Assembly: GCF_002775205.1 (NCBI RefSeq)
Contig: NC_036447.1
Coordinates: forward strand, 7,180,501-7,244,500
DNA length: 64,000 nt
Direction: 5' to 3'
Source: Xiphophorus maculatus
Taxonomy: Eukaryota; Chordata; Actinopteri; Cyprinodontiformes; Poeciliidae
In this document: positions 1-64,000 of the stretch, piece after piece
How positions within the stretch are numbered: position 1 is the first letter of the stretch
How the letters are laid out: every line of letters starts with the position of its first letter
Made by a program: the position numbers and the translations under genes
The notes under the pieces: generated by a model
What the model saw: only the letters and a program-made list of their open reading frames with translations
What the model was told of the DNA's origin: nothing
Databases searched by the model: none

Positions 1-360
1 CCAGGCTCCTGAAGACCGTGGGTAAAATGTCTGCCACGGCCTCTCCAGATGATCCCACCCCGCACCATCCGCGGAGGGGAGACGGGGATCGCGATCAGAC
101 GGCAGCTGCGACCGCTAAAGCCTCAGAAATCCCCTTCCTCCTACGGCCACATGCAGGAAGTTGGTTCGCAGCCGGACAGAGCTGGCCTACATCGCGGATA
201 AACAGGACAGGAAAGACGGTTGTAGGACCGTGTAACACCCCCCTCTCCTCCCTAATTCACCCCACCTCCTCCTGTTTCTCCCTCTCTTTCATTGGTGCAG
301 ATAAAAGCCTGTCGTTTTATAGACGACAGTCTGGGGAGAATAAAGACTCACCTATTTAAT
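1..360. other. GC-rich segment at window edge, possibly the 3' end of a plus-strand gene
   Basis: The first 250 bases are much more GC-rich than the DNA that follows and stay open in one plus frame to base 359. The predicted peptide (Pro/Arg/Thr-rich) matches nothing I recognise and runs past an AATAAA at about 339-344. The other two plus frames stop within the first 25 bases. One reading is that this is the last exon or 3' untranslated region of a gene entering from the left, ending near base 360. It could also be the edge of a CpG island. The role is not assigned. Confidence 0.3.
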
Positions 361-539
361 ACAGCTTTAATTAAAACAAAACAAAAAAAAAATGTTCCCA
401 CTCGCTGTACTTGCAGGGAGCCCACTGCGTGTTTGACTTGCTGTCGCCCGTTTACTCACCAAACAAATCGCAAAGTGACTTTCTGCTGCAGTTCCGCGAT
501 TTAAAACACACTTTATATCCAAACAGAGAATGAGAAATA

Positions 540-830
540 AACATAAGGAGGGCGTGGGGCTGTCACTGTTAGGAACTGACGCAGCAGCAGCAGCAGCTGC
601 TGCCCGGGCTGGAGGCAGCGCCGCGTTTCGGGCTGCGGCGGACCGGGGAAGCGATAGGAAGGAGCGGAGCGACTGACCTGCTAGCAGCTGGAAGGGTGTC
701 AGCTGTAAAAACAGCTGCAGTCCTCCGCGTCTCTCCGGCCTGACCCAAGTTTACAATAAATACTTTATGTCGAGCGTCAAAACAAGACGTTGGAAGCGCT
801 AAACTTCCGGGAGAGATGTCAAAATAAAAG
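540..830. promoter_or_regulatory. CpG-rich promoter-like island
   Basis: This GC- and CpG-rich block sits in AT-rich DNA. It contains a (CAG)5 run turning directly into CTGCTG (581-602) and a patch dense in CGG and GCG. On the minus strand there is a good splice-donor match (GCAG/GTCAGT, about 672-682), which would fit a non-coding first exon read leftwards. No coding exon can be tied to it, so the associated gene is unknown and may lie left of the window. Confidence 0.35.
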
Positions 831-859
831 TCTCGAAGCGCGTTACTGTTAGGTTAACG

Positions 860-1660
860 AGGCAGTTAAGTAATTATGTGCATTTTAGTTGTTGTAAAAA
901 TGCAATGATATGAGGGCGAGTAAAATATATATATTTGTTCGCTTTTATTTTGTTTAAGAAAAAAATAAAGAGATACAACAGTGGCGACCCCAAGCGGGGG
1001 GCATAGGAGGGCCATGATCCCTTCTTGAAAAATGTTGGCCTCTCCACTGGCCCTGAGATTTATGTTCAGGTCATAGAAAGGCATACAGAGTAACTAATTC
1101 AATAAAGACATAAATATAAAACCTAATAAATAAATCCTGATAAATAAATAAATCTGTGAAATTTATTAAAGGGATAATATCATATATTTTCTAGGTATAT
1201 AGTCCCATTTAGCACAAATAAGTAATAATGTGAACTTCAGTTATAAAAAAAATATAAGGCTGGGAGGGTGAGAAAAAATTAAGAGTTGTTTTGTTTTTAT
1301 TTTGGGGGGAAAAAATCAAAGGATACAACAGTGGCACCCCCAAGAAGGAGCCCTGAGTGGCCATGACCCCCGTCTTGAAAAATGTTGGCCACTCCATTGG
1401 TCCCGCCTCCCCCACCAAATTCATGTTCAGGCCATATTAAGGCATACAGAATCATGTTCCTCAAGACATAAATGTATATAATATAAGTCTATAAAATTAG
1501 AAATGTATTAAATGGGCAGTATTATGTACTTTCTAGGCATAAAGTGCCATTTTACAGCACAATCAAGCAACTTCAGTTGTTATAAAAATTCTGTACATCA
1601 AATAAGACTTTAAAAATGATTTTGTAATTCTACACTTTGAAATTGGGCCTCTGTCTCTTT
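860..1660. repeat. dispersed repeat, two tandem diverged copies
   Basis: Two diverged copies lie head to tail, at about 865-1200 and 1210-1560. Both carry CAACAGTGGC followed by a CCCCAAG block, then GGCCATGA, CTTGAAAAATGTTGGCC, a Pro-like CCACTGG or CCATTGG block, GGCATACAGA, and finally a (T)TAAA...GGCA-type tail. A third copy of the core is at about 37270-37435. The tail plus TTCAGTTGTTATAAAAAT and GGGCCTCTGTCTCTTTAA recurs near 5495-5570 and 6060-6160. The ORFs on the minus strand here are only readings through the repeat. Confidence 0.6.
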
Positions 1661-1915
1661 AAAAACCGCTGTTCTTACTGGAACTCTGACTTCAGGAAGT
1701 CATCACAACATCGCTCCTCCATTAACCCTTTAACAGCGATTTTACCAGTGTTGCACTGAGAGTTAGCTAATATACTGAGCTCTACTAGGTATTTGCTTAT
1801 TGCTGCTGGCAGGTCTGAAGGAGTTGAGTCATATGAACTACACTTACCAGGTAATTTTAGGTTAGTTTCTATTGCAAATATCTTGGTACACGTGAAATAG
1901 GACAAACCTGATTCA

Positions 1916-2075
1916 AAGGAACTTTTCAGCAAGATATAGGAACTTGTTTTAAGTTAATGATCCATTAATACTGATGAAAAATACTTCAATTGGAAGATTA
2001 TTTCACTAATTACAGGACATTTTTTTTATGTTATAAGTGAAATACTCTGCCAATGGAGCAAGTACTTGAACAAAT
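1916..2075. repeat. fragment of palindromic CACTGCAAAAACAC element
   Basis: The segment contains CTTTTCAGCAAGATATAGG, TTGTTTTAAGT, CATTAATACTGATGAAAAA, a Glu-like TTATTTCACT block and, in inverted order, ATAAGTGAAATA and CTGCCAATGGA. These are the central parts of the palindromic element found in fuller form at 4103-4455. Both ends are missing here. Confidence 0.6.
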
Positions 2076-2090
2076 GCAGGCTTAACACAC

Positions 2091-2150
2091 TTTTAATTTC
2101 ATTATAAACTTTTTAATTTCATTATAAACTTTTTAATTTCATTATAAACT
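2091..2150. repeat. 3 x 20-bp perfect tandem repeat
   Basis: Three exact, adjacent copies of a 20-base AT-rich unit (TTTTAATTTCATTATAAACT) occupy 2091-2110, 2111-2130 and 2131-2150. This is a small minisatellite with no sign of function. Confidence 0.95.
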
Positions 2151-2439
2151 GTTCCTGCCTGTGTTTTAGGTTTATTGGTTACGTTATGATTTTTTTTAAA
2201 GAAGATGTATCCCAACTTTTAATAATTTTAGAACATAGTTGTGAATTTTTGAGTTGCTTTTTAAGTCAAAACAGACTTGGGAAACTGTAATCCTGCAGTT
2301 TTATACATAATTATAAGTTATATATTTAATTTTAAATTGCGTCAAACTTTAACCTGAATCAGTGAATGAATTAATAAATGACGTCTCCGTTACCATGGCA
2401 TTGATCAAAGCTCAAAGATTTTTTGTTCTTTTTTTGTCA

Positions 2440-2745
2440 TGAACGCATGAAACTCAACTTCCGGTTTCAGCGATTCACTGGTTCTAACTTGACTTCCAAC
2501 TCGGCCCGTGAAAACGGATATGGTTTACATCTACGACACGGAATCGTCACGAGGGCGGGGTCACACGACCCGTGTTTGAGGACACCGAGAGCGGCGAGGC
2601 TGCGAACCCGGTGACCTCAGCCGGGCCCGGGGCTGCTTCCGAGCCCGGTCCCGCCGGAACTACTTCACCTCCAGACCCGCGTCGTGTTCACAAGAGCAGC
2701 AGAGGCGGCAGGCATAACAACAACTAATCTAACAAGTGTTTGCGG
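2440..2745. promoter_or_regulatory. GC-rich promoter-like or first-exon segment, unassigned
   Basis: This is a second isolated GC- and CpG-rich block. An ATG at 2520 in a fair context starts a 19-codon frame that stops at about 2577-2579. The neighbouring frame is open from upstream to a TAA at about 2725 and is rich in Glu, Ala, Pro, Gly and Thr. Joining the two would need one frame change, which I cannot justify from sequence alone. It may be a promoter with a 5' exon of an unrecognised gene, or a decayed coding exon. No family match was recognised. Confidence 0.3.
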
Positions 2746-2867
2746 GTAACTTTTTTGAGGGTTTTATGAAAAATTAAGAGTTTGTCCTTCATCCCAAAGA
2801 AATCCAGGATGGGAAATAAATTATTCTAAAAGAAATATTTGCTCTGAATGATGAGCTGTGTGACCAG

Positions 2868-3765
2868 AGGTGGGTAGAGTACCCAAAACTTGTACTCAAC
2901 TACTTCAACACATTTTTACTCAAGTAAAAGTAAACAGTAGCCATCAAAGAAATTACTCAAATAAGAGTAAAAAAAAAAGTATTTGGTAAAAAGGCTCCTC
3001 AAGTACTGAGTGACTGATCAAAAAATAAACTCAAAAAATACAAAGTTATGTGAAAAGTTTGATATTTTAATTGACAAAATGACAAAAATTCATGTAGATT
3101 ACATAATTACAAAGTAACCAAACCAGGCAAAAGAATTCAAATAAGTTTCTTTGAATGTAAAACTTACAAAACTTTAACAAAACCTGCTGACATGTATTTA
3201 TGTGGTGATTTGTTTAAGTTAAAACTTGATTCAATAAAGTTACTCAAAGTGGCTGGAGTATCTCTAATTTTACTCAAGTAGAGAAATAAAATTACTTATG
3301 TAAAAGTACAAATTGTAGCATAGTAAAAATACTCCTAAAGTAATGTTTTTTCAAAAAATGTACCCAAGTAAATGTAATTAGTTAATTATCTTAAATTACT
3401 ATTTAATTTAAACTTAAGATGCAGCAACATTTTTATGCGCTTCTGTTTAAAATAGTATTGATAACATATTTTTACTCAAGTGAAAGTAAAAAGTAGCCTT
3501 CCAAGAAATTATTCAAGAAAGAGAAACAAATATTTGGTAAGAACTTTTTATAAATATAACTGGTGACTTTTCAGTCATTTTATATTAAAAATGACATCAT
3601 CAGACGGACCAACATATAAAGCTAAATGAAAATTTTGGTATTTTAAGGATCAAAATGACAATAATTCATAGAAGCAACAACAAATAAAATCAGGTAAACA
3701 TGTGGCAACATGATTAAAAATAAACGTTTTGACATGCAAAATGAAATGGATGGAGTAAAATTTAC
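2868..3765. repeat. ACTCAAGTAAAAGTA-type inverted-repeat element, one full and one partial copy
   Basis: The first copy opens with AGAGGTGGGTAGAGTACCC (about 2870) and is dense in ACTCAAGTAAAAGTA words on one side and their inverse, TTTTACTC and AAGTAGAG, on the other. It runs to about 3395. A second, partial copy follows (about 3465-3765: TTTTACTCAAGTGAAAGTAA, then ATGACATCATCAGACGGACC). A third copy is at about 54328-54806. The self-complementary layout and absence of coding sequence fit a non-autonomous DNA transposon. Confidence 0.65.
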
Positions 3766-3860
3766 ACTGCAGCGGAGCGTGGTGGCAGCATCATGCTGTT
3801 GGAAAACTGATGGGAAAATAAAACTGAACTCTGAGCGATCATGGAAGAAAACCGGTCAGA
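3764..3860 (+). mobile_element. short Tc1-type transposase relic
   Basis: The phrase GGTGGCAGCATCATGCTGTT reads Gly-Gly-Ser-Ile-Met-Leu, the strand before the catalytic core end of Tc1-family transposases (usually GGSIMLWG). The frame is lost on both sides. A related short piece in the opposite orientation is near 50305-50345. Confidence 0.4.
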
Positions 3861-4102
3861 GTCTGCAGAGGACATCTGTTAATTTCTAAACCTCAATCCA
3901 ACTTACAAGCAGCAACACGACAACAAAGACCAGGAAGCAACTGAACCAGAACTATTAACAGTAGATACCAGCGAAGCAAGACAAAAAGCTAATTACAGAG
4001 ACTCAGGAAGATCCGGAGAGATGAATCACACTGAATGAACAGCAGCTGCAAGGAATGAAAGACCAAAGAGCGAAAGAAAATAGAGGGAAATATCTCCCTA
4101 TA

Positions 4103-4455
4103 CACTGCAAAAACACAAATAAAAATTATCTGCATATATTTGAGTGTACTAGAAATAAGACAAAACAAACTTGGAAGTAACGTTTCAGCAGTTTGTTTTA
4201 AGCCAATAATTCCTTATTACTGATGAAAAAATCTTAGTTCCACTAGCAAATTATTTAACTTATAACATGGGAAAAATGGCTTATTATTAGTGGAACAAAT
4301 AAATATATTTAAAATCAATTTAAAGAAATTATTAACTATATCTTAAAAGTTACTTGTAAGTTTGTTTTGTCTTATTTCAAGTGAGCTGATAACATTTGCA
4401 GTAGAAACTAGACAACAACAAAAAATACTTGGTAGGATTTTTTTTTTTTGCAGTG
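4103..4455. mobile_element. palindromic MITE, full-length copy
   Basis: The element starts CACTGCAAAAACAC and ends with TTTTTTGCAGTG, the reverse complement of its start. The two halves are near-complementary along their length (ACAAACTTGGAAGTAAC on the left against GTTACTTGTAAGTTTGTTTTG on the right), so the whole 353 bases could fold into one long hairpin. It has no ORF. Other copies are at 1916-2075, 7013-7330, 33629-33850 and 54238-54326. This fits a non-autonomous DNA transposon. Confidence 0.75.
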
Positions 4456-6040
4456 AAACATGAAAGCAGGAATCAGTTAAAACATTTGCACCAGAAAGTA
4501 AAACCTGTAAATTAAATTACTGGGTTGTGCTTTTTGGAATTTTTCAGATAATTTTTTATAGCGCTTTTTAAAATAGTCTTCTTCTGGTTATATTTTTCTT
4601 TAGATAATTTACTGCTTTTTCTTGTTGTTGTTTATCTGGGATTTTTTAAGCGCTTTGATCAGCTCTGGTTTTTAAACATAAGCTTTATAAATAAAGGTAA
4701 TTTGATCATGACTGGCCTGTAATGCAGGGAGACACAACTTGTTTTTCTGAGTCGTTGCACATCATGAGAAAGACTTAAAAGTGAATACCAAGACCTCGCT
4801 AACGAGTTTTATCTGTACTGATTAGTGAAAACGACAGTTGATCATGGAAAAAACAGCAATAACCCAAAACATTCTGTTGCAACAGACACACAGAAATCAA
4901 ATCATGTTTTTCTGGGATAGAGTCTTTATCAGGCGTCTTTACATGCAGCCACCCAATCCTCATTCTGATATGCACTAGCATTCATTTATCTAGTTTATTT
5001 TTTAACATATTTGGAATCAAGAAAGGAGAAGAGGTTGTATTTTATTTTTATTTAGGTACATCACCTCTTGAAACAAGTTCTGCATTACTTGATGTTGTTT
5101 ATTAATATAAAAAATATTGTTAAAGTGAAATAAGTGGGTTGTGTGTAGCTATTAATTTGCATTACAAAGGAATTTGTTTATCAATGCATGAACAAAAAGA
5201 CAGAAAATGGACTAAAGCTTGTAACTGCAGCCTTGTATGATGAGATGTTCCCCATATAAGGTATAGCCGGTGTTATATAGGTCAGCTCATATGGCTGCTT
5301 GCATAAAGATTGTTAAATCTTGATGCATTCTCAGAGGAAAGTGGGTTGGCAGGGTGGGAGGGCACATTAAGACCCCATTCTCTGAATAATTCTAGGTTGT
5401 TAGTGTTTATGTGACTGTTACTGGAGACCCATATGTCCAGAACCAGGCTGTTAGGAAGCAGAATTATGTGGTGTCCTTATTATTGTATTGTTTAAAGGGG
5501 CGGTATTAAGTATTTTTCAGGCACAGATTGCAATTTTAAAGCTCAACAAGCAGCAGTAGACTGAAAAATTCACAGTGGAGGAAGGAAAGATATCGCAGGT
5601 CATTTATATCAATTACCTGTATAACAACAGATAATAAATTGTTTAATTATCTGTAGCACCACCACTATTACCTATGTTATCACTCATCTATACAATTACT
5701 ACTATATTGGCATTGTACTGTACCATAGTTTAAGTTTTTCTTATACATTATTTTACTAAGGAAATATCGCAGCTTCTTTTTAAATAATTACATTTATACA
5801 TTTTAAACTTGTACATATGTTTTAATTTGTTTTACTTTTGTGTGTTGCAGATTTCTGCCCAGATTTCTTGAAAATGAAATCTAGAGCTCAATGGGGTTTT
5901 ACCTGGTTAAAAAATAAAATAATAATAAAAACATAAAAATACATGATGTATAACTCAGATGTTTAATTCATGTTTTTCATTATGAGTTGTTTATTGCAAT
6001 TTTGTTCTTTGCCCCTTTTGCAGGGTTAAACAAAGACTAT
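4456..6040. other. gene-free AT-rich stretch
   Basis: I see no exon here. The stretch is AT-rich single-copy-looking DNA with a partial copy of the TTAAAGGGGC...GTATTA repeat tail at about 5495-5580 (compare 1505-1570). The short minus frame at 4799-4981 has no recognisable content. Confidence 0.6.
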
Positions 6041-6320
6041 CATTGAGGTAACTTTATTACCTTCAGTTGTTATAAAAATGCTGTATATATCAAACATGAC
6101 TTAAAACAAATTTGACTTTGCAATTTAAAATTGAAATTGGGCCTCTGTCTCTTTAAGAAGCTTCTACTCTGACAGCTTCAAGGAGGAGCTTCTTTGAAAT
6201 ATTCGACTCTTTTTGAGAGAAAGAGCTTAGGCCCCTCCCATATCTCCCATAGTAACCCTGTGGTTGCTATGGGAGCAGCCCCGTGGTTGCTATGGGAGAG
6301 TCAAGAATTCCTCAAACATG
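6040..6320. repeat. copy of the TTCAGTTGTTATAAAAAT repeat plus short duplication
   Basis: The segment 6060-6160 repeats the end of the 860-1660 family (TTCAGTTGTTATAAAAATGC, then GGGCCTCTGTCTCTTTAAG). Just after it, GTGGTTGCTATGGGAG occurs twice in a row (about 6262-6300). The 97-codon plus frame here (6194-6487) reads through repeat DNA and is not believed to be a gene. Confidence 0.55.
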
Positions 6321-6919
6321 AAGAATCAAAGCAGCACTCCGTGTATGTTTTTGAAGGAATAACCTTAAAACATGATATAAAGCTAAAAAAGTCAATTTTA
6401 CATAAGATCCCCTCCAGCTTTCCCTTTAATTCATCAGCTGAACAGTTTCTGATGTTCTTAAAGCGCCTGTATGAGGAGACATTTTGAAAACGAAATAGAT
6501 TTCAGAGACCAGTTAGTGAGAATCCATTAAAAAAAAACATTCATTGCATTCTGTTCAGTCTTTGACACCCAGCTCCTTCTGCCAAAATAAATCGCTTTAC
6601 AAGCTTTTTAATTCCTAAATGGGACTGGAGGAACGGGGATTCATATTTTCATAAAGTGCTGCAGCTTCTCTCTATAAAAATTACTGCACCTCAGATACGA
6701 GCTGAATAAACAGAGTGAATCATTTCTGCGTTTTATTTGTATCATGTAGAAAAATCTGGACAAATTAGTCAACCTTGTTCTTGAACCTCAAGGTAATTTA
6801 ACCAAACTACAGCATTAAAACAAGCAATCCAACGTCAACAGACACAAAACAGGAATGTTACTTTTTCTTTTATTTAAATCCTAAAAATAATTGATACGTA
6901 GACAAAATAGACATATAAT

Positions 6920-8045
6920 TTTTTTATTATTGCTTCCTTGAAGGACAAAATGTAAACTTTTTGAAAATGCTTTTTCAAACATCAAATGTCTCAAATCAAC
7001 TTATTTCCATTACACTGCAAAAACAAAAAATCTCACCAAGTGTTTTTAGTCTAGTTTCTAGTGAAAATATCTTACTTAACTTGAAATAAGAAAAAACTAA
7101 CTTATAAGTAAACCTTCAAAACGCTTTAGGAGCTTGTTGTAAATTCATTTCCTAATTTTGATGAAAATGTACTTGTTTTATTGGCAGATTATTTCACTTA
7201 TGACAAAAAGTTTTGCTTGTTACAAATAAAATAATCTGCCAATGCAACTAGTACTTTTTTGTCAATATTACGGAATAATTTATTTAAAACAAGCTTGCTT
7301 GAAAAGTTACTTGCAAGCAAAACATAAAAAGTAAATTTTTAAAATTTTTGTTGTTGCATCATTGAAGAATAAATTTTAAACCTCTACAAATCAAATCTTT
7401 AATACCACAGTATAAAACCTACCAAACTCAAACATGTCTGCATACACTTATATGTTCATTTGGTTGTAAATTAAATTATTTTACACTTTGTCATTTCTTT
7501 CACAGCATTTGTTCATTTAGTTTTCTTCTGTTTAGCTTTTTCCCCTTTAGATAATTCATTGTTTTTGTTGTTTATCTTGTATTTTTGTAAGCGCTTTGGT
7601 CAACTCTAGTTGTTTTAAATAAGCTTTATAAATAATCTGATCATGACTTTGGTCTGTAATGCAGGATGATACATGTTGTTTTAAGGGTTTTGTTATTGCA
7701 TCCTTGAAGGATAAAATTTTAACTTTTTGAAACTACTTTTTAAAACATTGAATATCACGAATCATAAAAACAGCTGTTATTAGCTTGGAAAAGACATTAT
7801 TTAAATTTTTGTTATTGCATCCTTGAAGGATATATTTTGAAACTATTTTATAAAACATTGAGGGTCGCAGATCAACTTGTTTCCATTATAAAAGCAGCTC
7901 TTATTAGCTGGAAAAACACATTTTTTAAAGTTTCTGTTATTGCATCCTTGAAGAATATATTTTGAAACTACTTTATGAAACCTTGAGAGTCACAGATCAA
8001 CTTGTTTTCATATAAAAGCAGCTGTTATTAGAAGGAAAAACTAGA
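6920..8045. repeat. about 120-bp tandem repeat array interrupted by a palindromic MITE
   Basis: The word GTTATTGCATCCTTGAAG begins units near 7691, 7811 and 7935, giving a period of about 120-124 bases. Each unit continues with AACTTTTTGAAACTA..., ...CAGATCAACTTGTTT... and AAAAGCAGCTGTTATTAG. Older, more diverged units are visible near 6930 and 7355, and a CACTGCAAAAAC palindromic element (7013 to about 7330) has inserted between them. Confidence 0.7.
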
Positions 8046-8074
8046 AAAACTGTAATATAATGACTCAATTGTAC

Positions 8075-9135
8075 GAGACAAAATTCTTTATTGGGCTATT
8101 TCACCAACAATGCCACCAATTGACTTCACAATAACACAAGGCTACATACATATCATACATATCCCATTTCCATCAACATTTAGATTTGCGATTTGTTGGA
8201 TTTTAGTTGCCATGGAGACTCTTAGCACATGATAAAAATCTATCTCTTTTTGATACTGCCAGGAGCATTTAACAGCTGAGTAGTGGGCAGTCATCACCAA
8301 AGCTGGAGAGAAGCATCGGAAAAGGAAGAAATCCCACATAGTTGACAAATGGTTAGGGTCCATTCGCTGTCAGAGCGCTTGGAGGGATTTCGCTGAAGTC
8401 TTGGCTGTTCCCTCTGTCAGTTCAGCGAGTTTAGCTGGGTGAGAACGATGCCATTTGGTCTCCTGTGATTCACCGACAATGAAAATGTGACTCTGTCCGT
8501 CTGTATGCAAACTGTTGGGTGATGAGTGGGGTTGGGAACGTAATGAGAAGAGAAGAGAGACAAAGTCCCCCCCAAAAAATTAAGCCAGAGCCGCTTTGTC
8601 ACTTTCAACAAAACGATGTCCTTCGAGCAAATGAGACGCCGCTTTATGAGATCTGCTGGAGCGAAACTAAAAACTAACAAATGCATCTTTACAGGAGTAA
8701 AAGGGCAGCTTCCCTTATGTCCTTTTTTCATGCATGCCACATTATAGTCACCTATTAACTCGTTGTACGTGTGCAACCACCACCACAGCTACAGCAAAGG
8801 GCTGGGGCAAAGATACAACGCAATTTGGTCTTTCTAAAAAGTAGCTGTATTTTGATTTGGTTTCTTTTTGGCTGAAGCAAAGTGGTTTTGGAGAGGCGGA
8901 CGGGGAGGGACGTGGCAGCGAGGGAGGGAGGGGTGTTTGAGACCGGGACATGGGGAGTGGAGGCGGGACACGTAGCTGTGGTCGTGGTTGGCAGATGACA
9001 CGCTTAAAGCTTCAACAGGAGGCAGGTGAATCCAAAAAATGTTCAACAGGTCAGAGGAACGGAGGTAAAATGAAGAGAAAGGGAAGAATGTGGACAGATC
9101 AGGCTTGATGCCCCCTCCAGGGGGCGCTGTGGCAT
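8075..9135 (-). other. candidate last non-coding exon (3' UTR) of the V-ATPase subunit e gene
   Basis: This stretch has more balanced base composition than the AT-rich DNA on either side and carries none of the window's repeat families. A minus-strand AATAAA (plus TTTATT at about 8093-8098) would end a leftward transcript near 8075. The V-ATPase gene upstream on this strand ends its coding exon with a splice donor just after the stop codon, so a downstream 3' UTR exon must exist. I could not fix its acceptor. The short minus ORFs inside (for example 8417-8776) look non-coding. Confidence 0.35.
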
Positions 9136-9154
9136 AAATATGCATTCAATAAGA

Positions 9155-9985
9155 TAAATTTAGGTCTGCAGCTAACAATTATTTTAGTTTTCATTTAATC
9201 CATTGATTGTTCTAACAATTAATCAAATTAAGAAATTGGCACTTTCTGTAGATTTGTTATTGAATCCTTTTCTAATATTAGAAATACATTAAAAAATGCA
9301 AATAAGGAATTTATTTTTTTAAGTAAGAAAATAAACATGTTACTGTCTAAAATGCAACAAAAGCATTCCTTTAGTGTATGCTTGATTATTTGTAAGAAAA
9401 GATGCATCTGGAGCTAAAAAATACTGTTAACATCTCAGCCTTTTCCTCTTCTTGAGAGTCTTGAGAAAACGGAGCATCTTCAGTCAGAGGTGTCTTCAGA
9501 TTCGCTGTACTACAGACTGCTACAAGAGATCTTCCTGATAACAGCCATCACCATCTACAATAACTCTTGAAGAATCTGAATTAATGAGCTACAACATTAT
9601 TTAATTTCCCTTTGGGATTAATTAAGTATTTTTTTAATTGAATTTGAATTTAAATTGAACTGACTTACCAATATAGTGTACGGCTGATTATTTTTTTAAT
9701 TAATTGATTAAAAATTGGGTAACAAAAGGTGTTTAATAGGAGATTTGTTTTGCAGAATTCGAACTAGATGAAGCTAGAAATATGCCACTTAAGGAGTTTT
9801 GGGTAAAACATCTTCAATAAAATATTTTTTTGTAAAATGTATATATTTTTTGTACAGTTTTTAACTGCTCTGACTGTTGCTCTTTCAGCAAATGGCCTTT
9901 TTTGAGTCTCAAAGCTTGATGATTAATCAATTACTAAATTAGTTGATTTCAATAATTAGTTCAAAATTGTTTCGGCCGTATGATG
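9155..9985. mobile_element. non-autonomous hAT-like element
   Basis: The left end reads GGTCTGCAGCTAACAATTAT and the right end reads AATTGTTTCGGCCGT. Inverted ATTAATCAATTA-type words lie just inside both ends. The layout matches a common fish repeat that begins with GGGCTGCAACTA and ends with GTTTCGGCCCT. Related pieces are at about 15075-15880, 40060-40430 and 47955-48440. There is no transposase frame. Confidence 0.55.
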
Positions 9986-10690
9986 AATGCTCCTAAAGAG
10001 TGCGCCAATAAATTAATGCTACTACAGTATTTTACCCGTCACTGCATTGTTAAACTGGCAGATTATGACTCACGGCTGGAGAAACTTTCATTATTGGTGC
10101 CGTTCATCTCCAATATTAAACATCACACCTTAGCAACACCAGCACCGACCCGATACCTCTGACACACACATATCTGCATTTCATTTCACTGGCGCAGGAA
10201 GGAGAAAAACACTCTGGGATTCCTGTGTAGCAAACACAGTCTGATCACCACACAAGCCAGGCTGCAGTGACTTTTTCTTAAAAATGTGAAAAATCCACTT
10301 CATGAATGCCACAGCTAGATCTCAGTGCCACTTAACACAAACTAAGGATAACAAATTTACACAACTTCCAGTCAAATATTGGAAATATATTGAAGGTTTA
10401 GTTAAAGGTCCATGACACAGCATATCTCCATGAGGCCTGAGAAAGAGCACAACGCTATGCTCTGAAAAAAGGCTGATTAGAAGCCAATTTTAAAACTCCA
10501 GACTTGTCTAGCTTCCTGCACGAAATAGCTGTGCAAACAGTAGTTTGTGTGTGTAATGGAATAATTGGCAGAGATTTAGCTTGGTAGCATTTCTACTTAT
10601 GTTCTCTGCTGTTGTTTGTGTTGTTATTGTTGATTTAAACAGCCATGTTATCTGCACAGAAAGAGGGAACTGCCTACTTCCTGGACCAAC
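9986..10690. other. gene-free stretch
   Basis: I see no exon, repeat terminus or RNA gene here. The short plus frame 9980-10162 begins at the repeat border and has no recognisable content. Confidence 0.5.
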
Positions 10691-11325
10691 ACCTGGAATG
10701 GGATTCACACCAGCCCTGTTTAGTTCGCTTTAATTGAACTCTAGTTTGTTTGCCTGGACAGTCCAGTTCGTTTGGGAAGGTGTGACTGTGCAATCAAACT
10801 CTGACACGGACAAAAAAAAAGCGAACTGTGATTCAGACCAAAAAAAAAACAAAAACTCTGGTCCGCCAAAAAACTTGGGTCTCGGTTTGGTTGAAGTGAA
10901 TTCTGGTGAGGTTTGAATCCATATGTGCACACCAAGTGGACCAAAGACTGCTCCAAAAGCAGGAAGCAGACTAAAGTATGGGGATTTCTGGGAAAATACA
11001 ACCTAAACAAACAAGCAAGTCCAGCGCTAGTGGGAGAAATAGCTCATGGTCTTTTACCAAAAACAAAAGAGGAACTCTACAACAATTAAAATCTCATTCG
11101 TGTTTACATTTCATAAAGAAGTGAAGTTGCATTCATATGTTTTCATGTTGTTTCCTTCAGTAGTTCTTAGGGCAGCGCCACCACAGGTGAGGAGGGGAAC
11201 AGGTTTTTCAAAGACAGTGCAGTGTGAAAGCAAACCACACCAGCTGAAAAAATAACGAATGTTGCAATTTTGGTCCAGAATTGAACCGAGTGTGCCTGAC
11301 TATCAGCTGTGAAAACACCCCTAAA
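10690..11325. mobile_element. non-autonomous DNA transposon, GTTTAGTTCGCTTTAAT family
   Basis: The left end reads CACACCAGCCCTGTTTAGTT, followed by CGCTTTAATTGAACTCTAGT. The interior contains GGCAGCGCCACCACAGGTGAGG. The right end is AT-rich with GTGAAAACACCCCTAAAG. A reverse-oriented copy lies at about 46965-47465, ending GGGCTGGTGTGAACACACCC. The ORFs here (for example 10741-11010 minus) are readings through the element. Confidence 0.6.
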
Positions 11326-11789
11326 GTGGCATTTTTGGGTCATTAAATAAAAACTTCTTATTCAGAATAAAATCACAAGAGATAAAGTCTATGTAACCTC
11401 ATACTAAAAGTTTTTAAAAATTGCCAAAACCAATCAATTAATCCACCATAACTTAAATGAGAAAACTAGCAGAAACTGCTAAGACCAGATGGCAAACTGC
11501 AGACCAACAAGCAGCAAATTCTCCACAACCATGTCTCTGCAGTAGAACCAGACGTTTGTCTTTCCGTAGGCAGGAAATAAGCGTAGCGCTTAATCAAAGG
11601 AATCCAAGAGGATAAGGGCTGAATTGGGCGGTGAGGTCACCATGGCAACGTGGACCTCCATGGTGTGGAGCACGGAAAAGAATGTGGGAGGAAGTTTTCG
11701 TTTTGAAAATGGAGGGAATCGCTCTCTGCTCGCAGTTTTTGGGAGACTCTTGCGTCAGCAGTTACAAACTCTGCATGCTCACCCCGACT

Positions 11790-11792
<3 letters not shown>

Positions 11793-11860
<68 letters not shown>
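11793..11860. repeat. (CA)n microsatellite
   Basis: An uninterrupted CA run of about 34 units. It creates long Thr-His and Val-Cys pseudo-frames on both strands that are not genes. Confidence 0.98.
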
Positions 11861-11863
<3 letters not shown>

Positions 11864-12464
11864 GAGTTACATCACAGATAATACCAGTTATATAACAAGA
11901 CCCAATGGACTCTGTGTTGATTACTACAAGCTCACATAAGTGTCCTTGTCCCGAAATAAATACACACTGAAATGCAGGTTTGCCCGACGAGAGAGCAAAA
12001 CACAATCCAAAATGCAAACAAATGCAAAACTAAAAGATTGCACATTTTCAAAAGGTAAAAATCTAATGTGTTTTCGTTTTAGTCTGAGCACAGCACAAAA
12101 AAGAAAAACACATTATCTCTGCTTAATTTTTAGAATACACATCCTATAATATTCTTCAAATCTTAGAGCCCAGAGGCTGCAGTGTAATCTAAATATCCTC
12201 CAAGTTTATAGAGAAAGCTCATGTTAATTTTCGAGTTGCAAAATGCTTAAAGTCAAGATTTGTATGAATCTTATAATGTTGCAGACCAAGACGTGAGGCT
12301 GTGCTGGGAATCAGAAGTGATGGTGAAATTAAGTCCAGCAGATCAGCAGGTGGGAATTACAAGAGGCGTCACGTCACGGAGTCCTGGAAGAAAGAGACAA
12401 AAAGGTGTCAAAATGAGCGACAACATGAAAATAACATCATTCTTACAGAAACTAGTACTAATTA

Positions 12465-12640
12465 TTAATTTAGGATAATTAACTATTAATTAACTAATAA
12501 TTAATAACTATTACTATTAGTTAATCATTAATAATAATAATTCATGTTAATTATTATAATATTAATAATCAATATAGTAATATTATTATTATTAAAAATA
12601 TTAATAATCTGAAAAAAGTAGAGATTTTTGTTCAAAATCT
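12465..12640. repeat. AT-rich low-complexity palindromic tract
   Basis: Almost pure A/T sequence built from TTAATTA, ATTAATAAT and their inverses, followed by a short hairpin (GTAGAGATTTTTG ... CAAAATCTCTAC at about 12618-12647). It has no coding capacity. Confidence 0.85.
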
Positions 12641-12769
12641 CTACTTTCAATTTCTCGAATCTTTTCTGGTTTGTTGGTGTGAAAAGTGCAAGTTACAAAA
12701 ATGAGACTACTAAATACAAAAAAAGAGAAAGTGTTAACTGTCAACTATTAGCCGGAGGAGCTAATCTGC

Positions 12770-13245
12770 ACTAGGGCCGGACAATAAATCAAAAACAATA
12801 TCTCAATAGAGACATGATCAATATCAATAGATAATATGTCTGATAGTCTTGTCAATAATTTAGCTGAGCTCCCATCCAGAACCGCACTGCGTTCTGGGGG
12901 ATTACGGCAGAGGAAAGACTTTAGATGCTAAATCTGTCACGGCCAGCTAAACTAGGTTGGTGGAATCAATCTACTAACTCACTCACTGACTCTTTGGTTA
13001 CCTAGCAACAACTTGTTGAGTAACTGGCGCAGCAGTAGTTTAAGGTTTTTTCCTCATAACTGCTTAACAATAAAAAACAATGGTGTGGAGTAAAAAACTG
13101 TGGATAAAACAGAAAAGGTCATGTCACTAATTGACAGTATTTCAGATATTTAAAACAAAACACGAATCAATAATTATCGATATGGACTAATACAAAACAT
13201 TTATGTCGTGACATGTTTTTCAGCCATATCGTCCAGCCGTAATAT
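12770..13245. mobile_element. non-autonomous element with GGGCCGGACAATA / TATCGTCCAGCC ends
   Basis: The left end is CTAGGGCCGGACAATAAATC and the right end is CATATCGTCCAGCCGTAAT, which are imperfect inverted repeats. ATATCAATAGATAATATG and ATCGATATGGAC lie just inside. A small GC-rich patch sits in the middle. It is of hAT-like type. A related element (AGGCCTGTCATGGTAATAAA ... TTTATCGTTCGATTAA) is at about 48743-49110. Confidence 0.5.
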
Positions 13246-13477
13246 GTGTATAAGATATATTAAACCAAACCAAATATATGGGTTTGTAATATATTTCCTT
13301 TCAGTGTGAAATATACAGTTTAAGACTCTTAATTTGAAGTGAGAAAGGAAGTAGTGTGCTTCTTGAGTTGCCGGTTGAGCATGTGGTTGTTTTCTAAATT
13401 ACAATAAAAAGCTGGTGGACCCAGACCAAGTGTTGCTGCTGCTGAGACCGAGATCACATGTTGCCCATTGGACTCAC

Positions 13478-16400
13478 CTGGTTTACTCCCAGTAGTACTG
13501 CAGATACCATATAGTTTCATTCTTCAGCTGAGGACCAAACAGTGGGTTGGCCTGGGCCAAAATGGCTATTAACCAACTGAGAAAAGAAAGAGAGATCATC
13601 AGCGTAATGTAGTATTCAAAATGTTTTTGTTTCCAAACCAGAGTCCAATTGTATAATGAATGATAGGATAAACATTTTATGCTACCAATGAGTTTGATGG
13701 TAAAGTTTCCTTCTATGGTGCAAAAAGTGGGGGACAAAAAGGTGGTCACTTCAGCCTGCAACAACTTCAGAAAGAGCGCCAAGCTAACAATTAACATCTT
13801 AACTTTCTATTATTGGTTTTTATTTTCATGTAAATTATGTGCTACATTTATGAGTAGCTTGATCTGCTATTGGTATATGCAAAGAGAGGTTCAACCAAGT
13901 ACTAAGTGAATAGAAATTATACTTTTCAGAAGCCTGACATTTCATCTTAAATTATGGGGTGGTGGGTTGTTAATTTTTTATATTATTCAAATTTTCGGAG
14001 AAAATGAATTTTGGGCTTCCTTAATCTGTTATCCATAATCATCAAAATTACAAGAAATAAAGGAGTGAAATATATTTCACCCAGTAGTAATGAATCTATA
14101 TAATATGCAAGTTTTACTTTCTGAAATTAGTGATAAAACTAATTTCAGAAAGTTTTACCACTGAATATTGTGGTACCACTTTTTCACAATATTCAGTTAT
14201 TTTTTCTATATAAATATAGAAATATAATATCAGGTATTATTAGATCAGGAAATTAATTTTTTTTCTTCATATGTTAAGATATAAAAGCCCATTCCTCTTG
14301 CTGGGGATGTTTATGCAATTCGGTGGAGCAAAAGTAATCTTGCTAGTACAGACAGACCTTATTCTCATTATTTAAACTTCATCCATGTAACTTAATAACC
14401 AATAAAAATTTTTTTTACCTTGGCTGGCAGGATTTTTAAGTCCCTTGAACTTAGAAAAAACATCTGTTTTATTATTTTATGCAATTACAGCGTCACAAAC
14501 CCAGAAACCATATTAACTTCATGTTAACTTTCTAACTGTAATGTCTACTTTACTCCAAGAGGTGGCGTGCTCATCTGTAGGTATAGGAGAATTAGGTGAT
14601 GCGACATTGAATCTTACAAGACCACTCTAGACCTACAGCTGTTACAATGACGATGGTAAAACACAACAATTTTATTTATATACATGGAAATATTAGAAAA
14701 CGTTTTATTTTTAATCAATACAGGGTTTAGCGTTAGCCACATTCATCCTCTGTTGGTCCCATGATTTCTGCTCCATACTGAGATGGTTTGGATGGTTAAT
14801 GATTTGTTAGACCCATCAGATCATTAAACACAGTGGAAACACTTTCTTTCACATTTTCTTTCACATTAAGCTTTTTTCCCCCCCATTAACTGACATTATG
14901 TCATTTAGAAAACCTTTGAATTCAGCAGCAGATGCTCACCGGACGCTAATGCCCCAAATGCTAAAGGTCACAGAGTAATGAAAGCAAAGGTGAGAAAGAG
15001 CGGAAAGAAAAAAAAACAGACATATCACAACTTACCTTGTTATTACAATATTTTCCAAAATGATTACCATCTGGGGATGCAAGTTATCGATTAATGAGTT
15101 TAGCTAAAGTTAACTGATTTTATCAATCGACTAATGATTAACTGAAAAGCTGCCATTTTCTTAAAAACCTGAGTTTTCTTTTGTATTAATAGGTGCCGTC
15201 ATTCCACAACATGAAGGACATTTTTCATAATATGCTGAACTAAAAAAAACCTCATTAATATTATTTTGTGTTAGCTGTATTTAATACTGACTGAATAAAC
15301 AGAAAGTTGTGGTTTTCTTGCATTATTAAACTCAGACATACTTATAAAAAAATAAAACAGAAATCTCTCAGGTTGCCAAATATAAAAATAATGGATGAAA
15401 AGTATAAAATATGTGGACAAAAGTCATTTCACATGAACAGAGAGGTGTTGATAAAAGCCCCTGATTATTGGCATCATGTTTTTAATCCACCATGTTACAA
15501 TTATTATACAAAATACCGTCAGCTTTGTAGCATATCAATAATCTTTGAATGAGAACTTGATGTTGCGCTGCATGCAGTACGGCTGAATGAGAGCTAACAA
15601 GGGGAAACTTACGGAGCATCTAGTGTTTATATTTCAAAACCGCATAAAGTGCATTTTGCATCCTACACTGAACTCTGTCTGGATCGTTTCTCCTTCCCGT
15701 TCTAGTATGACTCCATCTTTAGTTCAATATAATCAACTGACTCTGGTTCAGGGTGCCCAGCAGCGCCCTCTGCTGGATGGCAGCCAGATTACATAACTAA
15801 AATAAAAGGTCTAAGCGATTATTAGTTAATAGATTGGAGCGAAATGTAATCAAATAAACCATTAAACAACCGTTAATCAGAAGTCCATTGACTGTTTGCG
15901 TCTCTATCACCATTGCAATATTTTCTAATACCTTACAGCACATGTGTCAAACTCAAGCCCCGGGGGCCCCAGGGGCCACATCTGGCCCACCATAGCTTTT
16001 TATGTGGCCCTCTAAACTCCAAATTACATCAAGAAATCCTTCCAGCTTTTCACAAATCTGCAAAATTCACACAAAATCAACAAATCTAAATTTTTTTCTT
16101 ATTTTACTGCAAATTTTCTCAAAAATTGTTAAAAAATATTGATTTTAAGTAACTGCTGCCTCAGCCTTACTTGATGGGAAGTTATAGTCCATAGCTGATA
16201 TGGCAGCAAGCGATAAAAAGTCACATTTAACATCATACGTTGGCGCAAATGCCATAACATTTTTTAAAATGGCACCACAATCTTGATTGCAAAAATACCA
16301 CTAAAACAGGTTTTATCAATATATTCTGGCACAACCAGCCCTTTAAGAAGAGTCAGACATTTGATATGGCCCGAACTGAAAATGAGTTTGACACGCCTGC

Positions 16401-18698
16401 CTTACAGCATTTAACTAAACTCCCCACAAGAGACATGTGGAAGATCTGCACCATCTTGATGCAGATGCTGAATGATCTGATCTTCCTCAGAAATTACAGT
16501 CAGCTCTGTCTGTCCTCATGGACGGCTTCGCCAGCCCAGTTTGTTGTCCACAGAGGTATTTATATTCCTCCCCTACGTCCTCTGGATTATTTCTCATGAT
16601 GTTAGTAATCCAAAGACGTCTCTGTTGTTTTGCTCACATTCAACATGATCTAATGTTCCCACATCATGTCACATTTCATTCACCATCCTTTGGCTTGCAG
16701 GGTTATTTTTCTTATTTTATCCAAGTAAAGCTAAAACTATTTTAAACCAATTGTCTTTATTTAGACTGTACGAACCCACATGCACCTGCTGTTTTCTTCA
16801 CGCTACAGAGCTCCCTCTAGTGGCGGAAAGATAAGATTGCAAGCAGCTCATATTCATTGGCCAAATGGTTTGAAGTGAACCAAATGTTTTGTTGATTTTA
16901 ACATTTTTATTTTTTCCTATCTTTGACATACTAAAAAGAAATTAAAACTAAAAGTTTAAGTGGAATGTATCCTGAATGATTGTGACCTTCTTGCAACTAT
17001 CAACATTTTGTTGACTTCTTTTTCTCTCCTTTTGCTTTCTGGGAAGGGAGCCGTGGGGCTCTGAGTTTTTTGGAGATACTTGACCACAACTCCGAAATGT
17101 AGATATTCTACTTGTTTAGACATTTTCTAACTTTAGACTTACGATAAGGTAAGTCAAGATTATTGTATAACGCATGTCAGTAATAAGGCAGTTCAAAGTG
17201 CTTCACACCTGATTATGAAACAGCAATAAATTACATTTTGTCAAATGCTATCATCAAAATAATCAAACAAATGTAATAATCAAATATACTGATCAGTGTT
17301 CCAGTTATTATGAATCAAAGGCAACTCTAGCAGGCAGGTTTTTAGCTTTGATTTAACTACGCTACCATAGTTGGCCATTCAAAATTAGGTCAAATTTAGC
17401 CAATTAAGCTCTTTGGAAAACATTAATGAACATCAGACCACTCAGCATATTTGTGTCCCTGTGTAAGCTTTTGGCTGTCATGCCTGATCATGTATATAAA
17501 AGTGATGTTTTAAAAAATATATATAACAACACAAATGATTAAATCAGAGCCCAGTAAACTCTCAAGAACAAAACATTTGTACTCACAACAAGTAGCAGCA
17601 GACGGCTGTGAGGATGAGGCTGGTGACGATCACGCTGTAAAAAAATAAAAACATGAACTTCATGCTTCTTTCCAGCATTATTAATAAATGTGTTGCAGGC
17701 AGATTTAATATTACAAGCATTTATTATACATCATCACTTCTGAACCAAACCAATTATGTCATAAAATGATTAACAAATTGATGAAACTTTATAACGATAA
17801 AGTATATAAGCTGAAACTGTGGATTAATTTTTGTTTATAAAAACATATTTCTATGGAAGCCTTTTTCAGCCACTCTGATAAAAAATATCTCTCATTATAT
17901 TGAGATACTATTTCAATATAGGGATAGATATTATTTTCTCAACAGCTACACCTAGTGTTTTAGAGAGGAACTGCAGCAAGGGTGACTTGTCTCATGTAGC
18001 GGAATTAGCGCTACTATATGGAGGATCAAACCTGCCATCATTAAGAAGAAATACATAATTTTACTTATGGCAGGATTGGTTCTCCATACAATAGGTGGTA
18101 CACAAAAATCACTTCATCTGAATTTTTTTCAGATGAAACTGAATTTTTGTCAAAGTGAATGAAATGGTAAACATTTTCAAACACTAGTTAGTTTTGACCA
18201 AAACAATCCAGCAAACATCCAAAACAATAAAATAAAAAATTCCCTAGAAAATTATTTAAGCCTCACCAGAAAAGAACAAAACCTGACAGAAAAGTTGTCA
18301 AGTCATTTGAGAACAGCTGAAAATAATTCTCACAATCTGAGAATTGAAGAATTTTTGTAACATATTTCCAGAAACACATCAAACAATTAATGCAAAATTG
18401 AATGAATAAGTGTGTAAACTTATGCAACTGAAAAAAAATTAATCTCGTTTTATTTATTTATTTATAAATTTATCTAACAGCTTTGTGCAAAACAGGTCGC
18501 ATTAAATGTATAACATTTATTTGGAATATTGTTGTCATGGTGTTAATATTTTAAACAAACAAAAAAGATAGGTATTTAAACACACTTTTGATAGTCAGCT
18601 TAAATAAATGAAACTCCAACAGGAAGCAGTAATAAATGAATGTTTTCATTAATGTTGGCATGATTTGACCGCTGAACGCAGAGATGACGGTGCTGGGA

Positions 18699-18786
<88 letters not shown>

Positions 18787-19080
18787 ATGCAGGGATGATG
18801 ACGCCAGGCCTCTTATCACCATTCAAGCAAAACTCTCATTCATTTCTAAACACACTAACACAGCAAAATCACATTTTCTGGAAAAAACTATTTTGATAAA
18901 ACGACTGCAGGCGTCCTAGTGTTTAAAATTAAAGATAATTTATTGTAGGATGCAGCCAATTGGAGAAGCCACCTACCCGCGGTTGGGTCCTTTCGGCACT
19001 AAAAATGGAGCCACGACCCCCACCAGCGCCCACAGCGTGGTGAAGCAGATCATCGGTAGGGCCAGAGAGTGAGAAGCCAT
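13478..19080 (-). CDS. atp6v0e2: V-type proton ATPase subunit e (e2-type)
   Basis: This is the small proteolipid-like subunit e of the membrane V0 sector of the vacuolar H+-ATPase, which acidifies endosomes, lysosomes and secretory granules. Coding exons read leftwards: 18977-19080, 17587-17634 and 13483-13576, giving exactly 81 aa, the normal family length. Phases match (GG/C, then TT/T). Two membrane helices are visible, about residues 7-27 and 36-57. The family signatures [20 protein letters not shown] and [16 protein letters not shown] are all intact. The N-terminal HSLALP...FTT pattern and the final WE resemble vertebrate E2 more than E1, so e2 is preferred but e1 is not excluded. The stop (13483-13485) lies 5 bases before a donor at 13478/13477, so a further 3' UTR exon exists, perhaps 8075-9135. 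Introns of 1.3 and 4.0 kb hold repeats only. Confidence 0.92.
15070..15900. mobile_element. hAT-like element copy (TTATCGATTAATGAG ... CGTTAATCAGAAGTC)
   Basis: The segment lies in intron 2 of the V-ATPase gene. Its edges carry inverted ATCGATTAAT / ATTAGTTAATAGATTG words, and it contains AAAAGCTGCCATTTTCTTAA and a TGCCCAGCAGCGCCCTCTGCTGG block. It resembles the 9155-9985 family. The short plus frames inside (15307-15552, 15587-15796) are not convincing genes. Confidence 0.4.
15944..16405. mobile_element. non-autonomous hAT-type element (TGTCAAACTCA ends)
   Basis: The left end reads ATGTGTCAAACTCAAGCCCC and the right end reads AATGAGTTTGACACGCCTG, which are imperfect inverted repeats. A CATCTGGCCCACCATAG block lies inside the left end and ATATGGCCCGAACTGAAAA inside the right end. 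This is the familiar layout of short hAT derivatives. It lies in intron 2 of the V-ATPase gene. Confidence 0.65.
18701..18785. repeat. (GT)n microsatellite
   Basis: About 42 uninterrupted GT units in intron 1 of the V-ATPase gene. It yields false Val-Cys and Thr-His frames. Confidence 0.98.
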
Positions 19081-19300
19081 GGCTGCAGTCGGGAAAAGCC
19101 GCACAAATGGGGAAATATTATCGGTTTGTCTTCGAAAAGAAGCGCATCAATGGCTACAGTCAGTCCGTTGCAATGCTCCCGCCCACTCCCGGTGAAGTGG
19201 CGTGTGATTGGTCCAAAGCCCAAAGACGGCTGTGTTTGATTGGTGGAGCTCGCTGCCTTTCAGTATTACAGCAGATGGCGTTAACTAGAGCTCTGCTCCC
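19081..19300 (-). promoter_or_regulatory. V-ATPase subunit e promoter region
   Basis: The DNA directly upstream of the minus-strand ATG is GC-richer than its surroundings. It carries two CCAAT boxes in the transcribed orientation (plus ATTGG at 19207-19211 and 19239-19243). No TATA box was seen. This fits a housekeeping promoter; the transcription start is not determined. Confidence 0.55.
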
Positions 19301-19525
19301 AAAGATTAATATTGTTTGTGTTATTGTAGTGTCTGGTGATAATGTTAGAGCAGAAAACCATACATTTTCTGATTAAATATAGGATAAATATGATTAGGAA
19401 AAAACATTTAGAAACGGATGTTATTAATATTCTTTTTAATTTAAAAAAAGGACATATTTTTAGGTTTGGAAATAAATATAATTTATTTATTTACTTATTT
19501 ATGTATTTTCCTATACTGTAGAGCT

Positions 19526-19985
19526 TCTTTAAGTGTCCAAAAAAGGGTTATGAAAATTTAGACATCATTAATAGCACAATTTTCTTTGCAGCATCAATTA
19601 TTTCATTGAGCAATAAGAAAATTTAAAATCAAAATACATTTTTGTTCTCCACTTAGAAGTTTAAAACAGAAGAATAATTTGGTTTAGTTACAAAATAATA
19701 AAATTAAAACAAATAAAATGTTTAAATAAATACATAACTATTTATTTAAGTAAATGTCTATTTATTTGAATAGATATTTATTTATTTAAATAAATAGACA
19801 TTTATTTAAATATTTATTTATTTAGTTAGTTTGTAAAGCATTTTTAAGTGTCCGAAAAAGGGCTTTAAAAACTTTATTCGCCATTAATAGCACCATTTTC
19901 TTTCCAGCATCAATTATTTTATTGAGCAATAAGCAAATTTAAAATCAAAATACTTTTTTTTTCTTCACTTAGAAGTTTAAAACAA
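19526..19985. repeat. direct duplication, about 145 bp, spaced by 170 bp
   Basis: The segment 19526-19670 (AAGTGTCCAAAAAAGGG ... CACTTAGAAGTTTAAAAC) recurs with few changes at 19841-19983 (AAGTGTCCGAAAAAGGG ... CACTTAGAAGTTTAAAAC). Between them are TATTTATTT-rich low-complexity runs (19730-19830). Nothing suggests function. Confidence 0.8.
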
Positions 19986-20569
19986 AACGATGTCTTAGTT
20001 TTATTGCAAAACCTGCTTTTGAAATACAAGTACACATTTTATTGGTTTTTAACTTTGTTCAGAATCAAAATCTAGACCTTATTTAAATTTTCTTAATAAC
20101 TTGAAGGTTTTCTAGGTCATTATTTTGGTCACCTCATCTTCATAGATTCTCAAATGGATTCATGTTAGATATTTGACTGGGCCAATCTCACAGTTTTACT
20201 TTCTTCTCTGAAACCAGAGTTTGCGTAACTGTCTATTTATAGCTTTTGCGGTAGTTGGCAGTTGTGTTATTATGCTGCAGTTTTCACCAAACTGCACCAT
20301 GTAGACAATAAGACAACAATGAATTTTAAGTACAAATGGCCAAGTGAGTTGTAAACATAGTTTAAAAAGTTTTCAAACCCCAAAAATCTGGTTGAATCTT
20401 CAAATCACAATCTGTCATTCTCAACCCTGCTTGTTTATGTTCTAGTGTGACATAAAACCAGTAAGATTTTCCAAACTTGTGCTGCTACATACAGTTTACA
20501 TTCAGTCCAAAGAAGTTAATTTGTAGAAAGCATCTGCAGGAATCATTTCTTCATTTTTTTAGAGCGGGG

Positions 20570-20772
20570 CGGGAGGGATTTACTGTCATGTCTTCATCCA
20601 TGCATATTAATAATGTAAAGAGGAACAAAAGACAGATTGCATGTTTAAGTCTCAGCCGTAAGATCTGCCACAGATACTTTGTAGAAAATAAAAGTGGCAA
20701 AGGTTACCAGGAAGTCGCATCAGATAAATGTGGCCAACACGCGGATGTGACTGGAAGAGGAGAAAAGCAGCC
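20570..20772 (+). promoter_or_regulatory. CD22-like gene upstream region with ETS/PU.1-type site
   Basis: The 200 bases before the ATG at 20773 include AGGAAGT (20709-20715), a consensus ETS/PU.1 core, and an octamer-like ATGCATATTAAT near 20602. Both are plausible for a leukocyte gene, but the transcription start is unknown, so some of this may be 5' UTR. Confidence 0.35.
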
Positions 20773-23700
20773 ATGAATTTATCTACAGCAGCGAGTCTTT
20801 TTCTCATCGTTCTCTTCTGTGAAGGTAATGTGTCTCTACATTTTAATTAAAGTGATTTTTCAACAGCACTGGACTCCTAGAAGTCTGTCCTGTTTAACCT
20901 GAGATGCAGTGACTGAACTAATTCAGTTATCATTGTTCTAAATGAAACTGAATCATAAAAACAGCCATTTTATGATGCAATTTTGTTATTGAAACTCATA
21001 TTACAACTTCACCTGCTTAATATTGTATTACTGAGATATTAGCAAGTAGGAGTTGCAGATAAAATCTTTACATTAGTGGTAAAATAACAAAGTGAAAACA
21101 ATCAGTGTGTTGGAAAGTGTGGGTTGTATGAAGACAACAAGCTGTACTCAAGATGAATGCTTGTTCAAATAAACTTTTTAAAATATCTAAAGGAATTACC
21201 TGCTATGCAAAATGTGCTTACTGTTGAAACAATGTTAAAAAATGTTAGGTCTTCCAATTAATTTTTAGGTTTTTACCAGGTTTAAACTTAATCTGACGTG
21301 CTGATAAAGTGATATGCTAATTGTATTGTTGTCATTGTGGAAAACAAAGAGGATGTAAACAGTTTAGGAAAGACTGTTGACAGTTTTTCCATAATCACAA
21401 CTTTAAGTTAAGTGGGCTGAGAGTGAGACTCTTACAGTAGGAATTAAACTACAAAGGACTGAAATAACTCAGGTTTAATGGATGCGAAAAATGTAAAATA
21501 ATTTTAAAAAGATCGATTTTAGTTTGAAAAGTGTTGGTAGTTTTAAAAGCAACAAAATTTCAGCCTCTGGTCGACATTAACTCTTCATCTTTTTTTCTTT
21601 GTGTCTAAAATCAAAATGAAAAAAGATACAAATGAATTTTGTGCTTTTTGTAAAGAAATAGAAATTACTTTTCACATGTTTCTTGAACGTAAAGGATTTG
21701 CATCATTGCTTATCCGGCTGGAAGATGTTTTTAGCAAAAACGGAGTCCATTGGTCTGAAGAGTTTTTTATGCAGCTCTGGAAAAAATCAACTGGACGGCC
21801 ACCATTATACACACATTACACACAACTACACACCATTGTTTATTGGGATAACAGTGTCTGTAACTATAATCTGCATTTAACCTAAATATGAACACTTTTT
21901 CCATTCAGTAGTTAATATTTACCCATATTCATATTTCACGTTAAGGCATATATCTTTACATAAGTATAGAGTTTTCCCCTGCAGGAATGGATAATAACAA
22001 AACTGCACTTTTTAGGGGAATTAAGCAGATTATTTTGAGAGAAATCAGATGTTTTGAGTGCAACAATTACACATTAATGCTCTCAGATATACAGCTCTGG
22101 AAAAAATGAAGAGTCCGCTGCACTGAACCGCATTGAAAACATCCTGGTTATTCCACCAATTATTGATTTCTGAACTCTTCCTGAGTTAAAACATTAGTGT
22201 TGTTGTTTCTAAATGAATATCAATTTGTTTTATTTGGATTATTTGAGGTTTGTAAGCACTGCGACTTTTTTGGTATTTTGACCAAATAAATATAAAATTT
22301 CTTTCTTGGAATTTCAGAGACATGTTGTCAGCAGTTCATAGAATAAAAGAACAAAGTTAATTTTACTCAAACATAAACCTATAAAGAGTAAAATCAGAGA
22401 AATAGATCATTTTAAGTGTCTCTTAATGTTTTCCAGTGCTGTATTTGGTGCAGTTTATACAAAAATGGAAGCTAGTAAGTGGAAAATATTACATTTTCTT
22501 TTTGGACTAACAAAATATTACATTTATAGTAGTAGAAGAAATAAATTAAACAGTGTTCCTGGGGGAAATGTTGACACTATGTTTGTTTTTACTGTAAAAA
22601 TCAAAGTAAAAGCTAAATTTCTGTTTTTCTTAATGATGAATAACCTGACTGAGTTTTTCTCTTTGTGGTGTTTTAATAATATTGTTTGTTTTGTGATTGA
22701 TGGAAACTTAGTTTTTAACTCTGTGTTTATGTGAATGTTAGGGTAAACTCTGTCAAAATATATATTTATTGAAAAATAACTGATTTGTTAAAATCAAAAT
22801 CTAATATTCCTTTCCTTCTCTCTTTCTTTAGTCATTATACCTAATCGTTTTAGTTCATGGTGGTCTTGCTCAATCCTGTGCAAATTTACTACATGAATAC
22901 ATTTAGTATAAAAACCAATAAAGACCTCAGTGATGGCGGTAATGTTTGCTAGTTTCCTTTTTACATTATTCCGGCGCCTGCAGAGCAACCAAGCAGAGCA
23001 GACGTGGTTAACTCCCTTGTGTTTCTTAAAGCTGTGCTTATATTTAGTAACTGAAAATAAAAAGATAGTTTACTTCTGCTTCTTATATTTAAATTTTATT
23101 TTTTTGTATAAATTATATCATAGCCCTGCATTCTCTCTCTGTTGTGTGATGAAACCAAGATTTATGTTCGGTTAGCTAGATGGTCAGTACTTTGTACTAC
23201 TAAGAGTTAAAATATAAAATTAAGAACATACAGAAGATTTATTCTGTTTAATAAGAACAAGAAGCTCTGAACAAACTTAAGTTAATTGTTTAAAATGATC
23301 TTCTTTTGAGGGGAGTCATACTAGAATAAGCAAGACAGTTTCATATCCTTAAATATGTTTCTATATAACATGTAGATATATATATAATATGTTGTTCTGT
23401 CTTTCAGAGGTACAGAGTAAGTGGAATGTGAACTGCAACTCCCAGAACATCTGTGCCTTAAAAGGATCTACAGTGAGAATGCACTGCGACTATAGTCACC
23501 CATACCGGCAGGATGGCACAACTATCAGCGTCAAACAAACATTTTGGTTTACTAAGACTGATAAGGACCCTTTAGATTTGAATACACAGGAGGAGTATGC
23601 GGGTCGCGTGGAAAACAGCTGCATTTCAGAAGATTGCACTTTGACAATTAGAGACGTGAAAGAGAGCGACTCGGCTGCGTACAAGTTTAGGTTCGTTACA

Positions 23701-26700
23701 AACAAATCAGGTGGAAGTTACACTGGTCCAAAGGTCGTGTTGTCTGTCAGAGGTTTGTACTTCCACGTGATAAATACTAATTTACTAGCAACATCTTTGT
23801 GTGTTTTTTTTTGTTAAAAAATCTTATTTTCTCTCCACACAGATTCAAATCCAAATCTAACTGTCAAGAAGAAGAATTACTATAATTTAGAGTGTTCCAG
23901 TTCATGTGTTTTACCTGATGACTCTACATATGTGTGGTACAAAAATGGACAAAATATCCACATAGGGAAGTATTTCTCTAAGACTTGGGCGAGCAACACA
24001 GACAGCATATCCTGCGCTCTGAAAGGACATGAGGATTTCCCGTCTCCTTCATTCTGTGAGTTTATTCCAACATCTTTCTCTAACACAACTTCATTTCCTG
24101 TCACAGTCTCTGCTGAGATGTCAGACTTCTCTTTCATTTTCATGCTTAATTTGAGTTATGGAGAGTTACAGTTTGATGACTTTACTCATGTTTTACACCA
24201 ATGTTCAACTTATGGTAATAAATTTATGAAAATTGTCACAGTGTATGAAAAAATGTTTCTCTTTCAGGTATCAGGAACTATTACTGCGAACAAGTGACTT
24301 ACAGTCATGGAAGAATCTGTGCATTGAAAGGTTCTTCAGTGAGCTTTAATTCCAGTTACATTTCTTCATATTCTACCACATCGTTCTGGTTCAGTCCTGA
24401 ACGCAGCACAGAATGGAATGATATCTCACAACCTGAAGATCTTAAACTAGACTCTAAATATTTGGGTCGAGTGCGTGTCACTAACATAAAACAAAAGTCC
24501 ACCCTGACAATTAATAACTTAATGGAAAATGATTCAGCAGAGTATCGATTCATATTCAAAAAATACTCGTTAAGCTGGGGGAGTGATTTACACGGAACAA
24601 CTCTGACTGTCACAGGTACTGAAGATCCTACAGTTTATTAGCTCCTCATCCTGAGAGAACATGATTTATAACTGATGTAGTTCTTTATGTTATATTCCAG
24701 GTCTACAGGTGGAAGTGACAAGAATTTCAGCCAACCAGGATTCACCATATGCAGAACTGAAATGTCACAGCAGATGCACTCCAGCTGGTTATAATTACAG
24801 ATGGTTCAGGAACGGACAGGACATTCGTCATAACAAATCTACCTATATAGTGTTGATTAATACGACAGACAAAATCTCCTGTGCTTTATCATCGTTTAAG
24901 GAACTCAGAGCTCCTGAAGTGTGTGAGTTGACTAAAATACATAATAACTGAGTCATTTTAAGAATTTTAAATCATTATCACTTCTGATTTTAAAATTATT
25001 CAGCAATGAAAGCCGACAGGATTGTCACAAGATCACGACAAGACAGGAAGTTAATAAAAAGAAAGCACAGCTAGTAGCAACGGCCTCCAGTGTTTGGATG
25101 TGTAGTCAGAGCTCAGAGTGGTGGGATTGTGATGTGATGTTCTTCACTGACAGACTTAGTTCATCAGAACTGATTGATTGATTGATTGATCAGTTCATCA
25201 TTATACTTTTCAGCCATTGTTTACGTTCGGCCTGGATTTACCAACACTGACTTCTTCTAGTGCAGAACTATGACACGTCTCAGGTCAATGATGTAAAAGT
25301 CGGATAAAATACGACCTAACGCTCAGACTGATTTTTTGGGGGGTGAAAAGGTTGAAATTAGGCCGTTCTCAGATTGCCATAGAATTTGGGTCGCATTCGC
25401 TTGCTGTGTGTATCGCCTGATATGAAAGGAGTGGAATATAAATAAATTAGTGATTCAATAAAATGTAGGCTAATGTTGAGATGCTATGCTTTAATGGGCC
25501 AACATAATGTTTGTTCCTCTAAATATAATTTATTTTGGGATGTACGCCCAGTACCTCCTGCAAATTATGCTTCCACCCCTGGAATCAGTTGCAGATCTTG
25601 TACAAGCTGAAGCTCCACCTTCTGCAACCGCCCACGGCCGGGCTGTACCTCCCGGTCCAACAGTCCATATCAAAAAACGCTACTGGCTGGGACATTCTCA
25701 GACTCATAAGCTTCTGCTATTTTCCTGTAAAAGTAAAGATTATTATTTTGGCCACAGACATCAATTTTAGTTTCATCAGACTGCAGGACACGCCTCCAAA
25801 AGTTAAGATCTTTGTCCCCGAGTGCATTTAAAGACTGTGAACTGGCTTTTTAAGTTGCTTTTGGCATGACGGCGTTTTCCTATCTGAGTGGCCTTTCAGG
25901 CCAGGACTCGTTTCATTGTGGATAATAACAGATTTACCAGCTTCAGCCACCAGCTTTACGTTTGGTCTGGGATTGTCATACAGAACCCGTCTTCTTCCTG
26001 AACGATGTGATGGCTGGACATTCTCAGGATCTTTATAACTGAATTAAATTGTTTGGAGAGAAAGGATGATTTAGACATGTTGCCTTAACTACACTGAACT
26101 ACAGTTTCCCAATAGCACTCTTAGTATGCATGAACTTCTGAATTTGGACAAACTAATTAACAGTCTCCCAAAGCTGCAGACACAGGCCAAGATCAAATTC
26201 TACCATAATGTAACAGATTGTTATTTCCTTATTTCTTCCAGATGCTCCAGTTTCAACCTCTGTGTCAGCCGATTTCACTGATGACATAGTTGAAGGCAAC
26301 CAAGTGTTTCTAAAGTGTAGCAGTAATGCTAATCCGCCTGCTAACTACACTTGGTACAAGAAGACTCAATCGTCAACTGTTCAACTTCACGGAAAAGATT
26401 CAGAGGTTTACCTGCATGAAATCCAGACGTCTGACTCTGGGAAATATTTCTGTGTAGCCAACAACCAGTTGGGGGAAAGCATATCTGAGTACCTTAATAT
26501 TGATGTGAAATGTAAGTAAAGTAGCTAGTTTGACAAATATTTTGTCAAGATTGTGAATTAATTTAACCCAGAGAAAATGTGTTGCTCTCTCAACCATGCC
26601 CTTCTGATTTATTCAAGTTGTACACATCCTTTCCAGGTTGTTGTTCAAATACCGTCTATGTTTTGGCAGAACTTATGGAAGCTAATATTCAACAAGATCA

Positions 26701-29700
26701 TAACGCACTATAACTGGCACAATATGCTCTAAAACAGGGTTTTACAAAGTGTGGGGTGTGTCCCCGCTGGGGGGCGCCAGAACTCAAAGTAACTGCAAAC
26801 ATTTAGCCAACTTCTCCAAGCCTATAAACCGTTCATTCATCCAGCCACCGGGGGCGCTGTTATACTGATGCTGTCTGTGTATGTCTTAACTTTTACTTCT
26901 CTAAACCCTATTGAAAATTTTATATGGCGTTACCAAAATTCAGCGGTGAGTTTCTTGACATTCAATTTTTTGGATCCTTTTGTTGCTAATTTTACTGCTA
27001 GTATCAGGCTTTAGGCCCCATTTTATCCGGAGTTATTTTTTTATTAGTCTGTGTATAAAACTAGCTAAGATTCTGAAATAGGACTGCTGATTATTTTCAG
27101 CTAATGTTTTAAGAATCCTTAACCATTTGGCTAAACTGCCCATTTATTTATTTTTATGGTGTTTTGAGATCTTTTGAAAGGCCAATGCCTGAGGATGATT
27201 GTTTCTGTGATTGGTATAATTTTGTCTGTATGTAATTATGTGGTTATTTGTTTATACCTTCAATACTTTTTGCATTTTAAATGAAATTATTGCGTTGCCT
27301 GTTCATTCGCCACAAGCTTCAATAACGAATATAATGCACAGCATCAGTGAACATGAAGAAAAGGAAACAGTTGTTGATTTTTTTTAGCTCTCCTAAACTT
27401 TGAAAACTCTTGTTCTAGAAACCTAGAACAACAGTGAAGGCAAATCTCTTGACACATTGTTCAAAGTTTCTTCTTTTCATTTTTCTTAGATGCTCCAAAA
27501 CGTGCAGATGTTTCCCTGAGTCACGTAGAGATAGTGGAGGGTGATTCAGTACATCTGACCTGCAGCAGTGATGGAAACCCAACACCTTCCTACAGTTGGT
27601 ACAAAGACAACCAAGAGATGCTTCAAGGACAAGGAGGCATGTATCAGTTCACTTCTGTCACGTCTGAGGACAGCGGGACGTATTGCTGCGAGGTTGGGAA
27701 CATATATGGACGGATGAACTCTTCATCTGTTCTTATAAATGTGGAGTGTAAGTACACAATTAGTTCTGTCTGAATATTTGTCAAAACCTTCACAGAAGAG
27801 CCAAACTTGTACGATGGATGGTTATACCAAACCCCAAACAACCAGCAGCATTTTAAAGGTGACCTATAATCCTTCCTTGTACAGGTTAGGATAGATTTAC
27901 AGATTGTACAAAACATATTCATTACATTTTTTGCACAAAATCCTTCTTAGATAATGAGATCTTAGTTCTGCCTATTTTGAGCTCCCTTCACAATGAGCTG
28001 TTTTAGAGGCTCTTGTCATTTTAAATCCAAATAAGCTGCTGGTGGCCACGCCCCCCAACTCAGCGTTTACATTCGTATGTGAAAATGACTAAAAGCATAA
28101 GTAGAGCCTCCTGCACAACCAAAAGGAATGCAGCATACCATTGTTGAATGGTATGTCAACAACAGAGAACTTTTCTTTTCCAGCAGCCATTGTACAGTGC
28201 ATACAGCAAAACTCCCCCCAAAAAACAAAAAAAGAAACAGTTGAAGAAACATGCTGGAGCTCAGCTTGGGTTGCTAGCTAACAGGTGTGGTTGCTAGGTA
28301 ATGTCACAGTGCCCATTGATTGTGACACAAAAAACAATAATTTATTGTCAAAACCTACTGGGTGTGTTTTTTTTAAGAGTTTGGGTTGCTTTTAGAAGCA
28401 GTTGAAACCCAAATAGATATACGAAAATAGATGCAAAAAGTGAATTTTGTATAATAAATCCCCTTTAAATTTGATCTTTAGATAATTATTTATATGCAGC
28501 CTTGTCACAAAGATCCAACTATTATACTAAATTGCATCTAACATGCAATGAAGTACTCCAAATTTGAAAATATGAATGGTATGCTTGTAGATTTTTGCTT
28601 ACATTTTTGCACAAATAGACAAACTGAGTTACACATGCGTAACCGCTCTTCTTAAATATCATTTTTAAGCAAGTCTGCTGGGAGACGTTGTCTAAACATG
28701 ACATGTTTTCTTGATCATTCTCCATCAGATCCTCCAAGGCTTCCCTCTGTGTCTGTGAATCCTCCCGGTGACGTAGCAGCAGGTAGTTCAGTGAATCTGT
28801 CCTGCACCAGTGTCGCTAACCCTGCAGCTACGTACACCTGGTACAAAGAGCATTCAACTTCCCCAGCAGCAGATGGACAGACGTTTACCATTGTGGACAT
28901 CAGAGGTGAACATGGTGGAAATTATTACTGTCAAGCCAGAAATAGCAGGGGGAACCATAACTCCACCGTACATCTGATTGTGGTTTCAAGTAAGCTATTG
29001 TCATTTTTAAAAATAAATATATTATCCCTTTCAGGTATTAGCTTTGTGTTTTTTCCTAAAACTTTTTTGATTTTCTTAAGACATAAAAAAGGTAAGAATT
29101 TATTTTTTTAGGTGATCAATTGTAATTTTCTCCAAATATAAAGTTGTTGTTTGAAAAATACATCAGTAGTATTGTTCTTTAGGGGTTATCTGATGTCACA
29201 ATATTTTTTTTACCTGCAAGAGTCGTCTACAGTAGAAGGAGGGACAGTGTGGGTTGGCATGTTTTTTTGTCAGTCGGCCATATTGGATTTAACAAAAATA
29301 ATTTCTTGCATTTGCAGCTGATGGCCAGTAGTTGATAGTGTATTTTATGATGCATTAGTGTTCACTTCAGTGGTCTGTGTGCGTAGTTTCTTATATTCTT
29401 TATTGCTATTTATTGCAATGTGGCTGTCAAGGTTGTAAAAATAATCAATATTTTTTACATAATTAACACTAAAAATAACTTCTTTAAAGATGCTCATGTG
29501 CATCTACATCATGGTGTCAAGCCTGTTTTCATTTTGGGTCGTATCGACATCACGAATATCCTAAAAAGGATCGGTTGTGGCAGAATGCCTTGGTAAAACA
29601 TTAACAAACTGTTAAAATACTAATAAATAGCAATTTCTACATTCAATTAGTATATATAATATTGAAAATCTTTTCTTAATTTGTCAGTATAGAGAAGAAA

Positions 29701-30858
29701 CTGCTTTGATTTGAGAGGCTTGTCTCTACTTGTATAGAGATTGTATTCATTCTGGTTCATGTTTGCCATTTGCTTTATTGTATTAGTTGGCGTCCTTCCT
29801 GTGTTTAAATTACCCTTTCTGCTACTTGTCCTTTATCATATTCATACTGTTAGTTGGCAGGAAGTTTGTGCTTTTTGTGTTACCTGCAAAAACAGGAAGG
29901 TCTAATAATTGCTTTGTTCATTTATTGTATGATTTCTAACTTTAAACTCCCTTTATTGGGTTTTAAAAACAAGACTGAATTAATTTCTTTAGCTGCCTGG
30001 CTCTGTGACTATTTAAGGTATTCAGTAAATGTTTTTTTCTTCTTGTTTTTGTTCCCTTATTTCAGGTTCTGCTTCATCTGCTGTTGCTGGGTTAATCACG
30101 ATTCTACTCCTGATTGGTTTATTTTTGTCTGCCTTCATCATTTTTAGGTGATTTAAATACTTTACTGCTGTTTTTATACTCTATGTGGAATGTTATGTCA
30201 TTCATTCTTTTCCTTATTTTTTTCTTGACTGTTTTATATTTGTAGAAAAAAGAAGGTTGTACGGCAAATTCACCAGAGCAGAGAGGGAGCAGAAGATAAC
30301 GAGACAAAGAGATTGGGTGTTAGTCTTCCTTCATCTAAACACTTTGAACTGTGTTTTCCTCTCGTCTAATGGGAGAATGTGATTCTGCAGGGCAGTTTAG
30401 GAGGCTGGAGTTAAGTTTCTCTTCTGAATCCAGCATTTGCTCTTTTGCAGAACTTGGGCCGACATATGGGGAGTTCATCAACTGCAGGACTTGGAAATTC
30501 AGTAGATCAAGGCGACGTTTGCTATGCCAGCGTACTTTTCTCTAAAAATCAAGAGGAATCTCTTTACTCCAACTTTGTGCCAGCTGAACCCAAAACATCT
30601 CAAAACGAGGAAAAGGAGGAAGACGTGGAGTATTCAGCGATCATGATCAAGAACACACCTTTGTAAGTTCAGAACATTATTTCCTTTATATGTTCTTACA
30701 CTTAATCCAGTTAAAGTAAGTAAAGATTTTAAGCTTTTAATGATAATATCTGATACTTACAAAGTGTGTTTTTATCTCTTTGCAGTAAGAAAAGTTATGA
30801 TGCTTCAGAGGAATCATCTGCACTGTACAGCACAGTCTGCAAAGTCAACAGATTATAA
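20773..30858 (+). CDS. CD22-like / Siglec-type inhibitory receptor (Ig superfamily)
   Basis: Coding exons: 20773-20824, 23408-23752, 23843-24055, 24268-24615, 24701-24922, 26242-26511, 27490-27747, 28729-28989, 30066-30147, 30246-30318, 30451-30662, 30786-30858; 802 aa, all phases agree. Layout: signal peptide (1-17), V-set D1 (18-132), short C2-like D2 (133-203), V-like D3 (204-319), short C2-like D4 (320-393), C2 domains D5-D7 (394-656) with typical W-Y-K and Y-x-C, membrane helix (about 660-682), then tail. D1 keeps a Siglec-like Arg in YKFRF and an extra Cys on the E-strand side. The tail has ITIM matches at Y733 (VCYASV) and Y769 (VEYSAI), a near-match at Y793 (ALYSTV) and a YSN Grb2-type site at Y747. 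CD22 family members dampen B-cell receptor signalling through SHP phosphatases. The exact orthologue is uncertain because teleosts carry expanded sets of such genes. The donor at 30318/30319 was chosen by phase. Confidence 0.9.
21590..22738 (+). mobile_element. LINE ORF2 C-terminal relic, interrupted by a MITE
   Basis: In intron 1 of the CD22-like gene, the frame 21601-21790 reads a CxxC...H pattern (CAFCKEIE, then HMF) typical of the end of L1/Tx1-type reverse transcriptase ORFs. After an insertion (22088-22445), a second frame to about 22734 continues with ILHFLFGLTKYYIYSSRRNK and a VKIKVKAKF motif, the usual tail of such ORFs. The reading is broken, so it is not functional. The family placement (Tx1-like) is tentative. 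Confidence 0.5.
22088..22447. mobile_element. Tc1/mariner-type MITE (TACAGCTCTGGAAAA ends)
   Basis: The left end reads ATACAGCTCTGGAAAAAATG and the right end reads AATGTTTTCCAGTGCTGTAT, inverted repeats of each other. The termini with GAAGAGTCCGC and GTGTCTCTTAA just inside match a very common fish MITE type. It splits the LINE relic, so it inserted later. Confidence 0.7.
25500..26110 (-). pseudogene. Tc1-family transposase relic
   Basis: Read on the minus strand, pieces of a Tc1-type transposase are visible. From about 25960 leftwards there is a phrase like LVAEAG..SVIIHNETS, then a SDRKT segment, and near 25770-25790 the hallmark W-R-R-V-L-Q-SDETKI, holding the acid of the DDE core. Several stops and frame changes separate the parts. 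It lies in the intron between exons 5 and 6 of the CD22-like gene and is inactive. Confidence 0.6.
26738..27420. mobile_element. hAT-like element with AAAGTGTGGGG terminus
   Basis: The left end reads TTTTACAAAGTGTGGGGTGT followed by GTCCCCGCTGGGGGGCGCC, the well-known start of a class of hAT-derived repeats. The right end near 27395-27415 (CTTTGAAAACTCTTGTTCTA) is a plausible inverse. It lies in the intron before D6 of the CD22-like gene. The boundaries are approximate. Confidence 0.45.
27853..28470. mobile_element. non-autonomous element with TTTAAAGG(T/G)GACCTATAAT ends
   Basis: The left end TTTTAAAGGTGACCTATAAT and the right end ATAATAAATCCCCTTTAAAT are inverted repeats. The interior has no frame. 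This is a common fish MITE layout. It lies in the intron before D7 of the CD22-like gene. Confidence 0.65.
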
Positions 30859-31245
30859 ACAACAGCAATTCTTGTTGAATACTTTTAAAAAAATATATAA
30901 TACTTTATGCATTGATCAGAAAGCAAACATGAAAGTAGTTCATTCAAAAACACACGGGATGGGATGGCTGCATTAACAATGTGCTAATGAATCTTTTATG
31001 CATTAAAATATGTGCGATATTTCATATTTTACTGATCTAATACAAAGTAAATACAGGCCTTGTATTTCCGATGCCAATATTTATACCAATACTTATTACT
31101 GAAGTATGTTATATATCATATATCATCAAACTTCTGACTTTTAGGTGTCTTTGTGGTTTTTCCTTTGAATTATTTTTGTTAAAACCTTGGAGTTTATAGG
31201 TGTACATTTTATCTAAATACTTTAATAGCATATTTAGATGATAAA

Positions 31246-31260
31246 CAGAAATAAAATAAA
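31246..31260 (+). terminator. candidate polyadenylation signal of the CD22-like gene
   Basis: The first AATAAA after the stop codon occurs in GAAATAAAATAAAAATAAAA near 31247, giving a 3' UTR of about 0.4 kb. A-rich sequence makes this uncertain. Confidence 0.4.
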
Positions 31261-32440
31261 AATAAAACTAATTTATGTCCATTTCAGTAAACTAAAGGAA
31301 CACAAAAAAAATCATCATTTAAGGGTAAATCAAAGCGAAATATTTTCTTAGATGTTAGAAATGGAGAAACTATAATACAAAAATAACATTTCATGAGTGA
31401 ATATGAAACTAAAGTACTGATCTTGTCATGTTAGCATCCATCCAAATGAACAGTTGTCAATTTAAACAGAGCTAAAATGCACAATATCAATTATGATAGA
31501 AATATATACAAAACATGGCACAATTACACATAAAACCCTGTGTATAATTACATTTGTCTAAAATAAATGTTAAAGTATAATACTTGTAAAGAAAAAGCAG
31601 AGCTTATCCTTTCCTTTATGAGAAACACAAAGGACCGTTCACTTCCTGTTTCATAAAAAAAACATGTTAAAATTGATTATATGCAAAGATGTGTGGATTG
31701 TATGGTTGTTTTATGCATTTGTTGTTCCATAGTGTAATTTTGTGGTTGTTATCCTTGTATTTATTATTTGCTTTAACATCAACCTGCCAATGGGACTAGA
31801 GATGGAAATTAGCCACTTGGCTATATGTCATTGTTCACTAATATGTATTGTCCCATTTAAAAATAAACTTGAACTTAAATTAACTGAGTTGATTACGTGT
31901 GACTACCTAAGTCACTATTTCTGTTGAAACGCAACACAATACAAGAATAATATGTATATCTTTACTTTATTATTATTTTTATATGTACACGTTACCTGAT
32001 TGGGTTTAAAGATAATATGGATGATTGATTGTTTGTTTAGTTGCTTATGGTATAGTAAATTGACTTTTTCAGAGAAGGGGAAGACATACAAGACTTTTTT
32101 CATTCAAAACCTTTGTGTCAATGTGTGACATGTTCATTTTGAACTATAAATGACTGAAATAAAACAAATAAATAGATAATGAATTTCCTGAACTACACTG
32201 ATTATTACTAGCTTCACTCTTCTTGGCTGATACTTTAAAGTGACTTGTTTTTTTTCTTTTTTTATTGACCTATCAAATAAACGTATTTTTATTACGTAAT
32301 TATTGTCCCTAAATCTTTAATTTACCATGACAACTACATGTTTGTTTAGAACTTTGGGGGTCACACAAAATCTCAATGAAACTGGCTATAAGATACATTT
32401 TCTCTAAGATATACAGAACTAATCTTGAAAATAAGTTGTG
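31261..32440. other. AT-rich intergenic stretch between the CD22-like gene and ltv1
   Basis: I see no exon, repeat terminus or RNA gene. Further AATAAA words near 31860 and 32158 could be alternative ends of the upstream transcript. Confidence 0.5.
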
Positions 32441-32589
32441 GCGAACAAAGAAAGAAAGAAGCAGTCCTTACTTTATATCAGCTGGTGGCGATAACGCTCA
32501 AATACGTCGCTTGCTAGCAGCCACTAAGTAGAGGAAGAACAGGAAGCAGCGTGGTGAAGATGGGTCCAGATTGGATCAGCTGGAGTGAA

Positions 32590-32835
32590 GGGCCCGCCTT
32601 CTGGAACACTCTGCACCAATCAGCGCCAAGAATGACCGCAACGTCCCGCCCACTTCCTCCGTGTGTCTGCTCTAATGTAACACGAGTTATGAGGTTTCAG
32701 CGTTGATAAATCCTTACCGTAGCTTCTATATTTTGAGAATTACATTGTTTAAAGGGTGTTTTACGGGTGTTTGGGAGCTTTTGGCATTGCTAACTTTGAT
32801 CCGCGGAAGAAAATCGTGACAGTGTTAGGAACAAA
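32590..32835 (+). promoter_or_regulatory. ltv1 promoter region
   Basis: GC-richer DNA upstream of the ltv1 ATG carries CCAAT (32616-32620), a GC box CCCGCCC (32645-32651) directly followed by an ETS-type ACTTCCTCC, and no TATA box. This fits a housekeeping promoter. The start of transcription is not determined. Confidence 0.55.
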
Positions 32836-35800
32836 ATGGTAAGAGGACATTTCCAGACTAAGCTAATAGCATTAGCTAACAACAACTACTCGGATTATAG
32901 TTGTAATAACTGGAAATATCCAATTTACTATATATTTAGTGTAATGATGTTTTATAATTAAATCTCAAAACTGTTGCTACTTTTGCGTAAAGGAAAGAAA
33001 TCTGCTGTTTGATTGCTGTTTCTTTGCGCTTTCCATTTATTGTTTACTTTAAAATATTGAATAGGCCTGATGTGACATTATGGAAATTGGGGATTTCATG
33101 TCCTATTATTCTATAATAATTATGAATGGTGTCTCTTTTTGGACTTCTTTTAATTTTTTAATGTTTTTTTGCAACAAAATGTGATTCTTGTTTATTTTTT
33201 AAGCATCTCATTTTAAAAGCTCTGATTTTGGAAAATTTGATGTCTGAATGGCTCGGGAAAGAAGATTGTTCATGTTCCTTTGTTTTTTATGCATTTTATT
33301 TATCCAGCCTCATCGAAAGAAGAAATCATTTATTGAAAAGAAGAAAGCGGTGACCTTTCACCTCGTCCACAGAAGTCAGAGGGACCCTCTGGCTGCAGAT
33401 GAGAAAGCGCCACAGCATGTCCTCCTGCCTGCTGCAAAGGTAAACATTCACAGCCCTGACTCTGGTTCTGGTTCCGGTTCTTTTATGGAGTTCCCAATGG
33501 AACTCATTGAACTTTTCCGATCATAATACAATTTAAGCACTTTGACAGTAGAGTTACACCCACACAGTCGTACTCTGATGGGTAAAGTGTTTGGTAACTT
33601 GGGTCTCTTGTCCAAGTCCACATCAATACACTGCAAAAACACAAAATCTTACCAAGTATTTTTTTTTCTAGTTTCTACACTTGAAATAAGACAACACTAA
33701 CTTACAAGTAACTTTTCAGCAAGATATAGGACATTGTTTTAAATAAGTAATTCCTTAATATTGATATTTTTTTAAAACTACTAGTTCCTCTGGCAGATTA
33801 TTTCACTTATAGTTTATTTTATCCATGTTATAAATGATGTTTATTAGAAGCAACATAGAACTTTGCAGCAGAATTGCTAACAACTTGTTCTCAATGTATA
33901 GGAATATTTGTCAGTAGTATAAATTGATATTTGAACTCCTTATGCAAAACCAGCAACAAACTGACTTAAATACAAGGTTATTGTCTCTTTACTGAAACTC
34001 CATATTGCTGAAAAACAACTTTGTTTCTTCAACACTATGTTCCTTACAAAACCACCAGTACCCAAAGTTAAGACATGCTTTCTTTTCACAATAAAAGCAT
34101 ATAAGCAGAAATGTTCAGCTGTACTGTTTGTTAAACGTAGCAGTTAGATTTTCACAGCTGATTCTGGAAATGCTGAAGTGACACCCTGGCTGTGTTTCCC
34201 AGGCGGATGCAGAAAAGAGGCGTGAAGAGCAGAGAGACTTTGGTGTTTTCTTCGATGATGATTACAACTACCTGCAGCACCTGAAGGAGGCGTCTGGGCC
34301 CTCGGAGCTGGTAGCCGCCGGACCCTCACACTTCAACAGAGGGGCCTCTGATTTCAGAGATGAAGAGAAGGAAAACGAGGTGGAAACTGTGAGCAAGGAC
34401 ATTCCTGTGAGTTTGTGTTTTAATTTTTGTCTGTCACACCTGGAGTTATTTCTTGTCAAGATAAACCGATCACAAATTTTTCAACAGATTTTCAACCCTC
34501 AAGCTTTTTCTTAAAGCTTTGATACTTTAAAGCTTTAAGTATCAAAGCTTAAAGATTTCACTTTAATGAAAACTCAAATGGATTAAACCTGGGAACTCTG
34601 CTGTACCATTCAGTGGTTCTGCTGTGTGTTGAAATTCTTCTCTCAAAGCCTGAAAAATCACTGAGATTTCAAGACATGTAGTGAAAATAAATGTCCTATT
34701 TAGAGAGCTTCTCTGATTCCATTATTTAACACCAGTCTTTTCCACTCAGAAACACCAAAGTGATGTTCTGTCTGTTAGGTTTGATGTGTTTACTGACCAG
34801 GAAAAGATTGGAATTCTGACTTTCTAACTGGCCAGGTATCTCGCTGCATCTCTAGACCAGTTTATTATTACAAAATAGGAATGGTTAAAACACCAGGTGG
34901 TAAATTAACCATGTGGGATTTAAAGTTTTTTTTCTAGGCAACAAAAAACCCAGCTAAAATAAATGTTGTATGTTTACATCCTATTTTTAAAGGATATTGA
35001 TCCTTTAAAGATTTACATTTTAAAGAAGTAAATGTCGTCATTGTATGAAAATATGCAATGAGGAAAATTCTTTTGCGAAAAATATTAGTAAAGTATGTAG
35101 TTTAACTAGAAATTATTTGTTGTGTCTTGTTGTTTTTTCTTTGACGTTGCTTGTGCTTGGTCTAATATTGCTGCTTCTGGTAAAGTTGCGTGGATTTTAT
35201 GTTTTTTTGTTTAAACAAATAAACAATAAATCAAGAAATAACCAAACTAGTCTGATCCCTGTTTGGTTTGACGAACAGGAAGCTACGATCCACCTGCCGT
35301 CTTCGGTGTTCGCCTCGGAGTTTGAGGAAGATGTGGGACTTCTGAACAAAGCCGCCCCTGTTTCTGGTAATTCACTCAAAATAGACCAGATAATTCTCTT
35401 AAATATTGTTAAACAAACATGTTCTTTGTTTCTGTGGAAAAAATAAATGTGCTCTCTAGATTCTAGTTCTGTTATTTTGAGTGTTTTCTTACATAAACCT
35501 AATTGTTTTCACTGTGTGCTGTGTTTTCGTCCAGGACCCCGCCTGGACATGGATCCAGATATTGTAGCTGCTTTAGACGAAGACTTTGACTACGACGACC
35601 CCGACAACATGCTGGAGGATGACTTCATCCTGAAAGCAAACCGCACAGAAGGAGCTGTGCATGCAGAGTAAGACAGAAAATATAAAAAACAAACGAGAAA
35701 TCTGCAGAAATAGGTACCTGATTCTAGAATATTCAAAATGTGTGGAAGCCCTGGAAAAGATGTGGCTTTGGTTATTCAGTCATGTTAGGTTTTTAGTATA

Positions 35801-38800
35801 TTTGTGCTATATTAGCAATAGCAATATATTTAGAAGAAATTTTATCTATGTTTTAATCTTTTTTCCTTTCAAAAGAATTATAAATGACAGTAAATAAATT
35901 TAAAAATGTTTTTTTTTTCATACATTCCTTCTGTGGCTTAACCTAAATTCAAAGTCAAGACGTAAAAAGTCAAGATTCCTGGCTAACATCACTCTGAACT
36001 ATGCAAATCCAAATTTTCCAAAATTAAATCTTGAAAAACAGAAAATTTGATTAATAGATAAAATCAATTTATCGCTCAACTCTACTTTCAGTACAAATAT
36101 ATCTTTTTAAACTTTCTGTTTGTGTGATTCCAACAGAGGATCCGATGATGATGATGAGTGGGAGGACACAGACGAGGAAGGCGACTTTGACTCTGATGGC
36201 GGTTTCTCAGGTGACGAGCACCTGGAGGGCGGCGGCCATGATGGAGAGTTTCTGTTCATGAACGAGGAGACAAAGAGTCGCTTCACAGAGTATTCGCTGA
36301 CTTCGTCTGTTATGAGGAGGAACGAGCAGCTCAGCCTGCTGGACGACCGCTTTGAAAAGGTCAGAGGTCACTACCGCTACACTGAGCACTGTTAGCAAAC
36401 TAGTCAAATAATTGGGTCATTAGCAGGACTTTGGAGAACTTCTCCGCATACAAAGGAGGTTCATCTAAAAGTCTGATGTTTAACATCGGGTGACTTTTCC
36501 AGAGTAAAAAGAGAAGTTATTAATCTGCTAATGAACCACGTTTATGATCCGGCGTTTTTGTTTTTCAGTTTTATCAACAGTTTGATGACGATGAGATCGG
36601 GGCTCTGGACAACGCCGAGCTGGAGGGCTTCATCGAACCGGACAGCGCCCGCCTGGAGGAAGTCATCAAGGATTACTTCAAGCAGAAAGCAAAAGAGTGA
36701 GATTCTTTCCTAGCCTCTTGTCGTTGATTCCTGTTACCGAATTTGTTTTTGTAGCAGCTTTATTGTGTTTTTGGGTCAGCTCTCTGAGGCCTGACGATTT
36801 GGGTCCAAAAGAACTTCCTGTTTTGAATGAGGAGGAAGATGAGGATGAAGAGGAGATGGAGACGGTTGTTTGTGAGGCTCCTCAGGAGAAGTGGGACTGT
36901 GAAACCATCATCAGTAAGTCTTTGTTCACGGTGGCTACCAGGAGAGGCACTTAACTTTTGATTCACATTTAGTAGCTTGAACTTTTCTAAATTATGTCAC
37001 ATTACAACCAAAAACTAATATAATTTAACTTAATGGTTCAACATAAAGTGGCACATAATTAAGATGGGAAATAAAAGCGATGCATAATTTTCAAAACTTT
37101 TCTACAAATAGAAAATTAAGATGTGCCTTTGCTGATGTGCTAAACTCTGATAACCTTTAAAAAATCTAAATAAGTTTAAGTCCTCTCATTGGTAAATAGA
37201 GACCACTTGTGTGTAATTTAACCTCAGAATAAATCTAGGTGTATAAGTCGGTCACTCATGTTGGAGAACATCGGTGACAGTGGCGTCCCCAAGAGGGGGA
37301 CCAAAGGGGCCATGGCCCCTTTTTGAAAACTGCTGGCCACACCACTGGGCCTCCACAGAATTATTTTCATGTTATAAAGAGGCATGCAGTCATCTTCTTC
37401 AATTAAGACACATACTTAAAAGCTAATAAATACATTTTTATTTTTTTACTTTTTTAGTTGTGACCCGCTAAAATTGTTACCTGTCTGCTCTGGCCACCAG
37501 GATGAAAATGAAAAATAAGCACATCAGTTGAGACCAAAATAAAAGTTGGTCTCAACTTTAAGGGGACAATAATGTCCCCTTAAAATACCTCAGAGCCTGG
37601 AAAAGGTTCCTGTGGTGCAAATATCTTGAAATTAAAAACTTACCAGAGTGTTACAGTTTGACAGTGTTGTAGTCAAGACCAACTAACCCAAGACCAAGAC
37701 TTTTAGGGTCCGAGACCAAGTAAAGACCAAGACCGAGGGAAGTAGAGACCAAGACCAGCGCCCCACGGTACATGACACAATAAAATGTGAAATATGATCA
37801 AAATTGCTTCTCAAATTGATTTGAAAGATTCACATTCCCATAAAAAACATCTAGATATTAAATACTTAGAGCTGAAATAAATTTAACCAATATTAAAAGC
37901 AGAACAAACTGTTTGTTCTGCGTTGCTTCCATCTCTGTGCTACAATTCCTTATGATTTATGCAGCGCAATTCTATTACTGACGATTAGACAGACATCTTC
38001 TGCCACTGCGCATGTCTGGAGCGCCGCGTGCGAGTGAAAGGTGGGGATGGGGAGAGTAACAAACAGGTAATTGGTAAGTCACGTTATTGCTTGGATTCTA
38101 GTCGGTGCGTTTTGCATGCAGTAAATACAAAGATGTTACTAATAAACTGGACAGTATGTTGTAAGTTTAGTGATATTTCCACAGTTGCAGTCTTGACTGG
38201 TCTTAAAATAAAATCCTGAGACCAAGACCAAGACCGGTCTGTACTACAACACTGTTAATTGAGGAAGAAATATTGTCTTAATTTATGTAACCCTACAACG
38301 TACCACTAGATGTCACTAAATCCTGGAAAATACAACATTAAATTCAGTCAGAAGTGAACAAACATCTACATTATTTTACCACCTGTGGTTTTTTTTTTCT
38401 AAATTAAGCATATTCATATGACAAGGGAGAATGTAATAACATCTTTGTTCACAAACGTCTGAGGCAAACGAAGGCCTAAATTATTTATTTTTACTAGAAA
38501 TTTTCTTACCAAATGTTTGAAATGCATTTTTTCACAGCAACACTGTAAAATATCAATTGTTTGAAGATATAAAGTGAATAAAAGACAATATTTAGAGGAT
38601 TTAGATGGATAAGGTCCAATCAGCCTCATATCTGTTTCCTTATTAGCATCAGTGATGAATTTGACTCTCGAATCTTATGAAGCTCCATCATCTCCATTGA
38701 CGAGAGGAAACACCTTCATCCTTGACATTAATTAAATTAACAGTCAACAACTGAGATAAAATATTGAAACTACAAAGAAATGCTGCTTTAGTTTAAATGT

Positions 38801-40808
38801 TAACCACATATTCTTGTTTTTCAGGTACGTACTCCAACTTGTTCAACAGACCTAAAGTCATTGAAGAACCAGCAAAGGTATCAAAAATACAATCATTTAC
38901 ACACATTAAGTAAGATGCACACATGAACCAGAAATAGTGAGTTAATTTTCCTATATGTGGTGTGCTTTGACCTGTCAGGTTTAAATATCCCAGAACATAA
39001 CTTATTTGTTTTGATAAGTTGTACAGTTGCAAGAGTTGCCAACTGCTGTGGTGCTGCTTGGTTTGCTACATTTTACTGGTTTCCCGTCCTAAAATTGAGA
39101 ACTTGTTTAGCAGCAAACTAAATTGAACTAATTATGAGTTTGTTTAATTAAGCAGAGTCAAATATCCGAGGTCGACTAATCAGACAGAAACCTTCTTGTC
39201 TGTCTGCAGCCAAAGGCGATCCGTGTGTCCGGTAAGACGGGCATCCCTCTGGACGTCCTGCCCTCCAGGGGCCTCACAGCCAAGCAAGCGGAGCGCATGA
39301 CGAGAATCAACGACTCGGATCTGCCGCGCGTGTCGACGCAGGCCCGAAACAAAGAGGAGAGCAAAGAGGAGAGGAGGGCGAGGAAGCAGGCCATCAAAGA
39401 CGAGCGGAAGGTGAGGAAACCTCGAAGAGCCTCTGGTTTGGCTTTGTTTGTCGTTTGTTGAGTCGGATAAGCGTGATCGTCAAAGATCGTTGAGCTAACG
39501 TAAGGATTTCCATCGTCAAAAAGCAGATTCGTGTACCTGTTACCATGGTAACACATGCAGAGTTTTCTTAAAGCTCAAAGAAAGGCAAAAACTGAGCTGT
39601 TTTATTCTGAGATACCACTCAAAGATCATCTTCTGCAGAGAAAGATTACTCTAAAGTTTTTTTCCTGTTTTAATCTCCAGTTTCTACATTACAGCTAGAA
39701 ACCATTATGTCTGGAAAAAAAAAAAAAAAGATGATTTCCTCAGGAATGTTTCTCCAAACTGCTAAAAATCACAATCTGGATGGCAGAAAGTGAACAGACT
39801 TATTTACAGTATTTCTGCTGGGTTGAATCATTTCCATCTTTGTATTATTTGTATTATTATAAAAAGAAAAAGAAACCCTGAAAGCTGCTGCTTTGTCAGG
39901 CGATACCTGCAACATTTTAACAACTAAATGTTATATATTTAGTATTGTGGCTTCAATTGTTCCTCTTATGGCATCCAAAGCTGTTTTACACTAGAACATT
40001 GAACCATAGGTTGATTTACTGGGAACCAACGTTTTACCACTTGGGATCAATCTTCATTGTTGGTTAGTTGCAGTTTTACTATCAATTATTTTCATAATCG
40101 ATTTATTCTGATGATTTATCAGATAAAAAAGTGGCACATCTTGCATATTTATTTAACCACTTAAAGATTTTTATATAATGTTAGAAATACAATAAAAGTG
40201 CAAATAATTAAATTCTCTTTTCAAGTTGCTTAAAATGCAATAACGTAGCATTCCTTTAACATACGGTTGATGCAAAGAATGCATCTGCAGCTGAAAAATA
40301 CTTCTATGTGAAAAGCTGAACCTTTTCTGCTTTCCTTATTTATTTTGTACAATTTTGGTTTAGTTGCTATTTTTGCAGATTGCCTTTGAGTCTCTAGATT
40401 CCAGTTAAGGATTCACAATCATTTCAGCCACATATAAAGTCAGATTTGCCAAAGAAACCCAGATATATCTTGAAGTTCCAGACAAGTTTATCGATAAGCA
40501 AAGATGGGTCAAAGCAATATTTTCATTACAGCTAATGCATCTTTAGCCACGATTTATTTATTTTAAGGGCACCACTTGTTTATTTTGCTTGACAAAAGGT
40601 GAACAGAGACACTCCCTGCCAGATGAGAAAACACTGCAACAGAAGCTCAACATTTGGATATACTTTGAATATTCTTTTTTTTTTTTTTTTTTTTTAGGAG
40701 AGGAGAGTGGAGAAGAAAGCGAACAAGTTGGCGTTCAAGGAGGAGAAAGTGCGACAGGAGAAGCAAATGTTGAACTTAAGGACAAACATTCAGGGCCTGA
40801 AGCTGTAG
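32836..40808 (+). CDS. ltv1: LTV1 ribosome biogenesis factor
   Basis: LTV1 is an assembly factor of the pre-40S ribosomal subunit that helps place small-subunit head proteins and leaves on phosphorylation. Coding exons: 32836-32838 (the ATG alone), 33308-33439, 34203-34406, 35279-35366, 35535-35667, 36137-36359, 36569-36696, 36780-36913, 38825-38877, 39210-39410, 40698-40808; 469 aa against about 475 in human, all phases consistent. Conserved blocks: PHRKKKSFIEKKKAVTFHLV at the start, FFDDDYNYLQHLKE, LPSSVFASEFEEDVGLLNKA, acidic stretches (DDDDEWEDTDEEGD), ETKSRFTEYS.TSSVMRRNEQL, DDDEIGALDNAELEG, EKWDCETI, SGKTGIPLDVLPSRGLTAKQ and a basic C-terminal helix. No breaks were seen. The last exon follows an unusually long T tract. 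The 3' end converges with ifngr1. Confidence 0.97.
33629..33850. repeat. half copy of the palindromic CACTGCAAAAACAC element
   Basis: It starts CACTGCAAAAACACAAAATC and runs through AACTTTTCAGCAAGATATAG to about the element's centre (TTATTTCACTTATAG). The inverse half is missing. It lies in ltv1 intron 2. Confidence 0.7.
37261..37440. repeat. third copy of the GTGGCGTCCCCAAG repeat
   Basis: CAGTGGCGTCCCCAAGAGGG, GGGGCCATGGCCCC, TTTTTGAAAACTGCTGGCC and AGAGGCATGCAGTCAT follow the same order as the two copies at 860-1560. It lies in ltv1 intron 8. Confidence 0.65.
37661..38255. mobile_element. non-autonomous DNA transposon with ACAGTGTTGTAGT inverted ends
   Basis: The left end is ACAGTGTTGTAGTCAAGACC and the right end is GTACTACAACACTGT, inverted repeats. 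Both flanks carry clustered AAGACCAAGACC words. A central GC-rich patch contains CTGGAGCGCCGCGTGCGAG. No transposase frame is present. It lies in ltv1 intron 8. Confidence 0.7.
40060..40435. repeat. fragment of the GCAGCTAACAATTAT hAT-like family
   Basis: The left part reads TTAGTTGCAGTTTTACTATC with TTTTCATAATCGATTTATTC, and the right part reads CACAATCATTTCAGCCACAT. The order matches 9155-9985. It lies in the last ltv1 intron. Confidence 0.5.
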
Positions 40809-41213
40809 CTGCCGACCGACCGCTGACGTTCTGCACGAACGTTTCACCTGGTGGCCTTTCCAGTGGACAGCTTCCTCTCTTCAGTGAAACTGAGAAGCTC
40901 GGATAACAGGACGGCGTTGACCTACGGAGTATCTGGGTGACTGCAAAGCCAAAACAAATAATCCTCCTCCCCCCCAAAAAAAGAAGAAGCAAGCAACTGG
41001 TTGAATGCATAAAACAGGTTCCACAGGAGGAACGGGTGTTTTATTTGCGTCAAAAACTGGACTGCTCTGGGAATGTTAATGAGTTATTTAACCGAGCAGC
41101 CATCCAGTGTCTTGTATATCTCTATTAAAAAACATTATGTAGAAAATAATCGCTTTCTGCATTTTTCTGACAGTTTAACAATCGCCTGCCTTCACAAACT
41201 GCAAAAAGATGGC

Positions 41214-41219
41214 AATAAA
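41214..41219 (+). terminator. candidate ltv1 polyadenylation signal
   Basis: AATAAA 406 bases after the ltv1 stop, in GGCAATAAAAAGC. A second AATAAA lies near 41260. Confidence 0.5.
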
Positions 41220-41246
41220 AAGCACTTTAAAAATATATACAAATAC

Positions 41247-41252
41247 TTTATT
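41247..41252 (-). terminator. candidate ifngr1 polyadenylation signal
   Basis: Plus-strand TTTATT (minus AATAAA) 1.35 kb downstream of the ifngr1 stop. Nearer alternatives exist at about 41628-41633, so the 3' end is not certain. Confidence 0.35.
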
Positions 41253-41939
41253 GTGGGCAATAAAAGAATCCATTTTGACAACTTGTAATAAATCTGGCAA
41301 CATGGAGGTTAAAGGACTACAACCCAACAAAAAGAGATAAATGATGCAAAATTGGTGACGATAATATACAAAATTTAAGCAAATATGAATACATAAAATC
41401 ACAAAAATCACCAATTCTTCATGAAGTCATTTATGGTTTATAAACTAAAGATCTAAAATGTTTTTCTTTGTGGAGTTGACCTGCCTTCATAGCAGGGAGA
41501 TTCTGGTTGTGCAACATGTTGACCTTCCTCCATCTCATGCAAACAAGGATGGAAGAAAACCTGTTCTACAAAAGCAGGAGACTGCAGTCACTTTGAGCGC
41601 AGTGAGGATAAAATTAACATTCAATCATTTATTAAAATACTAACTTAAGATAGCAGCTCTAGAAAAAAGAGAAACAATCCTTCAGTGGCGTCACGTAAAC
41701 GTCTATAAAAAACTTCTGGAGCCAGTTTTACAAGTCGAATAGTTTCCATCGCAGTCATCTTGGGTGCGACTGTTTCACATGCCGACTGCCGTTTAGTTTG
41801 ATCAGGTAATAAAACATTAAATAAGGTTAAAGTTTAACTTTTGGCAGATTAATCAGCGCTAATAGTCGAAACCTGTCACTGAAGATTGAGTGGCCATGAG
41901 CCGCCTCTCTAATCAGAATAATCCCTAAAGAAAGATGCT

Positions 41940-42376
41940 TTAAAGCTGCAGTATACAACTTTTACTAAATGGTTTTTACATATTAAAACTGTCAGCATGT
42001 GGGAGAATCTGTGAAAAGATTTACAATTCCTTGTCAAAAATAACCAATCAGAGCCAGGAGGAGGGTCTTAGCGCTGTCAATCATCCTCGTGGTAATGGCA
42101 AAGAAATCACTCACTGTTACAGGAAACTTTGGTTATCCAAAGTCATTGCTTCCCATGCCAACTAGCCTAAGCATTCACAATAGGTTTTACTGCACACAGC
42201 CATGATTGACAGCGCTAAGACCCGCCTCCTAGCTCTGATTGGCTGTTTGTAGTAAGTACTGTGGGAAGGTAGAGGAGCTTTTTTTTTCACAGATCATCTG
42301 TCTCATACTTTACTGTCAAGACAAATATGTAAAGTTTTTTTATTATTATTATAAGTTGCTTAGTGCAACTTTAGCA
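41940..42376. mobile_element. inverted-repeat element with TTAAAGCTGCA ends
   Basis: The left end TTTAAAGCTGCAGTATACAA and the right end TTGCTTAGTGCAACTTTAGC are imperfect inverted repeats. Inside, ACCAATCAGAGCCAGGAGGA with GGGTCTTAGCGCTGTCAAT faces its inverse, ATTGACAGCGCTAAGACCC and CTCTGATTGGCTG. It lies in the presumed ifngr1 3' UTR. A longer relative is at 56387-57222. Confidence 0.65.
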
Positions 42377-42604
42377 TCTATTGCACCTGTTAATATGCTT
42401 CAGGAAGCATCCAGAAAGGCAGCGTCCTCAACCTGATGCGTCTCCACTATGAGGTCATGGATGGAAAAATGTATTTCCTTCCTGTCACTTTAAGAGTGCT
42501 TCGATGTCCCAAACATCGGTGTCCCTTTATATTCCCTGAGGTACATGTGAGGCTTGCTGTTGAAGCACCAACTAAAAAGGAAAGAATCCCAGAAGCGGTT
42601 CCTT

Positions 42605-45600
42605 TTAGTTCCCATGGTAACCAATGACCGGCTCTCCGTCGCCCAGGTCCGTCTGCGAGTATGCATGTGGCCGGTCATACGGCGAGCTTTCCTCTTCCGT
42701 GGAAGATAAGGAAACGCACTCCGTCTTCACGGAGCCGTCTGGAGAGTCGTCGTCCGTCCCGTTTGCCCCCGACACGAAACTCTCCAGGTCCAGGTTCGGG
42801 ATGCTCTCCTCCAAATAGCCTCCATCCGCGTAGTTTCCGTTGGTCCGACAGTCGTAATCACCGGCGCCGTCGTCCGGTTCCGGTTGCTCACAGAAGTTCT
42901 CGTCCTCTGAGACGAGCGAAGTCGTCTCGACAGGCGGAGAGACGACGGAGACTGGACTGTTCTCTGGATTCACATGCGGGGTAAAGAAACTCTGCCGTTC
43001 ACCGTTTCCCTCTGAATTCTCCTGTTAAGAATTGGAAACAAGCAAGCAGTCAGCTGGACGGCATGAATCAGGGACAATGTAGGAAAAAATACATTTCCCC
43101 CAGAAATCTCTGAAATTTTTTTGATTAATCTCAAGATTTTTTTTAGAAAAAGACAAAAAAATAACAAAAATTTTGAGATTCATCTCATATTTTCTAGAAA
43201 TACTTGGAAATTTCTGAGTTTGAAAAGTAAAAAAATTTTAGAAAAAAAACTAAAATTTTGAGATCTCAGAAACTTTCTGGAAAAAAACATGGAAATTTCT
43301 GAGTTTGAAAATTCCAAAGATGTTTTGAAATTAAGTTAAACATCTGAGATATTTCTAGCAAATTTTTTAACTTTTCAAACTCAGAAATTTCATTTTTTTC
43401 TATAGAATTTGAGAATTTTTCCCCCCATAAACTTAGGAAAATTACTTTTGTTTGTTTTTCTTAGAAAATTTCTAAGATTAGTCTCAACATGTCAGTTTTT
43501 TTGGTGGAAATTTACTCTTTTTCTAGGTACATTGGATCCAATATGCTGGGAGGTTTGCCACAAGAAAAGAAAAATGTTGATTCCTCCGATTACCCGGATT
43601 TTTGGCATTGGTATCTTCGTGGTCCAGGCCTCCACCTTACAGACGACGGCTACTGCTACGATGATTATGATGAGAAAAATGGACCCCAAAATGATGGCGA
43701 ACATTACCAGTCCATCAACTTCTGCACCTAAAATACAAGCAGGGATAGTGATCAGGTTAGGGAAAATGCCTTTCTGTTTGAATTTTAAAACATGTCTGTT
43801 GGTTATTTTATTTCAATTTAATCAAGATCAGTCTTTTTATTCAAATTGGTTTCAATAAGTTTACAATCTGACAATAATTTAGTAATTGATTATTCTGTGA
43901 CTTATTCTGATGATTAATTAGATTTTTTAAAAATGGTCACAGTCTGCAGATTTTTCATTTAGCCACTAGAGCTTATTTAATATATTTACAAATAAATTTA
44001 AAAAATCATCAATCCAAGCTCTAATTAAGGCAAACGTAAGTCTTTGATAGATTTTGGAGTTAGAGATATGGATTCCATTTGATCAATAATATATAGTTTG
44101 ATATCAGAATCATTAGACAAATATGTGAATAATTAGAGCAAAATGTAAGATTTCTATATGGCGGCCATTTTGAATTTGAAGTAAATGCCTTTTGAAAAGA
44201 GGAATATCTGAGGAGTATCTGTGCTAAACATGGTGTCTGTTTCACCACTGGAAACCTGTCATGGTATGATCCATGTTTTAATGCAACCTTTTCTTTATTT
44301 CCAGTAGATACTTACCTTGTTTTTCAGAGCAGTATTCCTTCGTCTCTTTGAACTCTATTTGGTTAACACGCAACGGTTCAAACCACAGGGAGCCCTTTAA
44401 GGTGACGCACTCCACCGTCACGTCGAGTTTGCAGGTTTCGTCTGATGCTCTGCATGTCTCTGTAAACTGAAATCACATAATTGTCACAAGTATTAGTGTT
44501 TGGTATCCCAGAAGTCCTATTTGGATGAATTAAGTGAATACAAACTGAGCTCTAACAAGCTGCAATATTGTGCAAATACACAATATTGTGCAAATACAGT
44601 CTGCATGGCTAAATCTTAACAGGTTCCTCCTCTCCAATTCTGTGAAGCTGAAGCTCAGTCTAGTTCACATGTAGACAGATAATTAGGAAAACAAATACAT
44701 TTTTATGTGATTTGGCATTTTATCCACAAAAAAAACCTTAGTTTAATGTCCATAAAAACAATTATTTATAAAAACTCTCAAAAAGGAGATTTGAGCAAAC
44801 ATTTTGTTTGTGTGTACACATGGGAAAATGGAGATTTAGGTTCCCATGCGTTATCATCTGCAACCAACAACTCACCACATATTTCCTTTCATATGATTCC
44901 CAATCGATGTTTGTATGTTTTATTAACTTTATACTCTAAAATCCAATTTAAAAGTAGTTCAACTTTTAAATGAACTTGCTGATGCCATGTTTAATTACTA
45001 ACAGGAAGTGGAGGTTGTTAGAAGCAATCTGATTGGCTGACAGGTTTTAGCTTTGCGCTACACTGCCCCCTATAGGCAGTGCAGCACAAATTTGCTCAGG
45101 GGCGAATTTGTGCGAGTTTATTTGGATAAAAGCTTTTTTGAAATGAGTCCTGTGTGTAAAATATTTTTTTAAAACGATATGGCGAACATATTTGTTTCTA
45201 TAAAGACTCGGCTTGGTGTGTGCAAAGCCTTAGACAGCAGATTTAAACTCAAAGAACCAGAAGGTGCTTTCCAATCTCCTCTGCTCATAAATCTGTTATC
45301 CAACATCCAAACTTTGCCATTTATGAAGCTCAACTTAGTCACCACCCTATAAAATACTGGACTAACAAACCAATAAAATACATGTCTCCCATTTAAAGGT
45401 GGTTGCATATTTAATTCTCTCAAAAGCTTGTGATAACTAACATTTTAAATGAGCTACACATATTATCTAAGTGGTGCAGTTTCAACAGAGATCAGATGCA
45501 ACACACTAGCATGGAAAGATGATTTCTTTTGCGGTGATTACATTGCGAAACTGATATAAAATCACTCCAAACTTTGAGAAAATTTGAGACAATGACAGAT

Positions 45601-48600
45601 TTTAAACATAGGAACAGAAATGTTAGCGTCAACTTGAGGATGAAGAGAGATCAGGATTACAGCCTGGTGTTTTACAGCTATCAAATATTAGCGTGCAATC
45701 TTTTCACTGTAAAAAAAAACAAAACTAAAGGAACACAGTTTACAATGGTAGCTTACTTACAGTGTTTTCAGATGATGAAACACTGTAATCGAGAGCAGCG
45801 TTACTGTTTGGTGAGACAGTCCTCTTCAATTCGTCGTAGAAATGGAGGGGATTTGGGAACTTCACAGAAGCCCCCTCTTCGGTCTTGTGTACCTTCACAT
45901 CAGGAAAATCCAACGAACCTAAAAGAAGGTTATTTAAACCGTTTATTTGACTGGCTCCTTTCACCTGAAATCCAAGTCAAGCATCCTGCGAGAGCATCAG
46001 GAAGCTGGCTGGAAACCAGTGCAAACACCACAATCCAGCTCCAGTCAAGCTTCAGCGCCATGCAACCGTATTCATAACCTTCATTTATTCCTCCCACAAA
46101 AACGTGTTTGTGTGTTAAACTAACGCAAAGTGGCTTACAGTAAAGAAATAGAAGGAAATAAAAAACATGGTTTTTACTCGCTAAATTAATTATTTAGTTG
46201 GAGACCGTGTGGTTTATAAATGAATGAATAATACGGTGAAATATGACTCTGAAAATATAAAATGTATATTTTTTACAACTGTGAAAGGCCAAATAACCCA
46301 AATTATTGCACTTAATTTTTTTGTTTGTGCAGTTTTACAAATGGCACCCCATAAAAGTCTGCTAAATGCTGAGTCGCTGAGCATGCTGAATGATTTTACT
46401 TACATTTCTTATCAACTGATTTTAAATGGTTGAAGGAGAAGGACTGTGACCGAACGGCTTCAGACTGTTCGCCTCCTTGGAAGGCTGTTACGTCAACAAC
46501 CATGAAAGACAGGTAGCGTTCCTTAGAGCCGAACACAAACTGGCGGAGGTCGTAGTGGTGGTCTCTTGTATTTGCTTCAAAAGACCTTCGATCAAAGCAA
46601 GAAAACAAAACAATCGTTTAATTTCATTAATATTGCTCTAAATCAAAGAGAGAAAGAACAGTAGGGTGAGCAACAGCAGATACTTACCCTACAGCGCTAG
46701 ATCCAGTGATATTTACTCGGAAAATGGTTTGAGGTTGATGTTTACTGTAATCCCAGCTAACTGTGGTATTCAGGTTTATGCAATTCACCATCACATTTGA
46801 TGGAGGTGGAACTGCAAAGAAGAAAAGCAAATAAGAGTTGTAATACTCTGAAAGACGATTATCTTATAGACTTCTGTTTTTTGGCAAATATAGGTATTTC
46901 ATATTCTACTCGTCCTCTGGTGCATTAAACGGAGTTAAGTAAACCAGAACTTCAACAATAAGCTCTATTCAAAATATTGTAAATAAAACTATTTCCATAA
47001 TTAAACCAAAACGACTCAGAACTGGCCTAAAAGTCCTCCTCCACGCCTGTGGGGGCGCCACAACAAAACCCACTGAAGGAAACGAAACAAAGATGATAAA
47101 AGAGCAACATCCTTCTTCGCAAAATGTAAACAAAAATGGAGTGGTGTCTGATTTTAGAGGCTGTAAGATTTCTATTTTGTCTTTGGTAAAACACCACAAT
47201 CCATTTCTCACTCTAGAGTTTAACTTCTGTGTTTGTTTTTGTTGTATTTACCCAGAATGCCCTGCGCTATAGTCTACTTCCTGCTTTTGGAGCCATCTCC
47301 AGTCTGCTTCAACCAAACCCAGACCTATGTTTTTAGCCGGACCAGAACTTGGTTTTTTTTGGTCCAAATCAGAGTTGGATTGCAGAATCACACCAAACAT
47401 CCTAGACAAACAAACTAGAGTTTGATTAAAGCGAACTAAACAGGGCTGGTGTGAACACACCCTTAGGAAACATGAGGTTGTACCCAAATTCAAAGGCGAA
47501 ACCCCCACTTAACATTCTGTCATACCTGCTCAGAAAAAGATCTGCATAGTTCAAACAGCAAAACTCGGAGCCATCAGGGTTATAATTTTCAAAAACAAGT
47601 CAGACTGCTGCCCAAAGCTATAATAGAGTTTTACGCAACACATACGGTAACACTTTGTACTGCATCCAGGATCTGAAGGCCTTGAGGTGACAGATGACAG
47701 CAACTGGTTTACTGCTGTTCAGCATTCCAGTTACCGTTTCTCACTGCCAGAGCAGGAATCCAGTGCGGGCGATTCGGCAGATGGGAAAAAATCATCACAG
47801 ACCAAATCTAATGCCCCGTTTTTCAGAAAAACCTCCGTTTATAACGAGTTTTTAGTTAAAGTGGAAATCAGTTTTTTATTTCTCCTGTCAGAAAATGACC
47901 ACAGCCGGACAGGAAACCTGCAACAATGGTAATAAAAAATGTATTTAAAAAATGTAGGGCTGAAGCGATTAATCGTGATGAATCGATTTTTGAAATAATC
48001 AACTAACTTAGCTATTAATCCGTAGCTAAACTATGTAATTTCCAAAAAGAACAACATATTGAGATTTGTAATTAAACCAAAACTGTAAAAAAATAAATAT
48101 ATATGCACATTTTAAATTAAAGATGAAAAAGAAAGTACTCAACACTACTGATGAGGCCAGTTTTAGTAAAGAAAATCTTTTATGCCCCTTTTTGCTATCC
48201 AATAATCGGTTAATCCAAAAAGTAAACAGATCGGTCGTACACTGCATTGATGTTAAGTCGAGCAATATTATTGTATTTTGGGAATTGTTTTTTTAATGAA
48301 TTGATTTGTTTATTTTCATCTTTTAATGTATTGTACTGTAAAAAAAAAAAAAAAGTTTAAGTGGTTAAATAAAAAAGAAATCTGCAAAATGTGTCAAATT
48401 TTTTCCAGTTGTCAGAATGATTGATTACTATTGATTGATCAATAGATGAGGACGGCTGGTGATGCCAGTTGTTCTCTGGATCGAAGCAGAACCATTAGCA
48501 GAGAAACAGCTACATCCTTTCCTCCCATTTAACATAATTAGCATTTAAACCAACAACTAAGAAAACAAAAATCATGGCTGTGTTTTTTGTTTCGTTTGTT

Positions 48601-51600
48601 TGTGATCGGCTCCATGGCAACATCTATGAATACATCAACCACTTTATTGGTGAGTTTTTAACTTTGGTAGTGAATTACTTTCAAAATATTTTTAACCTAT
48701 GCACGCTTTATGTTTTTGTTGATTTTCTATTGGCTACTTGATTAGGCCTGTCATGGTAATAAATTTAGCTTGACAATAAATTGTGTCAGAATTTATTGCT
48801 ATAAACGATAATATAATGTATTATACTGATAATAGCATAATAATAAAATAACACATTCTCAAAGATCAATAAATTTTAAATTATAATGAATATTTAATAC
48901 TGAAACTGGAAGATAAAGGAAGAAAACAACAGAAACAACAAATAAACTTAATTATAAAGTCTGTAAACAAAATTAGTCCTCAAAACAAAAGTGCTAGTTG
49001 AGTCCAAAGCACCAGACTGAAGACGTTAATCATCCCATTTTTGATAGAAAGAGAAAAACTATAAATCAGGCAAATGGAAATGATTGAGCTCATTTTAATT
49101 TATCGTTCGATTAACTGATTTCAGATACTTTAATTTCCTTCTGCTTAAATAATTACCAAGTCATTTAACAAAAGTTAAATAATCTTTAAGATCATTCTGA
49201 GTTGTTTATTGAAAGAGTTTGCAACAGCAACTAAAATGTTTTTGACCTTTGCTTTACAAACTGGTGTGTTTATAGTTTTACAATTCTTCAGTTGCAGGTT
49301 AAACTCCACAGATCAAACGAGATGATAAGAAAGTTAAGAAACTCGCTGATAGCAACAACAACCGGCCTCAGTCGACCGGTTAGTCAAGTTCCAAAAGGTG
49401 TCGCAAAAATACAAAAACGCTTTAAAACGAGGAAATGGAAAAGGCAACAGATGGGCTCTGAGAAACAATCCAGGAATATACATGAAACTTCAACTTGTAC
49501 CAACATGCAATCAGATAACAGCCCACAGCAAAAGAAGAGAAATTTATCCAAACAGTGACTTGCTAAAGTTTTTACACCCCACATTGTAGTGCAAAGACAA
49601 ATATTTAGAGTAATTTTTGTGATCTATAAACACAAATAATTAAGTAGAAGTACTATTCCTACTTTGAATCGGTCTAAGACTAATTTTTAATCTATAATAT
49701 TTGATAAGAACTAACATTGTATTTTATTGTTTTATGTTATTTTATTGATTTTAGCTGTTGTATTTTATACATTTATTGATTGATTAGTATTTGATGATTT
49801 TGTTCAGCACTTTGGTCCATTTGCATACATAGAAACCAGAAGTTTACATACACTGTATTTTTTTCCACACTGACAAACTTTTCCCATTTTAGGTCAATTA
49901 AGATTACCAACAGCAGCAAATTTTATTATTTTCTTTAAAGTCAAAAGCTTAAATACGCCTTTAAACAATTTGGGACATTTGATGCCAGGTGTTTGGAAGC
50001 TTATTCATAACATTTGAGTTAATTAGAGACAAACCTGTGGATGTAATTTAAACACACGGCTTCTTTCTGTAACATCAATGGAAAGAAAAAATAAATCAGC
50101 CAACATACCATGAAGAGAATTGTGGTGTTTTTTTATATAAAGTATATAAACTTCTGGTTTCAGATGCGACGTTTATAGATAAAATTGACTCGACAAATTA
50201 CTTCCCGTTTGCAGAGAGACAGAAACATTAGTTTTGGACCGCCGGCCTATCCTGAACTCTTTGTAGACCAACTGGTTTTCTTCCCATCAACTCTGACCGG
50301 CTGAAGAAAAACAGCCTGGCAGCATGATGCTGTTACCGCCAAACTTTTTTCATTTATCTATTTTTAACAAACAGCAGGTGAGAACCTGAAAAAAAATAAA
50401 AATAAAACAATTCCTGCCCCACTGACATGCAATTTTAAATAACTGATCTAAAGCTTCCTTGCTGCTCTCATCAACCTACAAACATTTAAATCTCCCCACA
50501 TGATGAACTCTGAAATTATTCCCACATTGAAATACACTTAAACCTCACATTCTCTTCCTTACATGTACAGTTATTCATATATTTTATATTATATTAACAA
50601 TAAAATGTTTGGTCTTTGAGACACCCATCCTGTAAAACATATGAATGAGATTTTTAAAGCTGATTTATATCTGTACTTTGTTTAGACTCATTTAATCCAG
50701 TCCAAAACATTTTCTGAATATTGAGTGGAAGTTGATGGTTTTACAGTTTTGAATTCAGTAAGTCGGGCTCGTTTCCGGTGAGAGTTGGACTCCGCCAGGG
50801 CTGCCCTTTGTCACCGATTCTGTCCACTTTCATGGACAGAATTTCTAGGCGCAGCCAAGGTGTTGAGAGGATCCGATTTGGTGGCCTTAGGATCTCATCT
50901 CTGCTTTTTGCAGACGATGTGGTCCTTTTGGCTTCATCGGGTCGTGATCTGCAGCTCTCGCTGGAGCGGTTCGCAGCCGAGTGTGAAGCGGCTGGGATGT
51001 GGATCAGTGCCTCCAAATCCGAGGCCATGGTCTTGAGCCGGAAAAGGGTAGAGTGCCTTCTCCGGGTCAGGGGGGGGTGTCCTGCCCCAAGTGGAGGAGT
51101 TCAAGTATCTCGGGATCTTGTTCACAAATGAGGGAAGAAGGGAGCGGGAGATCGACAGGCGGATTGGCGCAGCGTCTGCCGTCAAGTGGGAGCTGTACCG
51201 GTCCGTCGTGGTGAAGAGAGAGCTGAGCCAAAAAGCGAAGCTCTCGATTTACCGGTCGATCTACGTCCCCACCCTCATCTATGGTCATGAGCTTTGGGTC
51301 ATGACCGAAAGAACGAGATCACGGATACAAGCGGCCGAAATGGGTTTTCTCCGTAGGGTGGCTGGGCTCTCCCTTAGAGATAGGGTGAGAAGCTCAGTCA
51401 TCCGGGAGGGACTCAGAGTAGAGCCGCTGCTCCTTCACATCGAGAGGAGCCAGTTGAGGTGCATCTGGTCAGGATGCCTCCTGGACGCCTCCCTGGTGAG
51501 GTGTTCCGGGCACGTCCCACCGGGAGGAGGCCCCAGGGAAGACCCAGAACACGCTGGAGGGACTATGTCTCTCGGCTGGCCTGGGAATGCCTCGGGATTC

Positions 51601-52651
51601 CCCCGGAAGAGCTGGAACAAGTGGCCGGGGAGAGGGAAGTCTGGGCCTCCCTTCTGAAGCTGCTACCCCCGCGACCCGACCTCGGATAAGCGGAGGAAGA
51701 TGGATGGATGGATGGATGGGTGGGTGGATGGATGGATATTTACAAACGGTACATACTCCAGTTTTAGGGAAGTAAAAAAAACACAGATTTGTTGTGAATT
51801 AAACTATAAATAAACTAAATTGATATTGAATTTAAATTACTTAAGCAGACTTCTCAATCTGCTTTTTAGCCGGTGGAAAAGTACAAGCTGTAGTGGAGCT
51901 GCATTCAAGCAGATTGGGCAAGAGTTCGAAGAAGAAGAACAAAAAAGTATTTCCGCACCTTCTGTCAAACAGGTCAGCCCTGATTACTTTCAGGTGACAA
52001 CATCTCACAGAATTGTCCCTTTTCAGCCTTGTACAACAAAACAAAGGTCATGATTCACAACCTCTTCAACTGAACATATGAGACATTTACCTAAATATCA
52101 AAAAACATACATTTTTTTAGGATTTGCATCAAGTTTTCAGATTTAATTTTAAAGACCTTAGTCAAGTTAATTTGTATTATTTATATTTTTTGTGTCATTT
52201 TTTCAGAACAAAAGACGGGAAATTCACTTGTTTTGTTAAAGTAAACAAAATAAGTGAATTTGTTGGCTAGGATTTCTATGGATATTCATTCTTTTCATTC
52301 GGGATTTTCCTTGTTCATTTTATCAACCACTTTGAAATAGAAACGAGATATTAAAACATCAAAGAAACAATCCTTTCCTTATCAGTTCGTGTATGTTAGT
52401 TGTTTTAGGGTAGCTACATCTTTACAATATTTTTCTCCAATATTAGATATATTGCAGTCATTTTCTATTTTTCATTTTTAATTCATATATATATCTTTAT
52501 GCATTGTCTGTAAACTAGCTACAAAACCTTATTTCAGCTAAAGAAACGTCAATATTTTTGTTTTAAAAACTGTCAAGGAAACCTTCTTACCGGCGCCAGA
52601 AAAATGCCCGCAGATGAGAATCAGGGCCGTGAACGCACCATTCGTCAGCAT
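42605..52651 (-). CDS. ifngr1: interferon-gamma receptor 1 (ligand-binding chain), CRFB family
   Basis: A class II cytokine receptor that binds interferon gamma and signals through JAK1 and STAT1. Coding exons, leftwards: 52591-52651, 46688-46811, 46404-46564, 45761-45918, 44316-44466, 43594-43727, 42605-43021; 401 aa, phases consistent. Signal peptide 1-20; first fibronectin-like domain about 21-115 (opens VPPPSNVMVNC...NTTVSWDY); second about 116-215 with paired cysteines; membrane helix about 224-248; cytoplasmic tail about 150 aa, shorter than in mammals. The STAT1 dock SPYDRPHA (Y378) matches the family YDKPH motif, and the C-terminus EPVIGYHGN resembles the family's terminal IGY. The JAK1 box (LPKS in mammals) is only loosely matched by MPKIR at an exon end. 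The acceptor at 46564/46565 and donor at 43594/43593 are weak and were set by phase. Teleosts have two paralogues; I cannot say which this is. Confidence 0.9.
43080..43500. repeat. low-complexity cluster of GAAATTTCTGAG words and inverses
   Basis: The last ifngr1 intron contains many copies of AAATTTCTGAGTTTGAAAA, TTTTGAGATT and their reverse complements, with runs of A or T. It looks like slippage-expanded, self-complementary DNA. Confidence 0.7.
46965..47466. mobile_element. reverse-oriented copy of the GTTTAGTTCGCTTTAAT element
   Basis: The right end ATTAAAGCGAACTAAACAGG followed by GCTGGTGTGAACACACCC is the reverse complement of the left end at 10690-10740. The interior GGGGGCGCCACAAC matches the GGCAGCGCCACCACAG block. 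It lies in ifngr1 intron 1. Confidence 0.6.
47955..48440. mobile_element. hAT-like element (GTAGGGCTGAAGCGATTAAT end)
   Basis: The left end TGTAGGGCTGAAGCGATTAA is clear, with TTTTGAAATAATCAACTAA inside it. The right edge near ATTGATTGATCAATAGATGA is less certain. It is related in layout to 9155-9985 and lies in ifngr1 intron 1. Confidence 0.45.
48743..49112. mobile_element. hAT-like element (AGGCCTGTCATGGTAAT end)
   Basis: The left end AGGCCTGTCATGGTAATAAA, then GACAATAAATTGTGTCAGAA and ATTGCTATAAACGATAATA; the right end is ATTTATCGTTCGATTAACTG. This is a familiar fish repeat layout with no coding content. It lies in ifngr1 intron 1. Confidence 0.5.
49825..50168. mobile_element. Tc1/mariner-type MITE (CAGAAGTTTACATACAC ends)
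   Basis: The left end ACCAGAAGTTTACATACACT and the right end AAGTATATAAACTTCTGGTT are inverted repeats of the kind that bound fish Tc1-like elements. The interior is non-coding. It lies in ifngr1 intron 1. Confidence 0.7.
50760..51738 (+). pseudogene. 5'-truncated LINE, reverse transcriptase C-terminal part
   Basis: The first frame (from about 50762) shows GLRQGCPLSP, then LLFADDVVLL, the catalytic FADD box of reverse transcriptase. After a frameshift near 51065-51090 (a G run) the frame continues with EFKYLGILFTNEGR, LIYGHELWVMTERTRSRIQA and FLRRVAGLSLRDR. A second shift near 51450-51475 leads to RMPPGRLPGEVF, GRRPQGRPRTRW and a stop near 51688. The element ends in a GGAT repeat (51701-51736). 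This is the tail organisation of a common fish non-LTR retrotransposon. The endonuclease and most of the RT domain are missing, so it is dead. It lies in ifngr1 intron 1, antisense to the gene. Confidence 0.85.
51701..51738. repeat. (GGAT)n tail repeat
   Basis: GATGGATGGATGGATGG with a few GGGT variants at the 3' end of the LINE copy. Such tetranucleotide tails are typical of the element's priming end. Confidence 0.9.
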
Positions 52652-52849
52652 GTCTGAGGCCTTTGAAAGGGTTCTGATGAACGATCAGTTTGGACTTCCT
52701 CCTCAGCGACCGGCTGCCAGAATTAAACGAATTAAACCTCAGCTTCCACACATTTGGCAAAAAGCATTAAAAGCCTCGACAACTGCGTGATTTGACATCA
52801 GATCTATTTTTCCCTTTAAGTCGATTTCCTCTCAAACGTCCCGTCAGTG

Positions 52850-52945
52850 GAAATGAGTCAGAGCTCCGACTAGTCCTCAGGCGTGTGTAGTAAAAACACT
52901 GATGGCTCATTAACCTGTAAAACACCTTGACTGACGTCACGGGGT
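52850..52945 (-). promoter_or_regulatory. ifngr1 upstream region with AP-1 and CRE consensus sites
   Basis: TGAGTCA, a consensus AP-1 site, is at 52854-52860, about 200 bases upstream of the ifngr1 ATG. A perfect palindromic CRE, TGACGTCA, is at 52932-52939, about 280 bases upstream. Their use is inferred from consensus only. Confidence 0.45.
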
Positions 52946-52949
52946 GGGT

Positions 52950-54068
52950 CTTTCCAAACGTCTGTTATGCACTATCGCCGTCTAGTGGTAGAAGTCAGAA
53001 TCTCAATCAAAAAACTAAATAAATCTGAAAAGGTTGAACAAAAGGGTTTGACCTACTACTAAAGGACTTTGTGACTTTTTTTTTTCTTTAGAATAAATGC
53101 ATTAATAAAATGTTTCAGTCTGACTTTAAACACCTTAATGATGCTTAAACCATGTTTCCATTGCGTTTTGGGACAATATTATGTAAAATCCACTTTTGTT
53201 TTTTAGCTTTTCATCAATTTATGTTATTGCCTCAACAAAAACATTCACTAGCGATTCGATTCCTTTGAACAGCTCCTGAAGGGTAGGACTCGAATCTCAG
53301 TAAGAGAGAACTGTTCTTTGCTTATTATGACTTTGCTTACTAAAAATGCTCTGCTCGCACCACAACAGCTATTGTTATTTTTATTTAATTAAAAATGGTT
53401 TATTCGGAAAATAAATACAATTTATAGAACTGGGTGGATAACTTTTATATGTAAAGGTGCAGAAGAGGATTTTAATTTCTGCCACAGCAAGTTAAGTCTA
53501 GTTACAAATAGACCTAAAATGTTAACAACTTAACTTATTCTTTGATTTCCATGTGTTTGACATCATTGGAAAGGTTAGACTCTTTCAGAAACTGTAAATA
53601 ACTCAAAACGCACCGGGTTGTTCATTGTTTTATCGTGAAACAGTGCTTCAGACCAATTTCTCGCGTTAGCTCAGATGTTTCTGAGACTTTTCTTACCACA
53701 ATGCGTCTGTAAAACACACATGCTGCGGAGGTCCCAAGGTTACTATTATGTCATTTTCCTATCGTTTACTCCACGTGACTGAGGTTTAAGACAAGCCACG
53801 CCCTTTTGTCTCACCAGGCTTTCCAGTTACTGTGATGAAGGGCAGACAAAACAAAGATAATCCCATCACTGGGCAGTTGCTCCGCTGCATGTGTAAGCAT
53901 GTGAGCAGCTGCTTAACCTCTGGTCCCTCCCACCACAGCTGGACAGAAACCCGCTCATCTCATCCTTAACTCAGCGCAGCTTTCTCTGCAGACACATATC
54001 CTGCTGCTGCAAACGGCCGTTCTCCATCCATACATCCATCCATTTTCCCCCTCCAGTAGCAGCTGACC
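52950..54068. other. intergenic region between ifngr1 and the SMIM28-like gene
   Basis: The two genes are divergent with 1.4 kb between their ATGs. No exon or recognisable repeat was seen. A CACGTG E-box is at 53772-53777. The last 250 bases before 54069 are less AT-rich and probably hold the promoter of the plus-strand gene. Confidence 0.45.
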
Positions 54069-56380
54069 ATGATCCGGATGCTGCTGGACAGCAGCTGGAT
54101 GAGGTTTGGACCAGCAGGCGATGGGCTGGACGACTGGGAGACGGGACGGCTTCCAACACAGGAGCAGCAGGTGTGTGAAGTTACATCATAACTGGATAAT
54201 TATTATAATAACAATACAGTGCAGCATTTTAAAGTTCACTGCAAAAACACAAAATATTACCAAGTATTTTTAGTCTAGTTTCTAGTTTAAGTATCTTAGT
54301 ACACTTGAAATTAGACAAAAATAACTTGGGTAGAGTAGCCAAACATTTTACTAAAGTATGAGTAGAGCTACTTCAACACATTTTACTCAAGTAAAAGTAA
54401 AAAGTCTACTCAACTGCTGAGTAACTGATGAAATTATCAATTATTTAATATTTAAAAATTACATCATCAGATGATCCAGAATATAACGTTAAGTGGAAAT
54501 TTTGGTATTTTAAGAACCACAATGACAATAAATCATATAAGTAGCAAAAAATAACAAAATCAGGCAAAATATTATTTTTTCCAGATCAGTTTCTATAAAT
54601 AAAAAAACTTATGAAACTTTAACAAAAACTGTTAAAGTCATTAAATGATTGATAATTTGGTAATTTACTCAGTACTTGAGTAAACTTTTTACCAAATACT
54701 TTTTTACTCTTACTTAAGGAATTTCTTGCGTGGCTACTTTTTACTTTTACCTGAGTAAAAATATGCTAAAGCAGAAATACTCTTACTCGAGTAACATTTT
54801 TAGATACCCTGAGCGTAAGTGATTACTGGGAGGGAATTTAGAGACACTGAAGTAAACAACAGCCATGCTGTTCTGTAGCAGCTGGAAGGTTGAAAGATCA
54901 GCCTCATGTGTGGATCAAATGTAAATTCAGCTTTTGTCTTATCTGCTGATGCGGCTTTAAGTCAAGACAAAATCCAACCACTCTTTCCCAGCTGGCAAAT
55001 CCCCAGAAACCTTCGGTTTTAGGCCACTAACGTCGTGCACGCATTCGAATCTGGAATCCACACAAATAGGATTTAATAGCGTCTTACTACTGAAAACAAA
55101 ACAACATGTCTTCTAACTTCTACAGAGGGGAAAGTAATCAATTTGAAATAACAGAAAATGCTGATTTTGGTCAGCTGTGTTACACACAATTAACCCAACA
55201 TATGACATGATGTCATAAAGAAATTCATCTGTAGAGAAAAAACAAAAACATAACAGAAAACAAACAGTCTCTCTGGACCTTCTAGAATAACTTTGGGTAA
55301 AAATGAGAAAGAATTAAATCATGTTTTTAAATACAGTTACAATAACAAATGCAGATTGCAGCAGGTTTTCAGTTTTTAATGGAGTAATTGCATAGAAAAA
55401 ACATGGTACTTTTAGTATTAGTACTATTAAAAGTACCAGTAACTTTGCACTTTCTTTCTGAGTTTTGTAGTTTTTAAACTGGAACAAATTAAAGACGCTC
55501 AAGCTAGTGAAAAATTACATGAATATGTTTTATTTTCGTTCTGTCATTTTATTCTATTCTGATTTTATATTTGCACACTTTGGTGCAGCTTCAACCTGTT
55601 CTTAAAGCAAGAACAAAACCTTGACATAGACAATTATTTGCATCTGTTATTATAATTTTACATATTTAATCAATTAATTGTCAATTAAATACATATTTCA
55701 ACATTGAATTTAACGTTTATTTCATGGTTCATTTTAATTAATGATTTAATGGTGTTTTTATTTAATTTTGTCCCTTTTGGCCCTCTGTAGTTGTAATGCA
55801 GATTATAAAGGTTCTAATCATTTTGTTCAGGTTTTAAAAGCAGAAATCCAGTGAAATTATTACTTGTTTTCATGTGTTACTTTTCAGATACCATCCTCTA
55901 TGGTGTAATGTAAGAAAATCAGGTTTTTAAATCTGTATCTTTCTTGCTGATCTTCAGATCATCACCTGGCCTGATGTGGAGTTAGAAGAGGACAGAGGCT
56001 CAGAGCTGGCGTTGTACATTTGTCTCCCGATCGTCTCCGTTTTCCTGCTGGCTCTCCTGGCTGGTCTGATCTACAAACGCTGTTTCCGTCACAAACTTAC
56101 CCTGGCCAACATAATTGCCCTGGACGTCCAGGACGCAGACGCCAACGCAGAGTTTCTAGCCTCCCTGACCAGGAACGCCGAGCGCCACACTAGCACCAGT
56201 TCTGACGGATCGGACGGCGTCTTCATTATGGTTTATCTGCCGCCGCCGTACGAGGAAACGCTCACCAAAATCACCCGAGCCGCCAGCCTGGCCAGCTCCA
56301 GAGACGTAGAGGCGATGAAGATAGAAAACCTGGAGGCCCTGCTGGGCCCTGAGCTGAAACATAACATCCAGACTGTGTGA
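54069..56380 (+). CDS. smim28: SMIM28-like small single-pass membrane protein
   Basis: Two coding exons, 54069-54170 and 55958-56380, join in phase 0 to 174 aa. The first exon encodes a short N-terminus (MIRMLLDSSWMRFG..., ...DDWETG) whose pattern, with the downstream membrane segment and proline-tyrosine motif, resembles vertebrate SMIM28 as I recall it; the match is from memory and moderate. There is no signal peptide. A membrane helix spans about 51-73 (ALYICLPIVSVFLLALLAGL) followed by KRC. The tail has an acidic/Ala stretch, a Ser/Thr-rich patch (112-119), a LPPPYEE motif (128-134) that fits WW-domain (NEDD4-type ligase) binding, and a Leu-rich end. The function of the family is not established. 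A transposon begins 7 bases after the stop. The exon structure is firm; the name is less so. Confidence 0.7.
54238..54806. mobile_element. ACTCAAGTAAAAGTA element inserted in a palindromic MITE
   Basis: CACTGCAAAAACACAAAATA starts at 54238 and is cut at about 54326, where GGGTAGAGTAGCC begins. The second element runs through CACATTTTACTCAAGTAAAA and ends near GTAACATTTTTAGATACCC (about 54806). The remaining half of the first element is not visible beyond it. This lies in the intron of the SMIM28-like gene. Confidence 0.6.
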
Positions 56381-56386
56381 TGAGAT

Positions 56387-57222
56387 ATTAAAGTTGGATC
56401 TCATTCACTTTTATTTAATCAAAAACATATAATTTTGACACATTTGTTAAAACTGTCACCATGTTGTGATAGTTTGTTATGAGACAGATAATCTGTGAAA
56501 AGATCGATCTTCTTCTCTTCCCCAAGCTACTGCTGTCTTAAGAAATGGAAAAGCAACCAATCAGAGCCAGGAGGCGGGTCTTAGAGCTGTCAATCATCCT
56601 CATGTTCTCACTGCTAAATATACTAATGACAGAGAAACAACTCACTGTTACAGGAAAACTGCCTTAGCATTCACAAAACAAGTTATGCTAGCTCTAGTGT
56701 AGCAGAGAGCAACGGGGGTGGATGAGCAGCGCCACATGAGATTGTGATTAACAGCGCTTAGACCCTCCTCCTGACATTGATTGGTTGTTTCTCCTACTTT
56801 AGCTGCTATTTTTGTCTTAAGGAGTAGAAAAACAACCAATCAGAGCCAGGAGGTGGGTCTTAGAGCTGTCAATCAACCTCATGAATGCGCTGCTAAACTT
56901 GCTAATGGAGAAGAAACAATTTACAGTTACAGAAAAACAGTGAGTATGCTAACTAGCCTTAGCCTTCACAACAGGCTCTTCTAGCTGCAGTAAGGGGGAT
57001 GATGGGGAGAAAAGAGGTGCGAGCACAGAGGGTGATTGACAGCGCTAAGACCCACCTCCTGTCTGATTAGTTCTTTCTAGTTAGCTCTGGGAGAACATGG
57101 AGGAGCTTGATTTTTTTCACAGATTTTCTTTCTCATACCAAACTGTCATGACATGGGGACAATTTTAAATAAATATGTAACAAAATGCATTTTGTACAAA
57201 AGTTACAAAATGCAGCTTTAAC
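56387..57222. mobile_element. long inverted-repeat element, TTAAAGCTGCA family
   Basis: The left end is ATATTAAAGTTGGATC and the right end is AAATGCAGCTTTAACTTC. Inside, AACCAATCAGAGCCAGGAGG occurs twice (about 56556 and 56834) and faces GACAGCGCTAAGACCCACC and TAGACCCTCCTCCTGAC in inverse orientation, so the copy looks internally duplicated relative to 41940-42376. It supplies most of the possible 3' UTR of the SMIM28-like gene. Confidence 0.6.
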
Positions 57223-60200
57223 TTCACAATTAAAAAACAACTTTAGAACAACATGAAATCAGACACTAAGGCTCTGGAAAATATTTATCTGTTTTGTTTA
57301 AGAGCTGCTTAACACTAAATATTCAATATTAAATGTAGTTTTGTAGTATCAGAAAAATGGTCAGGGAAATTTGTTGCTACTGGAAACGAAAGAAACAGAC
57401 AAAGTTACAGACAAGCAGGAGATGCTCATCCTACCACATCAAGTTGTTTTTCTAAATGTGTAAATATGAATTGTGTGAAAATGTTTATATGGATATTTTA
57501 TGAGTTCTAATCTCAAAGGTGTCTTAATGAATAATAAATATGTAGAAATCTCTGCAGTGATCTGCCTTTTTGTGTGGGAAATTATAAAAATAATTTTCTT
57601 TTCAGTTCAGGCATGACGGGAGAGAAATCATAAACATTTGGATTAAAATCCTCTTATTCTTGCTAAGTTTTACTGTAAGCCAATAAATCTCCACATGAAC
57701 AATATGTGACATTGATTATGTAACAAAATAAGCTAAAATGCAGAACCGCAGTGCCACAAAATTAATGCAACCTTACAAAATTTGTAAAATTAAAAAACGA
57801 ACACAGATCCCCAGCATAATGCAACCACCACCATGCTTTCATACCATCTCCACCCCTACTCAAGCAGCCTTTAGTTCTTTGTTTGCAGGTCAGTTCTGTT
57901 TGTGTTCAGTTAGAGTTCAGTTGACCTCAGTTAAATTGGGCCCAAATTTGTTACTTATACTTTGACTAATTCTTGCATTAAATCTTTGTTAACTATTTTT
58001 GGAAGAATTAAATTTAAACTGTTTCTACTTTGAATACTTTTCTGTCCTCGTTTGAGTCTGGTCCCTCACAAGGCAGGTGGATACATTTTAGGATAGATTG
58101 AATTTAGTTGTGAAGGAAAGAAACTGTAGGGGAATTAAACATGCCTAGTGAAGCTACTGCCACAACTAGTTATTAAATTTTTTTTTTCATCTGGAAAGCT
58201 TCTTCCCTTCATAGATTGTAATAAAAAGCAGCTTTCTTGTGTTTACCCATGTTATGTTGACTGATATTAAAAATTGTTTGATCTGAAACATTTAAATGAG
58301 ACAAAACCCAAAAACAGATTAAATCTATTATTTGAAAAACATAAACTGGGAGGTTTACAGAGATATTCGACTGGGAGCTGTGGACTGATTTCTGTAACAA
58401 TTTCTGTAAAAGGTTTCCAATATGTCTGGTAAAAATAAGGGTCTATAAAAACAAAAATAACTATTATTCTTGTACTTTGTTATTTAATACTTTCTAATGC
58501 TCATTCCAATCATATTTTTAGTTGTTGCTACTGTTTCAGATTCGTCCAGTTTGTCACGTATGAACGTCAGGGCCTCAGATGATGGGAAAAACTTTTTTCT
58601 AAGCTCTGGTTGGAGCAACTGCGCCATCTAGTGTCCAGTATTATTATCACACTTTTGAGTAATGACATTTCAGTCTAAATAAGAGAAATGTCCCATTCAC
58701 CTCTGAATAATTTATGGATGGTTGGGTACTTCAGCATTGGAAAATATCTTTGAAATGGACTTATCAGTAGTAATCTCTCCAGAAAAGAAAAATAGTTTAT
58801 GTTGGACAAAATAAACAGACATGTAATCCTGATATAATAATTTATTATAGTTTTTCAGTTTCATCCTCAAAATAACTTGTTTAATCTATTTCTCTGTAAA
58901 TTAACTTAGTGTGGTGTGTCAAAACTTGACAACTTTTATAAATCTCTAAAAATAATTTCTGGAATGTATTTTTTAAAACTTTTGGAGTTTTAATTTCACA
59001 GATAAACTGTGCTGTTCATTTCAGAATCCTATGCATTTAATTCTTTCATATGCACAATTTTTTATTGTCACTAATTGTAATCTTCGCTTGCAAAACTTTC
59101 TGCTTGCTTGTAGGGAACAAAAGACGTGAAATCCTGCTTTCAGACTGAAAATGTGTGCTCTTGGATCATGGCATAAAAATTGCCCCATACTAAAAAATAT
59201 CCACCAATGAAGTCAGAAATTTACAAGTTATTTCTAGAACATTTATGAGATTGATCTAAAGGTTTCTGAGCTTTTTGGTGGAAATTTATAACTCCTTTTC
59301 TTTTCTATCTACAATGACCCTAATTAGCTGTTTCTGCAGTTATTAAATAAATAAAATATTAGATATCTTTGACGTACTTCAATGTATTAATGTCTTTTTA
59401 TCGCTCTGTAAACCACATCACATTTTCTGTCTGTGTTTGAAATCTTCCTGGCTATAGTTATAGGAACGCTGCATTGCTTTTACATTAAGCTGCAAACCTA
59501 TATAGGTTTATGTTTACTTAGTTGGTTGCACATTATAATCCAGTTTCAACATGTGGTTTTCCTGGGTTCACATCTAGCATGACCTGCCAGCTGTATTTTG
59601 TTTCAAACGAGGTACACCTTAACTTCATTCTTTTCTCTTGCACCATAATTTTGCTCTCCTCTCTAACAGAGGAGCACAGGCAGACATTTTGAAAATGTGA
59701 TTAAAGTAGTAGAAACACTTCTGCTCCAACTGAAACAGCTGCTTTGTTTTTGTTTCTTTTGTTCTGTTTCTGTCTGACTTAACATGATAGCTGCACTCAG
59801 GATGTTCTCACATTTAGTACACTCTGTCCTTTACTTTTCTATGATGACTTGCTTATCTAGCCAGGTTCTCTCTTTCTCTTATATATGTGATCAATTTTGA
59901 CCCATAAATGAGAATAGATTGATTTAAGGACAGTTGTAGTCTACTGTACATAAATTTAATTATGGGCATCCACATGTTTTTAATTGTGGTCTGTTAAAAA
60001 AAGTGGGCACAGGTTTGCATTTCTTGTGAATGTTGTCTCTCATTTGTTGTGTGCATTTGTAATGTGCACAAAATTTTGTCTAATGCCAAAGGGACAAGAT
60101 TTTGCAATTACGGTGTTTCCATTAAATAAGAAACACAAAAATCACATGTGAATAAGTTTATTAATGCGGTAAGTCATTAGAAATCATGACCACCATCATC

Positions 60201-61290
60201 CTACTTCTTCCTGTCGTTTTCTCTTTTCTGCCAATAGTGACATCCAGCTGTTGATCATGTGACTTGTGTGATGGAAAAAAAATGTTTGCATTGCAAATCA
60301 CACAAATTTTGATACAGCAAAGGAAAAAAATCACCTGACCTATTGCAAAAACCTTCTCTCAAAATTGATGTGTCTCAATTAAGCAATTTATTTATTGTCA
60401 CAATTCCAATTTGCACAATTATACAGTCTGTGGAAACCCAGCTTATGAACATTTGAAAAAAATTCTCTGCTAAAATCTACGCCATATGGTGAGCAGAAAC
60501 CATTTTCCACCTCATCACATAACCGGATCTCAGGGAAGGATGATCCTAACGATACCTCCGGTGTCCTGAAATCCACCCACTGATTGGTTTGCCCTGAAAC
60601 CTGCAGACATTCTGAACCAAACTGTTTCTGTTCAGAAAGTTTCGATGGTTATGTCTGGAAAAAACCACACCCAGGTTTCCCTTGTAACAGTAATAACACA
60701 TGACACTGACGTAAAAACAAATAAAACTATCACTAATTTTGTTCCTCTAACGTTACTTGCAGGGTAGGAAATCATATACGGCTGTTTTAACACATGATAA
60801 CCCTCTGTTGGTTTGTTTTCTGGACAGACTGCAACAAAACCTTTCTTTTGCCACAATACTGTTCTATATTTATTTTTCAGACGTCTGGCGCTCTGAATGA
60901 TCAGGGATTAATTATGCTGTTTTTTTTTATTTTTACTGTTGTTCTTCCTTTGGAGACTGTTTAAACCTGATAGTTGTGCTCAGGATGTTATTTCATTCTG
61001 TTCGCCCACTCTATGTTCATGGAAATTATAAATGCCTCATGGTGACGTGGGGAAGATAAATCGTTTCATCTTACCAGGTCTTCAGTCTCCTTTCAACTGG
61101 ATCAGATGTGACCTAAAAATGAGAAAAGATAGTTTCATGTGGATGTATCAGTTTCTTCCCCAAGCCTCTTTGGTGATCTAAAACTCAAAATAGCTGTGAG
61201 ATTTTACATCACCATTGAGAGCTTAGGGAGAGGCCTTTATTCAGGAGGACAATGGGTGTCCCGTGATTCTTTGCTGTCAATGATCCCTAC
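57223..61290. other. gene-poor AT-rich intergenic stretch
   Basis: I see no exon in these 4 kb. A probable palindromic repeat occupies about 60050-60445: GCACAAAATTTTGTC and AAGATTTTGCAATTACGGTG on the left face GATGGAAAA, GCAAAGGAAAAAAATCACCTG and ATTTGCACAATTATACAG on the right. A less AT-rich patch at 60480-60660 may be regulatory. ORFs here are short and unrecognised. Confidence 0.5.
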
Positions 61291-61334
61291 AAGACATATA
61301 AGCACCATGACACACAGGCTCAGAGTCAGAGAAG
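61285..61334 (+). promoter_or_regulatory. TATA-like box before the alpha-lactalbumin-like gene
   Basis: GACATATAAGCACC near 61291-61304 lies about 35-40 bases before the ATG. If it is the TATA box, the 5' UTR is only about 10 bases. An upstream non-coding exon is also possible. Confidence 0.35.
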
Positions 61335-63780
61335 ATGTTTCGTGTCAAGATAAAGACTCTTGCGCTTTTTGCTTTTGTTGTGCTGGGATGCAGCCTGGCC
61401 GGAGCTCGAAATGTGACCAAATGTGAACTGAGGCAGCAGCTGATAGTGGCATTCAAGTCCCTACCAAACAATGTAACGGTGAACGGACTGACTGAAGAAG
61501 TCTTCTTAGCCAAGGGTTGGTACCCGATTTTGTTTCTAGATAAAAAACAAATAATTGTAGGCAAAGTTAAATCATAATGGTGTTTGCTTGTTGTTGAAAA
61601 ATGATTTGAGAAAACTGAACAGTCAAATCAATTACTGATTTCATTTTAAACTTTTCAGTGGTCTGCCACGCGGAGCGTCTTTCAGGCTTTGACACCAATG
61701 CCGTGACCAAACTGAGCCATGGGACGGGAAAAGAAAGTCAGGAGAATCCAAGTGAGAGCAAATCATCTGAATCTAAGGAGGAGGACAAGAATAAAGGGAA
61801 GGGAAAAGGCCAGGAGAACAGCAAGTCCTCCGAAAGCAACGAGGATGATGTGAATGTGACCCTTTACGGCCTTTTCCAACTCCCCGGGAATTTGGTCTGC
61901 AGCAGCACCAACAGCACCTCACTCAACATCTGTGGTATCAACTGCAACAGTAAGTACACGGTTATTGTGTAACTAACCCACAAATCAACTGTTTTTTGCT
62001 AACAAAATTTTTTTCAAAAATTGTGTTGGGGGGGCAGGGTTACATTTTCAGTAATCCACACCTTAAAATGTTTATCCAAAATCAACGTTTTTTGCTGACA
62101 AACTGTCTGAACAGGTTGTTTAGGGTTCTGTCTTTGTGTTTATGTACAAATGTTGACATTTTTGTGTAAATTTGTTCAGTTTTGCATTATTTTGCCTAAA
62201 ACCGTATCAGTGCTGGTTTGGTCAAAGTAGGCCAAAGTAAGCTAGCACTGATATCGCCTAAGCAGTTAATTCTCCTATTATTTTAAACTGACCAACTTTA
62301 CACAGCTTCCTTAGGGATATAAAACATCTCACTCAAACATCAAAGTCTTTTCAACACAGAAAAACACAGCTACATTTCTCACTTGTTGTATTTCTGACAA
62401 AAAGTTGCTTGCTAAATACAGCCATAGCCACGCCCCTCAGTGTATCTTGGCTCCACCCACTTCTGTGTATTTTTTCAATGATTGTGTGGGTGTGGGGTTA
62501 TGTTTTCATGTGGAACCCCCAAATCTACTTTTTTTTTACTGACAGGGTTCTATCTTTAAATTTCTGTGCAAATTTGTTGAGTTCATATTATGTTGCCTAA
62601 AAATGTTTCATTTTGTCAAACGTAAGCTGTTTAAAACGGTACTGTTTTATGTCATGCAGCTCTGAATTCAGATTTAAAACCATCTCAAACATAAAACAGC
62701 ACAAAAAAAGTTTAGATTTGCCACTTGTTGGTTTTTTGGATTTAAAAAAAAGTCGCTACTATTGAGGAAATTAAAGTTGCCTAAACTCATGGAATATATA
62801 AATAAAGGTTTAAATAAGACTCGGAACTCCATCTTTTCATGGTCAAACGAGAAGAGATTTTTAATGCACATCTGCGGAACCAAAATATCCAAAACACATT
62901 GTTACAGTAGTCCCAAAGTCTCTTCTCTTCTACTTCTGATATCAGCTTTTTATAGAGTCCCAGCTCTACTGGTGTGTATTGGGAAGCCTCGATCAATGGC
63001 GTTGCTTTCCTCCATTTACGTAGTTCATTTGGCTCCGTCTTACACTGAGTGTGTATTGGAAGTTCTTTGGGAATATTCAGACCTATTGACCCCCAACATC
63101 TGCTCCGTTTCAAAAGTGCTAAACAAGCCACTCCATCACTCATATGTTATTCTTATCGGTCTAAACAGCTTTCCTCCCATCACATTTCGGTCCAATTTTA
63201 TGCTTTGCAAGCAAGAAAAGGGAAAGGACTTCCAAGTTATTCAGGTCAAACTGACCTTTAACGGCGCCAAATTTCCTCAGTAAAAAACAACTCCATAAAG
63301 AGTATTTCCGCTCTTCGGATTGACCCAGTCCATTTGACACAATACATTTCTTTTAGGTTAAAACATAACTTAGTGCGAACCAACCAAACAACATAATTTT
63401 TACCTAATAATATAATTATATTCCTCTACACTACAAAGTTCATAGCAATAGTACCACAGCCCCCCTCTGCTCATCCCCACACTTGGCACTTGGCCACGCC
63501 CGTCTGCGTGTCTTGGCTCCGCCCACTTTTCCTGGAATTTTTTCTTTTCAATAATTATCTGGGGCAGGGTTAGAGTTACATGTTAAGCTACTCATTGCTT
63601 AGGTGTCACATGTAGAGTAATATGAGGACTGTTAACATTTTTTTACTGTTTTCCTCAAGTCTTTTTGTTCTGTCATCTTAAACAGGAAATACTGTTTTTG
63701 TGTTTTTTTTTCTTAGAACTAACTGATGACGACATCTCTGATGACATCACCTGTGTGGTGACGCTCATCAATGAGCTTGT
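61335..63780 (+). CDS. secreted alpha-lactalbumin-like (lysozyme C family) protein, 3' end outside window
   Basis: Exons 61335-61515, 61659-61949 and 63717-63780 give 179 codons so far; at least one more exon must lie beyond the window. Signal peptide 1-24. The mature start NVTKCEL matches the C-type lysozyme/alpha-lactalbumin start. Cys30, 63, 141, 152, 156 and 170 fit six of the family's eight. CHAERLSGFDT aligns with the lysozyme active-site strand, but the catalytic Glu35 position is Leu68. LYGLFQL aligns with the Asp53 strand, where Asp is Leu129. The calcium loop is complete: K158, D161, D163, D166, D167 (alpha-lactalbumin K79, D82, D84, D87, D88). Residues about 82-125 are an extra Ser/Lys/Glu/Asp-rich insert. 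Sequons: N26, N126, N145. So the product is probably a secreted calcium-binding, non-lytic family member. The first donor (GG/GTTGGT) is weak, leaving residues 50-62 uncertain. Confidence 0.8.
62020..63660. repeat. direct repeats in intron 2 of the alpha-lactalbumin-like gene
   Basis: A unit with GCCACGCCC, CTTGGCTCC(A/G)CCCACTT and a G-rich GGGTTA(C/T) segment appears at about 62428-62520 and 63491-63600. A related G-rich piece starts at about 62025. The following text (GACAGGGTTCTATCTTT, TGCAAATTTGTTGAG, TTGCCTAAAA) at 62540-62605 echoes 62130-62200. These look like duplications of one intron segment. Confidence 0.6.
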
Positions 63781-64000
63781 GTAAGTTTTTATTTGTTTAT
63801 TTTTATTTTGTATGTTGTACCAAAGTGGGACATCAAGTTCCTGATGGTAAACTGTGTATTCTTAAATATTTTCATGATGGTGGTTGAGTTATATGAAGTA
63901 CGGCAAAAAAGTGTCTGTCCCCTTACAGATTTCTTCTGTTTTTGGTTTTTTTTGCCACAATATATCATCAGAGAAATCGTGATGTTTCCACTGGATTGCA

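Follow-up and report, generated by a model that had tools for sequence, protein, structure and literature searches.

The question raised by this locus is whether a fish gene that carries the two defining sequence traits of alpha-lactalbumin, loss of the catalytic acids and a complete calcium loop, belongs to the alpha-lactalbumin line or has come to resemble it independently, and what its product might do in place of lysis. With such a gene, the age and the first role of that line become directly testable, and the answer bears on how milk-type proteins arose from lysozymes. The gene lies at the right edge of the window, by which we mean the whole stretch of 64,000 nucleotides analysed here (C5:7180501-7244500, C5 being the contig that carries it). 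In excerpts of a 2011 family survey, only one lysozyme-like gene is counted in each genome of a bony fish, and no good candidate for a non-mammalian ortholog of alpha-lactalbumin (LALBA) is named (PMC3141428). No study of the window gene was found among the matches listed in the open-access PMC literature.

Reading the contig beyond the window edge completed the gene, which comprises five exons with a 642-base coding sequence for 213 residues plus the stop codon, GT/AG introns, a frame that is open across all five exons and an AATAAA 74 bases 3' of the stop. The last two cysteines, which the initial annotation had expected in a fourth exon outside the window, were recovered there in exon 5. 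The parts of the gene are as follows.

61296..61302, plus strand: ATATAAG 5' of the start codon, a weak motif that we take to be TATA-like.
61335..61515, plus strand: exon 1, with the start codon at 61335, the signal peptide and TKCEL, ending in phase 1 at the family intron 1 position.
61335..61406, plus strand: signal peptide of about 24 residues, the cleavage site judged by eye.
61659..61949, plus strand: exon 2, with VVCHAERLSGFDT, the loop insert, TLYGLFQ and NICGINCN, phases 1 and 1.
63717..63780, plus strand: short exon 3, with the calcium loop and a helix start, ending at the phase-2 donor GTAAGT of an extra intron.
C5:7244681-7244725 (window-equivalent 64181-64225), plus strand: exon 4, 45 bases, past the window edge.
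C5:7244843-7244903 (window-equivalent 64343-64403), plus strand: exon 5, 61 bases, past the window edge.

The donor of exon 1 (GTTGGT) is weak; an alternative donor at 61520 breaks the frame, and exon 3 read through without an intron runs into TAA at 63782-63784. The exon breaks had been described as lysozyme-type, which holds for the introns of phases 1, 1 and 2, since these match the junctions in both conventional lysozymes of the same genome, but not for one additional phase-2 intron that cuts the canonical exon 3 after LINELV and thus leaves exon 3 of the window gene short. Since human genes of the family have intron locations and phases in common, according to an excerpt of PMC3141428, this extra intron is a departure. 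The two conventional genes are located on another contig.

C8:1544000-1553999 (L005), head-to-head on opposite strands: pair of conventional lysozyme C genes that retain Glu35 and Asp53 and have no Asp87-Asp88 pair.

These genes have eight cysteines, as does the window gene; unlike it, they have both catalytic acids and no insert, and their exon 3 is undivided (79 bases long in the one copy that was counted). A conventional lysozyme of this genome is identical to trout lysozyme at 87 of 128 residues, which fits a fish origin. As a prediction from sequence, the model of the window gene is sound and unusual.

The window protein was placed in the lysozyme/alpha-lactalbumin family (GH22) by the Pfam profile PF00062 with E = 7.6e-15 and 55.7 bits against a cut-off of 27, which is above chance. 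Matches to DUF7518, DUF4778, Amanitin, UBE2O SH3-A and Hepcidin were all below their own cut-offs. The features from which the family had been recognised at first, namely the signal peptide, TKCEL, SGFDT, YGLFQ, NIC...C, the loop KLTDDDISDDITC and six in-register cysteines within the window exons, are all present; the complete gene has eight cysteines in family order, seven of which align in MAFFT, the seventh in order being 4 columns off its family position. The alignment columns confirmed that both catalytic acids have been lost, and all five calcium-loop residues (Lys79, Asp82, Asp84, Asp87 and Asp88, the ligand list being taken from an excerpt of PMC7565966) are retained, as had been claimed.

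61679..61681, plus strand: codon at the catalytic Glu35 position, now Leu (precursor Leu68, hand-counted), from the alignment.
61862..61864, plus strand: codon at the catalytic Asp53 position, now Leu (precursor Leu129, hand-counted), from the alignment.
63717..63745, plus strand: calcium loop K-LT-D-D-D-IS-D-D, the first base of the Lys codon being 61949.

The loop reads CNKLTDDDISDDITC in the window gene and CDKFLDDDITDDIMC in human alpha-lactalbumin. A lysozyme C enzyme has Glu35 and Asp53, and here both are Leu; a calcium-binding lysozyme has the loop together with both acids, and here the loop is retained and the acids are gone. By its sequence, the loop qualifies as that of alpha-lactalbumin. 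The calcium-binding lysozymes of dog, horse, pigeon and echidna are accordingly like the window gene in the loop and unlike it in Glu35 and Asp53. From what is known of the family, peptidoglycan hydrolysis by the usual mechanism would be impossible for this protein, which would bind calcium and form the disulphides of the family.

Exon 2 also contains a loop insert, between SGFDTNAVTKL and VTLYGLFQ.

61715..61855, plus strand: loop insert of 47 residues, rich in Ser, Glu and Lys, with five S-x-E sites.

Judged by the family fold, the insert would be placed beside the former active cleft. Its five S-x-E sites compare with a shuffled mean of 2.05 (p 0.021), a modest enrichment. The precursor has four N-glycosylation sequons. 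The predicted pI of the mature protein is 5.06, that of three alpha-lactalbumins 4.69-4.80 and that of nine lysozymes with both acids (hen, human, trout, the two C8 genes, echidna, pigeon, horse and dog) 8.41-9.46. An acidic pI is no mark of alpha-lactalbumin alone, since SPACA3, SPACA5 and LYZL6 are at 5.20-5.53. The SPACA3 and LYZL sperm proteins are members of the same family, and in some of them the catalytic positions are changed or the pI is acidic, but unlike the window gene they have neither a full calcium loop nor an insert. The insert, the extra intron and the sister gene described below were all absent from the initial annotation.

A second unusual gene was found tail-to-tail with the window gene on the opposite strand, about 11 kb past its stop codon.

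C5:7258960-7258801, 7258073-7256322 and 7256224-7256164, minus strand: exons 1-3 of the sister gene, from the contig read beyond the window (L004).

The locus stood out weakly in permissive genome searches, with 18.5 bits (E 0.494) in the search with the window protein, inside an open frame of 630 codons, and 24.1 bits (E 0.0188) in the genome search with PF00062. In the latter search, matches above the cut-off were at the C8 lysozymes only, and the ten rows with E up to 10 were six exons of the C8 pair, the sister gene and single matches on C23, at C5:4399708 and on C13. This search does not count the family, because the window gene itself is absent from the list, and further divergent members may have escaped it as well. 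The lone weak match on C23 looked like chance on reading; those at C5:4399708 and on C13 are likewise lone and weak. With the sister protein as query, the genome search listed four matches, each an exon of the sister gene itself.

Exons 1-3 of the sister gene encode 657 residues; trimmed to a shorter form, the protein reaches 51.0 bits against PF00062. Exons 1 and 2 both end in phase 1 at family positions, and exon 3 ends at a phase-2 donor at most one residue from the extra intron of the window gene. The sister gene has Arg and Ser at the two catalytic positions. Its loop, CTDFTNDDITDDIEC, retains Asp84, Asp87 and Asp88, with Asn in place of Asp82. The same loop that carries the insert in the window gene holds 536 additional residues here (limits set by hand), including 183-base units arrayed in tandem (7.0 copies, 96% matches). 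Nine R-X-K-R motifs of furin type bound eight units at spacings of 61, 60, 61, 61, 61, 61, 61 and 63 residues; no R-X-K-R motif is present in the window gene. Furin-cut precursors of several peptides are a known class, to which the sister gene is alike in the regular spacing of R-X-K-R and unlike in that its repeats stand within a lysozyme-type domain. Unit 1 is strongly diverged, yet it retains R-X-K-R, an NST sequon and acidic Ser sites. Its pN/pS values against units 2, 3 and 4 (0.414/0.684, 0.413/0.586 and 0.428/0.582), together with that of unit 2 against unit 3 (0.102/0.171), suggest constraint on the repeats; no constraint is seen between units 2 and 4 (0.103/0.107) or among the five regular units (0.0189/0.0171), the latter value being uninformative.

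No convincing exons 4-5 of the sister gene were found by pattern, by eye at splice sites around C5:7255900, or by an HMM scan (21 rows; 22 loci, 220 kb, of which 40 kb were C8 flanks) that covered the left-flank loci L030-L035 and the C8 flanks L036-L039. The failure of the HMM is weak evidence, because it missed exons 1, 4 and 5 of the window gene, too. The acceptor side of the extra intron was not found in the locus either. Since the last exons were not found, the disulphides that the C-terminus of the sister protein would form and the distal end of the extra intron are unproven, and the sister gene could be damaged.

To what, then, is the pair related? Among proteins of solved structure, alpha-lactalbumins fill the first 17 rows of matches to the mature window protein (45.0 to 41.4 bits, several variants of one species included), and the top lysozyme follows at 37.9 bits, so that the likeness first seen in lost catalysis and retained loop is borne out by scores higher than those to any lysozyme of solved structure. 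For the sister gene, the highest score in such a comparison goes to dog milk lysozyme (51.9 bits; alpha-lactalbumin, 50.7). Outside the calcium loop, the window protein is identical to alpha-lactalbumin at 38/106 (bovine), 37/106 (human) and 36/106 (guinea-pig) positions, to the sister gene at 30/90 and to dog calcium lysozyme at 36/112. Platypus (31/109) and wallaby (27/107) alpha-lactalbumin are, within a few points, no closer than dog lysozyme or trout lysozyme (30/112), the latter being about level with them.

In the trees, 17 of whose 21 rows were entered by hand with four of these checked, the window and sister genes form one clade (97/95, 21 rows) and join alpha-lactalbumin at 100/100 (19 rows), 98/89 (21 rows) and 96/89 (calcium-loop and catalytic columns dropped). 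Alpha-lactalbumin as a separate clade without the pair is not rejected (p 0.188 with 21 rows, 0.237 with columns dropped). The branches of the fish genes are very long, with an end branch of 3.49 changes per column when the window gene is taken without its sister, and the pair nests inside therian alpha-lactalbumin, which is an impossible placement. When four therian alpha-lactalbumins were removed, the pair left platypus alpha-lactalbumin and joined the calcium lysozymes of dog and horse, and no branch was starred. Of the sister line of alpha-lactalbumin and the convergence offered by the initial annotation, the trees tend towards the former, but long branches and impossible nesting weaken this verdict. 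The ancestry of the pair probably lies close to alpha-lactalbumin or to the calcium lysozymes.

We consider it slightly more likely than not that the window gene encodes a secreted, non-enzymatic scaffold of lysozyme fold for the display of a processed loop, derived from a calcium-binding lysozyme near the stem of alpha-lactalbumin. Convergence would have the pair arise within the ray-finned fishes, starting from a conventional lysozyme C, with a calcium loop gained or regained and catalysis lost. The long branches permit such a misplacement, catalytic positions are changed in other family members of the set, e.g., SPACA3, and calcium loops are present in several lysozymes. Yet the pair constrained to the teleost lysozymes was rejected with 21 rows (p-AU 0.0104) and with columns dropped (0.0103), marginally with 19 rows (0.0479), and for the window gene alone at 0.0416; moreover, the Asp87-Asp88 pair of the loop is missing from both C8 lysozymes. 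We regard convergence as possible, although improbable.

The same tree results and rejected constraints, the 17 leading rows and the top identity of bovine alpha-lactalbumin would agree with the window gene being truly orthologous or sister to alpha-lactalbumin, older than the split of fish and mammals, and acting as a modulator of a galactosyltransferase. The two proteins are indeed alike in fold family, absence of catalytic acids, full calcium loop and acidic pI. The window gene differs from LALBA in its insert, in longer helix-A and exon-3 regions and in one extra intron. The contact patch for the galactosyltransferase consists of Phe31, His32, Met110, Gln117 and Trp118, according to an excerpt of PMC7565966. 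Four of the five contacts are changed in the alignment, to Glu, Arg, His and Tyr, and position 110 is Leu as MAFFT aligns it but becomes Asp when the cysteines are paired up manually. At least four of the five are therefore changed and at most one is retained, the count varying with how the C-terminus is aligned, which makes a role in lactose synthase unlikely. KANSL2 (C12orf41) and CCNT1 are conserved neighbours of LALBA; matches to the zinc-finger family of KANSL2 were found only on C1 and C7 and none on C5, so that KANSL2 is absent from the locus. The distance of platypus and wallaby alpha-lactalbumin, the impossible nesting, the departure of the pair from platypus alpha-lactalbumin and the top match of the sister gene to dog milk lysozyme also speak against orthology, which we hold to be unlikely. 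By function, the window protein is probably not an alpha-lactalbumin.

That the window gene is a decaying copy without function is very improbable: fast evolution, repeat-rich surroundings and a sister gene without a found C-terminus would fit, but eight cysteines, five calcium positions, the open frame of five exons and the GT/AG splice sites are intact, and possibly related transcripts are named in excerpts of two expression studies, as a match to medaka 'lysozyme C, milk isozyme-like' in a pipefish brood-pouch table (PMC3853555) and as a responsive trout transcript matching human LALBA (PMC4754912). If these are orthologs, relatives of the window gene are expressed and stand unstudied in the databases.

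The favoured reading, a non-enzymatic scaffold, may be put together as follows. The ancestor of both genes would be a calcium-binding lysozyme from near the base of the alpha-lactalbumin line. The window gene would yield an acidic protein that is secreted and probably carries N-glycans, its C-type lysozyme fold stabilised by calcium. The dead fold would then act as a scaffold, with a flexible insert projecting at the rim of the former substrate cleft. The S-x-E sites of the insert, a motif that we assume to be of FAM20C type, are probably phosphorylated in the secretory pathway, in which case the protein would act via binding of calcium, mineral or a partner. In the sister gene, the same loop would have grown into a series of units, and furin-type cuts would free about eight peptides of 60-63 residues; for a precursor, it would be unusual to have such a run of peptides, each flanked by protease sites, inside a domain rich in disulphides. 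We infer phosphorylation, furin cutting, glycosylation and calcium binding from motifs, and S-x-E phosphorylation, furin cutting and peptide release with less support than calcium binding and lost hydrolysis. A further step is put forward tentatively, and we would sooner doubt than accept it: the calcium-stabilised dead fold as a carrier of peptides, with a phospho-acceptor insert in the window gene and a nested, furin-cut proprotein of eight units in the sister gene, its lysozyme halves possibly held together by disulphides, and the line being old enough to reveal the role that the ancestor of alpha-lactalbumin had before milk.

The window gene is surrounded by the following features, given in window positions.

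23353-30663: CD22/Siglec-like immunoglobulin gene; three tested pieces match Ig domains, the rest was read by eye.
33248-39574: LTV1 (ribosome biogenesis); two of three tested pieces match the LTV profile.
50736-51654: reverse-transcriptase fragment, with an RVT_1 profile match at 50736-51128.
55931-56377: frame like a single-pass membrane protein with a PPPY motif, without a Pfam match.

The reverse-transcriptase fragment is probably from a LINE-type element. In the 100 kb to the right of the window, long frames resembling an AKT-like kinase, CCT4, FAM161A and XPO1 were recognised by eye. Between the two lysozyme-family genes, a long frame reminiscent of a Tc1-type transposase (L003, 8505-9629) and another that is gag-like and includes a zinc knuckle (L003, 5927-7606) were seen by eye, and very long minus-strand frames that look like a retroelement polyprotein were seen in the same way at positions 1830-7912 of L022.
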